DNA from: Desulfovibrio sp. JC010 | GTDB taxonomy: Bacteria; Desulfobacterota; Desulfovibrionia; Desulfovibrionales; Desulfovibrionaceae | Assembly: GCF_010470675.1 (NCBI RefSeq) | Contig: NZ_VOIQ01000010.1 | Location: 124,001-188,000, forward strand | Reading direction: 5' to 3' | Length of the DNA: 64,000 bases | In this document: positions 1 to 64,000 of the stretch, one piece after another | How the letters are laid out: each line of letters begins with the position of its first letter | Position numbering within the stretch: the stretch's first letter is position 1 | The notes under the pieces: generated by a model | Seen by the model: the letters and a program-made list of their open reading frames with translations, nothing else | Told to the model about the DNA's origin: nothing | Database searches by the model: none | Program-made: the position numbers and the translations under genes

Positions 1-728
1 GGACGCAATTTCGGCTGCGGTTTGCCGATAATACCGTGCAGCATTTCACCATGGACAACTTCGACCGACTTCACACCGAAAGCTGAAAGCACTGAAATCC
101 GACGCTCCTTTTCTTCGGAAGAACTGTTTGCAGGAAGAAGCCAGAACACGTGGCTTCCCGGCTTCCCTATGCGCAATCCGTTCCACAACACATCCTGATA
201 ATACTCCGTATCCTTAAAACGGAAATGCGCGTCGATAAGAACCATGTCCGCTGATCCGGGCGGACGGTCACACCATCGGTCATCGGTATACAGAGACAAG
301 CGGTCGAATCCGGGCGTGTTCGGAAACTTAACCTTGATTTTCGCTGCAGCTGCGATGAATCCGCACATAATATCCGTCGCAACAAGGGAAGCAGGTTGCC
401 AGTGAGTGGCAAAATGCAGGCTGGTAAAACCCCATGCACACCCCATATGCAAAATGTTCAAATCATGAAAATCATTACGTCCCATGCGCGAAAGGATTCC
501 CTTGAGACGCGCGTCAAACTTCCAAAAGCCCCGCTTGCCGAGAAAATTCTTCACACAATGGCTGACCGCAGGCTCCTGAAGAGCGGATTCGGCATCAGGA
601 GCCGAACTTCCCCCGTAACTGATAAAACGCTCAGCAACCGTCACGGCGGCAGCGTCCTTCCATGGCCGGCTTGCCCGCAAGGAGGATAAGGGTGGAATTT
701 TTTGAAACATTCCGCTCAACAAACTCAT
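1..728 (-). CDS. SAM-dependent methyltransferase-like protein (3' end outside window)
   Basis: An open frame runs on the minus strand from ATG at 728 to the window edge with no stop, so the C-terminus is missing. AAGGAGC sits about 8 nt before the ATG. At roughly residues 100-120 there is a hydrophobic glycine-containing strand (LHMGCAWGFTSLHF) followed by LVATDI, which resembles motif I and the acidic end of strand 2 in class I methyltransferases; a later ADMVLIDAHF could be motif IV. The substrate is unknown. The gene is divergent from the membrane protein at 839, so the pair may belong to a surface-polysaccharide region together with the asparagine synthetase. Family assignment is inference from these motifs. 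Confidence 0.6.
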   Translation of the reverse strand, partial: MSLLSGMFQKIPPLSSLRASRPWKDAAAVTVAERFISYGGSSAPDAESALQEPAVSHCVKNFLGKRGFWKFDARLKGILSRMGRNDFHDLNILHMGCAWGFTSLHFATHWQPASLVATDIMCGFIAAAAKIKVKFPNTPGFDRLSLYTDDRWCDRPPGSADMVLIDAHFRFKDTEYYQDVLWNGLRIGKPGSHVFWLLPANSSSEEKERRISVLSAFGVKSVEVVHGEMLHGIIGKPQPKLR

Positions 729-838
729 GAAACTGCTCCTTTTATATCGCTTCCCGGCACTATATGTGACATGGCTGAAAAATCAAAACTCCGGCCTTTT
801 CTCCCAGCCGGATATCAGCTACCTTAAAAATCCAAACA

Positions 839-3091
839 TTGGAGTATTTTCTAAAAAACCGCAAACATCGTCACCGGATCGCCATGCCATCTGCAGAAAT
901 TTCCACCGCTCTAATCGGTATCGTCGCATTGTGCTTTTTTCTTTACCGTCCCATGCTCGACAAGCCCTTTTCCGAAGATGACGGACAATGGCTGTATAAT
1001 GCGCTGCTCAAAACCAGAAGCCCTGACACGAAGCACAAACAGCACCAGTCTCATGGCTATTTCGGCATCTCATGGATATTTTCCCGCGCATTCTCCGCAT
1101 GGTCCAGCCCGGACTCCCGCGCCGCATATACAATTAAAGCTATATGGTACACCCTGACCGCCTGTTCCATATTCTGGCTGACCCTGCTCATCTGGCCTTC
1201 AGCTTTGACAGCGGGCATCGCCGCAACAATTTTCATTGTTGCCACCGCCCTGCCGAGTACATTATTCTTTTTTACATACGGGGAGCATTTTTTCCTGCTG
1301 CCCATCAACATCAGCCTCGCTCTGGTCATCATCGGCACTGCCGGAACATCTTTACCGCTCATCCTGCTGGCGGGAATCTTTTCAGCATGGTCCAACCAGA
1401 TCAAAATAACGTCACTCCCCATCACTCTGGCAACACCGCTGCTCTTCCTTTTAGGGGGTGCTTTTTTTCCGATGCTCGGCCTTTTCTGGCTCGGCTATCT
1501 TCTAGTCACGGCAGCACCGATGCTGTTTATCAAGGACCGATACGAAAAACAGACATATTTTATGGCATTGTACGGTCCGGTGCTACTGTTTTTAATTATG
1601 GTTTTAAAAAAGATTAAGCTGCCTACAGTAAAAAAGATAACAAAAAAAGCATCACAGGCCGCCAAATACGACTCCCCGGTAACGCCTTATGCCAAGGCCA
1701 TGATAACAAAATCACGCAATCGCAAGCTTGAGATTCTTTTAGAAAACATGAGCGCACCGGCATTGGATATGAGCCTGCCCCTGCTGCTCTGCTTTGCGCA
1801 GATTCCGCTTTGCCTGATACAGGGCGGGACCGCCCTTGTCCCGGCAGGGATGCTCTCGCTTTTCATCATCATGCAGCAATGCCAGCAGAACTACCATCCG
1901 CCGCACTTCAATCCCGTCTGGGTACCTGTCGCCATGCTTTCCGCCAAAACCGTGTCCGACCTCGTTTCAATGGGCGGTGCCACCGGAGCGGTCATCTCCG
2001 TATGCGTTGTCGCAGCATCTCTCTGGCTAGGCCGTGTGGCCTTTTGCCTCGTCCGCTCCCGTCAGGCAGAGCAGCGCATCGCAATAGGCGACATCGAGCC
2101 GCGCCTGTCCCTGCTATTCAAATTCGCAGAGCAGGTCGGCGCAGCCATCCGGAAAGCCACGCCGCAGGATGCTTCACTTTTTGTCTGGGGCGACCAGCCT
2201 TCCCTGTATCTTTACGCCAACCGCCGAAGCATTGATCCTCGCTACCTTTTTGTTTACGCCCATCATGGCGAGGCCATCCATTTGCCCTATCTACTCAAGT
2301 CCCTGACCCTAACTCCGCCGGACTACATCATTTTTTACAACTGGCGCATCCATGACGATTGGGACATGGAAAAGATACAAGCCCACACCATGACGCCATA
2401 CACCAGTGCCGGAAACTTCAGCGTCCCCGGTGACGATGGAAAGCCCTATGTGGATGAATACGACTTCACATGGGACTTTCCACTCTATCAGCTCGACAAG
2501 GCAAAATACCATGAAACCCTGCTGGACCGGGCTCAATTCCTCTGCAAGATCAAAGGCCCCGGATACCACATCTACCCCGAGGTGGACCGTCTCTTTCCGG
2601 GACAACCGGAGCCCGCGCTTAAATATGATTTCTGGCGTTACCGGCAGATTCGCCCGCAGGCCATGGAAGATATTGAAAAACGTATCGCCGGGGCTGAAAC
2701 TGCGGAAGAAACAATTTCCCTTCTGCACGTCAGAGCCATGATTGCATATGCTTCCGGAGACATCGATCAGGAATTGCAGACTTACGAAACAATCCTCAAA
2801 TTAAACCCCATGGACATCCGTGCCATGGCGGAAGCAGGCGGCATTCTTCTGCGAAAAGGCGATATGTCCGGCGCGACGCGCCATCTTGCCCGCGCCACGG
2901 CTCTCGCTCCCTACTCCATCACAGCGGCAGCCAACTTCGCCCTGCTTACGGGAAAAAGCGGAGACATGGAGCAGTACACACTCCTGATGAACAGATGCCG
3001 TACGTTTCTGAACAACCTCGATCTTGTACCAACGGAAATCGAATCCTTTGAACGGATGTTCTCACTGGAATCCCTGCAGCCTACGGATTAA
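839..3091 (+). CDS. large membrane protein with C-terminal TPR-like repeats
   Basis: A 750-residue protein. The N-terminal ~450 residues hold about ten hydrophobic segments, and an acidic FSEDDGQWLYNA just after the first resembles the acidic first loop of PMT/GT39-type glycosyltransferases. A soluble domain follows, and the last ~110 residues look like TPR helices (LKLNPMDIRAMAEAGGIL, LARATALAPYSITAAANFALL). The start is uncertain: TTG at 839 has no clear ribosome site, and ATG at 884 is an alternative. The 3' end overlaps the convergent asnB by 11 bp. A role in envelope glycan synthesis is possible but not shown. Confidence 0.7.
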   Translation: MEYFLKNRKHRHRIAMPSAEISTALIGIVALCFFLYRPMLDKPFSEDDGQWLYNALLKTRSPDTKHKQHQSHGYFGISWIFSRAFSAWSSPDSRAAYTIKAIWYTLTACSIFWLTLLIWPSALTAGIAATIFIVATALPSTLFFFTYGEHFFLLPINISLALVIIGTAGTSLPLILLAGIFSAWSNQIKITSLPITLATPLLFLLGGAFFPMLGLFWLGYLLVTAAPMLFIKDRYEKQTYFMALYGPVLLFLIMVLKKIKLPTVKKITKKASQAAKYDSPVTPYAKAMITKSRNRKLEILLENMSAPALDMSLPLLLCFAQIPLCLIQGGTALVPAGMLSLFIIMQQCQQNYHPPHFNPVWVPVAMLSAKTVSDLVSMGGATGAVISVCVVAASLWLGRVAFCLVRSRQAEQRIAIGDIEPRLSLLFKFAEQVGAAIRKATPQDASLFVWGDQPSLYLYANRRSIDPRYLFVYAHHGEAIHLPYLLKSLTLTPPDYIIFYNWRIHDDWDMEKIQAHTMTPYTSAGNFSVPGDDGKPYVDEYDFTWDFPLYQLDKAKYHETLLDRAQFLCKIKGPGYHIYPEVDRLFPGQPEPALKYDFWRYRQIRPQAMEDIEKRIAGAETAEETISLLHVRAMIAYASGDIDQELQTYETILKLNPMDIRAMAEAGGILLRKGDMSGATRHLARATALAPYSITAAANFALLTGKSGDMEQYTLLMNRCRTFLNNLDLVPTEIESFERMFSLESLQPTD

Positions 3092-4994
3092 GCATGGCCC
3101 GGTATTCTGCGGCCCGGTCATGGAACAGGGTATGCCAGATCTCCAGACAAAGCAGTCCCCAGACCTTGCGGCTGAACGGGGCCGAAGTCCCCACGGCTTC
3201 CTGCACGGCCCCGGAATTCACATAGGAACGTCCACGCGCATTGTTTGTAAGAAACAAATCGCTCACGTATTCCCGAAGCTCGCCCCGATACCATTCCTTG
3301 AGGGGAACCGGGAAGCCCATTTTGTCCTCCCGGTTGACTATGGTATCCGGCAGGGTATCCGCAAAGGTGCTGCGCAGCAGGTGCTTGGTATGGCCTTCGA
3401 AGAATTTGACATTGGCCGGAACCGTGGCAACAAATTCAATGAGCGGATGATCCAGAAACGGCACCCGCGACTCCAGCCCGTGAGCCATGCTCATACGGTC
3501 CTCCACATGCAGCAGGGCCGGTAGCAAACACTTGAAATCATAGTGCGTCATTTTGTCGAAGTAGGCGTTGTTCTTCACATTATCGGCATTGTTGAAGATC
3601 GCGTTAAAAGATTCCACGGTCCGTTCACGGTCGAGATTCTCCCAGCGAATCTCCCGGGTGACATCCACGGCGCGGTCGATAAGACGGAGGTAGCGACTGT
3701 GCATGGGGTCAAACAAGCCTTCCTTCCAATGGGATTTAATCATGGGCTTGTATTGTTTGAGAATTGTGAGATTGGGAATGATGGATTCCGCAGTAACGAC
3801 AAAATTACCGTCCTTATAAGTGCCGTCAATAGCTGCTTTGATACACTGTTCGAAATAGGCCAGAACATAGCGGGCGTAGCCGCCGAAAATCTCATCGCCG
3901 CCCTGCCCTCCGAGCACCACTTTCACATGTTCTGCCGCCAGAGAGGATACAGCATATTGCGGAAAAGATCCCGGCCCGGCCACGGGATGATCCAGATGAT
4001 AGATGACCTTTTCAATATCGCGCAAAAAATCATCAGCGGTAATGTCCACCTGATGCAAATCCAGCCCCGCCGCCCGGGAGGCCGCAAGGGCGTAACTGCT
4101 TTCATCGTACCCCTTCGCACAGGTGAACTTGCCGTGAAAAGCTTTGGACATTCCATTATATCTTGCCCCGAGGATGGCCATCAGGCTGGAATCGATGCCG
4201 CCGCTTAAGTAGGACCCCACCTCCACATCGCTGCGCAGGTGCATGGCAACGGAATCGTGCATCAGCTCTTCGAGACGCTGTTCAAAATATCTGACTGAAT
4301 GGTCTGTATCCGCTTCAAACCGGATGTCCCAGTACCGCTCAACACGCGCCTGTCCGCCAGTCAGAGTCAGGGTATGCCCCGGCAGGAGCTGGCTTATATC
4401 CTTAAAAAGAGTGCCCTCCCCAATGGTATACTGAAAGGTCAGGTATTCGCTGAGCGCATCAAGATCCGTGTCGATCTCCGGAAGCAGCGGCAACAGTGCC
4501 TTGATTTCCGAGGCAAACTGAAAAAGCGGCCCCACCCGGGCATAGTAGAACGGTTTGACACCGAAACGGTCCCGCGCACAGAAAAGACGCTGTTTTTTTT
4601 CATCCCATATGGCAAAAGCGAACATGCCCCGAAGATGGGTCACACATTCTCGCCCCCAGCGATCATAGGCCGCAAGGATGACCTCTGTATCACTGGCCGT
4701 GGTAAAATCCCAGTGGCCGGAAAGCTCATGGCGCAATTCAATATAATTATATATTTCACCGTTGAATGTAATTGTCGTGCCGCCATGCCCCCTCATGGGC
4801 TGCCCGGCATCATCGCTCAGGTCGATAATGCTGAGCCGCCGGTGGGCCAATCCCAAATATCCGTCAGGGTGTCTCCACACACCTCCGGCATCCGGCCCCC
4901 GGTGAAATTGCAGTTCCTGCACAACCTGAAGCCAGCGTTCGAGCACGGGGATATTCCCCCGCTCTGTATGTATCAAACCCGCTATGCCGCACAT
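3081..4994 (-). CDS. asnB: asparagine synthetase (glutamine-hydrolysing)
   Basis: A 637-residue two-domain amidotransferase. The protein begins Met-Cys-Gly-Ile, so after Met removal Cys is the N-terminal nucleophile of the class II glutaminase domain, with RLSIIDLS and FNGEIYNY typical of it. The synthetase half carries the PP-loop SGGIDSSLMA that binds ATP. It makes Asn from Asp, Gln and ATP in the cytoplasm. The length matches the family. AGGAAAG lies upstream of the ATG. Many bacteria keep paralogues of this type in polysaccharide clusters, so the amidated substrate could be a sugar precursor instead of aspartate. Confidence 0.9.
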   Translation of the reverse strand: MCGIAGLIHTERGNIPVLERWLQVVQELQFHRGPDAGGVWRHPDGYLGLAHRRLSIIDLSDDAGQPMRGHGGTTITFNGEIYNYIELRHELSGHWDFTTASDTEVILAAYDRWGRECVTHLRGMFAFAIWDEKKQRLFCARDRFGVKPFYYARVGPLFQFASEIKALLPLLPEIDTDLDALSEYLTFQYTIGEGTLFKDISQLLPGHTLTLTGGQARVERYWDIRFEADTDHSVRYFEQRLEELMHDSVAMHLRSDVEVGSYLSGGIDSSLMAILGARYNGMSKAFHGKFTCAKGYDESSYALAASRAAGLDLHQVDITADDFLRDIEKVIYHLDHPVAGPGSFPQYAVSSLAAEHVKVVLGGQGGDEIFGGYARYVLAYFEQCIKAAIDGTYKDGNFVVTAESIIPNLTILKQYKPMIKSHWKEGLFDPMHSRYLRLIDRAVDVTREIRWENLDRERTVESFNAIFNNADNVKNNAYFDKMTHYDFKCLLPALLHVEDRMSMAHGLESRVPFLDHPLIEFVATVPANVKFFEGHTKHLLRSTFADTLPDTIVNREDKMGFPVPLKEWYRGELREYVSDLFLTNNARGRSYVNSGAVQEAVGTSAPFSRKVWGLLCLEIWHTLFHDRAAEYRAMLNP

Positions 4995-5124
4995 TCCGGT
5001 CTTTCCTATTGATCGTTAATAAAGTGTTGCCCTGTTTACGCTCATAAATACACACATTTACAGGACGCGCAACCTCTGGAGCGGAAGACGCGCAGTTCTC
5101 ATGTTTCACGAAAAGGACATCAGC

Positions 5125-5152
5125 GGATCATCCCCGCACACGCGGGGAACAC
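5125..5152 (-). CRISPR. orphan type I-E-like CRISPR repeat (relic)
   Basis: On the minus strand this 28-bp stretch reads GTGTTCCCCGCG then TGTGCGGGGATGATCC. That is the length and palindromic core (CCCCGCG..CGCGGGG) of type I-E repeats. No second repeat is found 60 bp away on either side, so no array remains. It directly abuts the end of a degraded cas3 (5153-5773), which is strong context. It is read as the terminal repeat left after deletion of the locus. Confidence 0.75.
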
Positions 5153-5773
5153 TGCATTCGGGTCAGCAAGGGGAAACCACCCTGCTTCGGTTCAACAACC
5201 GCAATATCAGCCCCAGCAAGTTCTCGTCCCCCCGACCAAGCATTTAAGAGCTTACGACGTAGGGAGATTGGCAAAGTAGCGGAAAGCAAAATGGCACTGC
5301 CGCCCTGCCTTCATCTTCAGATGATGCCCGCGACTCATTCATGGACATGATGCTGCCCAGATATTCATCATGCAGTGCCCTTCCGCCATGAGCAAGAGCA
5401 GCTACAGCCATAGGGGTAAAGACTCTGGGCCCTTGGCAGCCGACTTTTTCGTAAAGCCTATAAGCTCCCCAGAACTGGACACCCAGTTCAGTATGATGTT
5501 CCTTGCCGTTTGGTTCCGGGATGCCGTTCAGAGCTGCAAGCTCAGGCTTCTGGTGCTGAAAAAAAGGGAAAATTTCCCCAGATCATGAATACAGGCCAGA
5601 TAAACCAGCAGTTCTTCAGTAAAATCAGGATCAAGCGGCGACAACTTAGAAACCCTGGCCCGCAAAGCAGGATCAGCACGCAGCATAACCTTAATCACCG
5701 CAGCAACTTCGATGCAATGACGGCGCAGATGATGCCACTACCCGTCTTCAAATGTTTTTCCCCAGTACTGCAT
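5153..5773 (-). pseudogene. cas3: cas3 (type I-E helicase-nuclease) remnant
   Basis: Minus-strand ATG at 5773 opens with MQYWGKTFEDG, then an in-frame TAG, then WHHLRRHCIEVAAV and LACIHDLGKFS: the Cas3 HD-nuclease signature (H..H and HD). After a frameshift the text resumes with QHQKPELAALNGIPEPNG and HHTELGVQFWGAYRLY, as in Cas3 HD domains. After an internal deletion another frame gives ILLSATLPISLRRKLLNAW, which is Cas3 helicase motif III. The remnant then runs into the CRISPR repeat. The rest of the helicase and all cascade and adaptation genes are missing. It is non-functional. Confidence 0.8.
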
Positions 5774-5876
5774 GACGCCCCCTCTATAATATTCGCTAAA
5801 TCACAAACACACCCTAGCAAGGATGTATACACGAATTTTTCATTTTTTTTCCAAACCTAAACCAGGGTAAGATCAG

Positions 5877-5983
5877 CCCCAACAAAAAAAGGACTCACAG
5901 CCATAAAGCTGTAAGTCCTTGTATTATCTGGTACCGGGAGCGAGACTCGAACTCGCAAGGGCGTGAACCCGGCGGATTTTGAG
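5877..5983 (-). repeat. attachment site 1: displaced tRNA-Leu 3' half plus its terminator (outer left end of E1)
   Basis: 5929-5983 matches the 3' part of the tRNA-Leu at 57697 (CCA end, acceptor strand, T-arm, variable loop, anticodon stem) and breaks off at the anticodon loop. 5884-5925 is the tRNA terminator hairpin (GGACTCACAGC / GCTGTAAGTCC). The whole ~107 bp is repeated almost exactly at 30889-31000. The T-stem is GCGAG/CTCGC, unlike the intact tRNA (GAGAG/CTCTC). It is inferred to be the host's original tRNA 3' end, pushed out by successive integrations. Confidence 0.9.
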
Positions 5984-6102
5984 CACTGAATTCAACTGTT
6001 TATCCGGACTTAATCCAGCCATAAAGTCTTTATTTAAAAGAATTTACTTCTTTAACTGAGCTTGTTTGATTTCCCCATAATTTACTGTATTCTGCCCTCA
6101 TT

Positions 6103-6124
6103 TATGGGGAATAGTATGGGGAAT
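6103..6124 (+). repeat. E1 left arm-type direct-repeat pair
   Basis: Two copies of TATGGGGAA about one helical turn apart, 90 bp before int1. A matching pair (19 of 22 positions) lies at 15584-15605, just inside the right att of E1. More TGGGGA half-sites in inverted sense lie at 6071-6080 and 6172-6190. Inferred integrase arm-binding sites. Confidence 0.65.
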
Positions 6125-6212
6125 ACAGCTTCCCCACCCTGCGTATCCAAACGGGTGTGAGCATACTTTTCTCCCCATAATTCCCCACAAACCAGCTCAA
6201 AAAGGAAGACAG

Positions 6213-7358
6213 ATGGCCGCAGTTAAAAGGCACAAAACCGCATATAAAGGCGTGTTCTACATTGACAGTAAAAATCAGGTCACCGGGGTAAAGGAAAAGA
6301 TCTACTACATCCGCTACTATAAAGATGGAAAGTCCATTGAAGAAAAAGCCGGACGCCAGCATCAGGATCAGATGACACCCGCCAAGGCAAACCGCTTGCG
6401 GGTGCTGCGCATTGAAGGAAAAATTGACTCCAACAACGAGCGTAGGAAGAAAGTCCGGGCTGAGCGCAACAGAATGACCGTAGGCCGGATCTGGGAAGCT
6501 TTTTATGACGCCAAGCAGGAAAACAAAAGCATCAGGGATGACCGCAACCGCTGGCAGAACTACCTGCTCAAGGATTTCGGGAAAAGGATTCCTGAAGAAG
6601 TCGTCACCACCGACATCGACCGCCTGCGCCGCAAATTACAGAATAAAGGACTTACTCCCGGCACAGTCAAGCAGGGGCTTGTCCTGCTCAAGCGTATTCT
6701 GAATTTCGGAGCAAGGCGCGGGATGTGCCAGCCCATCAATCCCGGCAAGCTCTATTTTGAAATGCCGCGCCTGAACAACATAAAGACTGAAGACCTCACT
6801 CCCGCGCAGCTCGCCGCGCTTTTGGACTCCATTGAAAATGACCGCAACCAGAAAGCATCCTCCATAATGCTTATGGCCCTTTATACGGGGATGAGAAAAT
6901 CCGAAATTTTCAATCTGGAATGGAACCATGTTGATTTCGAGCGCGGCTTCATCCTGCTCAAAGACCCAAAGGGCGGGCAGGATCAGCGCATACCGATCAA
7001 TAAGTCTGCGCGTTCCATTCTGGAAAAACAACCACACACAGATTGTGAGTTTGTCTTTCCCGGCAGATACGGTGGTCCCACAAAAGACCTGCGTGTTCCA
7101 TTCCGCAGAATCTGCGATAACGCCGGGTTGCCCAAAGACTTCCGGCCCATGCACGGGCTGCGGCATGTCTTTGCTTCCACCCTTGCCAGCTCCGGGCAGG
7201 TGGATATGTACACCCTGCAAAAGCTGCTCACCCACAAGACACCATCAATGGTTCAGCGGTATGCCCACTTGCGGGATGACGCCATGATCCGGGCCAGCGA
7301 GATTGCTAACATTTCTTATGAAGATATGAAGAAGCGTGCTCCAAGGAAATCAAATTAA
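6213..7358 (+). CDS. tyrosine integrase of element 1
   Basis: A 381-residue phage-type integrase. It has an N-terminal arm-binding domain with a KGVFYIDSK start, a core-binding SAM-like domain at about 90-175, and a catalytic domain with TGMRKSEI (Arg I), HGLRHVFAS (H-x-x-R) and the nucleophile Tyr near residue 350 in MVQRYAHL. ATG 6213 has AAGGAAG just upstream. It lies 230 bp inside att1, the standard position for an enzyme that recombines the tRNA-Leu site. It is clearly more distant from the other two integrases here than they are from each other. Confidence 0.93.
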   Translation: MAAVKRHKTAYKGVFYIDSKNQVTGVKEKIYYIRYYKDGKSIEEKAGRQHQDQMTPAKANRLRVLRIEGKIDSNNERRKKVRAERNRMTVGRIWEAFYDAKQENKSIRDDRNRWQNYLLKDFGKRIPEEVVTTDIDRLRRKLQNKGLTPGTVKQGLVLLKRILNFGARRGMCQPINPGKLYFEMPRLNNIKTEDLTPAQLAALLDSIENDRNQKASSIMLMALYTGMRKSEIFNLEWNHVDFERGFILLKDPKGGQDQRIPINKSARSILEKQPHTDCEFVFPGRYGGPTKDLRVPFRRICDNAGLPKDFRPMHGLRHVFASTLASSGQVDMYTLQKLLTHKTPSMVQRYAHLRDDAMIRASEIANISYEDMKKRAPRKSN

Positions 7359-7383
7359 ACGGTAGTCCATAAAATTACCGCCC

Positions 7384-7455
7384 TTGACCTACTAGCAATT
7401 AATGCCTAATATTTTAGTCACAGATCAAACTAAAGACTATTTTAGTAGGCATTAA
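7384..7455 (+). promoter_or_regulatory. hipBA promoter with inverted-repeat operator
   Basis: TTGACC (7384-7389), 17 bp, TAATAT (7407-7412) make a good sigma-70 promoter. A perfect 10-bp inverted repeat, TTAATGCCTA (7399-7408) and TAGGCATTAA (7446-7455), has its left arm over the -10 box and its right arm next to the hipB ATG. This fits autorepression by HipB, whose known relatives bind palindromes in their own promoter. Binding is inferred. Confidence 0.6.
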
Positions 7456-7456
7456 A

Positions 7457-7765
7457 ATGAAAAAGAAGTTACCTATAAAATTGCGCAGCAGCCTTAAGGC
7501 CCTCGGTGAATCCTTAAAAAACGCAAGGATTCGCCGCCGCCTGAAGATGGTCACAGTTGCCGACCGCGCCGGGGTCAGCAGGGAGACTCTTGCCAAAATT
7601 CAGCGTGGTGATCCCGGTGTCAGCATGGGCAACTATGCTGCCGTAATCTTCGCCCTCGGCCTCGGTACGGATTGGATGAATCTGGCTGATATAACCGAGG
7701 ACAAGGTCGGGCAGGCTCTTGAAGAGGAACGGTTGCCCAGCCGAGTGCACGAGATATCGAGTTAG
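7457..7765 (+). CDS. hipB: HipB-like XRE antitoxin/repressor
   Basis: A 102-residue protein with a central helix-turn-helix of the XRE/Cro type (RLKMVTVADRAGVSRETLAKIQRGDPGVSMGNY, about residues 28-60). It stands 9 bp before a hipA-type kinase gene, the usual antitoxin-toxin order. No clear Shine-Dalgarno precedes the ATG. It probably binds HipA and the palindrome around the promoter. The C-terminal tail is short and charged. Function is by family and position. Confidence 0.85.
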   Translation: MKKKLPIKLRSSLKALGESLKNARIRRRLKMVTVADRAGVSRETLAKIQRGDPGVSMGNYAAVIFALGLGTDWMNLADITEDKVGQALEEERLPSRVHEISS

Positions 7766-7774
7766 GACAGAAAA

Positions 7775-9028
7775 ATGCCAAAAGAAATATTTGTACATAT
7801 AGACCTTCAGGGCGAAACACATTTCGTGGGGCGGCTGTGGATTCATTCCGGTCAACGCGGCGAAAGCGCATCTTTTGAATATTCCCGCCAATGGCGTCAA
7901 TCACCCATAAGCTTTTCCCTTGAACCGACTTTGAATCTCGGCGAAGGCTCTTTCCATACCCCAGCAGGCAAATCGCTTTTCGGCTCTATCGGAGATTCAG
8001 CTCCGGACCGCTGGGGCCGTGTGCTCATGAAACGGCTGGAGGCCAGAAACGCCAAGGCTGAAAAACGCACCCGCCGCATGTTGCATGATTCCGACTTCCT
8101 GCTCATGGTTAACGATCTGGCCCGGCAGGGAGCATTGCGCTTTGCCGAACAGGAAGGCGGCCCTTTTCTGGCAACGGACGAGGAAGCCGCAATCCCGCCC
8201 ATGGTTGAGTTGGGGCGGCTCATGGCAGCATCCAGCCGCATCTTGGAAAACAAGGAACTGGATCAGGACATTCAGGATCTGGTTGCCCCCGGTGCGTCAC
8301 TCGGTGGAGCACGCCCCAAGGCATCCATTATAGATACGGACGGCAAGCTGCTGATTGCCAAGTTCCCCAGTCCCACCGATGAATGGGATGTGGAATTATG
8401 GGAATATCTCGCCTTCCAGATGGCAAAAAAGGCCGGGATACCAACGCCGGAAGTTATGCTCAAAAAAGTCGGAGGACAGAACGTGCTCCTGCTCCACCGC
8501 TTTGACCGCACCGCAGGCAAGCGCATCCCGTTTCTATCGGCAATGAGCATGCTCGGCTATTCTGACGGCGAACAAGGAAGCTATCTGGAAATCGGCGAAG
8601 CACTGAGCGAATACGGAGCCAGCACCACCGAAGACCTCAAAGACCTCTGGCGGCGGATTGTCTTCAACATCATGATTTCAAATGTGGACGACCACCTGCG
8701 CAACCACGGCTTCCTCTATGCCGGATCAGCAGGCTGGCGGCTCTCCCCGCTCTACGATCTGGAACCGACCCCGGAACATGAAAAACCGCGCATCCTGCAC
8801 ACCTTCATCGACCTTGATGACGGCACAGCTTCCCTTGATCTCGCCTATTCAGTTATCGAAGAATTCGGCCTCTCACTTAAAGAAGCAAAAGCCATTGCCA
8901 AGAAGGTTGCCCAAGCCACCCAAAGCTGGGCCAACGATGCCGCACGACTGGGGGCCAGCAAGGCTGAGATTGAAATGATGCAGTCTGCTTTTGAGCATGA
9001 GGATTTGCGGAGTGGGTTGAGGGGGTAG
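7775..9028 (+). CDS. hipA: HipA-type serine/threonine kinase toxin
   Basis: A 417-residue HipA-family kinase. It contains LGGARPKASI (P-loop-like segment near 170), LLHRFDR (about 242), the catalytic loop VDDHLRNHGF (about 308) and the metal-binding Asp in LSPLYDLEPT. E. coli HipA phosphorylates glutamyl-tRNA synthetase and induces persistence; the target here is unknown. The N-terminal domain and total length match HipA. It is second in the hipBA operon and is the first cargo after int1, so it may act in element maintenance or phage defence. Confidence 0.9.
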   Translation: MPKEIFVHIDLQGETHFVGRLWIHSGQRGESASFEYSRQWRQSPISFSLEPTLNLGEGSFHTPAGKSLFGSIGDSAPDRWGRVLMKRLEARNAKAEKRTRRMLHDSDFLLMVNDLARQGALRFAEQEGGPFLATDEEAAIPPMVELGRLMAASSRILENKELDQDIQDLVAPGASLGGARPKASIIDTDGKLLIAKFPSPTDEWDVELWEYLAFQMAKKAGIPTPEVMLKKVGGQNVLLLHRFDRTAGKRIPFLSAMSMLGYSDGEQGSYLEIGEALSEYGASTTEDLKDLWRRIVFNIMISNVDDHLRNHGFLYAGSAGWRLSPLYDLEPTPEHEKPRILHTFIDLDDGTASLDLAYSVIEEFGLSLKEAKAIAKKVAQATQSWANDAARLGASKAEIEMMQSAFEHEDLRSGLRG

Positions 9029-9064
9029 GTAACCCACCCCCGTCTCAGCTAATGGCTATTAAGC

Positions 9065-10801
9065 CTACTTACTCCATTTCTTAGTTAACTCCTCAAAATC
9101 AACATCTCTCCATGCCTGTTTCCACTCTTCAAGGTATGGCACATCTGCTGACGAAGGTTCAGGATCACATTTATCAATTTTTACGACAGATGGAAGCACA
9201 ACAGCCTCACCAATAAGGATACCTTCACCTGCTCTAAGCGAAGGTAGGCTGTCAGTAAGGTTTCCTAATGTGTCTGGAAGCAATCTTTTTACGTAGCGTT
9301 GATCGTCTGGATTGGTGAGACGCATAGCTATGAAGTTGCTGCACTGCGAAAATATTGTTTCAGAGACCTCAGAAGGACGCTGTGTTGCTATAAGCAAACT
9401 AACTCCATATTTTCTCCCCTCCTTGGCAATAGCCTCAATCGCTTTCTGGGAAGATTTATAACGCGCAAGATCACTTTTCGGGGCATATTTATGTATTTCT
9501 TCATAAACAAGCAAAAGAGGAGTCTCAACAGTATTGCATATTTTCTTATAATAATATCCATATTCATGAAGAAGCCTTGAAATCAAAGAAACTGTTATGC
9601 TTAATACTTCAAAGGGAACCCCACTCAAATCAATAATACTTACGTTACTTTCATTTCCTTCTCGATAGCCTATCAACTGCTTTAAAACATCTTCGAAAGT
9701 CATATTTTTAGCAGCATCCCCAAACAGAAATTCTAGCCGATCATTACTAATTTTACTTTCAAGTCTAGATATGAATTTAGTTAAAGTGCCATCAGCATAT
9801 GCGCCCTTCTTACTAGTCCTTTGCTTGTAAGTAAATTTGTAGTCCGTAGTAAAATATGCACATAACTTTTCTTGTTCACTATCAAAACACTTCTCTTGAT
9901 TATCAACATAGATCTTAGTTGGATCATCACCCATAGTACATTCGCTAGCCAAACTTTTAATACAACTAGCGACTTCATCTATGTCAAAAAAAACAGGGCT
10001 ATCAAAAAATATTTTATCTACTTCAGGATGATGATGTTTTTTATTCGTAACGATTACGTTGCGCAGGACTGAAGCCTGATTGTAGTTATTAAAGTCTCCA
10101 GATTCCAAAAAAAGTTCTTCAAGCTCTTCTGCATTAAACAACCAGTATGGAAGAGATAGGCCGTCAATAGTTATAATGTTAGCATCAGGAAATGCTTTCT
10201 GATACTCTGAATGAATATCAAATACAACGATATGCGAATTATTTAATCCATCAAAACCAGTTGCGCGTGCAGAAATTGCATTTTGTACTATTCTAGCAAC
10301 TGAATGAGATTTACCTGACCCCGTAGATCCGACAACAGCAATATGTTTATTAAAGAACTTATTACCATCAACTGGAACTTTTATATTTTCCTGTTGAGCA
10401 AGGCTGGCAAAAACAAACTTTTCTTCATCGCTAACACTGTTCTCGAAAATACTTTTGATGGCATCAAAGCTTGCAGGTCTTACACTTGTAGGGGGAATTG
10501 CTATGGTATCTCCACCACGTTCAAATTTGCCATTTTCAACGATTCCTAACGGCATAGCCTCAATAATATATACGCGCTTTGTATCAACATTTCCGGCGTC
10601 ATCTTTGATTTCTTTCAATTCAATCGAAAAACTTTCAATCGCAGCAACTAGTCTATGATTTTCATCATCGGAAACTTCAAGATAAGAACCTACTTTTAAC
10701 TTTTCACCGGGGATACAAAAATCATGGATGGCATCAACTGAAATTTTAATCTTATCTGGATAAACACCTATGACTTCTGCAATAACTTTTTCTTCAGACA
10801 T
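9065..10801 (-). CDS. herA: HerA-like hexameric ATPase/DNA translocase (defence)
   Basis: A 578-residue HerA/FtsK-like ATPase. There is an N-terminal HAS-barrel-like region (1-130), Walker A GSTGSGKS at 158-165, a Walker B/Glu in LLLVYEEIHKYAP, and the sensor segment ATQRPSEVSETIFSQCSNFIAMRL. It lies 18 bp after a DUF4297 gene on the same strand. HerA paired with a DUF4297 or SIR2 effector is a known anti-phage system in which the ATPase ring scaffolds the nuclease. The codons are much more AT-rich than those of hipA, a sign of separate acquisition. Confidence 0.88.
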   Translation of the reverse strand: MSEEKVIAEVIGVYPDKIKISVDAIHDFCIPGEKLKVGSYLEVSDDENHRLVAAIESFSIELKEIKDDAGNVDTKRVYIIEAMPLGIVENGKFERGGDTIAIPPTSVRPASFDAIKSIFENSVSDEEKFVFASLAQQENIKVPVDGNKFFNKHIAVVGSTGSGKSHSVARIVQNAISARATGFDGLNNSHIVVFDIHSEYQKAFPDANIITIDGLSLPYWLFNAEELEELFLESGDFNNYNQASVLRNVIVTNKKHHHPEVDKIFFDSPVFFDIDEVASCIKSLASECTMGDDPTKIYVDNQEKCFDSEQEKLCAYFTTDYKFTYKQRTSKKGAYADGTLTKFISRLESKISNDRLEFLFGDAAKNMTFEDVLKQLIGYREGNESNVSIIDLSGVPFEVLSITVSLISRLLHEYGYYYKKICNTVETPLLLVYEEIHKYAPKSDLARYKSSQKAIEAIAKEGRKYGVSLLIATQRPSEVSETIFSQCSNFIAMRLTNPDDQRYVKRLLPDTLGNLTDSLPSLRAGEGILIGEAVVLPSVVKIDKCDPEPSSADVPYLEEWKQAWRDVDFEELTKKWSK

Positions 10802-10819
10802 GACAGACTCCTTAAATAA

Positions 10820-11971
10820 CTAAATCATTTTTCCTATATCACCAAGGTCTTGGATTTGAATCTTTACGTGTTTAACATCAGCATCTATCTTAATCGGTGT
10901 TGAGCAAAAAAATTGAAAAATTTCCTTTGGCCGATTGGCAACCTCAAAGGTTTGAAAAATTTCATCAACACTATGAATAAAAAACATATCAAAACGATCC
11001 GTCTTAGATTGAATTTCAACCAACAATTTTGGATCAAAAGAAGCCCCTTTAAAATAATGCCCATCTTTAAAACTTTTACCTGCGGCACGAATCTTCTCTT
11101 TAAGCTCAATTAGCTGATTCTCCTTGATACGGAGGAAAAAAAACGGGGAACATCTTTCAGTATTAGGGATTCTATCAGAATGCTTACCCCATTTCATTGC
11201 AATATCATAAAGGACATGTCTTAAAAGATGAGATTCCCACTCCACCGGGGGTTCAATAATAAATATGCGTTCTTTGGCATCAATATGTTGGCGTTTAAAG
11301 TATTGTTTGTGTATATGCTTTTGAAATTTATCCTTACCTAAAAATTCAACATAAGCAGTCCTGAAAATAACATCCTTTGCAGTGGCAACCAATTTATCAA
11401 GCTCATCCTTAGAGCATACTCGCTCCCCAGCTTGTTCTAATTTATATTTAAGAACTAGTCGTTCAAGATGTGAAACCATCATAGCATGGTAGCAACATGC
11501 ATCATTTTCATCACAATTATAAGACCGCGAAATTTCTGTTATTAAAATTTCAAACTGCTTCTTAAAGTCTGGAGCATAAATAAGTTTAAACTTCTCAACA
11601 AACTTACCTTTTATGGCAGCATCAAACTTGCCCTGCTCTTTCCCAAGATAGGAATTCAACATATCTATATCAAATAGAATCGTTTTTTCACCAGATCCTG
11701 CAAAATAAGCATATATACAATACCCTAGCTCTGAATTTTCACTAAAATCAGTAAGTAATTTGATAATAATATTTTTTATTTTCTGCTTTTGTTCAGAGGC
11801 AGTGTATTCACGTCCATAATATTTAACCTGAATTGCGCAATCTTCATAATTATGGTCTTGCAAGTGTTCAATTTGATAAACCCTATCTGGATTCTGAATC
11901 ATATCCAACAGGGCTTTATCAAATTGATAGGCGAACCCTCGAATCGCTATATATCCGCCATCTTCCTTCAT
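10820..11971 (-). CDS. DUF4297-like effector nuclease of a HerA-DUF4297 system
   Basis: A 383-residue protein. The N-terminus GYIAIRGFAYQFDKALLDMI, then YQIEHL, then a Q-V-K segment (AIQVKYYG) has the pattern of the DUF4297/Cap4-type PD-(D/E)xK nuclease domain. The rest is helical and unrecognised. It is upstream of and probably co-transcribed with herA. In characterised systems the pair degrades or nicks DNA on infection. The specific catalytic residues are my reading of the motif and need a profile search. Confidence 0.72.
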   Translation of the reverse strand: MKEDGGYIAIRGFAYQFDKALLDMIQNPDRVYQIEHLQDHNYEDCAIQVKYYGREYTASEQKQKIKNIIIKLLTDFSENSELGYCIYAYFAGSGEKTILFDIDMLNSYLGKEQGKFDAAIKGKFVEKFKLIYAPDFKKQFEILITEISRSYNCDENDACCYHAMMVSHLERLVLKYKLEQAGERVCSKDELDKLVATAKDVIFRTAYVEFLGKDKFQKHIHKQYFKRQHIDAKERIFIIEPPVEWESHLLRHVLYDIAMKWGKHSDRIPNTERCSPFFFLRIKENQLIELKEKIRAAGKSFKDGHYFKGASFDPKLLVEIQSKTDRFDMFFIHSVDEIFQTFEVANRPKEIFQFFCSTPIKIDADVKHVKIQIQDLGDIGKMI

Positions 11972-12144
11972 TCGAACTATCCCTTTCTTAGTCTACTAAA
12001 ACCAAATTTAACTGAACTTAATTTCACGCAAAAACTTATACTCCTCTCAAATTAATTTGTATAGCTATTTTATAACAACGCCATCCCGGTTAATATTTAA
12101 TCACCGAACCATTTTAGTTCGAAATTGTTTTGCCATCTTCCCCC

Positions 12145-12339
12145 TCACCCGCGCAACCTCGTAAGCTTCCGCAAAACATCTTCCAACTCGCTCTGCAAGT
12201 CCCGGCAACCCTGAACCTCCCTTTCCAACTCCGAGATCCTGCGCCCCTGCGCATCTATTTTCAGGTCTTGCTCTTTCAGACGGCGGGACTGCTCCATTCG
12301 GGCTAGGGCCTCCGATAAGCTCTTCGATAATTCGTTCAT
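12145..12339 (-). CDS. small coiled-coil protein
   Basis: 64 residues, almost all a charged coiled coil (heptads through SEALARMEQSRRLKEQDLKI and ISELEREVQGCRDLQSELED). GGAGG lies 9 nt before the ATG at 12339, which makes it a credible gene. No family is recognised. It is isolated between the HerA-DUF4297 pair and the head-protein-like gene. Longer overlapping minus-strand frames here have no ribosome site and are not called. Confidence 0.6.
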   Translation of the reverse strand: MNELSKSLSEALARMEQSRRLKEQDLKIDAQGRRISELEREVQGCRDLQSELEDVLRKLTRLRG

Positions 12340-12661
12340 GATCTACCTCCGCAATAAAACGGCTGGACCACCAAGTTCTGTGAGAACACGACAGAACTTG
12401 ACGATGAAATTCCAATACTATCAACAGGTAAGGAGTTTTTGACTTAGGAGGCTCTAGATTCTGAAAAAATCTGAAATTGATGGACAGAAGTTGTTTCTGG
12501 GCTACCTGAATCAGCAATTTTTCATCTTTCTTCCGGGACGGACACTGGCAAGTCATTCCATGTCCGACCTCCCGGCTAGTTTATAAGTATCAGGGGAAAA
12601 GTCGCTTTTGAACCGCTGGGGCTCATAGCACATCCCCGGAATTATAAACTATGGAGGAAAG

Positions 12662-13687
12662 ATGAAATCTTTCAATCATTACAAAATGGAACTGAGGCCC
12701 CGTAGCGAACTGACAACCGGACTCGTACTGTACGGTGAGACCGAACCTGCGGAAATGCAGATTGAAAATCTCTGGAAAATTGTTGACCGCAGAACAGGTG
12801 AAGAGCTTGCAGACCCAAAACCTGACTTTGATGAATTCTCATCCTCTGACCGCATGTATCCCTCCATGATGAAGCCGGAAGTCAAACGTCGCTGGGACCT
12901 GAAAAATTATGAATGGGAAGAAACCAAAGCTCAACATGCCAAACTGAGACGCATGGTCCATGCGCAGTTCATGGAACAGAACCCCAACATGCCTATAGTT
13001 CAAAAACTGAAAAAGACGACCTACGGAAACAAAATTCAAAATGAATTCAAAAACTATATCAATACTAGAAATAGTGACCTGTATGAATTTTACCAAGAGG
13101 AGCCGGATGCTGTTGACAGCAATAGTCTACAAAACCAAATAAATCCTTATGTTGAGAACAAATATAGAAACATGAACTCCACTTCAAAAACTCCCCCCAA
13201 AAAGACTGAAAGCAATAGCACTCTGCACACATACTGGACTGTACACCCAAAATCCAAAGCATGCATAAAATGCAAAGAAATGACTGGCTATAGACACAAT
13301 GAAGAACCTGAACGTCCGCATCCCAACTGCAAATGTGAGATACGCAAGCACACTTCAAAGAAAAAACCTAAAGATGATGCAAGGTCCAAAGAGTACACTA
13401 TCAACGGTTCCGTGAGTTCCCAGACTTCATTTTGGGCCAAAAAATTTATTGCAGGACAAAGCCTGCAAATTAAAGTTAGAAATATGGGGCCTTCAGTGCT
13501 GGGAGGTGTAGATATTTCAGTAGATGGATCATCTGCAATAAACCCAGCCCATATCCCGATAGGTACCAGCAAGACTTACAGGATATCACAATTTGGGAAA
13601 GTTCCTGTCACATGGGACCTTGAAATAAAACCAGCAGGAGTTGATAATTGCTTCTTTACTTTCGAAATATATTCCACATGGGACTGA
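12662..13687 (+). CDS. unknown protein with phage-minor-head-like Cys/His loop
   Basis: A 341-residue protein with TGGAGGAAAG right before the ATG. The N-terminal ~180 residues are charged and unrecognised. At about 205-240, CIKCKEM...RPHPNCKCEI has the C-x2-C plus HPNCxC pattern seen at the C-terminus of Mu gpF/SPP1 gp7-type head proteins. The last ~95 residues (ISVDGSSAINP, VPVTWDLEIKP) look like a beta-sandwich. Its end overlaps the next gene by 40 bp, so the two are co-translated. No other phage structural genes are nearby, so this may be a repurposed module. Confidence 0.6.
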   Translation: MKSFNHYKMELRPRSELTTGLVLYGETEPAEMQIENLWKIVDRRTGEELADPKPDFDEFSSSDRMYPSMMKPEVKRRWDLKNYEWEETKAQHAKLRRMVHAQFMEQNPNMPIVQKLKKTTYGNKIQNEFKNYINTRNSDLYEFYQEEPDAVDSNSLQNQINPYVENKYRNMNSTSKTPPKKTESNSTLHTYWTVHPKSKACIKCKEMTGYRHNEEPERPHPNCKCEIRKHTSKKKPKDDARSKEYTINGSVSSQTSFWAKKFIAGQSLQIKVRNMGPSVLGGVDISVDGSSAINPAHIPIGTSKTYRISQFGKVPVTWDLEIKPAGVDNCFFTFEIYSTWD

Positions 13688-14379
13688 TAAGCACTCTGCT
13701 TCTTACCGCTCTCTGCTCAACAGTTCATGCGGACACAACCTTCAAACTAAACTGCCAAGACGTAAAAAAAATAAACATCTACGAAGTCGATGGAGAAACA
13801 GCACCGAGAATTAATGTAAAGCCTGATGAGTGCTACTATAGGGTACAGGTGACATTAAATCGAAAAGCAGTAATAAGACTTAAAAATTCTGCGCAATTCT
13901 CCAACTGTACAGAATTTTTAATCGATGGGTATGTTCATACGCACCTAATGCGCTTTGATGTGAACATCAACGATGAAATTCTGAAAGGATTTGTCCCGGA
14001 CCTTAAAAACACCAAAATGAATCGCAACATGTACTTCTTATTTATGGAATTAACTAAAAAAGATGCCATCAAAACAGCAAAAAAAATATGTGCAGACTTT
14101 GAACCGGACATATTCCCACTTCGCGAGTTAAAACAAGCTTTGGGGATAGGCGATGACTACAGCGACTGCCAAGGAATAGAAGCTCCATATGAAACAGCCC
14201 AAGGAATGATCAATGAATGCGTTAAACGCATTAAAACCGGGTTGAGTTGCGAAGAATTCAGGCTCAATTGCAATCCTGTTTCCACAGACAAAAGAATAAG
14301 CCCCAATAAACGGCCATCGGTAATATTACCCGCTGAAGCAGCATCTTCTTATTTAAAGCTAAAAAAAAAATCGCAATAA
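13648..14379 (+). CDS. secreted/periplasmic protein of unknown function
   Basis: 243 residues. The TTG start at 13648 has GGAG 7 nt upstream; ATG at 13678 is the alternative. A signal peptide is evident (MGLISTLLLTALCSTVHA, with cleavage after A-D). The mature part has eight or more Cys residues (LNCQDV, DECYY, SNCTEF, KICADF, SDCQG, NECVK, SCEEFRLNC), probably disulphide-bonded in the periplasm. It overlaps the preceding gene, which implies a shared function. No family is recognised. A TTCG-loop terminator follows at 14400. Confidence 0.65.
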   Translation: MLLYFRNIFHMGLISTLLLTALCSTVHADTTFKLNCQDVKKINIYEVDGETAPRINVKPDECYYRVQVTLNRKAVIRLKNSAQFSNCTEFLIDGYVHTHLMRFDVNINDEILKGFVPDLKNTKMNRNMYFLFMELTKKDAIKTAKKICADFEPDIFPLRELKQALGIGDDYSDCQGIEAPYETAQGMINECVKRIKTGLSCEEFRLNCNPVSTDKRISPNKRPSVILPAEAASSYLKLKKKSQ

Positions 14380-14398
14380 AAAAACGGCTCAAAATCAT

Positions 14399-14431
14399 CT
14401 AAGCCCTTGGACTTCGGTCCGGGGGCTTTCT
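14399..14431 (+). terminator. intrinsic terminator after the secreted-protein gene
   Basis: AAGCCCTTGGAC / TTCG / GTCCGGGGGCTT folds as a long stem with a UUCG-type tetraloop, followed by TTCTC. It ends the 12662-14379 operon. Confidence 0.7.
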
Positions 14432-14445
14432 CAACTAAATTAACC

Positions 14446-14505
14446 GGGACAATATGGACAAAATGGACAGAAATCGAATTTTGTCCATATTGTCCATTTT
14501 GTCCC
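14446..14505. repeat. inverted array of GGACA iterons
   Basis: Three direct copies of GGACAA/GGACA at about 9-bp spacing on the left (14446-14470) face three TGTCC copies on the right (14481-14505), making a ~60-bp imperfect palindrome around AAATCGAAT. It sits between convergent genes. It could act as a bidirectional terminator, or as a multi-site operator or replication iteron. Confidence 0.6.
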
Positions 14506-14512
14506 GTGGTTT

Positions 14513-14908
14513 TTATTTTGGTTTGTTGCCCTCGTGCCTGAACTCGGCAGGAAGGTTTTCACGGAATTCTTCGATCACAGAATTGGCAGGTCTGACCATT
14601 TCCAGTTTCTGGATGTAGTCCTTGGCTATAACTTTATCAGCGATGACTTTATATTCTTTGTGTGGGAACTGCTTTTTCGCTGTCGGGTCAGCGACCATTT
14701 CAAGGATCATGTTGGCGAAGAAGAATCCTTCTTTGCGTGCGCCTTTCAATGCTTTCTCAGCCTTGCCACAACGCGCTTTCAAAGTTTTTGTGTCTTTCAG
14801 CTTCTTTTCCAACTCTTCAATCTGTAAATCTTGTGCTGCTCCGCCTAAGTCTGATTTTGATGAAAACCTAGGATACTTCTGCTCAATCTGCTCAACTTCA
14901 TCTAAGTC
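14513..14908 (-). CDS. coiled-coil domain reached by -1 frameshift from the 14902-15456 gene
   Basis: This frame is open for 131 codons but has no good start: only TTG at 14812, without a ribosome site. It begins in the -1 frame exactly where the upstream gene ends at a T TTT TTG heptamer (A7 on the plus strand, 14909-14915). Its product starts DLDEVEQIEQKYPRFSSKSD, has a lysine-rich coiled coil (EELEKKLKDTKTLK) and ends with a basic tail. Read as the C-terminal part of a 314-residue fusion, made either by programmed frameshifting or by an indel in the homopolymer. Confidence 0.5.
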   Translation of the reverse strand, partial: DLDEVEQIEQKYPRFSSKSDLGGAAQDLQIEELEKKLKDTKTLKARCGKAEKALKGARKEGFFFANMILEMVADPTAKKQFPHKEYKVIADKVIAKDYIQKLEMVRPANSVIEEFRENLPAEFRHEGNKPK

Positions 14909-15456
14909 AAAAAAACACCGCTCATCAAAAGACGATTCAATCTTTCGGCCTGACGGAAAAATGAGGAATAAAAATAACGCAGCAATGAGAATTTTTGGGA
15001 ATTATACTCAAATTGAAAATAGACATGCAATCTGGTTTCAAGAATAGCATTTGTAAAATCAGCACTAGACGTTCTGTCCCATCGAACTCTCAGTTCTGAG
15101 GCTGATATTCTACGCGGAACTTCATACTTTACGAACCAGTTCAAGCCCTCAGCAAAATAAGATACCACACGATTGAGCAACCAAATTGTTCCGCAAACAA
15201 TCACGGTACACACAAAAGCATAAGCTAAAAACGCCATGTTCGAAGGATTCGGCCCATATTGAACCAAAAGAACAGACCCAATCAAGCTAAGGAACAGGAT
15301 AACTGCATCTATCCATTTATCTTCACCCAGCTCGTCTTTAAGTGGTTGAATCAAAATTTCACGGTTTGTTTCTTTAACAGGTTTGGACTTGGTCTTAACA
15401 CCTTGCGGTTCATTCATGCTCAATCTCTCCATAGTTTTATCGGGCTTAGCCATCAT
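14902..15456 (-). CDS. two-helix membrane protein
   Basis: 184 residues with a hydrophilic N-terminus (~45), two adjacent membrane segments (AVILFLSLIGSVLLVQYG and FLAYAFVCTVIVCGTIWLL) and a cytoplasmic tail. The zero frame stops with TAG right after a seven-U run that forms the slippery heptamer U UUU UUG, and a -1 shift would add 131 residues. It is the last gene of E1 before att2. No family is recognised. Confidence 0.6.
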   Translation of the reverse strand: MMAKPDKTMERLSMNEPQGVKTKSKPVKETNREILIQPLKDELGEDKWIDAVILFLSLIGSVLLVQYGPNPSNMAFLAYAFVCTVIVCGTIWLLNRVVSYFAEGLNWFVKYEVPRRISASELRVRWDRTSSADFTNAILETRLHVYFQFEYNSQKFSLLRYFYSSFFRQAERLNRLLMSGVFLT

Positions 15457-15583
15457 TAACCGAGCTGAATCTTATTTACAAATAACAAACTAATTAACTG
15501 AACTCACTCAGTAAATTTAATATGGGGAACAGCAAGCAGAAAAAGTTTCGATTTAATCAAACTTTTTTCACTTTTTTGAATTT

Positions 15584-15605
15584 TATGGGGAAGAGTGTGG
15601 GGAAG
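15584..15605 (+). repeat. E1 right arm-type direct-repeat pair
   Basis: TATGGGGAA and TGTGGGGAA about one turn apart, 60 bp inside att2. It mirrors the pair at 6103-6124 and marks the right end of E1. Confidence 0.62.
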
Positions 15606-15618
15606 TCTGTTTTGGACA

Positions 15619-15659
15619 TAAAAAAAGGGCCTTTCGCTTTTTGCGAAAAACCCTTTAAT
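15619..15659 (-). terminator. E1-borne terminator placed after the tRNA-Leu half
   Basis: On the minus strand AAAGGGTTTTTCGC / AAAAA / GCGAAAGGCCC is followed by seven T. It occupies the position of the tRNA terminator but its sequence differs from those at att1, att3 and the intact tRNA. So E1 brought its own terminator for the tRNA it would complete. Confidence 0.7.
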
Positions 15660-15665
15660 TTCAAG

Positions 15666-15723
15666 TGGTACCGGGAGCGAGACTCGAACTCGCAAGGGCG
15701 TGAACCCGGCGGATTTTGAGTCT
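15666..15723 (-). repeat. attachment site 2: displaced tRNA-Leu 3' half (E1/E2 junction)
   Basis: The same tRNA-Leu 3' segment as att1, from the CCA end through the anticodon stem, with the GCGAG/CTCGC T-stem. Identity with the intact tRNA ends after GAGTC. It separates E1 from E2. Confidence 0.9.
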
Positions 15724-15840
15724 GTAGAATATCTATCAGCACCCTTCACTACTTTTAACAATTAACTTGTAATATCAATGATTAACTCATAGTATAACGT
15801 CATCACATTTCATCTCTTAACATCTCCTTTAAGCTCAAAA

Positions 15841-15860
15841 AGTGGGGCATAAGTGGGGCA
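15841..15860 (+). repeat. E2 left arm-type direct-repeat pair
   Basis: AGTGGGGCA twice, 11 bp apart, ending 13 bp before the int2 ATG. The matching pair (18 of 20 positions) is at 30863-30882, at the other end of E2. Confidence 0.65.
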
Positions 15861-15873
15861 CGGAGAACATAGC

Positions 15874-17040
15874 ATGGCAGAGAAAAAACAACCTACCAGT
15901 TTCAGAGGTGTTCGATTCAGACCACACCAGACACGTCGACATGGCGTCAGAAAAGACCGCGACTACTTCATACGCTATACGACCGCAGAAAAAAAGGTCG
16001 AAGAATCTGTTGGATGGTCCTCTGAGGGAATGACCGCTGAAAAGGCGTCAATTATACGCAATGAACTGATTCAAGCCAATAAGCTCGGTCGCGGTCCTAG
16101 AACCTTAAAAGAGCGGCGGGACCAAGAGACACGTGAACGGGCGAAACAAGATCGAGAGAACGTCACATTTTCAGATTTTTTTCATAATACATATTACCCC
16201 CAAGCTCAGCTGGCTAAAGCTCCTAAGACTCATAAGGGAGAATTTCAGCATGTACGGGACTGGATTGCTCCCGTTGTCGGGGATATGATCATAAAGGAGA
16301 TTACGCCTGACGACCTCGCCATAATTGTTCAGAATTTAAATGACAAAGGGAGATCAAAAAGAACGATTCAGCATGTATTAAGCACTTTTCGAATCGTCTG
16401 GAACCACGCCAAAGAGCGCAATCTGGCTTCAGGAGACTGTCCACGGAAAGCGATAAAACTGGGCAAAATTGATAACGAAAGAACACGCTTTCTCAAACCA
16501 GAAGAAGTAAAAATTCTTCTCGAAGAAATCGCGAGCCGCGACACACGCGCTCACGACCTGACACTCGCCGCAGTAAACACAGGGGCACGCTTGGGAGAAC
16601 TTAGCTCTCTCACATGGAGAAATGTTGACCTTGTCAGACGAACACTAACAGTCATCCATACCAAGACACACAAACCGCGCACTTTTCCTATGACAGATGA
16701 TCTTTTCAATATGCTGTCACGACAAGAACAAGGAAGTGGTGCTGACCTTGTCTTCCCCAATAACAAAGGTGAAAAATGGAAAGAGCAACCTTGGGCATTC
16801 AGAGAAACCGTTAAAAAATTGGGATTTAACGATGGCATTGAAAGCTCTAAAGAAAGGCTTTCATTCCACAACCTCAGACATACAGCAGCGACACTAATGC
16901 TCATTGCTGGAGTTGACATAAGAACACTTCAAGACCTTTTCGGCTGGTCAACTACACAAATGGCTGCTCGGTATACGCATACAGTCAACGCGACAAAATC
17001 TAAGGCAGTGGAGGGACTGGGGAGAATTCTTTCGGGATGA
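15874..17040 (+). CDS. tyrosine integrase of element 2
   Basis: 388 residues from ATG 15874 (GGAG 8 nt upstream). The N-terminal domain FRGVRFRPHQTRRHGVRKDRDYF matches that of int3. Catalytic residues lie in TGARLGEL (Arg I), HNLRHTAATL (H-x-x-R) and the nucleophile Tyr near 367 in MAARYTHT. It ends in a TGA; eight more codons precede the next TAA, so within this TGA-rich element it is unclear whether the TGA is truly the stop, though the standard reading is likely. It recombines at tRNA-Leu(CAA). Confidence 0.92.
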   Translation: MAEKKQPTSFRGVRFRPHQTRRHGVRKDRDYFIRYTTAEKKVEESVGWSSEGMTAEKASIIRNELIQANKLGRGPRTLKERRDQETRERAKQDRENVTFSDFFHNTYYPQAQLAKAPKTHKGEFQHVRDWIAPVVGDMIIKEITPDDLAIIVQNLNDKGRSKRTIQHVLSTFRIVWNHAKERNLASGDCPRKAIKLGKIDNERTRFLKPEEVKILLEEIASRDTRAHDLTLAAVNTGARLGELSSLTWRNVDLVRRTLTVIHTKTHKPRTFPMTDDLFNMLSRQEQGSGADLVFPNNKGEKWKEQPWAFRETVKKLGFNDGIESSKERLSFHNLRHTAATLMLIAGVDIRTLQDLFGWSTTQMAARYTHTVNATKSKAVEGLGRILSG

Positions 17041-17160
17041 TTTAGGATACCCCGAAACTCTTAATCCGTTATTCAAGGCTCAAGTCCTTGGTGGCCTACC
17101 ACGGTAAATACAGGGTGTTAGACGTTTAGCCTAACGCCTTTTATTTTTTGTTTTTCCGGG

Positions 17161-17177
17161 TTGTACAACTCCTGTAC
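17161..17177 (-). repeat. stray E3-type arm repeat inside E2
   Basis: The minus strand reads GTACAGGAGTTGTACAA, 17 of 17 identical to the arm repeats at 31131-31147 and 57623-57639. It lies just after int2, whose relative int3 owns the other two copies. Confidence 0.7.
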
Positions 17178-17408
17178 GACCTTTTCACATGACGCTGAGT
17201 GACAAAGGGTGACTGTTCTTATCCGCCTACCCAAAAATTATGTCTGATTGTTGGGTTGGTATCCATTTTTAGGTGTGCCTTGCGGCTGCCACCCATTCTT
17301 ATCGATTCTTTGCCTCTACAAGGCCGTACAAGAGCTTAACATCTCTCACCGTAACTCTGGCTTCTCCTCAATGCTTCTTATCCTTAGATCCTAATTCTCA
17401 GCTTGGGT

Positions 17409-17431
17409 AAAATATTCGTTATGAATATTTT
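17409..17431. promoter_or_regulatory. AATATTC..GAATATT palindrome upstream of 17549
   Basis: AAAATATTCGTTATGAATATTTTTT is a palindrome centred on TTA. Related copies occur at about 22720-22757, 25052-25072, 30405-30475 and inside the 67-bp iterons (30541-30780), only in E2. Possible binding site of an E2 replication or regulatory protein. Confidence 0.5.
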
Positions 17432-17548
17432 TTGTGAGATGGTGCTAGTGAACAGGGCATGCGATTCAAATAGCTTGTCGTGTTTTTCCCTTCACTAGAC
17501 ACTCCATAATAATGGAGATAATGCTCATGTGAATTATAAGGAGGAACG

Positions 17549-18616
17549 ATGGACAATTTACCTTTTCATGCTTTTGAAATGTTTGATAATTCTGCATTTA
17601 ATTCTGTTGTTAATATTGGCAGTGCTGTCAGCGAGTATAACTCAATGATTGATAGAGTGATTCCTCCGAGCATGCAGAAGCAACTAGATACTTTCTCAAC
17701 GTTTCAAAGCAGTCCGTTCGCAAGTGTGCCCACAATTGGTGACGTCATAAAAAATGCTGGCGTTGGCGACGTCATAAAAAATGCTGGTATTGGGGATGCC
17801 ATAAAAAATACTGAGATTGGTGGAGCAATAAAAGCAGCCATGATTGGAAACACTGCTATTTTGAGGGGGGCTAGAGAAGCACTGTATGGAGTAGAAGTTG
17901 GCGATTCTGTTAAGGCTTTCGGCAACACGCAGCTCCTCGGTTCATCTGCTTTTGAGAATTGGTGTAACGGTCAATCTGATCATTTGCAGGCATTTTTAAG
18001 CAGTTATGATTGGGGAGCAATTTCTAGGAAGACGTACGCATGCATTTATGATGAAAACAACCTAGTAAGTGATGAGGAGTTCGGGGAAGCATCTGATTAC
18101 ATTGCAGAGACTGTTAATCAAACATTAATTCTAAATGAAAATACTTGCACTATTAAAGAAAGTTTTTTCGTATTTTGGATAGGTGTAGTTGATCAAATAT
18201 ATTTGCAGATTGAATATTTTAAGAGAGAATTAGTCAAACCAAATGTTATAGCTGTAATAGAATTTGTTCTTACTACTATAGTTGCTTGCATCATTCAGAA
18301 TTTGTGGAACACTTGGTATTATCCTAGCTCTTCCTTAACTGCCAATGAACTGCGAATAGAGTTGAAGGCAGTAAAAGAGGAGCTAAAACAAGGCGGTTAC
18401 AATCTCTATAGTGTTCGTGTTGTAAAAGTGAAGACATCTTTAAGGGTTCATAGTAATCCAAAGTTGAAAAGCCCTGTCGTCTACAGGTTACGACCTGCTG
18501 TTGCCGTACAAGTCATAGACACAAAAGGAAAAATGGCATTAATCCTGTATAGAGATCCCCTGTCAGGAGATGCTATATCTGGATGGGTTGCGAAGAAGTA
18601 TCTGGTGAAAGTTTAA
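17549..18616 (+). CDS. repeat-containing membrane protein with C-terminal SH3-like domain
   Basis: 355 residues with AAGGAGG 7 nt upstream of the ATG. Residues ~66-105 hold four near-exact 10-residue repeats (IGDVIKNAGV, GDVIKNAGIG and variants ending IGGAIKAAM). One membrane segment lies near 230-255 (VIEFVLTTIVACIIQ). A short helical stretch follows, then a bacterial SH3-like domain (TSLRVHSNPKLKSPVVYRL ... ISGWVAKKYL). SH3b domains often bind peptidoglycan or proteins. Role unknown; it could be an envelope-linked effector. It is the first cargo gene of E2. Confidence 0.65.
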   Translation: MDNLPFHAFEMFDNSAFNSVVNIGSAVSEYNSMIDRVIPPSMQKQLDTFSTFQSSPFASVPTIGDVIKNAGVGDVIKNAGIGDAIKNTEIGGAIKAAMIGNTAILRGAREALYGVEVGDSVKAFGNTQLLGSSAFENWCNGQSDHLQAFLSSYDWGAISRKTYACIYDENNLVSDEEFGEASDYIAETVNQTLILNENTCTIKESFFVFWIGVVDQIYLQIEYFKRELVKPNVIAVIEFVLTTIVACIIQNLWNTWYYPSSSLTANELRIELKAVKEELKQGGYNLYSVRVVKVKTSLRVHSNPKLKSPVVYRLRPAVAVQVIDTKGKMALILYRDPLSGDAISGWVAKKYLVKV

Positions 18617-18634
18617 AAGGTTTATTTGCAATCC

Positions 18635-19078
18635 TCAATCTTGTGGAGAGATATCAATAATGCCTTTAAGTAATCCCTCAAATGCAAAGCTAATCTCTAC
18701 AATGTGTACAGAGTCAGAATCTGCAACATTGTCAATTATATGATTTTTTTCGCACATTAACTTTGCTCTTTCGTATGTGTCTGGAAATAAATCTTTGTTC
18801 TTTTCAAGAAATGACAGTGTTGCAAGTATGTACCCTCGATGAGTGTAATGCATATTACGGTTTTCGACCATTTGTTGTGCAGATTTTTTGGCATTAATCG
18901 TACGGCTATATTTATTGTAATAATTTACGCCAACTCCGACTGAGACAATAAACATAAAAATATAAATGGCATGAATCAATTTCGTGTTTTTATTGTTCCT
19001 TGGAATCAACAAACTTGCGATTGAAGCGACACTACCAGTAAGTCCTACAGTTAAATTCACTGCATTAAAAATATCCAT
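18635..19078 (-). CDS. small membrane protein
   Basis: 147 residues with two N-terminal membrane segments (LTVGLTGSVASIASLLI and AIYIFMFIVSVGVGVNYY) and an ~80-residue cytoplasmic tail. It ends at TGA, 18 bp from the convergent 17549 gene. Reading through that TGA would overlap the neighbour antisense, so TGA seems to be a real stop here, unlike in the E2 backbone genes. No family is recognised. Confidence 0.55.
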   Translation of the reverse strand: MDIFNAVNLTVGLTGSVASIASLLIPRNNKNTKLIHAIYIFMFIVSVGVGVNYYNKYSRTINAKKSAQQMVENRNMHYTHRGYILATLSFLEKNKDLFPDTYERAKLMCEKNHIIDNVADSDSVHIVEISFAFEGLLKGIIDISPQD

Positions 19079-19334
19079 AGTTCAATCCATATTTTCTGAG
19101 TCTTGTTATCGTGAAATCTTGATATTCATTTTCATGGTTAATGTTGTTAGGCGTGCTAGGTTATAATAACCACATATGAATACAGCAGTATTTGCTAATC
19201 AAGTGTGATTTACTGCTACTCTTTAATTGCTATGATCAAATCAGGAGCACAGTTAAAGCATGTGCAAATAAATTATAGTTAAAGTTTAATTACGACATCG
19301 TTGTACATTTCATTTGTCATGTCATTACTTAGTG

Positions 19335-20366
19335 TTAAATATTCTTAAGATAATCAGCCTTAGGCCACAGTTCAAACGCTAATTCAATAAATGTCCCAAT
19401 CGACATTCCTTCCTTTGCAACCCCCGCCGAGTGTGGCGATGATAGCTGGTAGCGTGATCCGGCGGTGCCATTTAGCCTGAAGTAATGATTGTCGATAACA
19501 ATCATGGCGCAGTTGCTATCCCGACATTCGACAATCGCAGTATCAAAAATGAAAGGCCAATCTTCACCAAATTCATCTTTCGTAACTTGCTGTCGCGTAT
19601 ATACTTTGCCGTATTTTTTGATGAAATCCTGTTCAGATATGTTGTTAATCGGAGTAGGAAGTTGCCCATTCTCGCGCTTAAGAATATACTCGTAATCATG
19701 TACGCCTAATTCAGAGTCATTAGCGTAAAGAAATGTCATCAGTGGAGATAGTAGTTGTTTCGAATCTTCATTCATGCAGTCAAAATATGGAAGTCTTACC
19801 AAGGCGCGAATATAGCGTTCTATTGTTCCTAATATCACTGCTGATTTAATTTGCTGTGATAAGTTGTAGTCATGCCCCCTTATCACTTCTTCTTCAAGCT
19901 CTATCCACTGTTCTTTAATAGATTCTTGATTAGGATTTTCCAAAATATTGATAGTGTCGAATTTCCCAACAAACAAGTATTCTTGTAAAATGCTTAGTAT
20001 TCGATTTATCATTTCATCTGAAGTAACAAATTCATAGTCGAGTCGTTTAGATCGGCAACCATCATTACTATACAGCGTTATGATAAAATCCTTCATCTTT
20101 AATATTTTATGGCTATATTTACACTTTATTTTATTACGTTGTAATTCACCATTATTTAGAAATTCATCTGTAGCGATAATCAACTTACTCAACTTCTCAA
20201 TCCCCAGAGACATATGCGACAAGAAAACATCGTAACCTGAGAGGGACAAGTTTCCTTTTGAGTACGTTGCTAAAGCTTCAAGCAATACTAGCTTGACTTC
20301 ATTGCTTTCTTCAATCAGGGCAAATCGCTGCTGAACATTACTGATGCTGTGCATGTCTTCACTCAT
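19335..20366 (-). CDS. unknown protein downstream of the retron RT
   Basis: 343 residues, mostly helical and acidic, without membrane segments or motifs I recognise. The C-terminal part (FIFDTAIVECRDSNCAMIVIDNHYFRL) looks like a beta-rich domain. It starts 62 bp after the RT-TOPRIM gene on the same strand, so it could be a retron accessory gene. Known Ec67-type retrons act with the fused TOPRIM alone, so the link is inference from position. It ends in TAA. No strong ribosome site is seen. Confidence 0.55.
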   Translation of the reverse strand: MSEDMHSISNVQQRFALIEESNEVKLVLLEALATYSKGNLSLSGYDVFLSHMSLGIEKLSKLIIATDEFLNNGELQRNKIKCKYSHKILKMKDFIITLYSNDGCRSKRLDYEFVTSDEMINRILSILQEYLFVGKFDTINILENPNQESIKEQWIELEEEVIRGHDYNLSQQIKSAVILGTIERYIRALVRLPYFDCMNEDSKQLLSPLMTFLYANDSELGVHDYEYILKRENGQLPTPINNISEQDFIKKYGKVYTRQQVTKDEFGEDWPFIFDTAIVECRDSNCAMIVIDNHYFRLNGTAGSRYQLSSPHSAGVAKEGMSIGTFIELAFELWPKADYLKNI

Positions 20367-20428
20367 ATAATATTTGGAAGTTAAATGCTCTTGATTTTAA
20401 GTCCGTGGAGTTTAAATACTACTGATTG

Positions 20429-22225
20429 CTAGTGGCTACTATCTGAAATATGAAGTTGGTATATCTCTTTAATTCTTAAAAATGTTGGCATAAACCCAGA
20501 AAAGTTCATCGTTCTGAACGGTTGAATTCCTCTAGCAATCGAAACCGCAAAATTAGTCTTACTGAGCGCAATACTCTTTTCCGTACCATCCTTCTTCCTT
20601 AGGAAAACTTCATTATCGACAATCTTTTCATCGTTAGATGTTTTTTTCTTGGAAAAAATATTTGGGTTCATTTTGTGAACTGAATTACCATCAAATTCAG
20701 AGCTTAAATATAACCTCCTTCCGTACTCATCAGTTTTCAGCATATCGTGTAAATCGTATATCTGTTCTATTGCATATTTTTCGTAAATAGAACCTTCTGG
20801 CTTTTGGAGAAGAATGGAAAACACATTATTGCCATGGTCGATAAACTTTTTACCTTTATGCTTATTATTAATTCTTTCAAGATCACAATCGAATACACAT
20901 ACTACTGGATGACGATATGTCACATAATGATCTTTTGCAGTTGAGCAAAACGTCCATAGGTTATCTTCCCCACCTTTTTCTTTTCTGCTGTGCGGGTAAA
21001 AATATATTGGAAACGACAGTTCAGGATCACTACACAATCTTTTATATGCTGTCTTAAGGTGCATCCAGTCTGTTTGGCCTTCACCCAAAACAGTAACCAT
21101 GTCACTTTCGTTAATAGTAAGGTGTTTTAAACGCTCAATATATTTTTTATACGATTGACGCTCTAACAAATTCTTACTGTAGCCTAACCTATTCAATTTT
21201 GCCTTATTGCCTTTATGCTTCTCGTTTATTTCGAACCTTTTGTCTTTTACAGAACCTATCCATTCGAGCTTTCCCTTTATAATCTTCCCGAAGACAGTTT
21301 TATCTTCCTCTTCGTGCTGGTTGTTTCTGGTGTCATACTTTTCAATATACTTGGTATATGCCAATTCAAGGCCATTTACTTTCCAATCATGAAGCATCGC
21401 ACGAACTTGATTTATGGACCGCTTTCTGACGTTTGGAAAGTCGTTCACAGTTAAACCTGTTACTATTTGCCTATCAGATTGGGTTCTCAATGATGTTTTT
21501 TCACCATTAATTTTGAAACCATGGTCATCAATTATTTCAACCAAACCTTCTCCCGGATTCCAGATTCCATCAAAAAAAGCGATATCTTCAGGAAAATCCT
21601 TAACATTCGTCGAAAACGTTATGTCGTCGACATATCTCGTGTAGTAACAGCGATAATTTTTCGCGAGATCGCTTAGATCTCGGTCCATATGCGAACAGAT
21701 CATGTTCGAAATTATAGGAGAACATGGCGAGCCTTGAGGAAGAAAGTCATTATAACACGCAATCTTGGCAATGAGTATTGCGATACTGCGGTCTAATTTA
21801 TATGGATTAGATCGAAAAAGCCCCATAACTCTTCCGAAATGGATAGATGGAAAGAAATCTTTCAAGTCAACGTTGAATACGTATCGTTTCTTAGAATGGA
21901 CTAAGGCATTTCCGAATACTGTTTTATCTTGATTATTGTCAGATTTTTTTATGTAGCCATAGGCTGCTTTTTTAGGCTCATATACTCCAGAAAGCCTTAT
22001 TGCTAATGACCTCTGAATTGCCTTTAATGCTGTTGTAGGTGCTGAGATATTTCTATCGGTTCCGTTTCTCTTTTTAATCGTAAAATCAGTATATTGTCCG
22101 TTTGGGCCGCCATGTAATCCATACAGGATGTAACCAAAGTCTTTAGGAGTGAATCCGAGGTAAGTTGCGAATTGATGAAGACTTGTTATGCGTCGTAATT
22201 GCTTTAAACTTTCTTTTCTCTTCAC
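20429..22225 (-). CDS. retron reverse transcriptase fused to TOPRIM domain (Ec67-like)
   Basis: 598 residues. The RT part (~40-330) has the retron hallmarks: NALVH (106-110, the NAxxH X-motif), FNVDLKDFFPSI, LPQGSPCSPIISN, the catalytic YVDD (198-201) and VTG (255-257). The C-terminal half has a TOPRIM signature, GEGQTD (381-386) and VCVFDCD (442-448). Length and order match retron Ec67, whose RT carries the same fusion. RT copies the msd of the adjacent RNA into msDNA; the TOPRIM is taken to be the nuclease-like effector of the anti-phage response. It ends in TAG and uses only TGG for Trp. Confidence 0.93.
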   Translation of the reverse strand: MKRKESLKQLRRITSLHQFATYLGFTPKDFGYILYGLHGGPNGQYTDFTIKKRNGTDRNISAPTTALKAIQRSLAIRLSGVYEPKKAAYGYIKKSDNNQDKTVFGNALVHSKKRYVFNVDLKDFFPSIHFGRVMGLFRSNPYKLDRSIAILIAKIACYNDFLPQGSPCSPIISNMICSHMDRDLSDLAKNYRCYYTRYVDDITFSTNVKDFPEDIAFFDGIWNPGEGLVEIIDDHGFKINGEKTSLRTQSDRQIVTGLTVNDFPNVRKRSINQVRAMLHDWKVNGLELAYTKYIEKYDTRNNQHEEEDKTVFGKIIKGKLEWIGSVKDKRFEINEKHKGNKAKLNRLGYSKNLLERQSYKKYIERLKHLTINESDMVTVLGEGQTDWMHLKTAYKRLCSDPELSFPIYFYPHSRKEKGGEDNLWTFCSTAKDHYVTYRHPVVCVFDCDLERINNKHKGKKFIDHGNNVFSILLQKPEGSIYEKYAIEQIYDLHDMLKTDEYGRRLYLSSEFDGNSVHKMNPNIFSKKKTSNDEKIVDNEVFLRKKDGTEKSIALSKTNFAVSIARGIQPFRTMNFSGFMPTFLRIKEIYQLHISDSSH

Positions 22226-22243
22226 GGCAATCTCGCATTGTTA

Positions 22244-22394
22244 GGGTATCTGCTGTATAATTCTACATGCTGCGCAGCTCATGGCGTTAAAGTCAACCAG
22301 AGCCGTCGAACAGGCGGTGATAGCCAGCATGGCAACGTACAATAATCATCGATGGAGCACCGACAAAAAGGCAATTACTTTTCAGCAGATACCC
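22244..22394 (-). ncRNA. retron msr-msd RNA
   Basis: Just upstream of the RT on the same strand, the 12-bp sequence GGGTATCTGCTG (a1, 22383-22394) pairs perfectly with CAGCAGATACCC (a2, 22244-22255), the terminal repeat that bounds retron RNAs. Inside, CATGCTG/CAGCATG (22266-22272 with 22325-22331) closes a ~66-nt hairpin suitable as msd. Total length of about 151 nt is normal. A TTGACA lies about 35 nt upstream of a1. The branching G and exact msd end are not assigned. Confidence 0.82.
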
Positions 22395-22890
22395 ACCACA
22401 CTGTGAGCGAAACATTTATAATATGTCAAGAAGCTTTGTTCATGTGCTAAAGTAATTCGTAATTTCAACCCACTTCCTATTAAGGAGTACAATGAACTGA
22501 CTTTGCAAAGATTGATTATTACCTCTCCATTAAATATTATATTCCTCTTAATTCCAGAGTGAAAAAGGCTCAGTGATAAATCCATTGAGTGTGACCTCAA
22601 CTGATAGAAGCCCTGCTCATTCGCATTCTTTACCCCTTCGCACCGTCAATTGGTCTCTCTGAGTGGTAAGCCCTGCCTCACCTCAGAATGTTTAAATAAG
22701 GAGCAAATCTAAGATTTCAAAAAATATTAGTTATGAATATAAAATATTCGTAATTAATATAGCTAAATTCATTTTTTTCGCATAAAATACATATTTTTAT
22801 TTGACATTAGTGCGCAGCAGATTTAAAAGTTCTTCACTACCAACGAAACAGTTCATGAAATCGTTTCATCGGTACACCTAAGCTTAAGGC

Positions 22891-22960
22891 AGGGTGTGGT
22901 TAGGTGAGGTTCGGTCAGGCAAGGTCTGGTTTGGTGTGGTAGGGTAAGGTCTGGGGTGGT
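22891..22960 (+). repeat. pentanucleotide array, consensus NNGGT x 14
   Basis: Exactly 70 bp, 14 units. Twelve units are NNGGT, the others CAGGC and CTGGG. The two leading bases vary almost freely (AG GT TA GA TC CA AA CT TT GT AG AA CT GT) while GGT is fixed. This is unlike a slipped microsatellite, where whole units are copied. Confidence 0.9.
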
Positions 22961-22983
22961 TTAAAGACCACCAATACAAACAC

Positions 22984-23015
22984 GAACCCCGCTTCAAATA
23001 GGAGCGGGGTTCTTT
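22984..23015 (+). terminator. intrinsic terminator of the NNGGT transcript
   Basis: GAACCCCGCT, a 9-nt loop, AGCGGGGTTC, then TTT. A strong 10-bp GC-rich stem with a short U tract. Confidence 0.75.
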
Positions 23016-23097
23016 ACATAAAGCTTAAAAGACCGTTTCTTTAAAAGAATTTTGATCATTCAAAATTGAGTAAGCATTCTATATGCATAATTAAATT

Positions 23098-23451
23098 TTA
23101 AATAGCGTTGCATTTAACACCTTTTTCAATCTCACCGTTAAGAACTTTTTGGCAGTATTCCCAAGAATTTATCATTACCTCAGACTCCATATTGAGAACA
23201 TCAATCTCAGGTGAATTGTCCTTCAATTCGTAGGGCTTAACGCCCACCTTACGCCTGCGAGCATTAACCTTATCAATGTATTCTTGGCGCATAGGCGACA
23301 CGCCTCGTGCTCTGTCTTGGGCATCAGCGATGGAGTCATATACGTGATCATATTCTTCAGGAAAAAGTTCGCAGTGAAGATTTCTCAGAGGGGCAGTTCT
23401 ATCGACATAATCTTGCATTTTTTTCTTTAAGAATTTTTTGCGTTTTGACAT
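23098..23451 (-). CDS. unknown basic protein next to the resolvase
   Basis: 117 residues with GGAGG 5 nt before the ATG. The N-terminus is very basic (MSKRKKFLKKKMQDYVDR) and the middle is rich in Asp and Arg. No domain is recognised. It starts 23 bp after the serine recombinase on the same strand and may be a partner of it. TAA stop. Confidence 0.6.
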   Translation of the reverse strand: MSKRKKFLKKKMQDYVDRTAPLRNLHCELFPEEYDHVYDSIADAQDRARGVSPMRQEYIDKVNARRRKVGVKPYELKDNSPEIDVLNMESEVMINSWEYCQKVLNGEIEKGVKCNAI

Positions 23452-23474
23452 GCAGCCTCCATGAATTATGAAAT

Positions 23475-24050
23475 TTAAATTTGAGCTGTAGGATTTTTTT
23501 GATCACCAATATTTTTATAAATTGTCACCCGCGAAACACCGAACTCACGTGCGAGATGGGTCACTTTTTCACCGTTAGATTTTCTTTCAATTATCTCTGT
23601 CAGCTGATCGTTACTTAAAGCCCGTTTGCGGCCTTTATATTTCCCCTTTTGCTTGGCAATGGCGATGCCCTCGGCCTGTCTTTCACGAATCAGATTTCGT
23701 TCGAACTCACCGAATGCGCCCAGCATTTGAAACATCAGCTGTTGAAGGGGCGAAACCTGACCATTGAAAATCAAATTTTCTTTCATAAAATGGACCGCGA
23801 CACCCTTCTCGGAAAGTTCATCAACAATATTTTGAAGGTCTCTGAGGTTTCGTGCCAGACGATCAATACTATGCACATATAAGGTATCACCCTCTCGAAG
23901 GTAAGAAAGGCAGTCTGACAGTGCAGGGCGGTTTTTATCTTTGCCTGAAATACGGTCTTCGAACACCCGATCCAAATCAATGTCTGCTAATTGCCGTTCA
24001 GTATTTTGCAACAAGGAACTCACTCGAACATATCCGACACGTGCACCCAT
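23475..24050 (-). CDS. serine recombinase (resolvase/invertase family)
   Basis: About 191 residues from ATG 24050 (GTG at 24056 is also possible). The catalytic N-domain reads VGYVRVSSLLQNTERQL with the nucleophile Ser in YVRVSS. It also has HSIDRLARNLRDLQ, the long E helix (FGEFERNLIRERQAEGIA) and a C-terminal Hin-type helix-turn-helix (VTHLAREFGVSRVTIYK). It performs site-specific resolution or inversion. The upstream region holds several inverted repeats that could be its res sites. It may resolve E2 dimers or act on cargo. Confidence 0.92.
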   Translation of the reverse strand: MGARVGYVRVSSLLQNTERQLADIDLDRVFEDRISGKDKNRPALSDCLSYLREGDTLYVHSIDRLARNLRDLQNIVDELSEKGVAVHFMKENLIFNGQVSPLQQLMFQMLGAFGEFERNLIRERQAEGIAIAKQKGKYKGRKRALSNDQLTEIIERKSNGEKVTHLAREFGVSRVTIYKNIGDQKNPTAQI

Positions 24051-24056
24051 ACTCAC

Positions 24057-24546
24057 CCTCTCATGAAGTGTTAATTTGAAATCTTAAACACCAGCTTACA
24101 TATGTAAATAAACTATCAATACAACCCTATATTAACACATTTATAGAATTTGTAAACTGTAAGTGTGAGCTAGACTCTAAACTAGCACTTTAAATCTGAG
24201 GCATTACCCCTTAGCAAGCTGATGTTCTAATTCAATGTTCACACTCTATATACAACTACCCCATATGAACCCCATATTCATACGTTGTTTAATTAAAGAG
24301 AATTATCTTAATAATTAGGAGGCAAGTGAGAACTGTCTCATATAGCGTGCATGTGACGTATATGAGACCTATAAGGCAGCGCATTAGGTATGTATCATAT
24401 ACCCATACCTAAACGAGCAACTACAACACCCCTGTTCATATCAATAGGTAAAGGATATGGTCACAGTAGATTGATATACCTGAACAGATTCTCAGCACAC
24501 AAGCATATCAATCAACCATCACATCACTACTAAGCCACATGCACAC
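24057..24546. other. non-coding region with stacked inverted repeats (res/origin candidate)
   Basis: There are three inverted repeats in ~155 bp: GTCTCATATA/TATATGAGAC (24335-24344, 24359-24368), TTAGGTATG/CATACCTAA (24384-24392, 24404-24412) and CTGTTCATATCAAT with ATTGATA..TGAACAG (24432-24445, 24470-24487). There is no gene in either code. The place, upstream of the serine recombinase, and the tandem dyads resemble a three-subsite res locus or a replication origin. Confidence 0.5.
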
Positions 24547-24813
24547 CTACTCTCTGGGCCTTATCAAGGTCTCAGGGTTTGCTTCCATTACTGCCTGCTT
24601 CAGAATCTCTGGAACACCTTCACCAACGTAACTTTCAGGTCAGAATTCAGATGTGTCAGATCCGTGTACACCTTTAATGACATCTCTTAATCAAATATTA
24701 AGAACACGGTTACAGTAGGAACTCACAGATTTATCATGTGACTCCGCAAGAACCTTAAGACTTTCACAAAGACCTTCATCGACGTATACATTAAGTTTAA
24801 TGTTATTTTTCAT
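24547..24813 (-). CDS. ribbon-helix-helix protein with two in-frame TGA codons (read as Trp)
   Basis: ATG 24813 with AGGAG 7 nt upstream opens NIKLNVYVDEGLCESLKVLA then ESHDKSVSSYCNRVL, a typical RHH/CopG fold (strand followed by two helices). With the standard code it stops at codon 41. Reading TGA as sense at codons 41 and 58, the frame continues without TAA, TAG or frameshift through PESYVGEGVPEILKQAVMEA to TAG at codon 89. Likely a DNA-binding regulator or partition/relaxosome-type protein. It is one of four E2 genes with this property. Confidence 0.62.
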
Positions 24814-25096
24814 TTTTTACTCCTGATTGTATTGATATGGCAGATCTCTTTATTAGTCATATTTCAAATTACATTACTTTAAGATACTACCATAGTTTTA
24901 ATTCTACCTTTATTTATAAAAAAGTTACGTTACGTTAACGTTATTTTTTAAAACATACTGAACGGATGGCTTGTTACATTGAAAAATATGTGAGTTGATA
25001 TGATATTGTTTTTACCTTCAGGGTTCAGTATGAAGCAATTCTCAGTCTGGAAAAAATATTCGTAATGATTTTTTTATGATGCGGGGAAGTTTCCTG

Positions 25097-26929
25097 TTAT
25101 CCGCCTTCAATTAGCCGAAGAATGGTTCTCGGCATGGAGTTCGCTTGCGCGAGCATCGCCGTTGCTGACTGTGATAGAATCTGATCTTTCGTGAACTCGG
25201 TCATTTCATTAGCTACATCAACGTCAGAAATTCGAGATTCAGCAGCCTGTAGGTTCTCAGCTTGAATCGAAATATTCGTAGCGGAATTTTCAAGACGGTT
25301 CTGTGTGGCCCCAAGGTTGGCCCTGATTTTATCCTTCTTGATGATTGCATCATCAATAGCAGCAAGTGAGTACTGTGCGGCTGTCTGGCTCGCGACATTG
25401 AGGTTGCCAATCCCTAACCCTGAATCTGATATTCCAGCATCACCGGAAGTTATTCGATAAAAATCTTCAGCAGCGTCATTCCCTGCACCGAAGTGGATCA
25501 ATGGACCTGTGCTGCTCACTTCGCCAAGTTTGTAGATCTCGGTACCATCTGTAAGGTTAAAACTGGACGCATACACCTCATCACCGCTGGTTTCGATAAA
25601 CTGAAAAAATAAGTTGTTGGCATTGCCTAACCCATCCTGCGCTGTCTCATTCCATTCTCCATCGCTTTCGGACAGAAAATTGCCGCCTGTTACGTCGTTT
25701 CGTGTAGAGATAACTGGAACACCCGCAACATTATAAACCTCGGCAGTAATGTTATTCGGATCGCCGAAACCATCTAGGGTAATAGTTTTCCAACCGAATT
25801 CAGTTAGCTCGTAGACTTTTGCACCTTCAATCTCGTTACGGGTAGAAACGTATAGGTCACCATCAACCTCACTGAATCTTACCCTAATGTCATTGCTATT
25901 AAATCCGGGTAAATCTACATCGCTCCACTCGCCAGTCAAGCCGTCATACTGTTTAATCACAGAACCGCTGTTATTCGAGGAGCCTGCATACAGAGTCCCA
26001 TTATGATCGGTAAATCTGAGTCCATAGTTATCAGGGTCTCCGAATCCGTCCTCGGCGAGCATGGTTAGCTCATCGCCGTTGACTCTGTATAAAGAGCCTC
26101 CTGTGGTGGGGTTAGAGGCAGAAACATAAGTAACACCGCTAAACTCTTCAATAATACCACCTCTATTCGTGGTGTCTCCTGTAATTCCATTGTTAAACAG
26201 TTGCACCCAGTTTCCATTGCTGTCCATCTGGTGGATCTTGCCGCCAGTAGCAGAATCTGATGAATGAGCAGTCAACTTACCATCGATTATTTTTAATCCC
26301 GTAGCTCCGCCAGTTGGACTCAACCTGTTATCTGCGTTCGGAACAATCGGAGTCCATGTGCTCCCGCCATCGTAACGATAAACTCGACTTCGGTTGTCAG
26401 CGGCATATAGTTGCCCATTATATGAGACTATAGACCCTTCAACATTGCCAACTCCACCGAAGCCGGAAGTATTAATCTGTTGCGGGTCCATTTCAAATCC
26501 CAAAACTTCATCATTAATAATTTTGATCCCGTTGAAGTCTGTGGCTTCACTGATCCGCTGAATCTCATTTTTCATGGCCTGAAATTCATCATTAATAATT
26601 TGACGCTGGTCAGCATTGTACGTGCCTGTAGCGGCCTGAGTGGCGAGTTCTTTCATTCGGATAAGCTTTTCATCAATGACGGAGAGAGCACCATCAGCTG
26701 TCTGAATCATGGAAATTGCGTCATTGATATTTCGTACCCCCTGTTGGTGTGAGGCAATGTCAGACCTCATCAGTTCACGTATTGCCAGACCTGCGGCATC
26801 GTCTGCGGCGGTGCCAACCCGAAGACCTGAGGACAACCTTCGTGTCGAAACTCCCAGCGAACCGTAATGTTTACTCAAAGATTTAGCGGCAGAAGATGCC
26901 ATTAAATTGTGATTTATCGACAAGACCAT
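25097..26929 (-). CDS. flagellin with a beta-propeller-like insert
   Basis: 610 residues, twice a usual flagellin. Residues 1-150 are a canonical flagellin N-domain (SINHNLMASSAAKSLSKHYG, RLSSGLRVGTAADDAAGLAI); about 500-610 are the C-domain (NRLENSATNISIQAENLQAAESRI). Between them (~155-475) are about seven ~40-residue repeats with G.LY....N...G..IY..... patterns and Asp/Gly-rich turns, which suggest a seven-bladed propeller as the exposed D2/D3 region. There are no other flagellar genes near. It is exported and polymerised into the filament. TAA stop, TGG for Trp. Confidence 0.9.
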   Translation of the reverse strand: MVLSINHNLMASSAAKSLSKHYGSLGVSTRRLSSGLRVGTAADDAAGLAIRELMRSDIASHQQGVRNINDAISMIQTADGALSVIDEKLIRMKELATQAATGTYNADQRQIINDEFQAMKNEIQRISEATDFNGIKIINDEVLGFEMDPQQINTSGFGGVGNVEGSIVSYNGQLYAADNRSRVYRYDGGSTWTPIVPNADNRLSPTGGATGLKIIDGKLTAHSSDSATGGKIHQMDSNGNWVQLFNNGITGDTTNRGGIIEEFSGVTYVSASNPTTGGSLYRVNGDELTMLAEDGFGDPDNYGLRFTDHNGTLYAGSSNNSGSVIKQYDGLTGEWSDVDLPGFNSNDIRVRFSEVDGDLYVSTRNEIEGAKVYELTEFGWKTITLDGFGDPNNITAEVYNVAGVPVISTRNDVTGGNFLSESDGEWNETAQDGLGNANNLFFQFIETSGDEVYASSFNLTDGTEIYKLGEVSSTGPLIHFGAGNDAAEDFYRITSGDAGISDSGLGIGNLNVASQTAAQYSLAAIDDAIIKKDKIRANLGATQNRLENSATNISIQAENLQAAESRISDVDVANEMTEFTKDQILSQSATAMLAQANSMPRTILRLIEGG

Positions 26930-27026
26930 TTTCTACGAACTCCTCAACAGGAAATTTTTTCCGACTCAGGTCAACAGGAACCCTTGAAACAACACAAATC
27001 GAATCAACTTCGTCTTTCGTAGAAAA
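26929..27026 (-). promoter_or_regulatory. flagellin leader inverted repeat overlapping the start codon
   Basis: In the mRNA TTTTCTACGAA (27016-27026) can pair over 11 bp with TTCGTAGAAAA (26929-26939), whose last base is the A of AUG and which lies between GAGGAG and AUG. Pairing would hide the start site. The loop is 76 nt. Confidence 0.45.
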
Positions 27027-27032
27027 AATATG

Positions 27033-27048
27033 AGCAAAATTCATACCA
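27033..27048 (-). promoter_or_regulatory. sigma-54 promoter of the flagellin
   Basis: TGGTATGAATTTTGCT matches the -24/-12 consensus TGGCAC-N5-TTGCW with the exact GG-N10-GC spacing. It lies about 105 bp before the flagellin ATG. Late flagellar genes in Desulfovibrio-type bacteria are commonly sigma-54 dependent, so host flagellar regulators could drive it. Confidence 0.65.
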
Positions 27049-27106
27049 CTGTTGATTATTAATCATCATACCATTCACTACCATTGTCAGCCTTAAGGAG
27101 GCGACG

Positions 27107-27430
27107 ATGACAACACTTCAAGATGCATTTGGTAAACGGCTACGTGATATCCGTCGCAGGATGGATCTTACTCAGGAAAAATTAGCGGACTCCGCAGATA
27201 TGTCGGTTCAGTACATTTCCGATATTGAGCGCGGCAAAAGGAACCCTTCACTGTCGAGCATAGAAACGCTCGCAAGGGCCTTGGATATGTCTGTTTCAGA
27301 TCTTTTCAATATGGAAGAATTTCAAATTGATGCAGGTGAGATGAGAGATAAACTCATATCTAGAATTGAGCAGGCGGACGAAGAAAAGCTCCGTGTGTTT
27401 TTCGCCATTTCGCGGACGATACTTGGGTAG
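27107..27430 (+). CDS. XRE-family regulator
   Basis: 107 residues with AAGGAGG before the ATG. The N-terminal helix-turn-helix is LRDIRRRMDLTQEKLADSADMSVQYISDIERGKRNPSLSSIETLA. The C-terminal ~35 residues (MRDKLISRIEQADEEKLRVFFAI) are helical, probably for dimerisation. It is divergent from the flagellin and shares a 177-bp intergenic region with it, so it may control either the flagellin or E2 functions. TAG stop, no Trp. Confidence 0.85.
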   Translation: MTTLQDAFGKRLRDIRRRMDLTQEKLADSADMSVQYISDIERGKRNPSLSSIETLARALDMSVSDLFNMEEFQIDAGEMRDKLISRIEQADEEKLRVFFAISRTILG

Positions 27431-27564
27431 CTTCTGATTGATAGCCTCTTGCGTCGGTTTTAACCCCATGAGGGCTGTCTGACGGTCTCTCAGATGTTAT
27501 TCTGGGGTAGGATAAATCAAGATGGCAGCCCCATTACGGGACTGCCTCTTCTCTGGGGTAGTCG

Positions 27565-29025
27565 CTAACCGATCTTAATTTCGTTAGTAGTATTTAGCAC
27601 ACTCTGAAATTCAGAGAGCATCAGACCATGAAGGAATTCTTCGTCTTCAGCCTTCATTAAAAAGCTGTCATGAATCGGAATGCACGGTTTACCTAGCTCC
27701 ATACATCGTGAAAGTATCCTTGATACGATGAGTGAATCAAGACATTGGATTGATCTACCTGTCTCGGTGAAGAAGTACTTCTTGATCGGGGCATGATGTT
27801 GAGTGAGACTATCAAGTATTTTTCAAATCTCCCAATCCTCAAGTTTACCTCTGGGTACTGCCTTCCTGATTGCTTCGTAGGCAGCCCTTTTCCCCCGTGT
27901 ATTGAAAATAATCAACATTGATTTTTTTACATAGGGACGAAGGGGTTCAAATCCCGGAATAGTGTAAAGATCACCATGTGGTGGGACTATACCCTCAAGA
28001 GCGTACAAGAGGTTTAAATGATAGCTCGAAAAGTCAAGCTCAATCACCTTTGAATAATTGATTAAAACCTGCTTGCGTAAGTGGTATGGCAGTCCACTTT
28101 TACACAGTTTCTTCTGCCAAAGACACTGAACCCAATGACCGTACCAACGTCCACCTCAGGCGAAATAACGACCTGTGGATTCATCGTAATTGAATGATCT
28201 TCGAAGATACGGAAACCGAAAAGCATCTGGATACTGACGACGGCACATTTCTAATCCATACTGCTGCTCTGGGGTTAGTTCGTCCATTGAAAAATGAAAC
28301 TTCGATAGGAAGGTATTGTAAGCTGTGATGAATCCTTCTTGCTGCTCAGAACTGAAATAAAATTTGAACCCGTTTAGATCATGCAGGACAATTTCACCTT
28401 CAAAATGTTCATAAGGTATGAATTTTGATTGCCTGCGCTTCTTCCCCTTTTTACCCTTGACTGGGGCCTTCCAGATCTTTTTGACTGAAATTGGATTTCT
28501 TATGAGTTGCAGACTAGAAAGATCAATTTTTCCAGAGAGATGACTTTGAATAATGCTGATCAATTCCAATTTTGGAAGAAAAAAAGATCTGATGCTTTCA
28601 TATTTAAGGTCATCATCCTCAGACTCCTCAGATTCAGTTGGGAGTTCAAATGTTTTCCCCTGACAGATCCGAACCAACTTGAATTCCTCAAGCTGATCCA
28701 TAACTGACATAACCCATTTGGAATATCCACGAGGATTTCTGGGATTTGATGATACTCAGTAATTTTTATCCCGTGAAAGTGTGATGGCATCTGCGCCTTC
28801 ATCAATCAGAATAAGTGTATTGAGGATCAATTGGTTAATTAAGTCCCGTGCTTTTAAGCGGGTGGTTTTATATTTAAACATCTGATTAACGCCAGCAATG
28901 CCACAAAGTTCGTCAGCGCATGGGGTCATAATTGCATTAAGGTCATCATCAATGTTGAAAAATTTCATTCAAACCAGATGAATACTCTTCATCAGTTGAT
29001 AATCGTTATTGTCAAATTTAATCAT
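27565..29025 (-). CDS. Pol-A-fold polymerase-like protein with four in-frame TGA codons (read as Trp)
   Basis: ATG 29025 has AAAGGA upstream. TGA occurs in frame at codons 19, 90, 290 and 401; with these as sense, 486 residues run to TAG with no other stop or frameshift. C-terminal motifs: GGRWYGHW (~291), VIELDFSSYHLNLLYALEGI (motif A-like, ~327-346), R-x3-K with LRPYVKKSMLIIFN (motif B/O-helix-like) and PIHDSF (motif C-like, ~446). These resemble family A DNA polymerases or single-subunit RNA polymerases. Trp is also encoded by TGG six times. Probably the E2 replication polymerase; the exact family is unidentified. Confidence 0.65.
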
Positions 29026-29404
29026 TTTATATTCCTTTGTTTAAAGTATTGAAGAAGAAACCATTAAACCTATCAAGGTATTTAATGTATTACCCTTTTT
29101 TTTATTTCTCTATTCTTTCCTTCTCTCTTTTTCATTTTCCCCTCTCTTCATTAATAGGACATTTTGAAATCATTGAATCAGAATAAATGTTAACCACGTA
29201 ATCGAAACCCTCACCATACCATAAACATTATTTTGTTTCGGATTAATTCGTCATAACCACTTATTTTCTAACAACATTTACTAACTTTAAAGCTAGTATC
29301 GATATCAATATTCCAACCTGTCACAATAAAGACGGGCTGTTTCAACTATTACATTTAACTGATTTAGATCAGCCCAACACATAGCTTTTCAACCCGACTT
29401 TTAA
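29026..29404. other. AT-rich non-coding gap
   Basis: No supported gene in either code. It contains a purine/pyrimidine-skewed tract (29095-29157, CT-rich on plus) and a possible 17-codon basic leader frame (29082-29135, minus) just before the polymerase gene. I see nothing else. Confidence 0.5.
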
Positions 29405-29944
29405 CTAATTAATTCAAGGACTTTCCCTTTGCAATGGGCGACCCATACCATATTTAATATAAGCATCTCTTACTACTTCAGTGATATAGTTTTTTTCATC
29501 CTGTACAAAGTCTAAGCCAACATTCACGAATTTCACCTTTTGCCCTTGAATTACACGATGTAGCTCTTTCCAGCTTTCAGCAAAGGCCAATTCTCGCCCC
29601 TGACTTCTTGTTCATCCATCAGCTTCTCACTTATAAATCAGCCCACGATCGATCACGTCAACTAGTAATGAATTTGTTGTACAAACCAAAACACCTTTAC
29701 CTAAGGCTTTAGCGACACTACCTTCTATCACCGAAGCAATCGTTGCAGGTTCTTTACCGTAGCAAGTTTGATCTGTATCAACATTTACAAATTCATTAAC
29801 CATTCCTCTATAGTTACAAGATGCTATACACCCATAGTAATTACCAAAAACACTACTTATGCGACTACTAGTCGCAACCTTCAATATTGCTCATTCATTT
29901 TTATCGAATGGCACAGAAGTACAGTTAAAATCTATTACATTCAT
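29405..29944 (-). CDS. RNase-H-like protein with four in-frame TGA codons (two at conserved Trp sites)
   Basis: ATG 29944 has AAGGA 7 nt upstream. TGA lies in frame at codons 18, 106, 111 and 177, and TAG ends the 179-residue frame. The order ..GLIYK-TGA-EADG-TGA-TRSQGRELAFAESWKEL aligns with the bacterial RNase HI segment W-x3-G-W-x-n-LW, so codons 106 and 111 coincide with the two invariant Trp (E. coli W85 and W90). The acidic active site looks lost: the positions of D10 and D70 read Ser and Asn (VATSSR, TTNSLL). It is perhaps a structural or nucleic-acid-binding RNase H homologue working with the polymerase. Confidence 0.62.
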
Positions 29945-30035
29945 AATTTTTCCTTCTCATGTTACAAAGTTTAAAAATAAGATGCTACGGCCTGCTTTAG
30001 CACAACCGACATCTCGCAGATTCAATACCTGAAAC

Positions 30036-30254
30036 CTACAACGCATCTAGCCATTCCAAAAAATCTCTTTTCAGGTAGTAGACTTTCCCGGCTTCGACCC
30101 CCTTCACAGGGCCTGCTCCACTAGAATCAAGATTAGCCAAGCTTCCACGTGTATACGGGACACCGAATTCTTTTCGATATTCAGCCCACTTCGAACGTCA
30201 AAGCACAGATGGAAGCACATGATTTAACTCAGTGCTCAAATTTTTCACATACAT
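30036..30254 (-). CDS. AlpA-like/excisionase protein with one in-frame TGA codon (read as Trp)
   Basis: ATG 30254 (GGAG 11 nt upstream). The frame gives VLPSVL-TGA-RSKWAEYRKEFG then VPYTRGSLANLDSSGAGP, then GKVYYLKRDFLEWLDAL and TAG: 72 residues. The pattern (sLANLds.G.GP...gkvyY....f..WL) is that of small AlpA/MerR-like helix-turn-helix proteins next to integrative elements, and is shared with the standard-code homologue at 56363 in E3 (GYLANLDSQGRGP). Likely directionality factor or regulator. TGA is codon 19. Confidence 0.62.
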
Positions 30255-30540
30255 AAGAGTCACAACTCCATTAGTTAATGTTATATAACAAGCATGCACT
30301 GAAAAACCATTACATTCAGCACAGCAATACCGAAAACATGCAAACCATGCTAGACAACACTCACTGTTGTGTCAATAGCTTTTTTGATTTTTCTCATATA
30401 CTTTAAAATATTAATTATGAATTTTTTATACAAAACAAGATCAAACCACATAATTTAATATTCATAATTAATATTTAACATCACAATTAGACGCAAATGC
30501 ATAATATATACTCAAAAAATACATTAGCAATATTAATAAA
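30255..30540. other. AT-rich non-coding gap
   Basis: No gene in either code. It contains AATATTAATTATGAATTT-type dyads (30405-30475) related to the E2 palindrome family and leads into the 67-bp repeats. Confidence 0.5.
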
Positions 30541-30780
30541 ACACTCAGAATATTTACAGTGAATATTATATACATATTAAAAATATTCATTATTAATAAT
30601 TAAGCAGTCACTCAGAATATTAATAGTGAATATTTTAAACATACTAAAATTACTCATTATCAATAATTAAGCACACACTCAGAATATTAATAGTGAATAT
30701 TTTAAACATACTAAAATTACTCATTATCAATAATTAAGCATACACTCAGAATATTAATAGTGAATATTCTAGGACACACT
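30541..30780. repeat. 67-bp tandem iterons (3 full copies plus a partial fourth)
   Basis: The anchor CTCAGAATAT recurs at 30544, 30611, 30678 and 30745, an exact 67-bp period. Each unit contains GAATATTAATAGTGAATATT and a second dyad near ATTATCAATAATTAAGC. The middle copies are nearly identical. AT content is very high. Position next to the element end and near a polymerase-like gene suggests an origin or partition site. Confidence 0.85.
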
Positions 30781-30862
30781 AAAAAAGACTCATGGCGAAC
30801 AATTGAGAAAGGGCGAAAGCTGACGAAAACATCACTGACTATCATCTGCTTTAACCTATAAA

Positions 30863-30882
30863 AGTGGGGCAGGAGTGGGGCA
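30863..30882 (+). repeat. E2 right arm-type direct-repeat pair
   Basis: AGTGGGGCA twice, 11 bp apart, ~60 bp inside att3; pairs with 15841-15860. Confidence 0.65.
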
Positions 30883-30888
30883 GATTTT

Positions 30889-31000
30889 ACCCCAACAAAA
30901 AAAGGACTCACAGCATAAAAGCTGTAAGTCCTTGTAATATCTGGTACCGGGAGCGAGACTCGAACTCGCAAGGGCGTGAACCCGGCGGATTTTGAGTCCG
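30889..31000 (-). repeat. attachment site 3: displaced tRNA-Leu 3' half plus terminator (E2/E3 junction)
   Basis: 30942-31000 repeats the tRNA-Leu 3' part to GAGTCCG, with the GCGAG/CTCGC T-stem. 30895-30938 repeats the tRNA terminator. The block is nearly identical to att1, including the flanking CCCCAACAAAAAAAGG. Confidence 0.9.
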
Positions 31001-31119
31001 TTCTATCAAGCTTCACAATAAATCACGAGATTTAATTTAAACCAACTTAAACTTTGTTTTTATTGAATTTTATACTAGAAAACCTTCATAAATCATCACT
31101 TGTGATCATTGTCCATCCT

Positions 31120-31149
31120 CCAAAAAAGTTGTACAGGAGTTGTACAAAA
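31120..31149 (+). repeat. E3 left arm-type direct-repeat pair
   Basis: A 30-bp block with GTTGTACA twice 11 bp apart, repeated without change at 57612-57641. It ends 14 bp before the int3 ATG, so integrase binding could also repress its own gene. Confidence 0.75.
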
Positions 31150-31163
31150 ACTTGGAGATAAAA

Positions 31164-32351
31164 ATGGCAACAAGATCGAAATGGAATAAAACAAAGTTCC
31201 CCGGAGTTCGCTACCGGGAGCATGAAACCCGCAAACACGGCATCCAGCCGGACAAATATTACACCATCACCTACAAGTATAAAGGCAAGACCAAAACCGA
31301 AGCCATCGGCTGGGCCACTCAAGGTATCAAAGCACAGGATGCGGCAAACATTCTCAGCGAGCTTAAAGTCAACCAGACGCAGGGCAAATTCCCCCAGACG
31401 CTGAAGCAAAAAAAGGAAATGGCCGCATTTGAACTCGAAGAACAGGAAGCACACGCAAAAGCAGAGAAAGCCAAAGGTATCACCTTTGATGAAATCTGGG
31501 AGCAATTTTATCGACCACAAGCGGAAGCCAACAAAGCAGCCAAATCATGGAAGCGAGAAGAAAGTTTGCATCGCATCTGGATTTCACCGGCCATTGGCAA
31601 AATCCCCTTTGCCGGTGTCTCAGCCACTGACCTTGAAAAAATAAAAATCAACATGGCTGAGAAAGAACTCAGCCCCCGCTCCATACAGTATGCGCTTGCG
31701 ACCGTGCGCCAAGTATACAATGTTGCCAAGAATCTGGATATTTTCAAAGGCGATAATCCAGTCAAAAAAATCAAAATGCCCAAAATGGACAACCGGAGAA
31801 CACGATTCCTTTCAGAAGATGAAGCTGTTCAGCTCCTTGAAATTTTGCAGGAAAGGAACCCTTTACTGCATAGTGTATCTTTGATTTCCCTTTACTGCGG
31901 ACTGCGGGCAGGTGAAATCATTGAGCTTGAATGGCGCGACTTAAACTTCGCAGAAGATATGATTTTGATACGTGATGCCAAGAATGGATTTTCCCGCCAT
32001 GCTTTCATGACCAAACAGGTCAAGCTGCAACTCCGGGAAATGCGCAAACAGGTCGCCCCCGACCAGAAGCCGGTATTCAGCGCACAACGCGGCGAAAAAC
32101 TTAATGAGGTCTCCAGACTTTTCAATGAAGCAGTTGACGAGCTGGGCTTAAATGTCGGTATCGACGACCGCAGGCAGAAAGTTGTTTTCCATACCCTGCG
32201 CCACACTTTTGCAAGCTGGCTGGTTCAGCGAGGCACTCCGCTCTACACCGTAGCAAAGCTCATGGGCCATTCCACTCTGGCTATGACTGAGCGGTATGCC
32301 CATCTTGCACCGGACAACTTGAAAGCTGCTATAGCTGTTTTGGAAAATTAG
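31164..32351 (+). CDS. tyrosine integrase of element 3
   Basis: 395 residues from ATG 31164 (GGAG 7 nt upstream); an upstream TTG lies inside the arm repeat and is unlikely. The N-domain KFPGVRYREHETRKHGIQPDKYY is like int2. The catalytic domain has CGLRAGEI (Arg I), HTLRHTFASW (H-x-x-R) and Tyr near 378 in MTERYAHL. It targets tRNA-Leu(CAA) and is the enzyme for the most recent integration, next to the intact tRNA, if insertions were sequential. Confidence 0.93.
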   Translation: MATRSKWNKTKFPGVRYREHETRKHGIQPDKYYTITYKYKGKTKTEAIGWATQGIKAQDAANILSELKVNQTQGKFPQTLKQKKEMAAFELEEQEAHAKAEKAKGITFDEIWEQFYRPQAEANKAAKSWKREESLHRIWISPAIGKIPFAGVSATDLEKIKINMAEKELSPRSIQYALATVRQVYNVAKNLDIFKGDNPVKKIKMPKMDNRRTRFLSEDEAVQLLEILQERNPLLHSVSLISLYCGLRAGEIIELEWRDLNFAEDMILIRDAKNGFSRHAFMTKQVKLQLREMRKQVAPDQKPVFSAQRGEKLNEVSRLFNEAVDELGLNVGIDDRRQKVVFHTLRHTFASWLVQRGTPLYTVAKLMGHSTLAMTERYAHLAPDNLKAAIAVLEN

Positions 32352-32380
32352 CTTTTCACTATTTTATGTAGTGGCCTTTT

Positions 32381-32422
32381 GTACCCAGCTACACTGTTGC
32401 GAGACATCAGGGAGCTGGGTAC
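32381..32422. terminator. bidirectional hairpin between int3 and the ATPase gene
   Basis: GTACCCAGCT (32381-32390) and AGCTGGGTAC (32413-32422) form a perfect 10-bp inverted repeat between convergent genes. It is probably a shared terminator. Confidence 0.55.
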
Positions 32423-32428
32423 ATAATT

Positions 32429-33655
32429 CTATCTCCAAAGCATACTTATGGGGACAGCAAACAAGTCCTCTCCGAACGGTACAATATCTTTGCCGCCATA
32501 TAAAACAACACCAGCTTTGAACTTATCGCCAAGATCTTCTTTCAATGTTTTTAATCCCCGGAAATGTTTAGGGGCTACTTGGGCGGATTGTTTAATTTCT
32601 ATGCAAGCTATTTCGCCGGAAGTTTTTTCCAGAACCATATCCACTTCAAGTCCGGCATGGGTGCGGAAGTGATACGGAGTGGCTGAAACATTGCTCCATG
32701 TCAGGTGTTTGAGCACTTCATTGACCACAAAAGTTTCAACGAGCTGCCCGGCGAGTTCGGGTGTGTTCTTCAGTCGATCAGCGTCTGCGCCCATGAGGTG
32801 AGCCGCAAGCCCGCAGTCCACCAAGTAAAGCTTGGGAGATTTGACCAGACGTTTACCTAGATTCGGTCCCCATGCCGGAAGAAAATGGATCAGGAATACT
32901 TTTTCAAGCAGGTCCATGTAGCGGCGAAGTGTCGCATTGGGAATCTGCATGGTTCGAGATAGTTCCGACAAATTGAGCTGATTGGCTGTACGTGTTGCGA
33001 GCAGCCGCACAAGCTTAAGCATGACGGCTGTTTCCTGAATACGGGCGATGTCGCGTATATCCCGCTCAATGATGGATGTCAGGTATGACTCAAACCATGC
33101 ATCCCGCCGCTTTAGCGATTTGCGAGCCATGACTTCAGGATAGCCGCCCGTGACAATCATTTCGGGAAGATCGTATTCGTTCGTTTCGTATTCACGTATG
33201 AAATCTTTGTTGAACAATGTCTCCACAAAATCTGCCTTGTGCCTATGGATCTCGACTTGGGCTAGAGGCCAGAGAGTCTGTATCTCCATGCGTCCGGCAA
33301 GTGAATCGCTTACAAGTGGCAAAGTCAGCAGATTTGCAGAACCTGTCAGAAGAAATTGCCCCGGCTTTCTGTCATTATCCACTGCCTCTTTGATTGCCAG
33401 CAACAATTCCGGGACACGCTGCACCTCATCAATAATAAGCGGCTTCGGCTGTCCGGCAATAAAAGCCGTTGGATCATCGGCAGCCAAGGCCAGAGATGTG
33501 GCATTGTCGAGAGTGACATACTTGGCTTTATAGGCATCAGAGAGAAGATTTTTGACCAAAGTGCTTTTACCCACCTGTCTGGCCCCGCGCAGAAAAAGAA
33601 CGGGGGAATCTTCCAGTGCCTCAACAAGTTCTTGAGTGATATTTCGTAAGTACAT
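32429..33655 (-). CDS. AAA ATPase with DUF4143 domain
   Basis: 408 residues. The Walker A is LRGARQVGKSTLV, Walker B LIIDEVQRVPELLL, sensor FLLTGSANLL. The C-terminal DUF4143 has a winged-helix-like part (LNLSELSRTMQIPNATLRRYMDLLEK) and the PD-(D/E)xK-like end FRTHAGLEVDMVLEKTSGEIACIEIKQS. This is a large family of orphan ATPases of unknown role. It is convergent with int3. Length and motifs are complete. Confidence 0.9.
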   Translation of the reverse strand: MYLRNITQELVEALEDSPVLFLRGARQVGKSTLVKNLLSDAYKAKYVTLDNATSLALAADDPTAFIAGQPKPLIIDEVQRVPELLLAIKEAVDNDRKPGQFLLTGSANLLTLPLVSDSLAGRMEIQTLWPLAQVEIHRHKADFVETLFNKDFIREYETNEYDLPEMIVTGGYPEVMARKSLKRRDAWFESYLTSIIERDIRDIARIQETAVMLKLVRLLATRTANQLNLSELSRTMQIPNATLRRYMDLLEKVFLIHFLPAWGPNLGKRLVKSPKLYLVDCGLAAHLMGADADRLKNTPELAGQLVETFVVNEVLKHLTWSNVSATPYHFRTHAGLEVDMVLEKTSGEIACIEIKQSAQVAPKHFRGLKTLKEDLGDKFKAGVVLYGGKDIVPFGEDLFAVPISMLWR

Positions 33656-33944
33656 GGTGAAATATTTACCACCTAATGGTAAAATTTCAAGGTAAAAATG
33701 TAGTACTCAAAATATGAGCGAGCGTCCGTTTGCGGCGAAGCTTATTATCGCCATACATTGAACAGTAAAGCCTGAATCATGATATTTTTTGATACTGGAT
33801 GATATTTTTTGAGAAATTTTGATTTAGTTTGATTCAGATTGATTTTCTTTGCCATTATTCTTTATTGTGCGAGATTATTTGCTATTTTTCCAAAACTGCA
33901 CCCAAAATACCAAAAAATGGCAAACTTTCTCATGGTGCCATAAG

Positions 33945-34042
33945 GCAGGACAGGTAAGGTAGTCCCACTTTTTCAAAGCGGTGTACCTTACGTCCTGCCC
34001 AGCCTTGGGCTGAGGGTGACTTATTCACCTTCGGTTCAACGT
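33945..34042 (+). other. oriT-like sequence, copy A
   Basis: About 98 bp, 94% identical to the reverse complement of 53938-54037. It contains GTAAGGTA/TACCTTAC (33954-33961, 33984-33991), immediately followed by CGTCCTGCCC, which fits the MOBP nick consensus YATCCTG/Y closely. A second dyad is GGTGA..TCACC. The neighbouring copy lies right upstream of mobC, the canonical oriT position. Confidence 0.72.
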
Positions 34043-34101
34043 GTTTTGATTGATGGGACTTAAGGACTGCTCAGCTTTAATCGTCACGATTAAAAATATA
34101 T

Positions 34102-34839
34102 TTATCCATCGGTTATAATATTTAAGGGCCATTCCTCATTAACCTTACCATCCAGCAGATTGCCACCCTTATTTGGTTTACGGCCATAGCTGCCCATCTG
34201 TTTCAGCCAGAAGAGGACCCCGGCAGTTTTGCATGTGTCGCGGAGTTTTCTTGCCCATTCCGGTTTCATTTCTCTTGCGCCGCTCCCGGATTCACCTCCG
34301 GCAACAACCCAGTCTATGTCCTCCAGCATTTGGGGGATAAGGTCCGGCAAGCCGTCAAGTAGCGGTTCAAATGTCACTGCCCGTGCTGTTGCGGGAACCT
34401 TTTTTAGGTTTTCAATGCGGTAGAGGTATTGGTTGGCCTCAACGGTTACTCCGGGCATGATGTTCGGGGTATAGTTGAATTCGTGGGCCAGCTCGGCAAG
34501 CCGGGTGGACCGTTTGGTCAGGAAATGAAAAGTGTGCTGCGGAGCCTGATTCATGATGGTGAAAATTTCGCGCAGGAATTCAACCGGAACATCCTTGTGG
34601 AAGGTGTCCGACATGCTGTTTACAAAGTAGAAGGTCGGCTTTTTTCTTTTGAGCACCGCTTCCATAACACCCGGATGACAGGTGATCTTTGCTCCGTTTT
34701 TATATTTTGGGTTTCCGAAACTTTGCAGTCTGGGAATCATGCGCAGGGCATAGCAGTTCTTGCAGCCGGGGCTGTGTTTGTCACATCCGGTAATGGGGTT
34801 GATGGTGATTACTTTGGGGCGTTTAAATGTGCTTGTCAT
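34102..34839 (-). CDS. DUF5131 (phage Gp37/Gp68-like) protein
   Basis: 245 residues. N-terminal cysteine cluster NPITGCDKHSPGCKNCYALRM resembles a radical-SAM-like C-x6-C-x2-C arrangement, followed by FYFVNSMSDTFHKDVP, FHFLTKRSTRL and VVAGGESGSGAR, all standard for DUF5131. The biochemical role is unknown; the family is frequent on phages and islands. It is the first gene inside the inverted oriT pair. Confidence 0.85.
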   Translation of the reverse strand: MTSTFKRPKVITINPITGCDKHSPGCKNCYALRMIPRLQSFGNPKYKNGAKITCHPGVMEAVLKRKKPTFYFVNSMSDTFHKDVPVEFLREIFTIMNQAPQHTFHFLTKRSTRLAELAHEFNYTPNIMPGVTVEANQYLYRIENLKKVPATARAVTFEPLLDGLPDLIPQMLEDIDWVVAGGESGSGAREMKPEWARKLRDTCKTAGVLFWLKQMGSYGRKPNKGGNLLDGKVNEEWPLNIITDG

Positions 34840-34918
34840 TTCCTTGCTCTTGTCTTGATGAGAGCAGAACCTGCTTGATCTATTGGATGGACAGGTTCTG
34901 CTTTATTAATAGTTGTGT

Positions 34919-35356
34919 TCAGGAATCTAAATCAAGCAATTCCAGTACAATGCGATAGGCCGTATCTACAGCCGGAACGCATACGGTTTTTGGGGTCTCC
35001 GATTCTATATATTCTGCGAAAAGCTCTGGATCAGTCAAATCCACACCAATCAGTTCGCGACACTGGATGGTTTTCATTTCCGCCTCGAATCGACGGCGGA
35101 ACTCCTGAATCACGGTCATATTTTGATACCATATCTGTTTGTTTTCAGCAGGGCCTTGTACAAGGCCGATTGACATTACAGCACCGGAGACGGCACCGCA
35201 TACGGTCCCGGTAAGGCCCATGCCGCCACTTAAGCCTGTGGCTACGCCCGGAATAATGTCGCTTTCAATGTCGATTTTCTGGCTCACGGCCAGCAATACT
35301 GATTCAGATCAGGAAAAGCCTTGTTCCATGAAATGGGAAGCAGTGTGGGTGGTCAT
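34919..35356 (-). CDS. C_GCAxxG_C_C family redox protein, probable selenoprotein
   Basis: ATG 35356 has AAGGAG 7 nt upstream. Codon 16 is TGA in EQGFS-TGA-SESVLLAVSQK, exactly where the family has its first Cys (gynCaqavl; NCAQAVL in the paralogue at 50317). Then GLSGGMGLTGTVCGAVSGAVM, IQCRELIG and TVCVPAV follow, completing the family pattern in 145 residues. CTGGC/CGTGA/GCCAG, starting 16 nt after the TGA, is a good bacterial SECIS-like hairpin. Sec insertion is inferred. Redox function is assumed for the family. Confidence 0.72.
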
Positions 35357-35430
35357 AGTTTTCTCCTTTATCCGGGTTAGGGTGGTTGCGTTTGATGTAA
35401 TTAGAATCCCCATTTGCGATCAAAAAGAAA

Positions 35431-35468
35431 AGTGGCGTATACGACATAAAAATGTTCTAATGCGTCAT
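35431..35468 (+). promoter_or_regulatory. 38-bp regulatory repeat, copy 1
   Basis: AAGTGGCGTAT..CATAAAAATGTTC..AATGCG; 34 of 38 positions match 37771-37808. It lies in the divergent region between the Sec gene and the GlxA-type regulator and contains TGGCGTAT / ATGCG half-sites. Probable operator of that regulator. Confidence 0.55.
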
Positions 35469-35480
35469 GAGGAAAACGCG

Positions 35481-36449
35481 ATGAGGAAAATAACTATTTT
35501 GATGCCGCACAGGTTTATGCTTTCATCTCTGGCAATCCCTCTGGATGCATTCAAGGGGGCCGGGGTATATTGGAATATTTTAAACGACAGGGAACCTGAG
35601 CCACTATTCGAGGTCAAGACGGTCAGCATCGACGGCAATCCGGTGCAGACTTATGATGGTCTTGAACTCAAGCCGGACGGCTCCATTCAAGACGTGAAGG
35701 ACAGCGAGACCATCCTTATTCCACCCTCGGACGCATCGGAAGCATTGCGGCCGGAAGAGGTTGAATGGATTATGACGGCTCACGCACGGGGGGCGCATAT
35801 TGCCAGCATCTGCCTTGGTGCGTTTTTGCTGGCAAAGACCGGATTACTTGACGGCAAGACCGCAACGACCCATTGGGGCTATGTGAATCGTTTTCGCAAG
35901 GAATTCCCGGCGGTGCGTTTGAAACCGGATAAAATCATCACTGATGAAGGAAATATGTTTTGCACGGGTGGGGCCAATGCCGGGGGCGATCTTTCCCTTT
36001 ACCTCATAGCAAAATACGTAAGCTGGGAGGTGGCGCATCAGACCGCACGGGTCATGCTCATGGATGCGGACAGGATTTCACAGTCCCCGTATTCGACATT
36101 CCGCTTTGATAAATCCCATGGAGATAAGCAGATATTGGACATCCAGTTCTGGCTTGAAGATAACTTCAGTGAAGATGTCACAGTGGAGCAGCTTGCGGAA
36201 AAAGTCGGCATGTCACGCCGGACATTCGAGAGGCGGTTCAAGGATATTACCGGGGATTCCCCCAGACGGTGCATTCAGCGGATCAGAGTGGAAAAGGCCA
36301 AACGGTTTCTTGAACTGGGCGGAAAAACCTTTGATGAAATCACCTATCTGGTTGGATATGAGGACAGCAGTACATTCAGCAGGGTTTTCAAGAAAAGTAC
36401 CGGGCTTACCCCGAACCTGTACAGGCGGAAATACAACCAGACTTGTTAA
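35481..36449 (+). CDS. GlxA-type transcriptional regulator (DJ-1/PfpI + AraC HTH)
   Basis: 322 residues from ATG 35481 (GAGGA upstream). N-terminal DJ-1/PfpI-like domain (~1-190) with the nucleophile-elbow segment HIASICLGAFLLAKTGLLDG. C-terminal AraC double helix-turn-helix (~220-322) with VEQLAEKVGMSRRTFERRFK and FDEITYLVGYEDSSTFSRVFK. It likely senses a small molecule and controls the adjacent Sec protein and, through the shared 38-bp repeat, the flavoenzyme operon at 36518-37690. Confidence 0.88.
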   Translation: MRKITILMPHRFMLSSLAIPLDAFKGAGVYWNILNDREPEPLFEVKTVSIDGNPVQTYDGLELKPDGSIQDVKDSETILIPPSDASEALRPEEVEWIMTAHARGAHIASICLGAFLLAKTGLLDGKTATTHWGYVNRFRKEFPAVRLKPDKIITDEGNMFCTGGANAGGDLSLYLIAKYVSWEVAHQTARVMLMDADRISQSPYSTFRFDKSHGDKQILDIQFWLEDNFSEDVTVEQLAEKVGMSRRTFERRFKDITGDSPRRCIQRIRVEKAKRFLELGGKTFDEITYLVGYEDSSTFSRVFKKSTGLTPNLYRRKYNQTC

Positions 36450-36468
36450 ATATATTAATTGTTTTTTG

Positions 36469-36500
36469 AGGTCCGACCGAATTTAATCCGGTCGGACCTG
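36469..36500. terminator. bidirectional terminator
   Basis: AGGTCCGACCG, an 8-nt loop, CGGTCGGACCT between convergent genes, with T-rich flanks on both sides. Confidence 0.8.
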
Positions 36501-36517
36501 AGTTTTGCACAAAGTTT

Positions 36518-37126
36518 TTATTTATCTGCCCACTGAGTCTGTCTTTCTTGCCATTCCTGAAAATCGTCAGCATCAAATCGGACATAATCCCAGTGACCAT
36601 AACCCTTGGTAAAGTCCAGAACGCAGCCCATTTCAGGGCGGATGCGATACACGGCCATTCCCTCTCCGGGATAGGCGGTGTCGCCTTCGTACTTGGCGAA
36701 CTGTTTCATATGGGGAAGCCGGGTAAGAAACTGGTGGTAGAGGTCTCCGATTTCCGCTTTGCAGGTGACCTTTTCAGCGCGGGCGGCCATGGTGATGCCC
36801 TGCATCCTTCCAAAGTCGTGGTCAAAGGAGGGCGTGAGCGTGAATGATATGCGCGGGTCCCGTTCAATGTTTTGTGCCTTGGAAGCGGCTTCGTGGGTCT
36901 GGAAATACAGGGTCAGGCCGAGATTCCAGATATCAACTACGTTGGCTTGCGGCCAGCCGTCGGCCCGCACAGTGGCGAGGGATATTTCGCTTTGGCGGGC
37001 AAACATGTCGAGTATGAGAGCGCGAATTTCGTCGCTCAACTTGGCGGGTTCGCCTGTAGGGTTCCAGTTGGCCATGATTTCGGTCATTTCGGCCTTGAAA
37101 TCTCTTTTTGTGCTCAGTTCAGTCAT
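36518..37126 (-). CDS. pyridoxamine-5'-phosphate-oxidase-like flavoprotein
   Basis: 202 residues with a split-barrel flavin-binding fold: SEISLATVRADGWPQANVVDIWNLGLTLYFQT is the strand pair and FMN-binding segment. Then AQNIERDPRISFTLTP. GGGGGA lies upstream of the ATG and only 3 bp separate it from the preceding paralogue at 37130, so it is the second gene of an operon. Substrate unknown; relatives bind FMN, F420 or heme. Confidence 0.82.
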   Translation of the reverse strand: MTELSTKRDFKAEMTEIMANWNPTGEPAKLSDEIRALILDMFARQSEISLATVRADGWPQANVVDIWNLGLTLYFQTHEAASKAQNIERDPRISFTLTPSFDHDFGRMQGITMAARAEKVTCKAEIGDLYHQFLTRLPHMKQFAKYEGDTAYPGEGMAVYRIRPEMGCVLDFTKGYGHWDYVRFDADDFQEWQERQTQWADK

Positions 37127-37129
37127 GTT

Positions 37130-37690
37130 TTATTCCCCCGTCACAACCAGGTCTGCGTGTCCGAATCCTTTTTCGAAATCAAGAATGGAAATCACGGTGG
37201 GAATGATGCGGTATTTGGTGATGTTGGGATCAGGAAAGACCGGATCGCCGTCATTGTAAGTAATATCCGCCAGTTCAGGCATTTTTTCGAGCAGCAAGCG
37301 GGTGCATTCCTTCGCAGTCTCCTCGTCTGTGACCGGCTCTGCGTAACCTGCCAGCGAAATACCGCAACCGTTGGCGACGTTTTCATAGAAAGGTGAAATG
37401 GCTATGGAAATACGGTTATCACGGGCGATGTTGAGTGCCTTGGATGACTTTGTAAAGGTCTCGAAATAGATGTGCTCTTCCATGCTGACAAAGCCTACGG
37501 TATTTGCCTGCGGCCAGCCGTCTTCGCGGGTGGTGCAGATGACCATGTCCTTGCACTGCCCGAGGATTTCAATCATTTTCCGGCGCAATTCTTCAGTCAT
37601 TTCTGTGGCACCGTTGCCGTAGATCCTTTTTTTGATCACTTCGTCCATTTCATTTTCAGCCTGCAATTTTTTGTTGTTCAGATCGTTCAT
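37130..37690 (-). CDS. pyridoxamine-5'-phosphate-oxidase-like flavoprotein
   Basis: 186 residues from ATG 37690 (AAGGGAG upstream; upstream start codons lack a site). The same split-barrel pattern as its neighbour: DMVICTTREDGWPQANTVGFVSMEEHIYFET and LNIARDNRISIAI. The two probably arose by duplication. The promoter region carries copy 2 of the 38-bp repeat, about 80 bp upstream, which ties the operon to the GlxA-type regulator. Confidence 0.82.
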   Translation of the reverse strand: MNDLNNKKLQAENEMDEVIKKRIYGNGATEMTEELRRKMIEILGQCKDMVICTTREDGWPQANTVGFVSMEEHIYFETFTKSSKALNIARDNRISIAISPFYENVANGCGISLAGYAEPVTDEETAKECTRLLLEKMPELADITYNDGDPVFPDPNITKYRIIPTVISILDFEKGFGHADLVVTGE

Positions 37691-37770
37691 TATCCACTCC
37701 CTTTTGCACATTGTTCTTGTTGTCTTGCCCAATTCATTTTTGAAATTTTACATGTTGCATTACTTTTCAT

Positions 37771-37808
37771 AAGTGGCGTATGCGGCATAAAAATGTTCAA
37801 ATGCGACA
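37771..37808 (+). promoter_or_regulatory. 38-bp regulatory repeat, copy 2
   Basis: Matches 35431-35468 at 34 of 38 positions; lies upstream of the 37690-36518 operon. Confidence 0.55.
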
Positions 37809-37922
37809 CAAAGAAGGCCTGAGAGAAATCACAATGGCAACATTTTGAGTGTATCAAAGATAAGGCCCGGACAGGTCCGGACCTCGTGCTGCAATGAGTT
37901 TTTTCGGTTCATGAATTCCTGC

Positions 37923-38501
37923 TTAGCTGTTTATGGGAATAAGTTCCTGAGCAAGTTTGGTTGCTTCAGCCTCAAAAGTGGAGACATCCTCATCCGGGCT
38001 GCCCATGGAAAGTCCGGCGGCACGGATAACCTTAAAATCATAGCCGTAAAGATCGGCCAAAAGCTGTTGCCGCTCCACAACATCGCGCTGGTTTTCCTCT
38101 ACGTCAGCCTGAGTCACAACAAATATGACAGTTTTTCCTTCTGGAAGGCGTGAAATATAGGGATTTGTCTTTTCGGGCTGGTAATCAATGTGGGACCACG
38201 TGCGGTCCAGAAATGTTTTGAACTGGCCGGAGACATCCAGATAGTAAACGGGTGTGGAATAGACGATGATGTCAGCTTCGCGCATACCGTCCAGCACCGG
38301 GGTCAAATCATCCTTGAGAATGCACTTATCGTCTTTGGAGTGGCATTTTTCACAGCCCTGACACCCTTTGTAATTCATGCCGTTCAGATAAAATTCCTGC
38401 ACTTCAGCTCCGTTCTGCTCGGCCACAGTGGTGAAAGATTTTGCGATACGGCTGCTGGTTCCTTTTTTTCTGGGGCTGCCCAGTATGCTGAGGACTTTCA
38501 T
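37923..38501 (-). CDS. NADPH-dependent FMN reductase/flavodoxin-like protein
   Basis: 192 residues. The N-terminal phosphate-binding loop is GSPRKKGTSSRIA. CQGCEKCHSKDDKC is the Cys cluster seen in iron-sulfur flavoprotein-like members, and ADIIVYSTPVYYLDVSG contacts flavin. It transfers electrons from NAD(P)H via FMN in the cytoplasm. It is divergent from the TetR gene at 38708, with a palindromic operator between them. Confidence 0.88.
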   Translation of the reverse strand: MKVLSILGSPRKKGTSSRIAKSFTTVAEQNGAEVQEFYLNGMNYKGCQGCEKCHSKDDKCILKDDLTPVLDGMREADIIVYSTPVYYLDVSGQFKTFLDRTWSHIDYQPEKTNPYISRLPEGKTVIFVVTQADVEENQRDVVERQQLLADLYGYDFKVIRAAGLSMGSPDEDVSTFEAEATKLAQELIPINS

Positions 38502-38540
38502 GACTTGCTCCTGTTTTGAGGTTTTGTTTGGATTAATTTT

Positions 38541-38571
38541 TTAGTACAGTTGACTAGGTCATTTGTACTAA
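38541..38571. promoter_or_regulatory. TTAGTACA/TGTACTAA operator between reductase and TetR genes
   Basis: A perfect 8-bp inverted repeat, TTAGTACA and TGTACTAA, 15 bp apart, with an extra TGTACTAG half-site near 38591. Probable site for the TetR at 38708. Confidence 0.5.
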
Positions 38572-38707
38572 GATTGTATTTAGGTCTGGTGTACTAGATT
38601 GTCAATCCCCAAGCGCAAAATTTTCAGGTTACAATTTCCTGAACTTGACAGCGAAGGTATGAGCGGCCAAGTTTAGGCCCAGTGTTTTCAAGCCAAAGGA
38701 GCAAGTT

Positions 38708-39301
38708 TTGTCAGAATGCAGTCCCAAAAAAGTGAGTCCCAAAGTCGCGCTGATTATTGAGAGCACCCTTGAAATTCTCCGTGACCATGGGGAGCAGGGT
38801 TTATCCATGCGTAAGGTCGCTGCCAAAGCGGGCATGGCTTTGGGGAATCTGCAATATTACTTCAAGAACAAAACCGCCTTGCTGATCGGTTTGGGTGATG
38901 TTTATTTCGGACAATGCGCCGAGCATTATCAGCAGGAACTTGCAGCGCAGAATCCGCAGGGCAAGGATGAGATAATCCGTTTTCTGGTGGATTACGGAGT
39001 TAATTACGGTGATTCCGAAATCGGGAAAGTTATCCGCGAACTCTGGGGAATCGCGGATCGCAATGAGGAAATCAAAAACCAGCTGCACGGCTTTTATCAG
39101 CATTACGTGAAAGATTATGCAGAAATGCTGGCCCCCTTCGCCAAAGATCGTGACTGCGCAATCAAGGCTGCGTCTGTGCTGATTATGTCAGTTGATGGAC
39201 ATGGTATGATTTCATCTTCGCTGCCTTTGAGTAAGCAGGAAGTATCCGGGCTGCTGGTGCGAATGGTTGAATCCTGCCTTGCAGGAAAGTTTTCCGGGTA
39301 G
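38708..39301 (+). CDS. TetR-family regulator
   Basis: 197 residues. TTG start with AAAGGAG 6 nt before it. N-terminal helix-turn-helix LRDHGEQGLSMRKVAAKAGMALGNLQYYFKNK, then a helical ligand domain. It probably represses the divergent FMN reductase at 37923 through the TTAGTACA palindrome. First of three TetR genes in a row that differ in operator. Confidence 0.87.
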   Translation: MSECSPKKVSPKVALIIESTLEILRDHGEQGLSMRKVAAKAGMALGNLQYYFKNKTALLIGLGDVYFGQCAEHYQQELAAQNPQGKDEIIRFLVDYGVNYGDSEIGKVIRELWGIADRNEEIKNQLHGFYQHYVKDYAEMLAPFAKDRDCAIKAASVLIMSVDGHGMISSSLPLSKQEVSGLLVRMVESCLAGKFSG

Positions 39302-39324
39302 CGAAAGTATGTTCGCAAACCACG

Positions 39325-39353
39325 TTGACAGTTTCAGACCGATCGGTTTATAA
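39325..39353 (+). promoter_or_regulatory. promoter and operator of TetR 39362
   Basis: TTGACA, 17 bp, TTATAA with the palindrome ACCGATCGGT in the spacer. The same GATCGGT core recurs before the 40015 gene (39988-39995, also between TTGAAC and TTTAAA boxes), so this TetR may control both. Confidence 0.65.
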
Positions 39354-39361
39354 GAAAGCAT

Positions 39362-39943
39362 ATGGCAAGACCAAAGGCATATGACCGGGAAAAAGTCCTT
39401 GATGCGGCAACGGAAATATTCTGGAGAAAAGGCTACAATGCCGCCTCTCTGGCTGATCTGGTGGCAGCAACGGGACTGAACAAACACAGCATGTACAAAG
39501 AGTTCGGCAGCAAAGCCGGGCTTTTTGCTGCCTGCCTTGACCATTATGCCGCTACCGCATGGCAGAAGCTGGGCAAAATCCTGAAACGCGAACCGCTTGG
39601 GCTTGAGAATATCCGGGCCTTTTTTGCAGAGCGGATTCAGTACACCTGTTCTGAAGATTACAAGAGTTGCCTGACCCTGAAAGCAACTGTCGGGATTAAT
39701 TTGCTCGAAAGCAATGCTGTGGAACGGCTTGCTGTCCATGAAAAAGTGTTCAAGCAAGCATTTTGGGATTGTCTCCAGGCTGCCATTGACAATGGAGAGT
39801 TGCCCAAAGGTAAGGACCCTGCGTTGCTGACGGATTTTTTGTTGAATAATATTCGTGGCATGCTTGTCTCTGCGGAGTTGAGTAAAGACGAAGACAGGGC
39901 GCGGAAGATTGTGGAACTGGTAATGGGAACACTTGAGTCGTGA
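39362..39943 (+). CDS. TetR-family regulator
   Basis: 193 residues. Helix-turn-helix YNAASLADLVAATGLNKHSMYKEFGSKAGLF. The start ATG is ~9 nt after the -10 box, so the mRNA has almost no leader. Its operator-like palindrome lies in its own promoter and in that of the AhpD-like gene 70 bp downstream. Likely a redox- or xenobiotic-responsive repressor. Confidence 0.87.
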   Translation: MARPKAYDREKVLDAATEIFWRKGYNAASLADLVAATGLNKHSMYKEFGSKAGLFAACLDHYAATAWQKLGKILKREPLGLENIRAFFAERIQYTCSEDYKSCLTLKATVGINLLESNAVERLAVHEKVFKQAFWDCLQAAIDNGELPKGKDPALLTDFLLNNIRGMLVSAELSKDEDRARKIVELVMGTLES

Positions 39944-40014
39944 CAATGTCTTTAAGTGTGACCATTTTTTTTGAACAATTACAGAACGATCGGTTTAAAA
40001 ATAGAGAAAATTCA

Positions 40015-40359
40015 ATGAGTGAAAGTCAGATTGAAAAAAACGAAAAACGCAAAGAGAACCTTGGTAAATTTCTGGAAACAATGCCGGAAGCGGGAAAAAA
40101 TGTGATCGAAATGGTGGAAATTGCCTATAAAGACGGTGCCATCGACTCAAAAACCAAACGGCTGATGGCTCTGGGGATCGGCCTTGCTGTGGGTTGTGAA
40201 AACTGCACGCTCGGTCAGGCTACCGGAGCCATTGAGCTGGGGGCCACTAAAGAAGAAATTCTGGAAACAATTCAGGTTGTGATCAGTATGCGCGGCACTA
40301 CCGGTGCTGCCGAATCCCTGAAAGTAATCCAGCTGCTGGATGAACTGGAAAAGCTGTAG
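40015..40359 (+). CDS. carboxymuconolactone decarboxylase (AhpD-like) protein
   Basis: 114 residues from ATG 40015. It has the AhpD-type motif GCENCTLGQATGAIELGATKEEI (C-x2-C about 60-63 and a nearby acidic helix). Such proteins are small peroxidases or thiol-disulphide partners. A TetR-type GATCGGT site lies in its promoter. A second family member is at 50816 in the same island. Confidence 0.85.
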   Translation: MSESQIEKNEKRKENLGKFLETMPEAGKNVIEMVEIAYKDGAIDSKTKRLMALGIGLAVGCENCTLGQATGAIELGATKEEILETIQVVISMRGTTGAAESLKVIQLLDELEKL

Positions 40360-40427
40360 GCTGCTATTGTACAGAAGTTTCCGCTCAGGCTAATAATCTG
40401 GGCGGAATTTTAGATTTTATTGCCATG

Positions 40428-40456
40428 TTGACAACCTCTGTACCGATCGGTATACG
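40428..40456 (+). promoter_or_regulatory. promoter and operator of TetR 40463
   Basis: TTGACA, 17 bp, TATACG with TACCGATCGGTA across the spacer and -10. A related ATACCGACTGGTAT lies in the 41136 promoter (41083-41096). Confidence 0.65.
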
Positions 40457-40462
40457 AGCGAC

Positions 40463-41032
40463 ATGGACAATAAAGAAAAGATACTTGCATGCGCGTTGAA
40501 GCTCTTTGGATCAAAGGGTTATGAAGCAACCGGGGTGCAGGAAATCGTCAAGCAGGCTGGGGTCACAAAGCCTACTTTGTATCATTATTTCGGCAGTAAG
40601 AAAGGCCTCTTGGAAGTCCTTCTTGATCGCTACTATCAGGAATTGGTGCGCGATATTTCCGCAGCGGCCCGGTATGAAGATGACCTTGAGCAAAGCCTGA
40701 CCAAAGTTGCAAAAGCATTTTTCAATTTTGCCGAGGAAAACAAAGACTTTTACCGAATGCAGTTGGCCATGGTTTTCGGGCCTAAGGATGGAGATCCGGT
40801 ACGAATTATTGAAAAGGTGGCTACAGCTCCCTATTTGATTATGCAGGGACTGTTTGCTGAAGCTTTAAAGGATAATGATCAGATTACGGATAATATCTGC
40901 ATGGGCCACGCAATAACCTTTATCGGCATTGTGCATCAGTATATAGCTTTGTATCTGAATGAAATTACAGACCTTTCAGATACAAAGGTCGATTTTATAG
41001 TTAAGAATTTTTTATACGGAATCGGGAGCTGA
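40463..41032 (+). CDS. TetR-family regulator
   Basis: 189 residues. Helix-turn-helix YEATGVQEIVKQAGVTKPTLYHYFGSKKGLLEVLL and a helical ligand domain. It starts 6 nt after its -10 box, so it is probably leaderless. Its likely targets are itself and the acyltransferase gene at 41136, which share the TATACCGA..GGTATA palindrome. TGA stop. Confidence 0.88.
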   Translation: MDNKEKILACALKLFGSKGYEATGVQEIVKQAGVTKPTLYHYFGSKKGLLEVLLDRYYQELVRDISAAARYEDDLEQSLTKVAKAFFNFAEENKDFYRMQLAMVFGPKDGDPVRIIEKVATAPYLIMQGLFAEALKDNDQITDNICMGHAITFIGIVHQYIALYLNEITDLSDTKVDFIVKNFLYGIGS

Positions 41033-41135
41033 TCCATAACACGCGGTCACTTGGTGGCTGCGTATTTTTTTGATTAGCAACTATACCGACTGGTATACAT
41101 AATTTAGTCATGAATTTCTTTTAGGAGGTTTAGTT

Positions 41136-42251
41136 ATGGGTGGTGGCAACAGGTTGTACTTTATTGATAATTTGCGCGCGTTTATAATCGGGCTGGTGGT
41201 CATGTTCCATGCGGCCTTATGCTACATGGCATACGCACCGAACTGGTGGTATGTCCTTGATCCGCAGCGCAGTTTTGTATTCACTGTGATGGTACTTTTG
41301 ACTGATGTTTTTATTATGCCGGTAATGTTTTTCTGTGCCGGATATTTTGCTTACACCTCGCTTCGCAGCAAAGGTGCGGCTCATTTCTGGAAAGATAAGC
41401 AGATCAGAATTACCGTGCCGTGGGTTGCCGGAGTTTTGCTTCTGGGACCACCCATAGCATACATGACTTATTTCACACGCAATGTGCCTGTTTCGTTAGG
41501 GCAATTCTGGATGAATGATTTCTGGGGAAAGATGTACCAGCAGGTCCAGTATTGGTTTCTGGGGATTCTACTCCTCTTCTTTTTGCTTGCTTTGCTGGCA
41601 GCTAAAATCAAGCCGGAGCTGGTGCAGAAAGAAAACCAAGCAGTAAAGCCGTCTCTGTTGCTTTTTATCGGATTTCTCGTTTTTACCAGCGCAGCCTTCC
41701 TGTTCATGAGCCTGTTTTTTTCTCCCGACTACTGGTTTAACAAAACATATGTGCTCAGCTTCCAGCCTGTTAAGATTATCGGCCTTTTTTCCTACTTTGC
41801 GCTGGGTATCTATGCAGAAAAACAAGGTTGGTTCACCCCGCAAGGTTATAGTCCCCGCGCTATCAGCTGGACTGTCTTGGCTTTGGTAAGCGCATATTGT
41901 TTTATCAATTATCGTTTGGCGATACCGTTGGAGACCCAGACAACCCCGCTTTTGAAAGGTGGATATGCCTGCCTGTTCAACCTGTTCTGTCTTAGCACGA
42001 CCATGTCCTTGATCGCAATTTTTCAAAAACTGCTCAACAGAGAGACCAGAGTCTGGAAAAATTTCGCAGGCTGTTCATACGCCATTTACTACGTGCATAT
42101 GTATTTTGTTTTCTGGACTGCTTATTTTCTGATTCCTTATCAGTTCTCGGTTTTTAGCAAGTTCACGATTTCATTTGTCGTCGGGCTGGTTTTGTCGTGG
42201 ATAACTGCAAATATTATGAAGAATATGCCTGTATTACGGCGAATATTTTAG
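41136..42251 (+). CDS. acyltransferase-3 family membrane protein
   Basis: 371 residues with about ten membrane helices and TAGGAGG before the ATG. The N-terminal LRAFIIGLVVMFHAA carries the Arg and His of the acyltransferase-3 family (R-x10-H). It moves acyl groups onto envelope glycans or lipids in most relatives. Under probable control of the adjacent TetR. The secreted protein at 42287 follows 35 bp later, so the two may form an operon. Confidence 0.85.
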   Translation: MGGGNRLYFIDNLRAFIIGLVVMFHAALCYMAYAPNWWYVLDPQRSFVFTVMVLLTDVFIMPVMFFCAGYFAYTSLRSKGAAHFWKDKQIRITVPWVAGVLLLGPPIAYMTYFTRNVPVSLGQFWMNDFWGKMYQQVQYWFLGILLLFFLLALLAAKIKPELVQKENQAVKPSLLLFIGFLVFTSAAFLFMSLFFSPDYWFNKTYVLSFQPVKIIGLFSYFALGIYAEKQGWFTPQGYSPRAISWTVLALVSAYCFINYRLAIPLETQTTPLLKGGYACLFNLFCLSTTMSLIAIFQKLLNRETRVWKNFAGCSYAIYYVHMYFVFWTAYFLIPYQFSVFSKFTISFVVGLVLSWITANIMKNMPVLRRIF

Positions 42252-42286
42252 CTCTGTGTTATTGCAATTAAATTTGAGGAGTAAAA

Positions 42287-42754
42287 ATGAAATTTAAATT
42301 TATGTTGCTGTTCGTGTCGGTGCTTGTTCTTGGTTTGTTGCCTGCCGTTGGTTATGGTTCGGATGCTGATAAACTTGTACGAACCATGGCAGACAAGGGG
42401 ATTCAGCCACTGACTAAATTAGAAATCGTAACTCTCCTGAAAGATAAAACAATGGAAGAGTCGTTAGCAAAGTACCATTACATGATGTACCAAGCCCCGG
42501 ATGGAACCCTGAAAGGCAAGGCATGGGGCGATTGGGGTGAAGAACTGGATACCGGGATCTGGTATGTTACTGATGAAGGATTGTATTGTTCAGAATGGTC
42601 CGGCATGTGGGCTAAAAACGGCAAACAATGCTCGGCGCTGTATCCTTCGAAAAATGGAGATGGGTATGTCCGGGTAATAGTTAAGGGAAAAAGAACCAAG
42701 GCCCATCCGTCCGGTGTTTACCGACCGCAGTTAGTTTCCGGTGATCAAATCTGA
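42287..42754 (+). CDS. secreted protein (DUF995-like)
   Basis: 155 residues with a clear signal peptide (FKFMLLFVSVLVLGLLPAVGYG). The mature part has PDGTLKGKAWGDW, DTGIWYVTDEGLYCSEW and KQCSALYP, a small beta-barrel-like pattern resembling DUF995 with one Cys pair. AGGAG before the ATG. Periplasmic. Function unknown; low confidence on the family name. Confidence 0.68.
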   Translation: MKFKFMLLFVSVLVLGLLPAVGYGSDADKLVRTMADKGIQPLTKLEIVTLLKDKTMEESLAKYHYMMYQAPDGTLKGKAWGDWGEELDTGIWYVTDEGLYCSEWSGMWAKNGKQCSALYPSKNGDGYVRVIVKGKRTKAHPSGVYRPQLVSGDQI

Positions 42755-42796
42755 TTCCCAAAGTATGGCAGTCAGCAGAAATCTGTTCTTTGTAAA

Positions 42797-42835
42797 TAAC
42801 ATCCGGCACTACCTTTCAGTAAGTGCCGGATGTTA
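42797..42835. terminator. bidirectional terminator
   Basis: TAACATCCGGCACT, an 11-nt loop, AGTGCCGGATGTTA between convergent genes. Confidence 0.8.
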
Positions 42836-42850
42836 TGAACTGATTCTTGC

Positions 42851-43996
42851 CTATATAAACTGCTTCGTAATCCGTTCCACAATTTCATCCATATTTTCAG
42901 CCGTAGCTCCCAGTTGAGCGCACATCCTTTGTGCGTTGCTGCGCAGTTCAGGATTTTGCAGGTCCGTGAAGCGTGCAAAACGTCGAGTGCGGCGACCGAT
43001 GGAAAAGAGCATCTGTTCTTCAGCCGGAAGAGCCAGATAGTCTTTGATGGGTGTCATTATTTTTTCTTTGTCTTCCGGTATGTTACCGTCCACTTCCTGA
43101 AAGAGATTGAGCACATGGTCACTGCGGATTGTGGAACTGATGCCGTCCAGTGCTTCGAGCATAAGCAGCAGTTCCTGTGCTGTTTCCACCTCGCCCATTT
43201 TATCGAATTCTCCGGCCTTATATTCTTCAGTAATAGGAGCACCAAAAGGCAGGGCCAGAGTGCGTAGACGGATGAAGTCGGGATTGATCTGGTTGAGGGC
43301 GTCGGCTGTTTCCAATGCATTCTCACGGGAAAGACTGCGCCCGCCAAGCCCGGGCATCCAGTATTCGGAAAGCTGCATGCCCGAGAGTTTTACCTTCTGC
43401 CCGGCAATGATCTGGGTTTCCTTGTCCACTCCCTTTTTGACCTTTTTCAGCACCGCATCGGAACCGGATTCCATGCCGATATGAATACGGTTCAGCCCGG
43501 ACTTACGAATACGCAGCAGGTCTTCGTCACTGATACGGGCGATGGATTTTGAGCGGGCATAGGATGTGACTCGGTCCACATCCGGGAAGCGCAAGCGCAC
43601 ATGCTCCAGAATGCGCACCAGCTCATCAGGTTTTAGTACAAAGCTGTTGCCGTCCTGCAGGAAGATGGATTTCATGCCGTTGCTGACGAAATTGTAGGCA
43701 GCATGAAAGGCGTGGGCATCAAAGTCCGGCTGATTCTTGAGCTGCTCAAAGCGGCTGAAAGGGGATGATCCCTGAAGCTCAAGCATTTTTTCCACATAAC
43801 CATGCACAATATCAATGTCGCGCATGATGTGTTCAACAGGTCGCTTGGAAAATTTTTGGCCCTTATAGATAGCGCAGAAAGTACATTTGTTCCACGGACA
43901 ATTGCGGGAAACACGGAGAAGCAAGCTCCCGGCCTCACTGGGAGGGCGGATGGGGCCTTGTTCAAATCCGGTGTAATTTTCTAAAATCTCGGTCAT
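42851..43996 (-). CDS. radical SAM protein
   Basis: 381 residues. The cluster motif is CPWNKCTFCAIYKGQKFS (C-x5-C-x2-C, residues ~34-42) in the slightly wide spacing of the B12-independent COG1032-like group. GMESGSDAVLKKVKKGVDKE is the SAM-binding part. It generates a 5'-deoxyadenosyl radical from SAM with a 4Fe-4S cluster. Substrate unknown. The 47762 gene encodes a shorter relative with CSHNKCTFC. Confidence 0.88.
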   Translation of the reverse strand: MTEILENYTGFEQGPIRPPSEAGSLLLRVSRNCPWNKCTFCAIYKGQKFSKRPVEHIMRDIDIVHGYVEKMLELQGSSPFSRFEQLKNQPDFDAHAFHAAYNFVSNGMKSIFLQDGNSFVLKPDELVRILEHVRLRFPDVDRVTSYARSKSIARISDEDLLRIRKSGLNRIHIGMESGSDAVLKKVKKGVDKETQIIAGQKVKLSGMQLSEYWMPGLGGRSLSRENALETADALNQINPDFIRLRTLALPFGAPITEEYKAGEFDKMGEVETAQELLLMLEALDGISSTIRSDHVLNLFQEVDGNIPEDKEKIMTPIKDYLALPAEEQMLFSIGRRTRRFARFTDLQNPELRSNAQRMCAQLGATAENMDEIVERITKQFI

Positions 43997-44039
43997 TTTC
44001 TACCTCTGAGTAAATTAAATGACGGTTTGAAATTATCAG

Positions 44040-44127
44040 TGGCGAAGCCCTAATAAAAAGTTTTGGGATTCTTAAACCCTTTTCCCAAAAGGGTTTAAGG
44101 TCCCCGGCAGGGTCGCCGAAGGCTAAC
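44040..44127. repeat. Desulfovibrio-type intergenic repeat/terminator, copy 1
   Basis: GGCGAAGCCC then AAACCCTTTT CCCAAAAGGG TTT hairpin, then CCCCGGCAGGGTCGCCGAAGG. A related block lies at 45478-45597. Such blocks end genes and recur across Desulfovibrio genomes (general knowledge). Confidence 0.65.
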
Positions 44128-45463
44128 TGTTCACAACACGAGTCTGGGCGAACATGCGGTGTCCTTCGGCTGAACCGTGAAAACCGAACCCGCTCATCTT
44201 GGCCCCGACCCACGGGGCATCGCCCATACCGCCGACACCTTGATTGATACCGACCATTCCGGCCTCAAGGCAATCCGCTACCGCTTCGGCATTCTCTTTT
44301 CCGTAGACCACCGCACCGAGTCCATAGTCGCTGTCATTTGCACGGGAAATGGCATCTTCTACATCGCTGAATCGACTGATGGCGACAACGGGGCCGAAGG
44401 TCTCGTCCTGCTCCATGAGCATATCAGGAGTCATGCCGGAAATTACAGTGGGATTAATGTAGCGTTCCGGCTGATTTGATCCGCCGAGGAGTATGCGTGC
44501 TCCCTTGTCTTCAGCATCCTTGATGTGCTCGACAATCTTAGCGTGCTGAGTCGCATTGACAATAGGACCGATATTGACTCCCGGTTCATTCCATGGCCCA
44601 ACCCGGTATGCGGATGCAATTTCTACTACCCGTGCTTCGAATGGATCGGCAATACGTTCATCCACGTAGATTCGCTCGGTTGAGGTACACATCTGGCCTG
44701 CATTTTCAAAGCTGCTGGCTACTGCGAAACGTGCTGCGGATTCAATATTGGCATCATGTAACACAATCATGGGATCATTGCCGCCAAGCTCCATGAGCAG
44801 CCGTTTCAGTCCTCCGGATGCGCGGCGCATGATGTCCTTGCCCGCAGCCATTGATCCGGTGAAGGCGATTATGTTTACATCACTTTCAACCAAAGTCTTG
44901 CCCTGCTCGGCAGTACCGAAGATGATGTTTAACACTCCTTCAGGCAGAACGCGGTTCAAAATTTCAACGTACTGCCCTGCCACCAGCGGGGTTTCTTCCG
45001 AAGGCTTGAACACAACCGTGTTTCCGGCCACCAAAGCGGGAACGATCAGGTTGTTGGCCATGGCCAGAGGATAGTTCCACGGTGAGATTACCGCCGCAAC
45101 TCCCAGCGGCTTGTATTCCACACGGGTTTCATTGCTGACCCGGCGTGTTTGCAGGGCTGCTTTCACGGAGTCGGCAATGTAGGAACCGCCGTAGATTGTG
45201 CCGGAAGCTTCGCCCCCGGAGCGGCGCAGGTCTTTGCCCATTTCCCGGCTGATCAGTTCCGCAAGTTCAGAGATATGCGGTTCAAGGCCGGAAAAAGCGC
45301 GGCTGACGATTTCGGCCCGTTCGTTGATGGATTTGCTTCCCCACTCCTTGGAGGCAGAACGGGCAGTGGAAACAACATCGCTTATGTTTTCAACAGGGGT
45401 GATCTCAACACTGCCGACCAGTTCCCCGTTGCAGGGATCATATGAATTAAGCATATTTTTCAT
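44123..45463 (-). CDS. aldehyde dehydrogenase family protein (succinate-semialdehyde type)
   Basis: 446 residues from ATG 45463; the upstream open frame lies in the intergenic repeat and is not coding. It has ISPWNYPLA, the NAD site FTGSMAAGK, ELGGNDPMIV (Glu) and NAGQMCTSTER (catalytic Cys). It oxidises an aldehyde to the acid with NAD(P). The core ends with GFGFHGSAEG. The length of 446-460 residues fits the GabD/Sad group. It follows the OYE gene on the same strand after a repeat. Confidence 0.9.
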   Translation of the reverse strand: MKNMLNSYDPCNGELVGSVEITPVENISDVVSTARSASKEWGSKSINERAEIVSRAFSGLEPHISELAELISREMGKDLRRSGGEASGTIYGGSYIADSVKAALQTRRVSNETRVEYKPLGVAAVISPWNYPLAMANNLIVPALVAGNTVVFKPSEETPLVAGQYVEILNRVLPEGVLNIIFGTAEQGKTLVESDVNIIAFTGSMAAGKDIMRRASGGLKRLLMELGGNDPMIVLHDANIESAARFAVASSFENAGQMCTSTERIYVDERIADPFEARVVEIASAYRVGPWNEPGVNIGPIVNATQHAKIVEHIKDAEDKGARILLGGSNQPERYINPTVISGMTPDMLMEQDETFGPVVAISRFSDVEDAISRANDSDYGLGAVVYGKENAEAVADCLEAGMVGINQGVGGMGDAPWVGAKMSGFGFHGSAEGHRMFAQTRVVNS

Positions 45464-45477
45464 TTCGTTATATCCAT

Positions 45478-45597
45478 TGGTGGCGAAGCCTATTAAAGGT
45501 TTTAGGAGAGTCCAAAGAACCCTTTTCCAAAAGGGTTCTTTGGCCCCGCTGGAGGCGGCCCCCGACAGGGTTCCCCGAAAGGGCCGCCGGAGCATCT
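45478..45597. repeat. Desulfovibrio-type intergenic repeat/terminator, copy 2
   Basis: GGCGAAGCCT, then GAACCCTTTT CCAAAAGGGTTC hairpin, then GGCGGCCC/GGGCCGCC hairpin. Related to 44040-44127. Confidence 0.65.
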
Positions 45598-46802
45598 TAA
45601 TTCAACACACAAACAGTGGGGCCCTGCCCGTAGTTGGCGATGCATTCGTTGCAGGCCACGCACTGGGCATGTGTTTCAGGGGCTTCCTTCCATTTGTTGA
45701 CCAGATCAGGCTCGGAAAGCAGAGTCCGGCAGAGCCCAAAAGCCACGATGTGCGGATTGGTGTTCAGTTCTTTTTCCATGATCTCCATGCGGCGGTTGCC
45801 TCCGGTGAGGATCAGCGGCAGCTTGACGGTTTTGGAATATTTTCGGGCATCCGCAGCAAAATAGGTCTGGTTCTGGGGTTCGTCTTCAAGATCGCCGCGC
45901 CATGGCATGGTATCAAAGCCGTTTACGAGGTTACCACCGCTGATTTCAAGGGCGGTGACGCCGCGCTTTTCCAGACCCTTGGCAAAGAACAACCCTTCAT
46001 CAATGGTCATGCCGTTTTTTTCCAGATAGTCGCGGCCATGGATTTTGGCGAGTACCGGGTAATCCGGGCCAACAGCCTTGCGCACGGCTTCGGTGATTTC
46101 AAAGTGCAGACGGGCGCGGTTCTCAATGGGGCCGCCGTACTCGTCAGTTCTTTTGTTGTAATAGGGAGTAAGGAACTGGCTGAGCATAAAGTTGTGGCAG
46201 AAGTGCAGTTCGATAGCATCAAAGCCTGCTTTCTTGGCCCGGAGTGCTCCGTCGGCCATGGTCTTGACCACGTGCTTTATCTCTTCCTTGGAGATGGCTT
46301 TGGTCGGGGTGACCTTGGTCAGCGGGTGCTGCACTTTGGAGGGACCCCAGACTTCACGTTCCTTGATGCGGTATCCGGTGATGGTCATGGACCCGGCCCA
46401 GCCGAGTTGCATGCAGACTTTTGATCCGGCCTTGTGGATTGCGTCCACTGCTTTTTTGAATGCGGGAATCTGGCTGTCGTCGTGGATGGAAAGGTCCGCG
46501 TGGCTGGGGCGGTCGTCAAATTCCACGTAGGTCACATCGGTTACCATCATGCCGGGGCCGCCTTCTGCTGCTTCCACGTAGGTGTCGATCCAGTCCTGAG
46601 AGGGACGTCCGTGGTGGTCGGACAGATCGTAGGATGTGGCGGCCTTGAAGATGCGGTTCTTGATCTTCAGGTTGCCGATGGTCACGGGTTCGAAAATATT
46701 GCGCTTAGCCAGTGCGAATGTGGGCTGCATGGTAGCTGTTACGGATGCAGCCACTGCTCCGGCGGCCATTACTTTCATTGCTTTTCTGCGGGTCATGGTC
46801 AT
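45597..46802 (-). CDS. Tat-exported old yellow enzyme family oxidoreductase
   Basis: 401 residues. N-terminal twin-arginine-type signal TRRKAMKVMAAGAVAASVTATM. The OYE barrel (FEPVTIGNLKIKNRIFKAAT, QLGWAG, HFCHNFMLSQFLTPYYN) binds FMN and reduces activated alkenes with NAD(P)H. The C-terminus CVACNECIANYGQGPTVCVLN resembles the Cys segment of the 2,4-dienoyl-CoA reductase group, but the following domains are missing. A Tat signal on this family is unusual; it would place the enzyme in the periplasm. It is divergent from the ArsR gene. Confidence 0.86.
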   Translation of the reverse strand: MTMTRRKAMKVMAAGAVAASVTATMQPTFALAKRNIFEPVTIGNLKIKNRIFKAATSYDLSDHHGRPSQDWIDTYVEAAEGGPGMMVTDVTYVEFDDRPSHADLSIHDDSQIPAFKKAVDAIHKAGSKVCMQLGWAGSMTITGYRIKEREVWGPSKVQHPLTKVTPTKAISKEEIKHVVKTMADGALRAKKAGFDAIELHFCHNFMLSQFLTPYYNKRTDEYGGPIENRARLHFEITEAVRKAVGPDYPVLAKIHGRDYLEKNGMTIDEGLFFAKGLEKRGVTALEISGGNLVNGFDTMPWRGDLEDEPQNQTYFAADARKYSKTVKLPLILTGGNRRMEIMEKELNTNPHIVAFGLCRTLLSEPDLVNKWKEAPETHAQCVACNECIANYGQGPTVCVLN

Positions 46803-46948
46803 AGTTTTATTCCTCGGATATTTTGGGATTCAAGTTGTGACGGATGCTTTCCGTCCTCAGCGTTGAATTTAATATGACCATGACGAGATTATTTTTGAAT
46901 GAACATAGCTGCCGAAAAGATGCACATTTCTGCCAAAGGGGAAAAAGG

Positions 46949-46991
46949 TTGACATTTAAACTCTGATAATTATAGTTCGAAACATGTCGAA
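46949..46991 (+). promoter_or_regulatory. promoter and operator of the ArsR gene
   Basis: TTGACA (46949-46954), 16 bp, TATAGT (46971-46976). TTCGA..TCGAA palindrome at 46976-46991 spans the start codon. Predicted transcription starts at or next to the ATG (leaderless). The same palindrome is at 47390-47405. Confidence 0.6.
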
Positions 46992-47310
46992 GTACAAAAC
47001 GAATATACCTGAAGCTGACTTTAAAAATGTGGCCGCAATGTTCAAGGCTTTGTCCAATCCTTATCGATTGCGCATTTATAAGGCCCTTATCGAGCATTAT
47101 ACCGATGGCCCGGTGGAGGAAACCATGGAAGAAGACGCCAATTGCCAGCGGGAATTTTCCACTCTGCTTGAACTGGCACCTTCGACCGTGTCGCACCATT
47201 TCAAGGAGTTGCGGCAGGCTGGACTGATCCATAAGGAACGCAAGGGCAAAAATGTCCTTTTCTGGGTGGATACCGAGGCTGTAGAATTGATGAAAGATTT
47301 TATCAGTTAG
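46984..47310 (+). CDS. ArsR-family regulator
   Basis: 108 residues. Winged helix: FKALSNPYRLRIYKALIEH and LLELAPSTVSHHFKELRQAGLIHKERKGKNVLF. No CxC metal site of classic ArsR is seen, only a single Cys (NCQREF), so it probably senses something other than arsenite, perhaps redox state. The operator copies place its targets at its own gene and at 47436-48640. Confidence 0.88.
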   Translation: MSKYKTNIPEADFKNVAAMFKALSNPYRLRIYKALIEHYTDGPVEETMEEDANCQREFSTLLELAPSTVSHHFKELRQAGLIHKERKGKNVLFWVDTEAVELMKDFIS

Positions 47311-47389
47311 TTTTGGGCTTCTGCATGGCTGACAATTAATGATGTGCTTTGTGGTGTCGGTAGCGGCACCATAATTTTTATTTACGTAA

Positions 47390-47405
47390 TTCGAAACTTC
47401 TCGAA
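47390..47405 (+). promoter_or_regulatory. second ArsR-type operator
   Basis: TTCGAAACTTCTCGAA, same half-sites and spacing as 46976-46991, ~30 bp before the 47436 gene. Confidence 0.6.
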
Positions 47406-47435
47406 GTTGAATATTTAAAACAAGGAGAACTAACC

Positions 47436-47753
47436 ATGTCTATGTGTAAAATTACCGTAATCCGAAGAATGTTTAATGAAGATTTTGCCCGTGAGTTCTG
47501 CAAGCATCCCGCTGTAGGGCCTTGCGAAATGCTTAGGGAAGGGCAGGAATTCGTAGTACGCGGTCCCATGCCGGATAAACCGCATGGATTCTGCTCTGAG
47601 GCATGGGCGGCGATTGACCGCTACGTTTTTGCTTTTTGTCTTGGCGGCGGTGAAATTTTTAACGGCAGCTGGATGAAACGAGAAAATGAAATGATTGCCT
47701 GTTGCAATGACGGCGTGCGTCCCGTTGTCTTCAAGCTTGAACGTATTGATTAG
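47436..47753 (+). CDS. TIGR04076-family protein
   Basis: 105 residues with AAGGAG before the ATG. The pattern CKITVIRRMFNEDFAREF, GQEFVV, GFCSEAWAAIDRYV, CCNDGVRPVVFKLER is that of TIGR04076, small Cys-rich proteins of unknown role common in anaerobes. It lies 8 bp before the radical SAM gene, an operon, and behind an ArsR operator. Confidence 0.85.
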   Translation: MSMCKITVIRRMFNEDFAREFCKHPAVGPCEMLREGQEFVVRGPMPDKPHGFCSEAWAAIDRYVFAFCLGGGEIFNGSWMKRENEMIACCNDGVRPVVFKLERID

Positions 47754-47761
47754 GAGCAGAC

Positions 47762-48640
47762 ATGCATTATACAGGTCCGGTTTACAGACATCCTCTTGAG
47801 GCGCGCACCCCGCTATTGCAGATAACTGCCGGGTGTTCCCATAATAAGTGTACTTTTTGCACCATGTATAAAGATGTGGATTTTTCAATCAGCAGTATGG
47901 AGCATATTGAGGAGGATCTTCAGGAGTTACGGCGCACTTATCCCCGGCTACCCCGTATTTTTCTGGTCAACGGTGACCCTTTTGCACTACCCGCGAAAAG
48001 GTTGGAGCAGATCCTGACCCGGATAATTGAAGTCTTCCCGGAGATGGAAACGATCTCTACCTATTCTTCGGTGCGCAACCTGAAAGGCAAGAATTTGGAT
48101 GAGCTTAAGAGGCTGAAGGAATTGCGGTTAAATGATCTTTATGTAGGGCTTGAGTCTGGCAATGACGCGGCCCTGAAAATTATGAATAAAGGCTATGATT
48201 CCGAACAGGCTTATTCCAATCTGGGTAAACTGAAAGAAGTGGGCATCAGCTACATGGCCTTGATCCTGCTGGGCATGGGTGGATTGAATGAGGGTATGAA
48301 AAGCGCAAGTGATACCGCAGCGTTACTGAATGCTACGGCCCCGAAACTTATTTCGGTAATTCCCTTGGGAATTTTCCCCGGCAGCAATCTTGAAACACTG
48401 CATAATGCAGGAAAGTTCGTCCCGCCCACCGAGCGGGAAATGCTGGAAGAAGAACGTGAGTTATTGCGCAAATTGGAAGTAGAGGATTGCCTTTTTTACG
48501 GTTCGCATATGAATAATCTGGTCAGTGTCAGCGGCAACCTGCCCCATGACCGGGAGGTAATGATTAAACGCATTGATGCGGCTGTGGAGCAACTTCCGGC
48601 CGCAACCCTTGATGCATTTGCAGACCGCAGCACTTTGTAA
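47762..48640 (+). CDS. radical SAM protein
   Basis: 292 residues; AGGAGC before the ATG. The cluster motif is CSHNKCTFCTMYKDVDFS (residues ~26-36). Then VGLESGNDAALKIMNKGYD (SAM-binding) follows. It is a shorter relative of the 42851 product. Translationally adjacent to the TIGR04076 gene, which may be its substrate or partner. Under the ArsR-type operator. Confidence 0.88.
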   Translation: MHYTGPVYRHPLEARTPLLQITAGCSHNKCTFCTMYKDVDFSISSMEHIEEDLQELRRTYPRLPRIFLVNGDPFALPAKRLEQILTRIIEVFPEMETISTYSSVRNLKGKNLDELKRLKELRLNDLYVGLESGNDAALKIMNKGYDSEQAYSNLGKLKEVGISYMALILLGMGGLNEGMKSASDTAALLNATAPKLISVIPLGIFPGSNLETLHNAGKFVPPTEREMLEEERELLRKLEVEDCLFYGSHMNNLVSVSGNLPHDREVMIKRIDAAVEQLPAATLDAFADRSTL

Positions 48641-48659
48641 AATAGCGCATCAAATTGAC

Positions 48660-49550
48660 CTAACGTACCAAGCCCGGAATTACAGCCTTATGCGCATCCC
48701 TTGGCGGGTAGCCGAAGTAGCCTTTGAATTCACGGCTGAACTGGGATGTACTTTCATAGCCGACCATGTGTGAGGTTACATTGGCCTGCAAGCCTTTGCG
48801 CACCAGCAGGTGCCGGGCGCGGTCAAGGCGGATGCGCTTCAGGTATTGGATGGGGGTGCAGTCTGTGGCGGCTTTGAAATGACGCTGGAAGGAGCGCGGA
48901 CTCATGCTGGCGGTCTTGGCAAGCTGGGCGACATCCAGTGACTCTGCGTAATTGTCATGAATGGTGCGGATGGCCTTGGCTATTTTGGCGTATGCGCTTT
49001 CGCCACCTGCTGCGGAAGCAAGGATATGTCCGTTTTCGCTCATGAGGGTGCGGTAGTAGATTTCGCGGATCATCTGGCGCCCCAGCACCATAGCGTCACT
49101 TTCATTTTCAAGACTTCGCAGCAACCGCAAACAGGATTCCTGCATTTTTGAGTCGAATTTTTCCAGATACATGCCCGGACTCGGCTCCATGGACATGCTG
49201 GCTTCGCTGAACTTGTCGCCGAGCATATCCATGATCTCCTGCACCACGGAAAAATCTATGTCCACGGCAAGACCGAGGAACGGCTCTTCTTCGGTATAGA
49301 TGGTCTCGCACTCGAACGGCATGATGGTCGGAACGACCACGAAATGTTCCGGGTTGTATTCCAGAACCCGGTCCGCAGTGCGGGTGATCTTGCGTCCCTG
49401 AACCGCAATGCAGATGGTCTGCTCGTAAATAATCGGCATGGTCGGGACATTCTTCTGGGCGCGGAAAACAGCTACTTCCGGTAGATGGGTGCTGCCGTAC
49501 CCTTCAGCCGGGGTGAGCTTTTCAAGGGTGGTGATAAGTTCCTGCATCAT
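48660..49550 (-). CDS. AraC-family regulator
   Basis: 296 residues from ATG 49550 (AAAGGAG upstream; an upstream in-frame ATG lacks a site). N-terminal AraC_N cupin-like domain (ICIAVQGRKITRTADRVLEYNPEHFVVVP). C-terminal double helix-turn-helix (VAQLAKTASMSPRSFQRHFKAATDCTPIQYLKRIRLDRA). It is convergent with the radical SAM gene and may act on the neighbouring reductase genes. Confidence 0.87.
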   Translation of the reverse strand: MMQELITTLEKLTPAEGYGSTHLPEVAVFRAQKNVPTMPIIYEQTICIAVQGRKITRTADRVLEYNPEHFVVVPTIMPFECETIYTEEEPFLGLAVDIDFSVVQEIMDMLGDKFSEASMSMEPSPGMYLEKFDSKMQESCLRLLRSLENESDAMVLGRQMIREIYYRTLMSENGHILASAAGGESAYAKIAKAIRTIHDNYAESLDVAQLAKTASMSPRSFQRHFKAATDCTPIQYLKRIRLDRARHLLVRKGLQANVTSHMVGYESTSQFSREFKGYFGYPPRDAHKAVIPGLVR

Positions 49551-49625
49551 GAATGATCTCCTTTCGGTTACCGTTCCATAGCATCTGCTGGGTTTGTATG
49601 TATCCGACAAAAGTTGCAAAGCAAA

Positions 49626-49660
49626 ACAGGGCGCAGAATATTTTTCTGCGCCCTGTTTTA
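49626..49660 (-). terminator. intrinsic terminator
   Basis: ACAGGGCGCAGA / ATATTTT / TCTGCGCCCTGT with T and A runs on both sides; follows the reductase gene at 49675. Confidence 0.85.
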
Positions 49661-49674
49661 TGGCTGGAAAGCTG

Positions 49675-50298
49675 TTAAATGCAAACCGCTCCTTTGAGTA
49701 ATTTACCGAGTTGTTTGGCTTCTTTGAGCACCTGTGGCTGTTTGTTGAGGTTTGGCTTGCAGTTCATATCCACATCGCCGTTTTCATCCAGACCGCAGAC
49801 GAGGCTGATATCGCATTTATTGCCGATACCGCAGGAATAGCAGGCAAAATCTCCTTGGGCAGTCACTGAGCCGACAGTATTGAAACCGAACATCTTAAAC
49901 CTGTTCAACAGTTCCTGTGCCGGGGGATTTCCATCACCGCCGCCGACACCTATTGCCACCGCAGGTTTGCCACGCAGGGGATTGTTACCCTGATGATGGA
50001 ACTGGAAGAGTCGTTCCATAAAATTGTGGGTGTAGCCATTCAGGGTAGACCACATATTGCAGCCGCCGATGACGAATCCGTCCGCTTCAAGAAGTTTTTC
50101 GCGCAGTTTATACATATCGTCTTTAACTTTGCAGACGTTGTCTTTGGCGCAGGCCAGACAATATTTGCAAGCGGAAATTTTCTTGCCGCCCAGTGATATG
50201 AATTCAGTCTCCAGCCCGGTGGCTTCAAGGACGGTCTGAACCAACTCGGACGTTGAGCCTTTTTTACGCGGACTGCCGCTGATACCGAGTATTTTCAT
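49675..50298 (-). CDS. NADPH-dependent FMN reductase with ferredoxin-like Cys residues
   Basis: 207 residues. GSPRKKGSTSELVQ is the flavin phosphate loop; CKYCLACAKDNVCKVKDD a Cys cluster typical of iron-sulfur flavoproteins; GDFACYSCGIGNKCDISLVC adds further Cys. An electron carrier or reductase using FMN and possibly a 4Fe-4S cluster. It follows the C_GCAxxG_C_C gene (50317) with an 18-bp gap, and both are likely one operon. Confidence 0.87.
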   Translation of the reverse strand: MKILGISGSPRKKGSTSELVQTVLEATGLETEFISLGGKKISACKYCLACAKDNVCKVKDDMYKLREKLLEADGFVIGGCNMWSTLNGYTHNFMERLFQFHHQGNNPLRGKPAVAIGVGGGDGNPPAQELLNRFKMFGFNTVGSVTAQGDFACYSCGIGNKCDISLVCGLDENGDVDMNCKPNLNKQPQVLKEAKQLGKLLKGAVCI

Positions 50299-50316
50299 AA
50301 TTGATTCCTTATAAAA

Positions 50317-50751
50317 TTATTGTCTCAGGTTGCCGCTGACAGCCTGCATGGGCAGCAGAACCTGTTCTCGTTCTTTAAGATTGGAAATATAGTCGGGATC
50401 ATCCGGGCGCAGGTCCTTTGCATATTGGCTGACAAGAGCGGCTGAAAGGGCCACGCATTCACGGCAGTTGATACGCCTGAATGAGCGGATTTCCCGGCAA
50501 ATAGTCGAGCCTGCTGTTTTGGAAAATTCCTGCTTGACCCGGTCCACAATTGTGGGATCATCAAGCAGAATCATGGCTGCATGCAGAGCCCCGCAGGTTC
50601 CTCCTACAGCTCTTCCGCCTCCGGCCATGGAAGCTGCTTGCACTGCCATTTCAGAAATACCTGATTCCGGTTGATAGGCCTTGAGTACCGCCTGAGCGCA
50701 ATTGTATTTTTTCCTGCCATGAAAAAGCCCGACAGCCTGTTCAACTTTCAT
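50317..50751 (-). CDS. C_GCAxxG_C_C family protein
   Basis: 144 residues from ATG 50751 (AAGGA upstream). NCAQAVL, GGRAVGGTCGALHAAMI, CREIRSFRRINCRECV complete the family pattern. All positions are Cys, in contrast to the TGA-containing paralogue at 34919. Likely redox-active. First gene in an operon with the FMN reductase 49675. Confidence 0.83.
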   Translation of the reverse strand: MKVEQAVGLFHGRKKYNCAQAVLKAYQPESGISEMAVQAASMAGGGRAVGGTCGALHAAMILLDDPTIVDRVKQEFSKTAGSTICREIRSFRRINCRECVALSAALVSQYAKDLRPDDPDYISNLKEREQVLLPMQAVSGNLRQ

Positions 50752-50815
50752 CTTTGAATTCCTTATTCTCGGACATGCCCCGTTTACCCCCGGAGCATGT
50801 CCGGTTTTTGCTGTG

Positions 50816-51328
50816 TTATTCGACAAAAACGAATTCATCGTCGAGTTCAGGATTGATGATGTGAACCGCGTAGTTGGCAAGCATTTTACGGCCTACCTGA
50901 GCGAGGATCTCGTAGATGCGCGGTCTGTCGATCCCCATACCTTCGGCAATTTCGATTTCCTTATCATTGAGGTGACCGCGTTTTTCCAGAATGGTTGTGG
51001 TGATCCAGACCAGATCGCCTACGTGTTTGTCCTTGGGAGTTTCGCCCTTGCGAATGGCGAGGACATCTTCGTGGCTCACGCCGTTTACTTCAGAAAATTT
51101 ACTGTGCATGCTGGAGCAGTAGTTACAACCGTTGAAGAGTGAAACAACCAACTGCACCACCTGCTGTTCCATGGCGTCAAGATGTCCACCGTGCATGATG
51201 CCTTCGGTTTTGGTATAGACCAGAGGTGCTGCCGGACTTTTAGCCATTTCTTTCATAAGGTTCGGAACGAAACCGAAATCGTTTTCTACTTCCGCCATGG
51301 TTGCTTCAATCTGCTTTGCGTTATCCAT
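50816..51328 (-). CDS. carboxymuconolactone decarboxylase/AhpD-like protein
   Basis: 170 residues from ATG 51328 (AGGAGC upstream). The core motif CNYCSSMHSKFSEVNGVSHEDVLAIR (C-x2-C..H) is the AhpD peroxidase-type active site, preceded by the peroxidase-related N-terminal FGFVPNLMKEMAKSPAAPLVY. It removes peroxides or shuttles thiols. It is divergent from the HxlR gene. Confidence 0.87.
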   Translation of the reverse strand: MDNAKQIEATMAEVENDFGFVPNLMKEMAKSPAAPLVYTKTEGIMHGGHLDAMEQQVVQLVVSLFNGCNYCSSMHSKFSEVNGVSHEDVLAIRKGETPKDKHVGDLVWITTTILEKRGHLNDKEIEIAEGMGIDRPRIYEILAQVGRKMLANYAVHIINPELDDEFVFVE

Positions 51329-51501
51329 TTTTTGCTCCTGTGTAATGTTTTTACTGCCTGTTTTAGCGTCCACTCCTTCCCCTGATCGGGGCGACGCTTT
51401 ACCTGCCAATAAAAATAGCCTACGCTTGATTTTGGTCAAGTACCTACTTTTTTGTTCGATACTAACCTTTTTGTAAGTATGGAGATGGAGAGGGTAAAAA
51501 T

Positions 51502-51930
51502 ATGGTCGAACATGAGGCGTGCTATCCCAAGAGGGCGGGAAAAAAGGATTTTATGTGTTACTTTCAGCTGTCGCAGATGATCATCGGCGGGAAATGGAAG
51601 CCGAAAATTTTATTTTATCTGGGCCAGAATCCGGTCATGCGTTTTGGGGAATTGCGTGATTCCATCATCGGAATTTCGGAAAAGATGCTCATTTCGCAGC
51701 TTAAGGAATTGGTCAGCGACGGCATTGTGCATCGTGAAGTATACAAGGTTGTGCCGCCCAAGGTGGAATATTCGCTGACCCCCATCGGCAAAACCCTGAT
51801 CCCCATTCTGGAAAATATGTTCGAGTGGGGGCAGCAGTATGCCTCGCATCTGGTGGCTGAATCATCTCTGCAGGATATTGAGCCGGGGGAAGTTATGGAG
51901 GATTTGGATGAGCGGGTTAAGGTGGGGTGA
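51502..51930 (+). CDS. HxlR-family regulator
   Basis: 142 residues; GGAGAGGG before the ATG. Winged helix: MIIGGKWKPKILFYLGQNPVMRFGELRDSIIGISEKMLISQLKEL then VEYSLTPIGKTLIPIL. Two N-terminal Cys (ACYPK, MCYF) fit redox or electrophile sensing known in HxlR/HypR relatives. It likely controls the divergent AhpD-like gene. Confidence 0.88.
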   Translation: MVEHEACYPKRAGKKDFMCYFQLSQMIIGGKWKPKILFYLGQNPVMRFGELRDSIIGISEKMLISQLKELVSDGIVHREVYKVVPPKVEYSLTPIGKTLIPILENMFEWGQQYASHLVAESSLQDIEPGEVMEDLDERVKVG

Positions 51931-51969
51931 TTTTTCTCAACCGGCAGGCCGCCTGCATTCATAATTTTG

Positions 51970-53589
51970 CTAAGTTCTCGTTAGATTCCTCTCTTTACGT
52001 ACAATCACATTCCCAGATATAACAGCCTTCCGCCCGAACATCATCCGCCCAAGCTCCAGCGCAACCCGCTCCGCACCGGAATCACCAACGCTGAAGAAAA
52101 TCTTATCGCCATTGTCTTTAACCATGGCTCCGCTCTTCAGCGTGTAGAGGACATTGCCGGATGAATCCACACGCCAAGTCAGTCCGGCCATGACACTTTG
52201 TTCATCGCCGCCTGTATTGCGGTTGGATTCTTCAGCTTGCAATTGCAGCATTTTGGAAATGGACAGCAGTCGACGTTGATCTTTCCAGACAAAAGAGGAA
52301 TCTCGCCTGATTTCACTTTGTTTACGCTTCAGGTTTGAGAGCTTGCTGCCACGGTTATCCCTTTCCGGTTTATTTTCTGGGCTGCTGGACTCCTTCTTTG
52401 AGCGTAAAATTCCCAAGGCAACTTCATTCCCGTTTTCGGCCTTCCATTTCAAAAAATCGTTCCACCTGCTAAATGGCGTTTGTTCACGCAGGGCTGCACG
52501 CTTTACGGCCATTTTCTTTTTGAAGGTTTCGATCTCGGCACTTTTTCTATCCATCGCCAACGCAAGTAAACGGGCCTTGTTATTGGGCCGAAGCTGGGAG
52601 TCGTTCTTGGTTTTCTTTATTTTCTCATTCCAGAACGTGGTGATTTTCTTCCAGCGAGCATCCTGCTCTTCCTTCAGGGATTTGTATGCTTTCTTTCTGG
52701 ATTCGATAGCCGTGCGGTATTCGGCGTACAGTTCTCCGCGATACTTATGCAACGGCCTTGAAACGTATCGCTCTTTTTCTTCCACCTTGAAGTCGAAAGG
52801 CTTTTGGAACTTGCCCAGCTTGGATTCCAGTTTGGGCTTGGAAAAATCCCGGTCAAGGCTGCTGGCTTTAATGGCCGTTTTGGAATGGAGGTCTTTTATG
52901 CTGCATCCATTGCCGCGCAGTCTGATTTCGATACCGATTTGCGCTAGGGATTTATGGAAGCTCTGCCAGTTTTGCGCGGAGCGCAAGGACTCCAAAATGA
53001 AATCTTTGCGTTCCTTTATATATGAATCAAAGGATTGCTGCCCGGAATGGGCTTCATAGCTTGCAGCTCGATCATTTGTGCGTTTTGGTTCGCTTTCCTT
53101 TTGCCTGCCGTTATCAACTTTTAAGCCGAACTTTTGCTCCAGATCACGATGCAGCCTATCGCGCTTGTAAAAGTCACGGTATGGCTCATGACGATTCAAA
53201 GTCTCCGGGTGAATCATGTTGTAGGCGATGTGCATATGCAGGTTGTTGGTGTTTTTGTGAACCCCGCAATGCCGCTGGTGTTCTTCAAACCCCAAAGCCT
53301 TGGAGAACTCCAGCTCAATCTCTTTGTACGTTTCCGGCGTAAGGATGGACTCATCTTCAGGCCTGAAAGACACTATCAAATGATATGTCTTTTCCTTGCG
53401 GGTGCGTGTATTCAAATCCTGAGTATCGAGCACTTCCTGAATGGCCAGTTCGTAATCGTCGCCAGCCCAGCATCCAGCACACCATGACATGAGACTCTTT
53501 TCGCCCTTGTGCTTGGCATCGGCAATGTAGGCAGCGAGTCGGCGGTAATTGTCGTTTTGCGGCTTGCAGGCAACCCTTCGGCTGATCAT
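51970..53589 (-). CDS. mobA: MOBP-type relaxase
   Basis: 539 residues. Relaxase domain (1-~170) with a candidate nucleophile Tyr in NYRRLAAYI, HLIVSFRPEDE and the metal-binding motif HCGVHKNTNNLHMHIAYN (H..HxH..N), as in RP4 TraI/MOBP enzymes. The middle is a charged helical region and the last ~90 residues (VMAGLTWRVDSSGNVLYTLKSG) match the C-terminal LPD7/relaxase tail fold. It nicks oriT and leads strand transfer with a helper conjugation system; none is present, so the element is mobilizable only. It overlaps mobC by 4 bp. Confidence 0.92.
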   Translation of the reverse strand: MISRRVACKPQNDNYRRLAAYIADAKHKGEKSLMSWCAGCWAGDDYELAIQEVLDTQDLNTRTRKEKTYHLIVSFRPEDESILTPETYKEIELEFSKALGFEEHQRHCGVHKNTNNLHMHIAYNMIHPETLNRHEPYRDFYKRDRLHRDLEQKFGLKVDNGRQKESEPKRTNDRAASYEAHSGQQSFDSYIKERKDFILESLRSAQNWQSFHKSLAQIGIEIRLRGNGCSIKDLHSKTAIKASSLDRDFSKPKLESKLGKFQKPFDFKVEEKERYVSRPLHKYRGELYAEYRTAIESRKKAYKSLKEEQDARWKKITTFWNEKIKKTKNDSQLRPNNKARLLALAMDRKSAEIETFKKKMAVKRAALREQTPFSRWNDFLKWKAENGNEVALGILRSKKESSSPENKPERDNRGSKLSNLKRKQSEIRRDSSFVWKDQRRLLSISKMLQLQAEESNRNTGGDEQSVMAGLTWRVDSSGNVLYTLKSGAMVKDNGDKIFFSVGDSGAERVALELGRMMFGRKAVISGNVIVRKERNLTRT

Positions 53590-53903
53590 ATTCTTCGAAC
53601 CTTCTGAAGCAGTCTGTTCTGAAGACGGCGAATGTCTTCAAGCGGCCTTTCCGCTTTGCCCCGGTTTTCGTCATCGTCCAGAATCATCATTTTTAACAAG
53701 CCACCCAGACGACCCTGATCGGCATTAAGCTTTAAAAGCTCCCGGCGTGCCTGCTGGTCAGTGCTGCTTCTGATTTCATGTCCCAGCGATACGGCCTTAA
53801 CAAAGGCAGACAGCGAAAGACTGCACTGCTGCGCAGTCTCGCTGATCTGATTGTATTCCTCGTCGGAAACGTAGGTTTTAATGATTTGTTTCTTTGAGGG
53901 CAT
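53586..53903 (-). CDS. mobC: MobC-like relaxosome accessory protein
   Basis: 105 residues. N-terminal ribbon-helix-helix (KKQIIKTYVSDEEYNQISETAQQCSLSLSAFVKAVSLG) and LNADQGRLGGLLKMMILD, the MobC/TraJ pattern (N.iG.NlNQ-like helix). It binds oriT and helps the relaxase. ATGA overlap with the relaxase; oriT-like DNA starts 35 bp upstream. Confidence 0.88.
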   Translation of the reverse strand: MPSKKQIIKTYVSDEEYNQISETAQQCSLSLSAFVKAVSLGHEIRSSTDQQARRELLKLNADQGRLGGLLKMMILDDDENRGKAERPLEDIRRLQNRLLQKVRRI

Positions 53904-53937
53904 TAACCACCCATCCTTATAATCTGTTTTTCAATTC

Positions 53938-54037
53938 ACGTTGAACCGAAGGAGAATAAGTCACCCTCAGCCCCAAGGCTGAGCAGGGCGTAAGGTCAAC
54001 CGCTTTGAAAAAGTGGGACTACCTTACCTGTCCTGCC
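53938..54037 (-). other. oriT-like sequence, copy B
   Basis: On the minus strand GTAAGGTA..GACCTTAC is followed by CGCCCTGCTC (nick-like). About 94% identical to copy A (33945-34042) in inverted orientation, 20 kb away. It lies directly upstream of mobC and the relaxase, the expected oriT position. Confidence 0.78.
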
Positions 54038-54277
54038 TCCAGACACCACAATAACAATCGAGGTTTAACGAAATCCTTTAGAGAATTAGCAAGAGCCGGA
54101 CAAAATCCTCTAGATTCTCGTTAATTCCACTTAGTTCCTGTAGAAGTCTCTACAATCCCGCTGAGATCGCATAAGTTAAAGAAAATTCAATGGGCATTGG
54201 CGTTTGTGATTTTAAATTTTTGAACGAGCATAAAAGCAAACTCCTTTTTTATTTTTCATTGCGAATTTTGCGATCTT

Positions 54278-54314
54278 TGCGAATTTACTGACAACGCAGG
54301 GGAGTAAATTCGCA
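54278..54314. repeat. 12-bp perfect inverted repeat plus TTGCGAAT iterons
   Basis: TGCGAATTTACT and AGTAAATTCGCA, 13-nt loop; preceded by two TTGCGAATT/TTGCGATC direct copies (54259-54280). Located just after the prim-pol gene. It could be a terminator for it or a single-strand origin. Confidence 0.5.
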
Positions 54315-54317
54315 AAA

Positions 54318-56357
54318 TTAGCTTTTTTCGCATAAATAAAATATTTTTCTAGGCCGCCCGCCTCCCTGCGGCTTTGACTCCTCCACCCGGATATTCCGGC
54401 TGGCTAGGAGGTTGTTCAGGGCCACGGTCATCTTCTGCTTTGAGATGTGGTTTCCAAAGAATTTGTACAGCCCGGAAGTGTCGATCATTCCGCCGGACTC
54501 CTCCAGAGCTTCCATGATTTTCTGGCTGGTCGAATCGCTTTCCAATCCGGCGAAAATGAACCGCGCTGACTGTTCACAATAATCCCAGAGCGCAAGGGCT
54601 GCTTTCAGGTGGGGCAGCCGGACATTTTCGCTGCCATCAAGCAAGGCATAGATGAGCGCAATGCGCCGGACATATGCTTCGGATCGGTTCAGAACCGAGC
54701 CAAGCAAATCCGCACGTTCTTTCGCCAGTTGCGGATAGACCGCGCCCCATTGGTTACGGGCTTCAGAATCAAAATCTATCTGGGAACGCTCTTTTGCGGA
54801 TTCCAGCAACTCGAAGAGCTTCCTTTGAAACTCCGTCACTCGCTGGCTGTCCAAAGGCTCCGGGAAAGGAATCAATTTTGTTCTGCGGACGCAGAGCCAG
54901 AGAAAGCGGTTTGCAAAACCATTGAATATCTCAACCCGATCAAGACGGGCGTGCAGCTCCTGCAAAGTGATGTGGGTGGTGATGGCGACATGCGGATCAG
55001 TTGCCACCAGCTTGCTTGTTTTGGTCAGCGGTTCGATGGTTCCGCCGTCAAAGAGAGTTCTGACGATTGTCGAAAGGGTGTTTCCTTCACGCTTTGTGCA
55101 AGCCAAGGCCCCGGCGAATTCTGGATCAAGAATGAAAAGCCGTTTATCCTCAACGCCGGGATCAATGGTGATCCGCTCGCCGACTCCGGTGCTTTTGTCG
55201 ACCTGATATTTCAATTCCGGGTCACGGATGGCATAGATGAGGCCCTCGCCACTGGAAAGCGGGCCGGAAGATGTCTGTGCCGAACCCCATCCTTTTTCAT
55301 TGAAAGCAAACAGTTCCCGGATAGGTATGGACGAAGTGCCTTTGCGGGCCTTTGAACTCTGCCCGACCAGCACCGCATTTATCCGGCTGTATTGCTTCTC
55401 TCCGGCAAACATATGTGGCAACTGTCCGACCTCAACGCCGAATCGACAAAGGAAAGTGGCCAGTACGGCGAGGGGATCAGCTTCTGATTTTTCCACCGCG
55501 AATTCAGCAAATTCACCAGCTAAACCGTAAAAGACATTTGGATTTGGGACAGGCCAAGCCGAGGTTGCAATGCCGGAATAGGGATTGCTTTCTTCAACAA
55601 CCTTCTTTCCGGCCAGTACACCGCTCTGGATGGTCCGCTGGATTTCCTGCGCTCCCAAGCCTGTTTTTAAGGCAGCTTCAGCAACGTCATTAACGGAATC
55701 CTCTCCGGTCTTCCCAGAAGCAATGTCCTTCCCGACCTGAAAAGCGACCTTGTTCAATGAATCGTTGCGCGTGCCTTCTTCGGCCTTCAGCATGGATTGT
55801 GCATATGAAGACGCCTTCAGACTGCCGGATCTCGCACCCGAAGAAATCAGTTCGATCAGCCAAGTCGGAGCTTCAGCGAGAGGGCTTTCGTTTATCCATT
55901 GATAGGGATTCCCCGAAACATGAATTGACGGCGGCAGAATGATGTAGCCACCGCTTCCACGGATATCGAGTCCTTTGCTTATCTTGCTGGCAGAGTTGCG
56001 GATCTCGATTTCGGCAGGCTTCATAAAGAATAGATGCCGTCCGCCGCTTCCGGTGCGCTGGGTCAAGGTTTCAGGTAGAAGGGAGTTCTGGCGTTCAAGC
56101 TCGGCAAGGGACTCCTCACCATGCGGCGGGTCAATATCCAGTACAAAGCTGTTCGCCCCGGTGGGGCTGCCGATATTCGCCTGTGGGAATTGCTGCCACC
56201 AGCGGGTGATTTGGTTCGCGTCAGTGGTCGCGCTTTTGAATCCGCCGGAAACACAAGGACGTTTTCCTGTGCAGGGGAAGACCGGGATGCCTTGCTTCGC
56301 ATAATACAATGCGGCTTCAGAAAGCGTCATAGCTGAAACTGATGAGAGGGAAACCAT
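54318..56357 (-). CDS. prim-pol/DUF3987-type replication protein
   Basis: 679 residues. The N-terminal bifunctional primase-polymerase domain (~10-180) has ALYYAKQGIPVFPC, SPTGANSFVLDIDPPHG (D-x-D metal ligands) and GSGGRHLFF. The C-terminal ~400 residues match DUF3987-type proteins of islands (VGQSSKARKGTSSIPIREL in place of a clean Walker A; ARKGTS is P-loop-like). Probably primes replication of the excised element. It starts 5 bp after the AlpA-like gene, an operon. Confidence 0.83.
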   Translation of the reverse strand: MVSLSSVSAMTLSEAALYYAKQGIPVFPCTGKRPCVSGGFKSATTDANQITRWWQQFPQANIGSPTGANSFVLDIDPPHGEESLAELERQNSLLPETLTQRTGSGGRHLFFMKPAEIEIRNSASKISKGLDIRGSGGYIILPPSIHVSGNPYQWINESPLAEAPTWLIELISSGARSGSLKASSYAQSMLKAEEGTRNDSLNKVAFQVGKDIASGKTGEDSVNDVAEAALKTGLGAQEIQRTIQSGVLAGKKVVEESNPYSGIATSAWPVPNPNVFYGLAGEFAEFAVEKSEADPLAVLATFLCRFGVEVGQLPHMFAGEKQYSRINAVLVGQSSKARKGTSSIPIRELFAFNEKGWGSAQTSSGPLSSGEGLIYAIRDPELKYQVDKSTGVGERITIDPGVEDKRLFILDPEFAGALACTKREGNTLSTIVRTLFDGGTIEPLTKTSKLVATDPHVAITTHITLQELHARLDRVEIFNGFANRFLWLCVRRTKLIPFPEPLDSQRVTEFQRKLFELLESAKERSQIDFDSEARNQWGAVYPQLAKERADLLGSVLNRSEAYVRRIALIYALLDGSENVRLPHLKAALALWDYCEQSARFIFAGLESDSTSQKIMEALEESGGMIDTSGLYKFFGNHISKQKMTVALNNLLASRNIRVEESKPQGGGRPRKIFYLCEKS

Positions 56358-56362
56358 CCTGT

Positions 56363-56602
56363 TTACCCCTGCAACCAGTTTTCAAGCCATGAAATCAAGT
56401 CTCCACGCAGATAGGCGACTCGCCTACCGCTCTTGATACTTTTCGGGCCGCGACCTTGCGAATCAAGATTTGCAAGATAGCCGCTGGAGATGAGACCGCC
56501 CAGATATATCTTTATGTCTTTACGGGCGATAATCGGGGGCAGGGTTTTGTGCAGGATCGCCAGATCCGCCCCTGAGGATTCATTTGAATTTTTGATTGGC
56601 AT
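56363..56602 (-). CDS. AlpA-like DNA-binding protein
   Basis: 79 residues: IIARKDIKIYLGGLISSGYLANLDSQGRGP then SGRRVAYLRGDLISWLENWL. Helix-turn-helix of the AlpA/excisionase type, a usual regulator or directionality factor of integrative elements. Homologous in pattern to the TGA-containing gene at 30036. Heads the prim-pol operon. Confidence 0.82.
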   Translation of the reverse strand: MPIKNSNESSGADLAILHKTLPPIIARKDIKIYLGGLISSGYLANLDSQGRGPKSIKSGRRVAYLRGDLISWLENWLQG

Positions 56603-56727
56603 AAGTGTTAACCTCCGAACATTTGTTAAGATGTGTGAAGGCTAGCACCGAGCGATAAGGTGTGCTGAAAAGTATGAGACTTTCAGATCTTTAGGTTTTT
56701 ATAAATATTTCAGCGCATTGATAAAAT

Positions 56728-57543
56728 TTATGATTTTTCTATGATACTTTTGAAGTCAGATAAATAATTGCTGAATGTTTCATAGCTAATCGAAGATGCT
56801 TTTCTTTTTGTCACATAGTCATTCCAATCCTTTTCATTCATTCGCATATTAGAGTAATATAATTTCCCGTCATGAATAATGGCCTCAAAAATATCAAACG
56901 AAAGAGGGGTCGCAGGAGACCACGACTTCTTTATGTTGCTCCAAACCCTCCACGCGGATTGATTTGGGTTAATATCATGGTGGTTGCAGAGAGAAACAAA
57001 CCACTTAGGTGCACCACTTTTATACTTCTTTTTACTTTGCCCTTTGTCTTTAACGGCTATTTCAGCTTTTGAAAGATGAACTTTTGAAGCCCATTCGTGA
57101 TATTTATTCACATCGTCCAGCAAGCGGGAACATAAAGATCTGGGAGCTACTTTATTTTGCTCGTATATTTCAAGGATGTCATTGGCCGTAGCTATAATGA
57201 CAAGCAAATTTTTTATTGGACGATAAAGTTCAAGCTGTTCTAATTCCGAGGCTGAAATTTCAGCAGTATGGCTCATATCAAATTCAGCAATTTTTGTATT
57301 AGCAATCAGCGGAGAATCTTTTGCTATTAATTCTACAATCTGAGGAGGGAAAAGAAAAAGGCTCCCGAAAGCCCGATCTTCAATACCCCAAACTGACATA
57401 TTAAAATATTTATCTCTGCGGGAAAGACGTTTGGCATAGTCCAGCATTCCTTCAGCATAAATCAACAAATGAGTGTCAAATTTCTCAGGACAATACACAT
57501 CCAACAACTTGGCAAACCCAATATCATTTTCATCAATACTCAT
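56728..57543 (-). CDS. unknown protein at the right end of E3
   Basis: 271 residues from ATG 57543 (GAGGG upstream). Soluble, mixed charge, no signal or membrane segments and no motif I recognise (KSGAPKWFVSLCNHHDINPNQSAW, SISYETFSNYLSDF). AT-rich relative to its neighbours. Divergently close to the element end, so it may be a late-acquired cargo gene. Confidence 0.6.
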   Translation of the reverse strand: MSIDENDIGFAKLLDVYCPEKFDTHLLIYAEGMLDYAKRLSRRDKYFNMSVWGIEDRAFGSLFLFPPQIVELIAKDSPLIANTKIAEFDMSHTAEISASELEQLELYRPIKNLLVIIATANDILEIYEQNKVAPRSLCSRLLDDVNKYHEWASKVHLSKAEIAVKDKGQSKKKYKSGAPKWFVSLCNHHDINPNQSAWRVWSNIKKSWSPATPLSFDIFEAIIHDGKLYYSNMRMNEKDWNDYVTKRKASSISYETFSNYLSDFKSIIEKS

Positions 57544-57611
57544 AAACTGCCCTCTTTTGGATTTCTTAGACAGATATAAGCTCAAAAAAGCCACAAATTC
57601 AATCTCACACC

Positions 57612-57641
57612 CCAAAAAAGTTGTACAGGAGTTGTACAAAA
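57612..57641 (+). repeat. E3 right arm-type direct-repeat pair
   Basis: 30 bp identical to 31120-31149, with GTTGTACA twice. Just inside the tRNA end of E3. Confidence 0.75.
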
Positions 57642-57655
57642 CACCGCCCAAATAA

Positions 57656-57693
57656 AAAAGGACTCACAGCCAAAAGCTGTAAGTCCTTGTATT
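57656..57693 (-). terminator. terminator of tRNA-Leu
   Basis: AGGACTTACAGC / TTTTG / GCTGTGAGTCCT then six T on the minus strand. Also present at att1 and att3. Confidence 0.85.
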
Positions 57694-57696
57694 ATC

Positions 57697-57783
57697 TGGT
57701 ACCGGGAGAGAGACTCGAACTCTCAAGGGCGTGAACCCGGCGGATTTTGAGTCCGCTGCGTCTACCAATTCCGCCATCCCGGC
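57697..57783 (-). tRNA. tRNA-Leu(CAA)
   Basis: 87 nt including encoded CCA. Acceptor GCCGGGA pairs with TCCCGGT, D-loop AATTGGTAGACGC, anticodon stem-loop GCGGA-CTCAAAA-TCCGC (anticodon CAA), long variable arm, T-arm GAGAG-TTCGAGT-CTCTC. It is the insertion site of three elements. The 3' half was supplied by the last element inserted and differs from the three displaced halves by a compensated T-stem pair. Confidence 0.97.
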
Positions 57784-57985
57784 ATAGGTGAGGGATTGTT
57801 AATATTAAATGACTTTACAGCTGTCAAGGTTAATTATCAAGATCGGCCTGCATTTATAGCCGCTCTGCCAGACATATCCGCTAATTATCCATATGTAAAA
57901 AAGTTACGACTTTACTCTATTGTAAAGCGGATGATCCGGTGCTATTTTCTTGCTCCTTTCACTAATTCTAAAAAAGAGATTCCCA

Positions 57986-58669
57986 ATGATTCCCATCGGC
58001 TCACTTGTGAACGGTGCTGCCATCATCGGCGGTTCCATTATCGGCATCCTGCTGCACAGCAGGTTTCCGGAACGTATCCGGGAGATTATTTTTCAGGCTC
58101 TGGGGCTTGGCGTGCTGCTCATCGGCATCCAGATGTCTTTGAAGGTTGAAGATATTCTTGTTGTCATCTTCAGCCTGATCATAGGTGGAATCCTTGGGGA
58201 ACTGCTCCGGCTGGATACCCTTTTCGAACGCGGGGCCGCATGGCTGAAAAAGAAAGTCGGCTCCAGCGACACCCGATTCATTGACGGCATGATCACCGCT
58301 TCCCTTATTTTCTGCATCGGTGCCATGGCCATTATCGGCTCACTGGAGGAAGGCATAAACGGCAACACCGACATCCTGTACACCAAGGCCATGCTGGACG
58401 GTTTCGCATCCATCGCCCTTGCTTCATCCTATGGGATCGGGGTGCTCTTTTCCTTTATCCCGGTGGTCATCTATCAGGGCGCACTGACCCTTTTTGCCGG
58501 TTCATTTCAGGAATACTTCTCCCCGCTGATGATCGGTCAGCTGACCGCCTGCGGCGGGCTGCTCATCATCGGCATCAGCCTTACCATTCTGGACATCAAG
58601 AAAATCAACCTCGCCAACCTGCTGCCTTCACTGGGAGCGGTTATCGCGCTTACAGCACTGCTGAACTGA
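57986..58669 (+). CDS. DUF554 membrane protein
   Basis: 227 residues from ATG 57986; six or seven membrane helices. The N-terminus GSLVNGAAIIGGSIIGILL and later MAIIGSLEEGINGNTDILYTKAMLDGFASIALASSYGIGVLFS are the DUF554/YdfK hallmarks. Function unknown, inner membrane. First gene beyond the island array. Confidence 0.88.
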   Translation: MIPIGSLVNGAAIIGGSIIGILLHSRFPERIREIIFQALGLGVLLIGIQMSLKVEDILVVIFSLIIGGILGELLRLDTLFERGAAWLKKKVGSSDTRFIDGMITASLIFCIGAMAIIGSLEEGINGNTDILYTKAMLDGFASIALASSYGIGVLFSFIPVVIYQGALTLFAGSFQEYFSPLMIGQLTACGGLLIIGISLTILDIKKINLANLLPSLGAVIALTALLN

Positions 58670-58742
58670 CTTCACCAAAAAAGCGGACGTTTTAAACGTT
58701 TTCTTCATTGAATATTAAGTTTGGATAGGTTTTAATACCCTT

Positions 58743-60941
58743 ATGAAACTCCGCTGGAAACTGCTCATAGTACTGCTGACTTTTTCCCTGACTCCTTTGT
58801 TCGTGCTCAAAACACACGGACTGAATTCACTTAAGGAGCTGGGGGCTGATCTGCAGACCCAGACCCGTGTAACCCTGCTGGAACGGGCCACCCGCACCCT
58901 TGCCGATCAGGCCAAGGGTGCTGCGGTCATGATCAATATTGAGGAAAGACTTTACAAAAGCAGCCTCAACAGCATTCAGGGAGAAGCGGAACTGCGGTTG
59001 AACGATGATGATACAGCCCCGCAGGTGAAAAAAGCTTTCATTACCACTCCAAACACAAGCTTTGACAAACCGGAGCTCATCAACATCCCTGCCTATAAAA
59101 AACGGGCACTTTTAGGCAAAAGCGGGAACCGCAAAAACAGCCACACCCAGATGGCCGACATCCAGCGCGGAGACCTCATTGACCTGCCTGTTACGCTCGA
59201 CCATGTTTCGTTTTGGCTGGCCGGGGATCTGACCCGTGAACAAGCCGCAAGAGATATCAACAGAATCACCCCCCTGCTGGATGATTTCAAAACATCCGCC
59301 GCTGTTTTGCAGGATCTCGTTCTCTGGCAGGAAATCATCCTTGAAAACGGTCTGGTTGCCAGCTATCCGGGTCATACTTCCTTTCCCAGAAAGTATGACC
59401 CCAGAACCCACGAATGGTACAAAGCAACCCGCAAGCTGGGTACAGCAAACTGGACCCTTCCGTCCACCGATGCAGCCACAAAAACCCTCTGCAACAGGTT
59501 GACCGCCCCGCTTTATGGAGCTGACGGTCAATTCATCGGAGTTGCTTCACTGGTAATCCCCATTGGGGAGAGCATAAACAAAGCCCTCATTTCAACCGAC
59601 ATCCAGAAAGCAAAAGTACTGATGGTCTCGACTTTGTATCGGGAAGAAGAGCAACAGAATTCACTGCTGGTAATCAGTAAGATAGGCGAGGAGCAGGATG
59701 AAAACAGATTCCGCCCTGAACATGGGCGATTCTGGCAGGCTCCCCCGAAAAAAGAATGGCTGAGCGAAGATAACCCTGAATTCAAAACTCTGATCACAGA
59801 TGTTGATGAAAAGAATTCAGGTGTTCTGCAGATGAATTACAAGGGAGTCCCTTCCTTGTGGACATACAGCCCTGTAAACAAAGCCGTATCCATTCTCATC
59901 ATCACCCCGGTTCACGAATTCACAGCCGAGGCGGATGAAGCCGAACAGTATGTGCGGGAAAGCATTGCCAACCAGTACGAAGGAACTTCGCTGATCGCAC
60001 TGGCGGTAATCCTGTCCATCGCGGTTGTAGCCTTTTTTGTGGCCCAGAGCCTATCCACACCCATCCGCAAAATTTCAGAAGCCATGACCAAGGTGGGTGA
60101 GGGAGACTGGGATGCCCGTGCGGACTTCCACTCCAGGGATGAGCTTGGCGACCTTGCTGAAAATTTCAATATCATGGTCCCGCAACTACGCGAGCATTCC
60201 CAGATCAGGCAGGCCCTGAGTCTGGCCGATGAAGCCCAGCAGTCACTTTTCCCGCAGGCTTCCCCCGTTGTGGAAGGAGTCGAGATAGGAGCACGCTGCA
60301 CCTTTTCCGAAAAGACCGGGGGCGACTACTATGACTTTTTAGGCTGCTCCACCTGCGGCCCGAATACTTTTGCCACGGCCATCGGCGATGTGTCCGGCCA
60401 TGGCATAAGCGCAGCCCTGCTCATGACCAGTGCCCGGGCCTACATGCGCGCCCTTTCCGGCCGAGGCAAAACTCTGGTAGAGGCAGCAGTGGAACTCAAC
60501 CGCCTTGTTACCAAGGATTGCGCCCAGACCGGGCACTTCATGACCATGTTCATGGCCGTCTGCAATGCTGAGAAAAGAATCGTCAACTGGATCAGGGCCG
60601 GGCATGACCCCGGACTGGTCTACACCCCCGAAGAAGACCGTTTTGATCAACTTCTGGGCGAAGGGCTGGCTCTCGGTGTGGATGAAGATTATCCTTACCG
60701 CGAATACGCGACCCCCATGAATCAAGGGCAGATCATGGTTCTTTACACTGACGGCATCTGGGAAGCGCACGACCTTTCAGGCAAGCAGTTCGGTAAGGAG
60801 CGTCTGAAACAACTTATTCGCGACAACAGCCACAAGCAGGCTCAGGAAATAGCGGACACGATTCTCATTGAAGTGGCTGCCTACCGCAAAGGTTTTCCGC
60901 TGGAAGATGACTGCACAATCATAGTGGTGAAATTTTTATGA
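58743..60941 (+). CDS. membrane sensor phosphatase (Cache-HAMP-SpoIIE)
   Basis: 732 residues. One N-terminal membrane helix, an extracytoplasmic dCache-like sensor (~30-410; FPRKYDPRTHEWYKATRK), a second helix near 420-440, HAMP (PIRKISEAMTKVGEGDWDAR), then a SpoIIE/PP2C phosphatase (GGDYYDFL, AIGDVSGHGISAALLMTSARAYM, YTDGIWEAHD). It dephosphorylates an anti-anti-sigma-like partner in response to an external ligand. ATGA overlap with the next gene. Confidence 0.92.
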   Translation: MKLRWKLLIVLLTFSLTPLFVLKTHGLNSLKELGADLQTQTRVTLLERATRTLADQAKGAAVMINIEERLYKSSLNSIQGEAELRLNDDDTAPQVKKAFITTPNTSFDKPELINIPAYKKRALLGKSGNRKNSHTQMADIQRGDLIDLPVTLDHVSFWLAGDLTREQAARDINRITPLLDDFKTSAAVLQDLVLWQEIILENGLVASYPGHTSFPRKYDPRTHEWYKATRKLGTANWTLPSTDAATKTLCNRLTAPLYGADGQFIGVASLVIPIGESINKALISTDIQKAKVLMVSTLYREEEQQNSLLVISKIGEEQDENRFRPEHGRFWQAPPKKEWLSEDNPEFKTLITDVDEKNSGVLQMNYKGVPSLWTYSPVNKAVSILIITPVHEFTAEADEAEQYVRESIANQYEGTSLIALAVILSIAVVAFFVAQSLSTPIRKISEAMTKVGEGDWDARADFHSRDELGDLAENFNIMVPQLREHSQIRQALSLADEAQQSLFPQASPVVEGVEIGARCTFSEKTGGDYYDFLGCSTCGPNTFATAIGDVSGHGISAALLMTSARAYMRALSGRGKTLVEAAVELNRLVTKDCAQTGHFMTMFMAVCNAEKRIVNWIRAGHDPGLVYTPEEDRFDQLLGEGLALGVDEDYPYREYATPMNQGQIMVLYTDGIWEAHDLSGKQFGKERLKQLIRDNSHKQAQEIADTILIEVAAYRKGFPLEDDCTIIVVKFL

Positions 60942-61792
60942 GATATTCCATTTATGAACTGGCTACCTATGCCTTCGACCCGCTGCATGCGTTCTGGAAA
61001 AACGAAAAAACGGAACGGGCTGTAGCGGGTCTGCTCATAGCCTGTTTTCTGGCCGCCCTGCTTGGCATTGAGCTGGGCAGGCAGGGTTTGCTGTCCGAAG
61101 TCATTGCAGCCAAGACTCCTACCAGCCACTATGCCGCAGTAGGCATAGCATTTACTTTGGTGCTGGTGCTGGAGGTGATCAGCTTTATCTTCGTACTGCC
61201 CTGTTCTCTTTCCAAATCCGTGGGCAAACAGCTGGAAATCCTCTGCCTGATCCTGATCCGCAATTCATTCAAGGAACTGGTCAATTTCCCGGAGCCGATC
61301 ACTTTTACCGGAGATATGACCCCCATCTACCAGATACTTTCGGACGGAGCCGGAGCCTTTGCGGTTTTTGTCTTGCTGGGAATCTACTACCGTATCCAGA
61401 AACCGCTGCCCACACTGGGACCATCTGCGAAATTCTGCTACGTTGCCTCCAAAAAGCTGGTCTCCCTGATACTGCTCGGCCTGTTCATGGGCCTCAGCGG
61501 CTACCTGCTCTACTGCTCGATAACCGGAAAGCCGACATTTGACTTCTTCAGCACTTTTTACACTATCCTGATCTTCAGTGATATCCTGCTGGTACTCATT
61601 TCCCAGCGTTTTCTTCCGGCTTTCCATGCGGTTTTCAGGAACTCCGGCTTCGCTCTGGTCACCCTGCTGATCAGACTTGCGCTTGCGGCCCCGCCCTTCT
61701 ACAATGCAGCACTGGGGGTTGCTTCGGCCGGGTTTGCGGTCCTTTTAACCCTCGCTTATAATTCATTTTACCGAAACGAAAAGGAATCCTGA
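60938..61792 (+). CDS. multi-pass membrane protein coupled to the SpoIIE phosphatase
   Basis: 284 residues with about seven membrane helices. The start overlaps the end of the phosphatase gene by 4 bp (ATGA), so they are translationally coupled and likely work together. No family I recognise. Confidence 0.75.
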   Translation: MRYSIYELATYAFDPLHAFWKNEKTERAVAGLLIACFLAALLGIELGRQGLLSEVIAAKTPTSHYAAVGIAFTLVLVLEVISFIFVLPCSLSKSVGKQLEILCLILIRNSFKELVNFPEPITFTGDMTPIYQILSDGAGAFAVFVLLGIYYRIQKPLPTLGPSAKFCYVASKKLVSLILLGLFMGLSGYLLYCSITGKPTFDFFSTFYTILIFSDILLVLISQRFLPAFHAVFRNSGFALVTLLIRLALAAPPFYNAALGVASAGFAVLLTLAYNSFYRNEKES

Positions 61793-61794
61793 GA

Positions 61795-62394
61795 ATGAAA
61801 AGCATATGTGTTTTCCTCGGCGCAAATCCGGGAAACGACCCTAAATACGCGCAGGCGGCCCGCAACATGGGCCGGGAGCTGGCTGAGCGCGGCCTGACCA
61901 CGGTTTACGGAGGCTCGCGCACCGGATTGATGGGCATACTGGCCCAGTCCGCCCTTGATGCCGGGGGCAAAGTCATCGGGGTAATTCCTGAAAGCCTCTA
62001 CAAAATTGAGATAGCCCACACCGAACTGACCGAGCTGCACGTCTCCGATTCCATGCATGAGCGCAAGGCACTCATGGCCGAGCTTTCCGACGGTTTCGTG
62101 GCCATGCCCGGCGGAATCGGCACCATGGATGAAATTTTTGAAATCTTCACCTGGGCACAGCTCGGATTTCACACCAAACCCTGCGGCCTGCTCAATGTGG
62201 ACGGCTACTACAACAAACTGCTCTCTTTTCTGGACGGCGTGGTTGAGGAAGGATTCCTGAAAGATATGCACCGGGAAAAACTGCTTATCGCTGAAACACC
62301 GGACCTGCTCATTGAAGCCTTTGCCACCTACGAACCTCCGTCCGGCTCCAAATGGGTGGAAAAGGTTGAAGTCGACCAGCGCAAGAGCCAGTAA
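61795..62394 (+). CDS. LOG-family protein (TIGR00730)
   Basis: 199 residues. GSRTGLMG and the signature PGGIGTMDEIFE define the Lonely-Guy/lysine-decarboxylase-like family. Members hydrolyse nucleoside monophosphates to the base and ribose-5-phosphate. Starts 2 bp after the preceding gene. Terminated at 62421. Confidence 0.92.
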   Translation: MKSICVFLGANPGNDPKYAQAARNMGRELAERGLTTVYGGSRTGLMGILAQSALDAGGKVIGVIPESLYKIEIAHTELTELHVSDSMHERKALMAELSDGFVAMPGGIGTMDEIFEIFTWAQLGFHTKPCGLLNVDGYYNKLLSFLDGVVEEGFLKDMHREKLLIAETPDLLIEAFATYEPPSGSKWVEKVEVDQRKSQ

Positions 62395-62420
62395 AGCCGA
62401 CGAATAATACCAACACAGGA

Positions 62421-62459
62421 AAAGCACTGCATGAAAACTAAAATCATGCGGTGCTTTTT
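62421..62459 (+). terminator. intrinsic terminator
   Basis: AAAGCACTGCATGA, a 9-nt loop, TCATGCGGTGCTTTTT; ends the 58743-62394 operon. Confidence 0.85.
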
Positions 62460-62587
62460 GGTTTTGCATTCCCGGCAATGCAAAACATGCTAATATATTA
62501 CGTAGAATAACAGGACAATGCTGGATAAAACGGACTTATTCTTGTAAATAAGTAATTCAAACCAATTTCACAACGGAGATTCACACC

Positions 62588-63787
62588 ATGAAACAGTCCG
62601 AATACATTGAACTTGAAGACAGATTTGGTGCCCGGAATTACAAACCTCTCGATGTTGTTATTGAAAAAGGCGAAGGGGTCTGGGTCTGGGATGTTGAAGG
62701 GAACAAATATATGGACTGCCTCTCCGCCTACTCCGCAGTAAATCAGGGCCATTGCCATCCGCGTATAAAAAAAGCCATGCAGGATCAGCTGAACAAACTG
62801 ACCCTGACCTCACGGGCCTTCCGTAACGACCAGTTGGGACTTTTCTACGAAGAACTCTGCTCCCTGACCAATTCCCATAAAGTGCTGCCCATGAACAGCG
62901 GTGCCGAAGCCGTGGAAACCGCCATCAAAGCGGTGCGCAAATGGGGCTACGAGGTAAAGGGAGTCCCCGAAGACCGCGCTGAAATCATCGTCTGCAGTGA
63001 CAACTTCCACGGAAGGACCATCACCATCGTCAGCTTTTCCACCGACCTCGGCTCACGCAAAGGTTTCGGCCCTTTCACCCCCGGCTTCAAAATCATCCCC
63101 TTCGGTAATGCCGATGCCCTTGAAGCAAGCATTACCCCCAAGACAGTGGCTTTCATGGTCGAACCCATTCAGGGCGAAGCCGGGGTTATCATTCCCCCGG
63201 ACGGCTACCTCAGAAGAGTCCGTGAAATATGCACTGCCAACAACATCAGCCTGATCCTCGATGAAATCCAGACCGGACTGGGCCGCACCGGAAAAATGCT
63301 GGCCGAAGAACACGAAGGAATTGAAGCGGACATCACTCTCATCGGAAAAGCCCTTTCCGGCGGCTTCTACCCGGTATCGGCTGTGCTTTCCAACACCGAA
63401 GTCCTCGGCGTACTCAAACCCGGTGAACACGGCTCAACCTTCGGCGGCAACCCGCTGGCCTGTGCTGTAGCCCGGGAAGCCCTTAAGGTGCTCAACGAAG
63501 AAAAGCTGATTGAAAACGCTGAAAAAATGGGTGAAAGATTCCTTGCCGGACTGCGTTCCGTTAATAACAGCAAGATCAGGGAAGTACGCGGCCGCGGCCT
63601 CCTGCTGGCAGTGGAATTCAAACAGAATGCGGGCGGAGCACGCCAGTACTGCGAAAAGCTGAAAGATGCCGGATTGCTCTGCAAAGAGACCCACGACAAC
63701 ATCATCCGCTTTGCACCTCCACTGGTGATCAATGCGGAGCAGGTGGACTGGGCACTGGAACGCATCAAGCTCATTATCTCTGTTTAG
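62588..63787 (+). CDS. rocD: ornithine aminotransferase
   Basis: 399 residues, class III PLP enzyme. [26 protein letters not shown] and [13 protein letters not shown] are characteristic of ornithine-oxo-acid aminotransferase. PLP Lys lies in [12 protein letters not shown] and the Asp in [14 protein letters not shown]. It converts ornithine plus 2-oxoglutarate to glutamate-semialdehyde and glutamate. CGGAG before the ATG. Confidence 0.93.
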
Positions 63788-63806
63788 TACAGCCCCACAA
63801 TCAGCC

Positions 63807-64000
63807 ATGGATAGACACATGCCGTTTAAGATAAGATTTGCGACCATCACCACAGGTCTTCTGATATTATTCTTACTACCTATAACATCGGCACTTGCAT
63901 TTCAGGAAGAACTCAGGTTTGACAGGTTGTCCTTGAATGAAGGATTGTCACAATCCTCTATCCTGTGCATGTTGCAGGACTCCCGGGGGTTCCTATGGTT
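63807..64000 (+). CDS. start of a propeller-type sensor protein (3' end outside window)
   Basis: Open from ATG 63807 to the window edge. Signal peptide/membrane segment (TGLLILFLLPITSALA), then FDRLSLNEGLSQSSILCMLQDSRGFLW, the first blade of a two-component-regulator propeller (Reg_prop) as found at the N-terminus of hybrid histidine kinases and diguanylate cyclases. The output domain is not in the window. Confidence 0.8.
   Translation, partial: MDRHMPFKIRFATITTGLLILFLLPITSALAFQEELRFDRLSLNEGLSQSSILCMLQDSRGFLW

What the first reader, a model, noticed from the sequence alone, without database searches (positions are those of the whole stretch)
24547..30254. Four E2 genes use TGA as a sense codon (11 in-frame TGAs)
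24547-24813 (TGA codons 41, 58), 27565-29025 (19, 90, 290, 401), 29405-29944 (18, 106, 111, 177) and 30036-30254 (19) are each one continuous frame from an ATG to a TAG if TGA is sense. There is no internal TAA or TAG and no frameshift; three have a good Shine-Dalgarno and the fourth a distant GGAG. Random decay would also give TAA, TAG and indels. Trp is also written TGG nine times. Neighbours in E2 (retron RT, flagellin, resolvase, XRE) are standard-code and host genes end in TGA, so a recoded set of backbone genes sits in a standard-code chromosome. This would be a mobile element whose replication and control genes are silent unless UGA is decoded.
Basis: seen in the sequence. Interest (0 to 1): 0.95.

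Follow-up and report, generated by a model that had tools for sequence, protein, structure and literature searches.

The report
UGA-as-tryptophan genes in standard-code chromosome
Four genes of a mobile element in a normal-code bacterium spell the amino acid tryptophan with the stop word UGA about as freely as with the normal word, so a small recoded gene module seems to sit inside an ordinary chromosome, and how it is read is unknown.

Summary
All four frames run ATG to TAG with 11 TGA and no TAA or TAG. They do not look like pseudogenes. In alignments with X at each TGA, two TGAs of an RNase H-like protein fall on Trp in 11 of 11 relatives, one in a small protein on Trp in the two relatives of its subtype (9 others Ala/Ser), and two in a family-A-like DNA polymerase on Trp in its two closest relatives only. 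A same-genus genome holds a 27%-identical, gapless 88-codon homologue of the first gene with two TGAs, one in the same column, beside a resolvase and an 87%-identical intergenic segment. TGA:TGG is 11:9, close to A:G-ending codons (116:77), so the genes seem to have evolved under efficient UGA=Trp decoding. Nine other genes of the element have 0 TGA and 27 TGG. Among 70 host tRNA hits none reads UGA; only tRNA-Sec does, though the draft assembly lacks some tRNAs. Best reading: a replication/maintenance module from a UGA=Trp mobile replicon, mostly silent past the first UGA unless a suppressor is present. A rival is the host's own tRNA-Trp, which has the U11-A24 pair of the Hirsh suppressor. 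The decoder was not found.

The parts
24547..24813 (-). P0001, 88-aa gene, weakly ribbon-helix-helix-like; TGA at codons 41 and 58; stop TAG
   Evidence: (RHH_5 and DUF6364 at E about 0.01, below cut-off); homologue with 2 TGA in G007
27565..29025 (-). P0002, 486-aa family-A-like DNA polymerase (phrog_4756); TGA at 19, 90, 290, 401; stop TAG
   Evidence: 4.9e-45; Foldseek, Taq Pol I E 3.6e-4, TM 0.30; phage DNA polymerase Barba31A E 2.5e-18
29405..29944 (-). P0003, 179-aa RNase H-like protein; TGA at 18, 106, 111, 177; stop TAG
   Evidence: (phrog_531 6.2e-5)
30036..30254 (-). P0004, 72-aa small protein of unknown function (no Pfam or PHROG match); relatives in many genomes; TGA at 19; stop TAG
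24315..24416 (.). intergenic segment between P0001 and the resolvase gene, 87% identical to the same place in G007; likely resolvase site (inference)
23475..24056 (-). serine resolvase/invertase; no Trp codon and TAA stop, so neutral to the code
30532..30771 (.). 67-bp AT-rich direct repeats with inner inverted repeats upstream of P0004; possible iterons/operators (inference)
15666..15722 (.). left att-like copy of the tRNA-Leu 3' end (E2 boundary)
30942..30998 (.). right att-like copy of the tRNA-Leu 3' end (E2 boundary)
15853..17040 (+). tyrosine integrase of E2; standard code, 7 TGG, stops at TGA
   Evidence: (PF00589 7.8e-33)
20429..22225 (-). retron type I-C reverse transcriptase-Toprim; standard code, 5 TGG
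25097..26929 (-). flagellin, standard code, 5 TGG, lying between recoded genes
27107..27430 (+). XRE-type (HTH_3) regulator, no Trp

Best explanation
P0001-P0004 are intact genes in which UGA means Trp. They form a small replication/maintenance module (polymerase-like, RNase H-like, RHH-like and one small protein, with repeats and a likely resolvase site) that evolved in a mobile replicon in which UGA was read efficiently, and that is now part of an integrative element in a standard-code chromosome. Shown: the frames, Trp identity at five of eleven TGAs in some or all relatives, conservation past the TGAs, TGA/TGG usage like other A/G-ending codons, no TGA in nine other E2 genes, no UGA-Trp tRNA among the host tRNAs found. 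Inferred: the origin, that in the resident state translation mostly stops at the first UGA, upstream of the polymerase core, and that full products appear when a UGA-reading tRNA is present, for example from a recoded phage or plasmid in the same cell.
For: Frames and TGAs. Trp at TGA columns with X in the query: P0003 TGA106 and TGA111 are W in 11 of 11 RNase HI-like proteins; P0004 TGA19 is W in the 2 relatives of its longer subtype; P0002 TGA19 and TGA90 are W in its two closest relatives. The relatives had been found with W at the TGAs. The polymerase core lies after the TGAs: residues 291-400 match 46 of 53 homologues and 402-486 match 52 of 53 at E<=1e-3. Second recoded copy in G007, gapless over 88 codons, both ending TAG, with similarity after the shared TGA (permutation 0.0002). 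TGA 11:TGG 9 against NNA 116:NNG 77, Fisher P 0.81; nine other E2 genes 0:27. GG dinucleotides not depleted, 1.01 against 0.98. Of 70 host tRNA hits, 69 got an anticodon and none is UCA; tRNA-Sec is.
Against: No donor replicon and no suppressor tRNA was found. In viral contigs the P0001 and P0003 scans gave no relative (patterns with Trp may miss TGA; P0004 was not scanned there) and none of the 23 P0002 homologues has a TGA in the aligned stretch. Both recoded loci lie in one genus (2 of 345 genomes), which suggests they function there. Two E2 genes (15853-17040, 18635-19078) stop at TGA, so an efficient suppressor would extend them. P0002 TGA290 and TGA401 columns are Trp in none of 53 homologues, and TGA19 and TGA90 in only 2. 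In the RHH-like pair, identity by codon position after codon 41 is 0.36/0.40/0.34. P0003 TGA18 and TGA177 have no aligned relatives. P0002 is the only one seen of its family with TGA: 53 homologues have none.
Confidence: 0.5

Rival explanations
1. Native decoding: the host's own tRNA-Trp(CCA) reads UGA often enough. Its D-stem has U11-A24, the pair created by the Hirsh UGA-suppressor mutation, so the recoded genes are expressed at reduced level in this genus.
For: U11-A24 in 16 of 17 genus genomes (not G002) but 1 of 13 others whose tRNA-Trp was read, 30 of the 46 genomes with a match; two tRNA-Trp matches in each of the 17 genus genomes; both recoded loci are in this genus and both hosts (L196, L199) have A24. 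G24A raises UGA reading in E. coli (PMC11805395 and PMC13092985, passages).
Against: TGA is used as freely as other A-ending codons, which weak readthrough does not predict; four UGAs in P0002 would multiply losses. Sampled host genes end in TGA in 110 of 544 cases, with a back-up stop within five codons in 30 of 110 against 93 of 434, P 0.20. 2,414 of 3,438 bacterial tRNA-Trp genes with a 4-bp anticodon stem carry A9C and/or G24A (PMC13092985, passage), so A24 does not mark recoding. The base after the TGAs is mixed: 4 A, 4 G, 2 C, 1 T.
Confidence: 0.27
2. Conditional lock: the element is a satellite whose backbone genes are kept in UGA code so that they are made only when a helper phage bringing an opal suppressor infects.
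For: Backbone genes recoded, cargo standard; phages with UGA read as Trp and suppressor tRNAs exist, often in part of the genome (PMC7886860, passages); a retron of a defence type is in the same element.
Against: No helper or recoded phage was seen: of the terminase matches with TGA only in the listed part, 7 were fetched and have TGA-free stretches of 444-620 aa; the others were not checked. None of 13 E2 proteins scanned matched a structural or packaging family clearly.
Confidence: 0.12
3. Pseudogenes, or G-to-A hypermutation turning TGG into TGA.
For: UGA stops in a standard-code chromosome; genes with in-frame stops are over-represented in the mobilome (PMC7918605, passage).
Against: 0 TAA/TAG in 825 codons, Trp at aligned TGAs, G007 copy, no GG depletion.
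Confidence: 0.05
4. Dead relic of a recent transfer from a bacterium that uses UGA=Trp throughout.
For: TGA usage like other A-ending codons; GC3 0.36 against 0.57 for 11 long ORFs elsewhere in the window, some of them in other elements.
Against: The closest polymerase relatives found are standard-code genes of the same family (G028, G316); other E2 genes share the low GC3, 0.38; a second, very divergent copy in the same genus.
Confidence: 0.06

Closest known systems
Partially recoded phages (crAss-like, UGA=Trp or UAG=Gln in part of the genome)
   Same: UGA read as Trp in part of a mobile genome; some lack a detectable suppressor tRNA (PMC7886860, passages; PMC11210395, passages)
   Different: here an integrated element in a chromosome; replication/control-like genes rather than mostly late genes; no clear phage structural gene among the E2 proteins scanned, no suppressor tRNA found in the element
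phrog_4756 / ICP1-like and Rheinheimera phage small DNA polymerases
   Same: sequence family and fold
   Different: 53 homologues examined have no TGA in the aligned stretch
RNase HI
   Same: two conserved Trp five residues apart, with TGA at both
   Different: Asn where 10 of 11 relatives have Asp (TDS in 9, SDS in 1); that this is the catalytic Asp is recalled
Hirsh tRNA-Trp UGA suppressor
   Same: U11-A24 in the host tRNA-Trp (numbering by hand, E. coli wild-type pair recalled)
   Different: activity unknown; 5-bp anticodon stem by eye, CCA anticodon

Membership tests
UGA=Trp (code 4) genes | TGA aligned to Trp in homologues | tested here: met
   5 of 11 TGA columns have Trp in some or all aligned relatives, 1 more is shared as TGA with G007; P0002 290 and 401 are not Trp, P0001 58 aligns to Tyr, P0003 18 and 177 have no relatives
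UGA=Trp (code 4) genes | open frames with no other stop, conservation after the TGA | tested here: met
   strong for P0002, weaker for P0001
UGA=Trp (code 4) genes | a tRNA that reads UGA as Trp | tested here: inconclusive
   none among 70 host tRNA hits (150 of 195 candidates scored); but no tRNA-Ile(GAU) or tRNA-Ala(UGC) is among them, so the 64-contig assembly lacks tRNAs. Pattern search in 17 genus genomes: 59 matches, backward control 58; 30 loci run through ARAGORN, no tRNA
Recoded phage/prophage | structural or packaging genes | tested here: inconclusive
   13 E2 proteins scanned against Pfam and PHROGs, none clearly structural; one terminase-small-subunit match at E 0.06 for 19335-20366
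Selenoprotein genes | UGA = Sec with a SECIS element | not tested
   no dedicated SECIS search; Rfam scan of 18500-34500 gave nothing; tRNA-Sec present; Trp, not Cys, at the TGA columns that have support
Pseudogene | mixed stops and indels | tested here: not met
Family-A DNA polymerase | sequence/fold similarity | tested here: met
   model pLDDT 75.8, TM about 0.3 to Pol I, so distant; sequence profile against PDB found nothing
Family-A DNA polymerase | polymerase activity | not testable with these tools
   none

The most novel reading that the evidence does not exclude
A chromosomal element carries its replication and control genes in a private UGA=Trp code within a standard-code bacterium, so they stay silent until a UGA-reading tRNA arrives, and the element follows a recoding helper replicon.
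Probability: 0.2. Interest if true: 0.95.

Novelty: new variant of a known kind. Interest (0 to 1): 0.75.

Why it matters
Stop-codon recoding in bacterial mobile elements is easy to miss: gene callers that assume code 11 break such genes, and one large code screen left viral and mobile-element protein families out (PMC8629427, passage). Two divergent recoded loci in one genus give a testable case of how two codes share one cell, and whether a tRNA D-stem variant is enough.

Tried and rejected
Hypermutation: no GG depletion. Suppressor tRNA in the element or host: none seen; the low-scoring hit at G000:C15:25918 gave no ARAGORN tRNA and reads by eye like a decayed Lys tRNA. Divergent tRNA hits in five relatives were tRNA-Arg. 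4-bp anticodon stem (PMC13092985): not so in the host by eye. Recoded prophages by terminase: 7 TGA-only matches checked, none recoded. Other recoded genes in about 790 kb of the host plus the window and L155/L156: 115 candidates with TGA as sense, 59 with TAG, 7 each with Shine-Dalgarno and score over 0.1; the script crashed before the TAA control; 6 TGA candidates were viewed and look like antisense frames, operon fusions or chance. This scan is weak: none of the four genes was in its printed top 14. P0003 fold without alignment was useless, pLDDT 34. P0002 single-protein scans of genome contigs and viral contigs: no relative. Phage tblastn of P0003: none. Plasmid tblastn of P0001, P0003, P0004: none; P0002: 3 records, under 50% of the query each. 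Likely resolvase-site core in viral contigs and genome contigs: none, though neither G000 nor G007 seems to be held there. A4 scan of viral contigs: none. P0001 in 148 relatives also hit G093, no stops, E 0.006. Rows dropped: L143 has only a partial P0004 alignment with a gap at the TGA column; phmmer rows with E>0.01; 11 of 13 other-genome matches had loci. L259 was fetched but not analysed. My notebook speaks of 62 pattern matches; the right count is 59. The 1 TAA that one search lists in P0002 lies upstream of its ATG.
Full report
Observation. The four frames are on the minus strand and are as described. TGA is the only in-frame stop: 11 TGA, 0 TAA, 0 TAG over 825 codons, where a random frame of the same composition would show about 17, 23 and 17. 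All four end in TAG. By length alone the two short frames are not beyond chance.

Setting. Near-identical copies of a tRNA-Leu 3' end lie at 5877-5983, 15666-15722, 30890-30998 and 57647-57753 (tRNA-Leu), so the window holds a tandem row of integrated elements. E2 spans about 15666-30998. It carries a tyrosine integrase, a retron of type I-C, a flagellin and a resolvase, an HTH_3 regulator and the four recoded genes. Two of its genes, 15853-17040 and 18635-19078, stop at TGA.

What the genes are. P0002 belongs to phrog_4756 (4.9e-45), with relatives in 235 phage records and in 36 of 348 genomes of the class, own included. Its model (pLDDT 75.8) finds family-A DNA polymerases first, at TM about 0.3, and phage proteins including one named DNA polymerase. 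P0003 is RNase H-like (phrog_531 6.2e-5; PDB RNase H1 0.002). P0001 is weakly RHH-like. P0004 has no Pfam or PHROG match; relatives were found in 24 of 58 genomes, own included.

Does TGA mean Trp? The relatives were found with W at the TGAs and then aligned with X there. P0003 columns 106 and 111 are W in 11 of 11 relatives, all RNase HI-like and several from one genus. P0004 column 19 is W in L141 and L142, the two relatives with the same longer form; nine other rows that cover it have Ala or Ser. P0002 columns 19 and 90 are W in the two closest relatives (about 32% identical) and in none of the other 51, where D/N and Y prevail; columns 290 and 401 are W in none. In these two relatives none of the six TGG columns is W either, so Trp drifts in this family. 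P0001 column 41 is TGA in G007 too, column 58 is Tyr there, and G007's other TGA (codon 32) faces Ser.

Constraint. P0002 segments after TGA290 and TGA401 match 46 and 52 of 53 homologues at E<=1e-3; segments 91-289 and 20-89 match 2 and 0, and 1-18 none. So the well-conserved core lies beyond three or all four TGAs. The P0001 and G007 genes are both 88 codons, align without a gap at 27% identity, and have similarity after codon 41 (permutation 0.0002), although identity by codon position there is 0.36/0.40/0.34, against 0.60/0.65/0.23 before it. Beside both lies a resolvase gene, and between the two genes DNA 87% identical over 102 bp. Searches of 345 genomes found these two only by DNA; the RHH alignment gave two further weak hits, one without stops and one with mixed stops.

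Which code did they evolve under? TGA makes up 11 of 20 Trp codons; A-ending codons make up 116 of 193 in five other A/G-ending codon pairs of the same genes (Fisher P 0.81). Nine other E2 genes have 0 TGA and 27 TGG with a similar A-ending preference, 0.63. This suggests that UGA cost little when these genes evolved. It disfavours weak readthrough and mutation, and there is no GG loss. Twenty Trp codons are a small sample.

How is UGA read now? The 70 tRNA hits of the host were looked at; 69 have an anticodon and none is UCA. tRNA-Trp is CCA only, in two identical copies, and one tRNA-Sec reads UGA. The search scored 150 of 195 candidates, and tRNA-Ile(GAU) and tRNA-Ala(UGC) are missing from the set, so a tRNA could lie in unassembled DNA. 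The tRNA-Trp D-stem is U11-A24 in 16 of 17 genus genomes and in 1 of 13 others read. G24A is the Hirsh suppressor change in E. coli (PMC11805395, passages), and 2,414 of 3,438 bacterial tRNA-Trp genes with 4-bp stems carry A9C and/or G24A (PMC13092985, passages), so this is a candidate and not proof. Sampled host genes end in TGA in 110 of 544 cases, with another stop within five codons in 30 of 110 against 93 of 434 for the rest (P 0.20), so strong general leakage is not evident.

Judgement. Recoding of these genes is well supported (about 0.85). The step from recoding to mechanism is open. I prefer an origin in a UGA=Trp mobile replicon with near silence in the resident state (0.5), then native decoding by tRNA-Trp (0.27), then a helper-dependent lock (0.12).

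Literature. Recoded phages with UGA=Trp, often in part of the genome and not always with a suppressor tRNA, are known (PMC7886860 and PMC11210395, passages). In-frame stops in bacterial genes are over-represented in the mobilome (PMC7918605, passage). Searches touching recoded mobile elements listed none that I recognised from titles and the starts of abstracts; the lists were capped and the library holds open papers only.

Noticed in passing
window 5877-5983, 15666-15722, 30890-30998, 57647-57753: Four near-identical copies of a tRNA-Leu 3' end delimit a tandem row of integrated elements.
   Followed up: partly
window 56381-56545: A standard-code relative of P0004 (Ala at the TGA column) near the right end of the neighbouring element.
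   Followed up: partly
window 25097-26929: Complete flagellin with about 380 residues between its two terminal domains, carried inside the mobile element.
   Followed up: no
window 29405-29944; L078: RNase H-like proteins with TNS (P0003) or SQS (L078, G007) where 10 relatives have TDS or SDS; perhaps inactive forms.
   Followed up: no
L155 1137-1403: The recoded RHH-like gene of G007 also stops at TAG; with the window, 5 of 5 recoded genes use TAG although TAA is commonest in the host sample (284 of 544).
   Followed up: no
G000:C15:25918-25988 (L059): Weak tRNA-like sequence (30.5 bits), no ARAGORN call; possibly a decayed tRNA-Lys or att remnant.
   Followed up: partly
G001-G016 and G000: Two tRNA-Trp matches in each of 17 genus genomes; most relatives outside the genus show one once tRNA-Arg hits are set aside.
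   Followed up: partly
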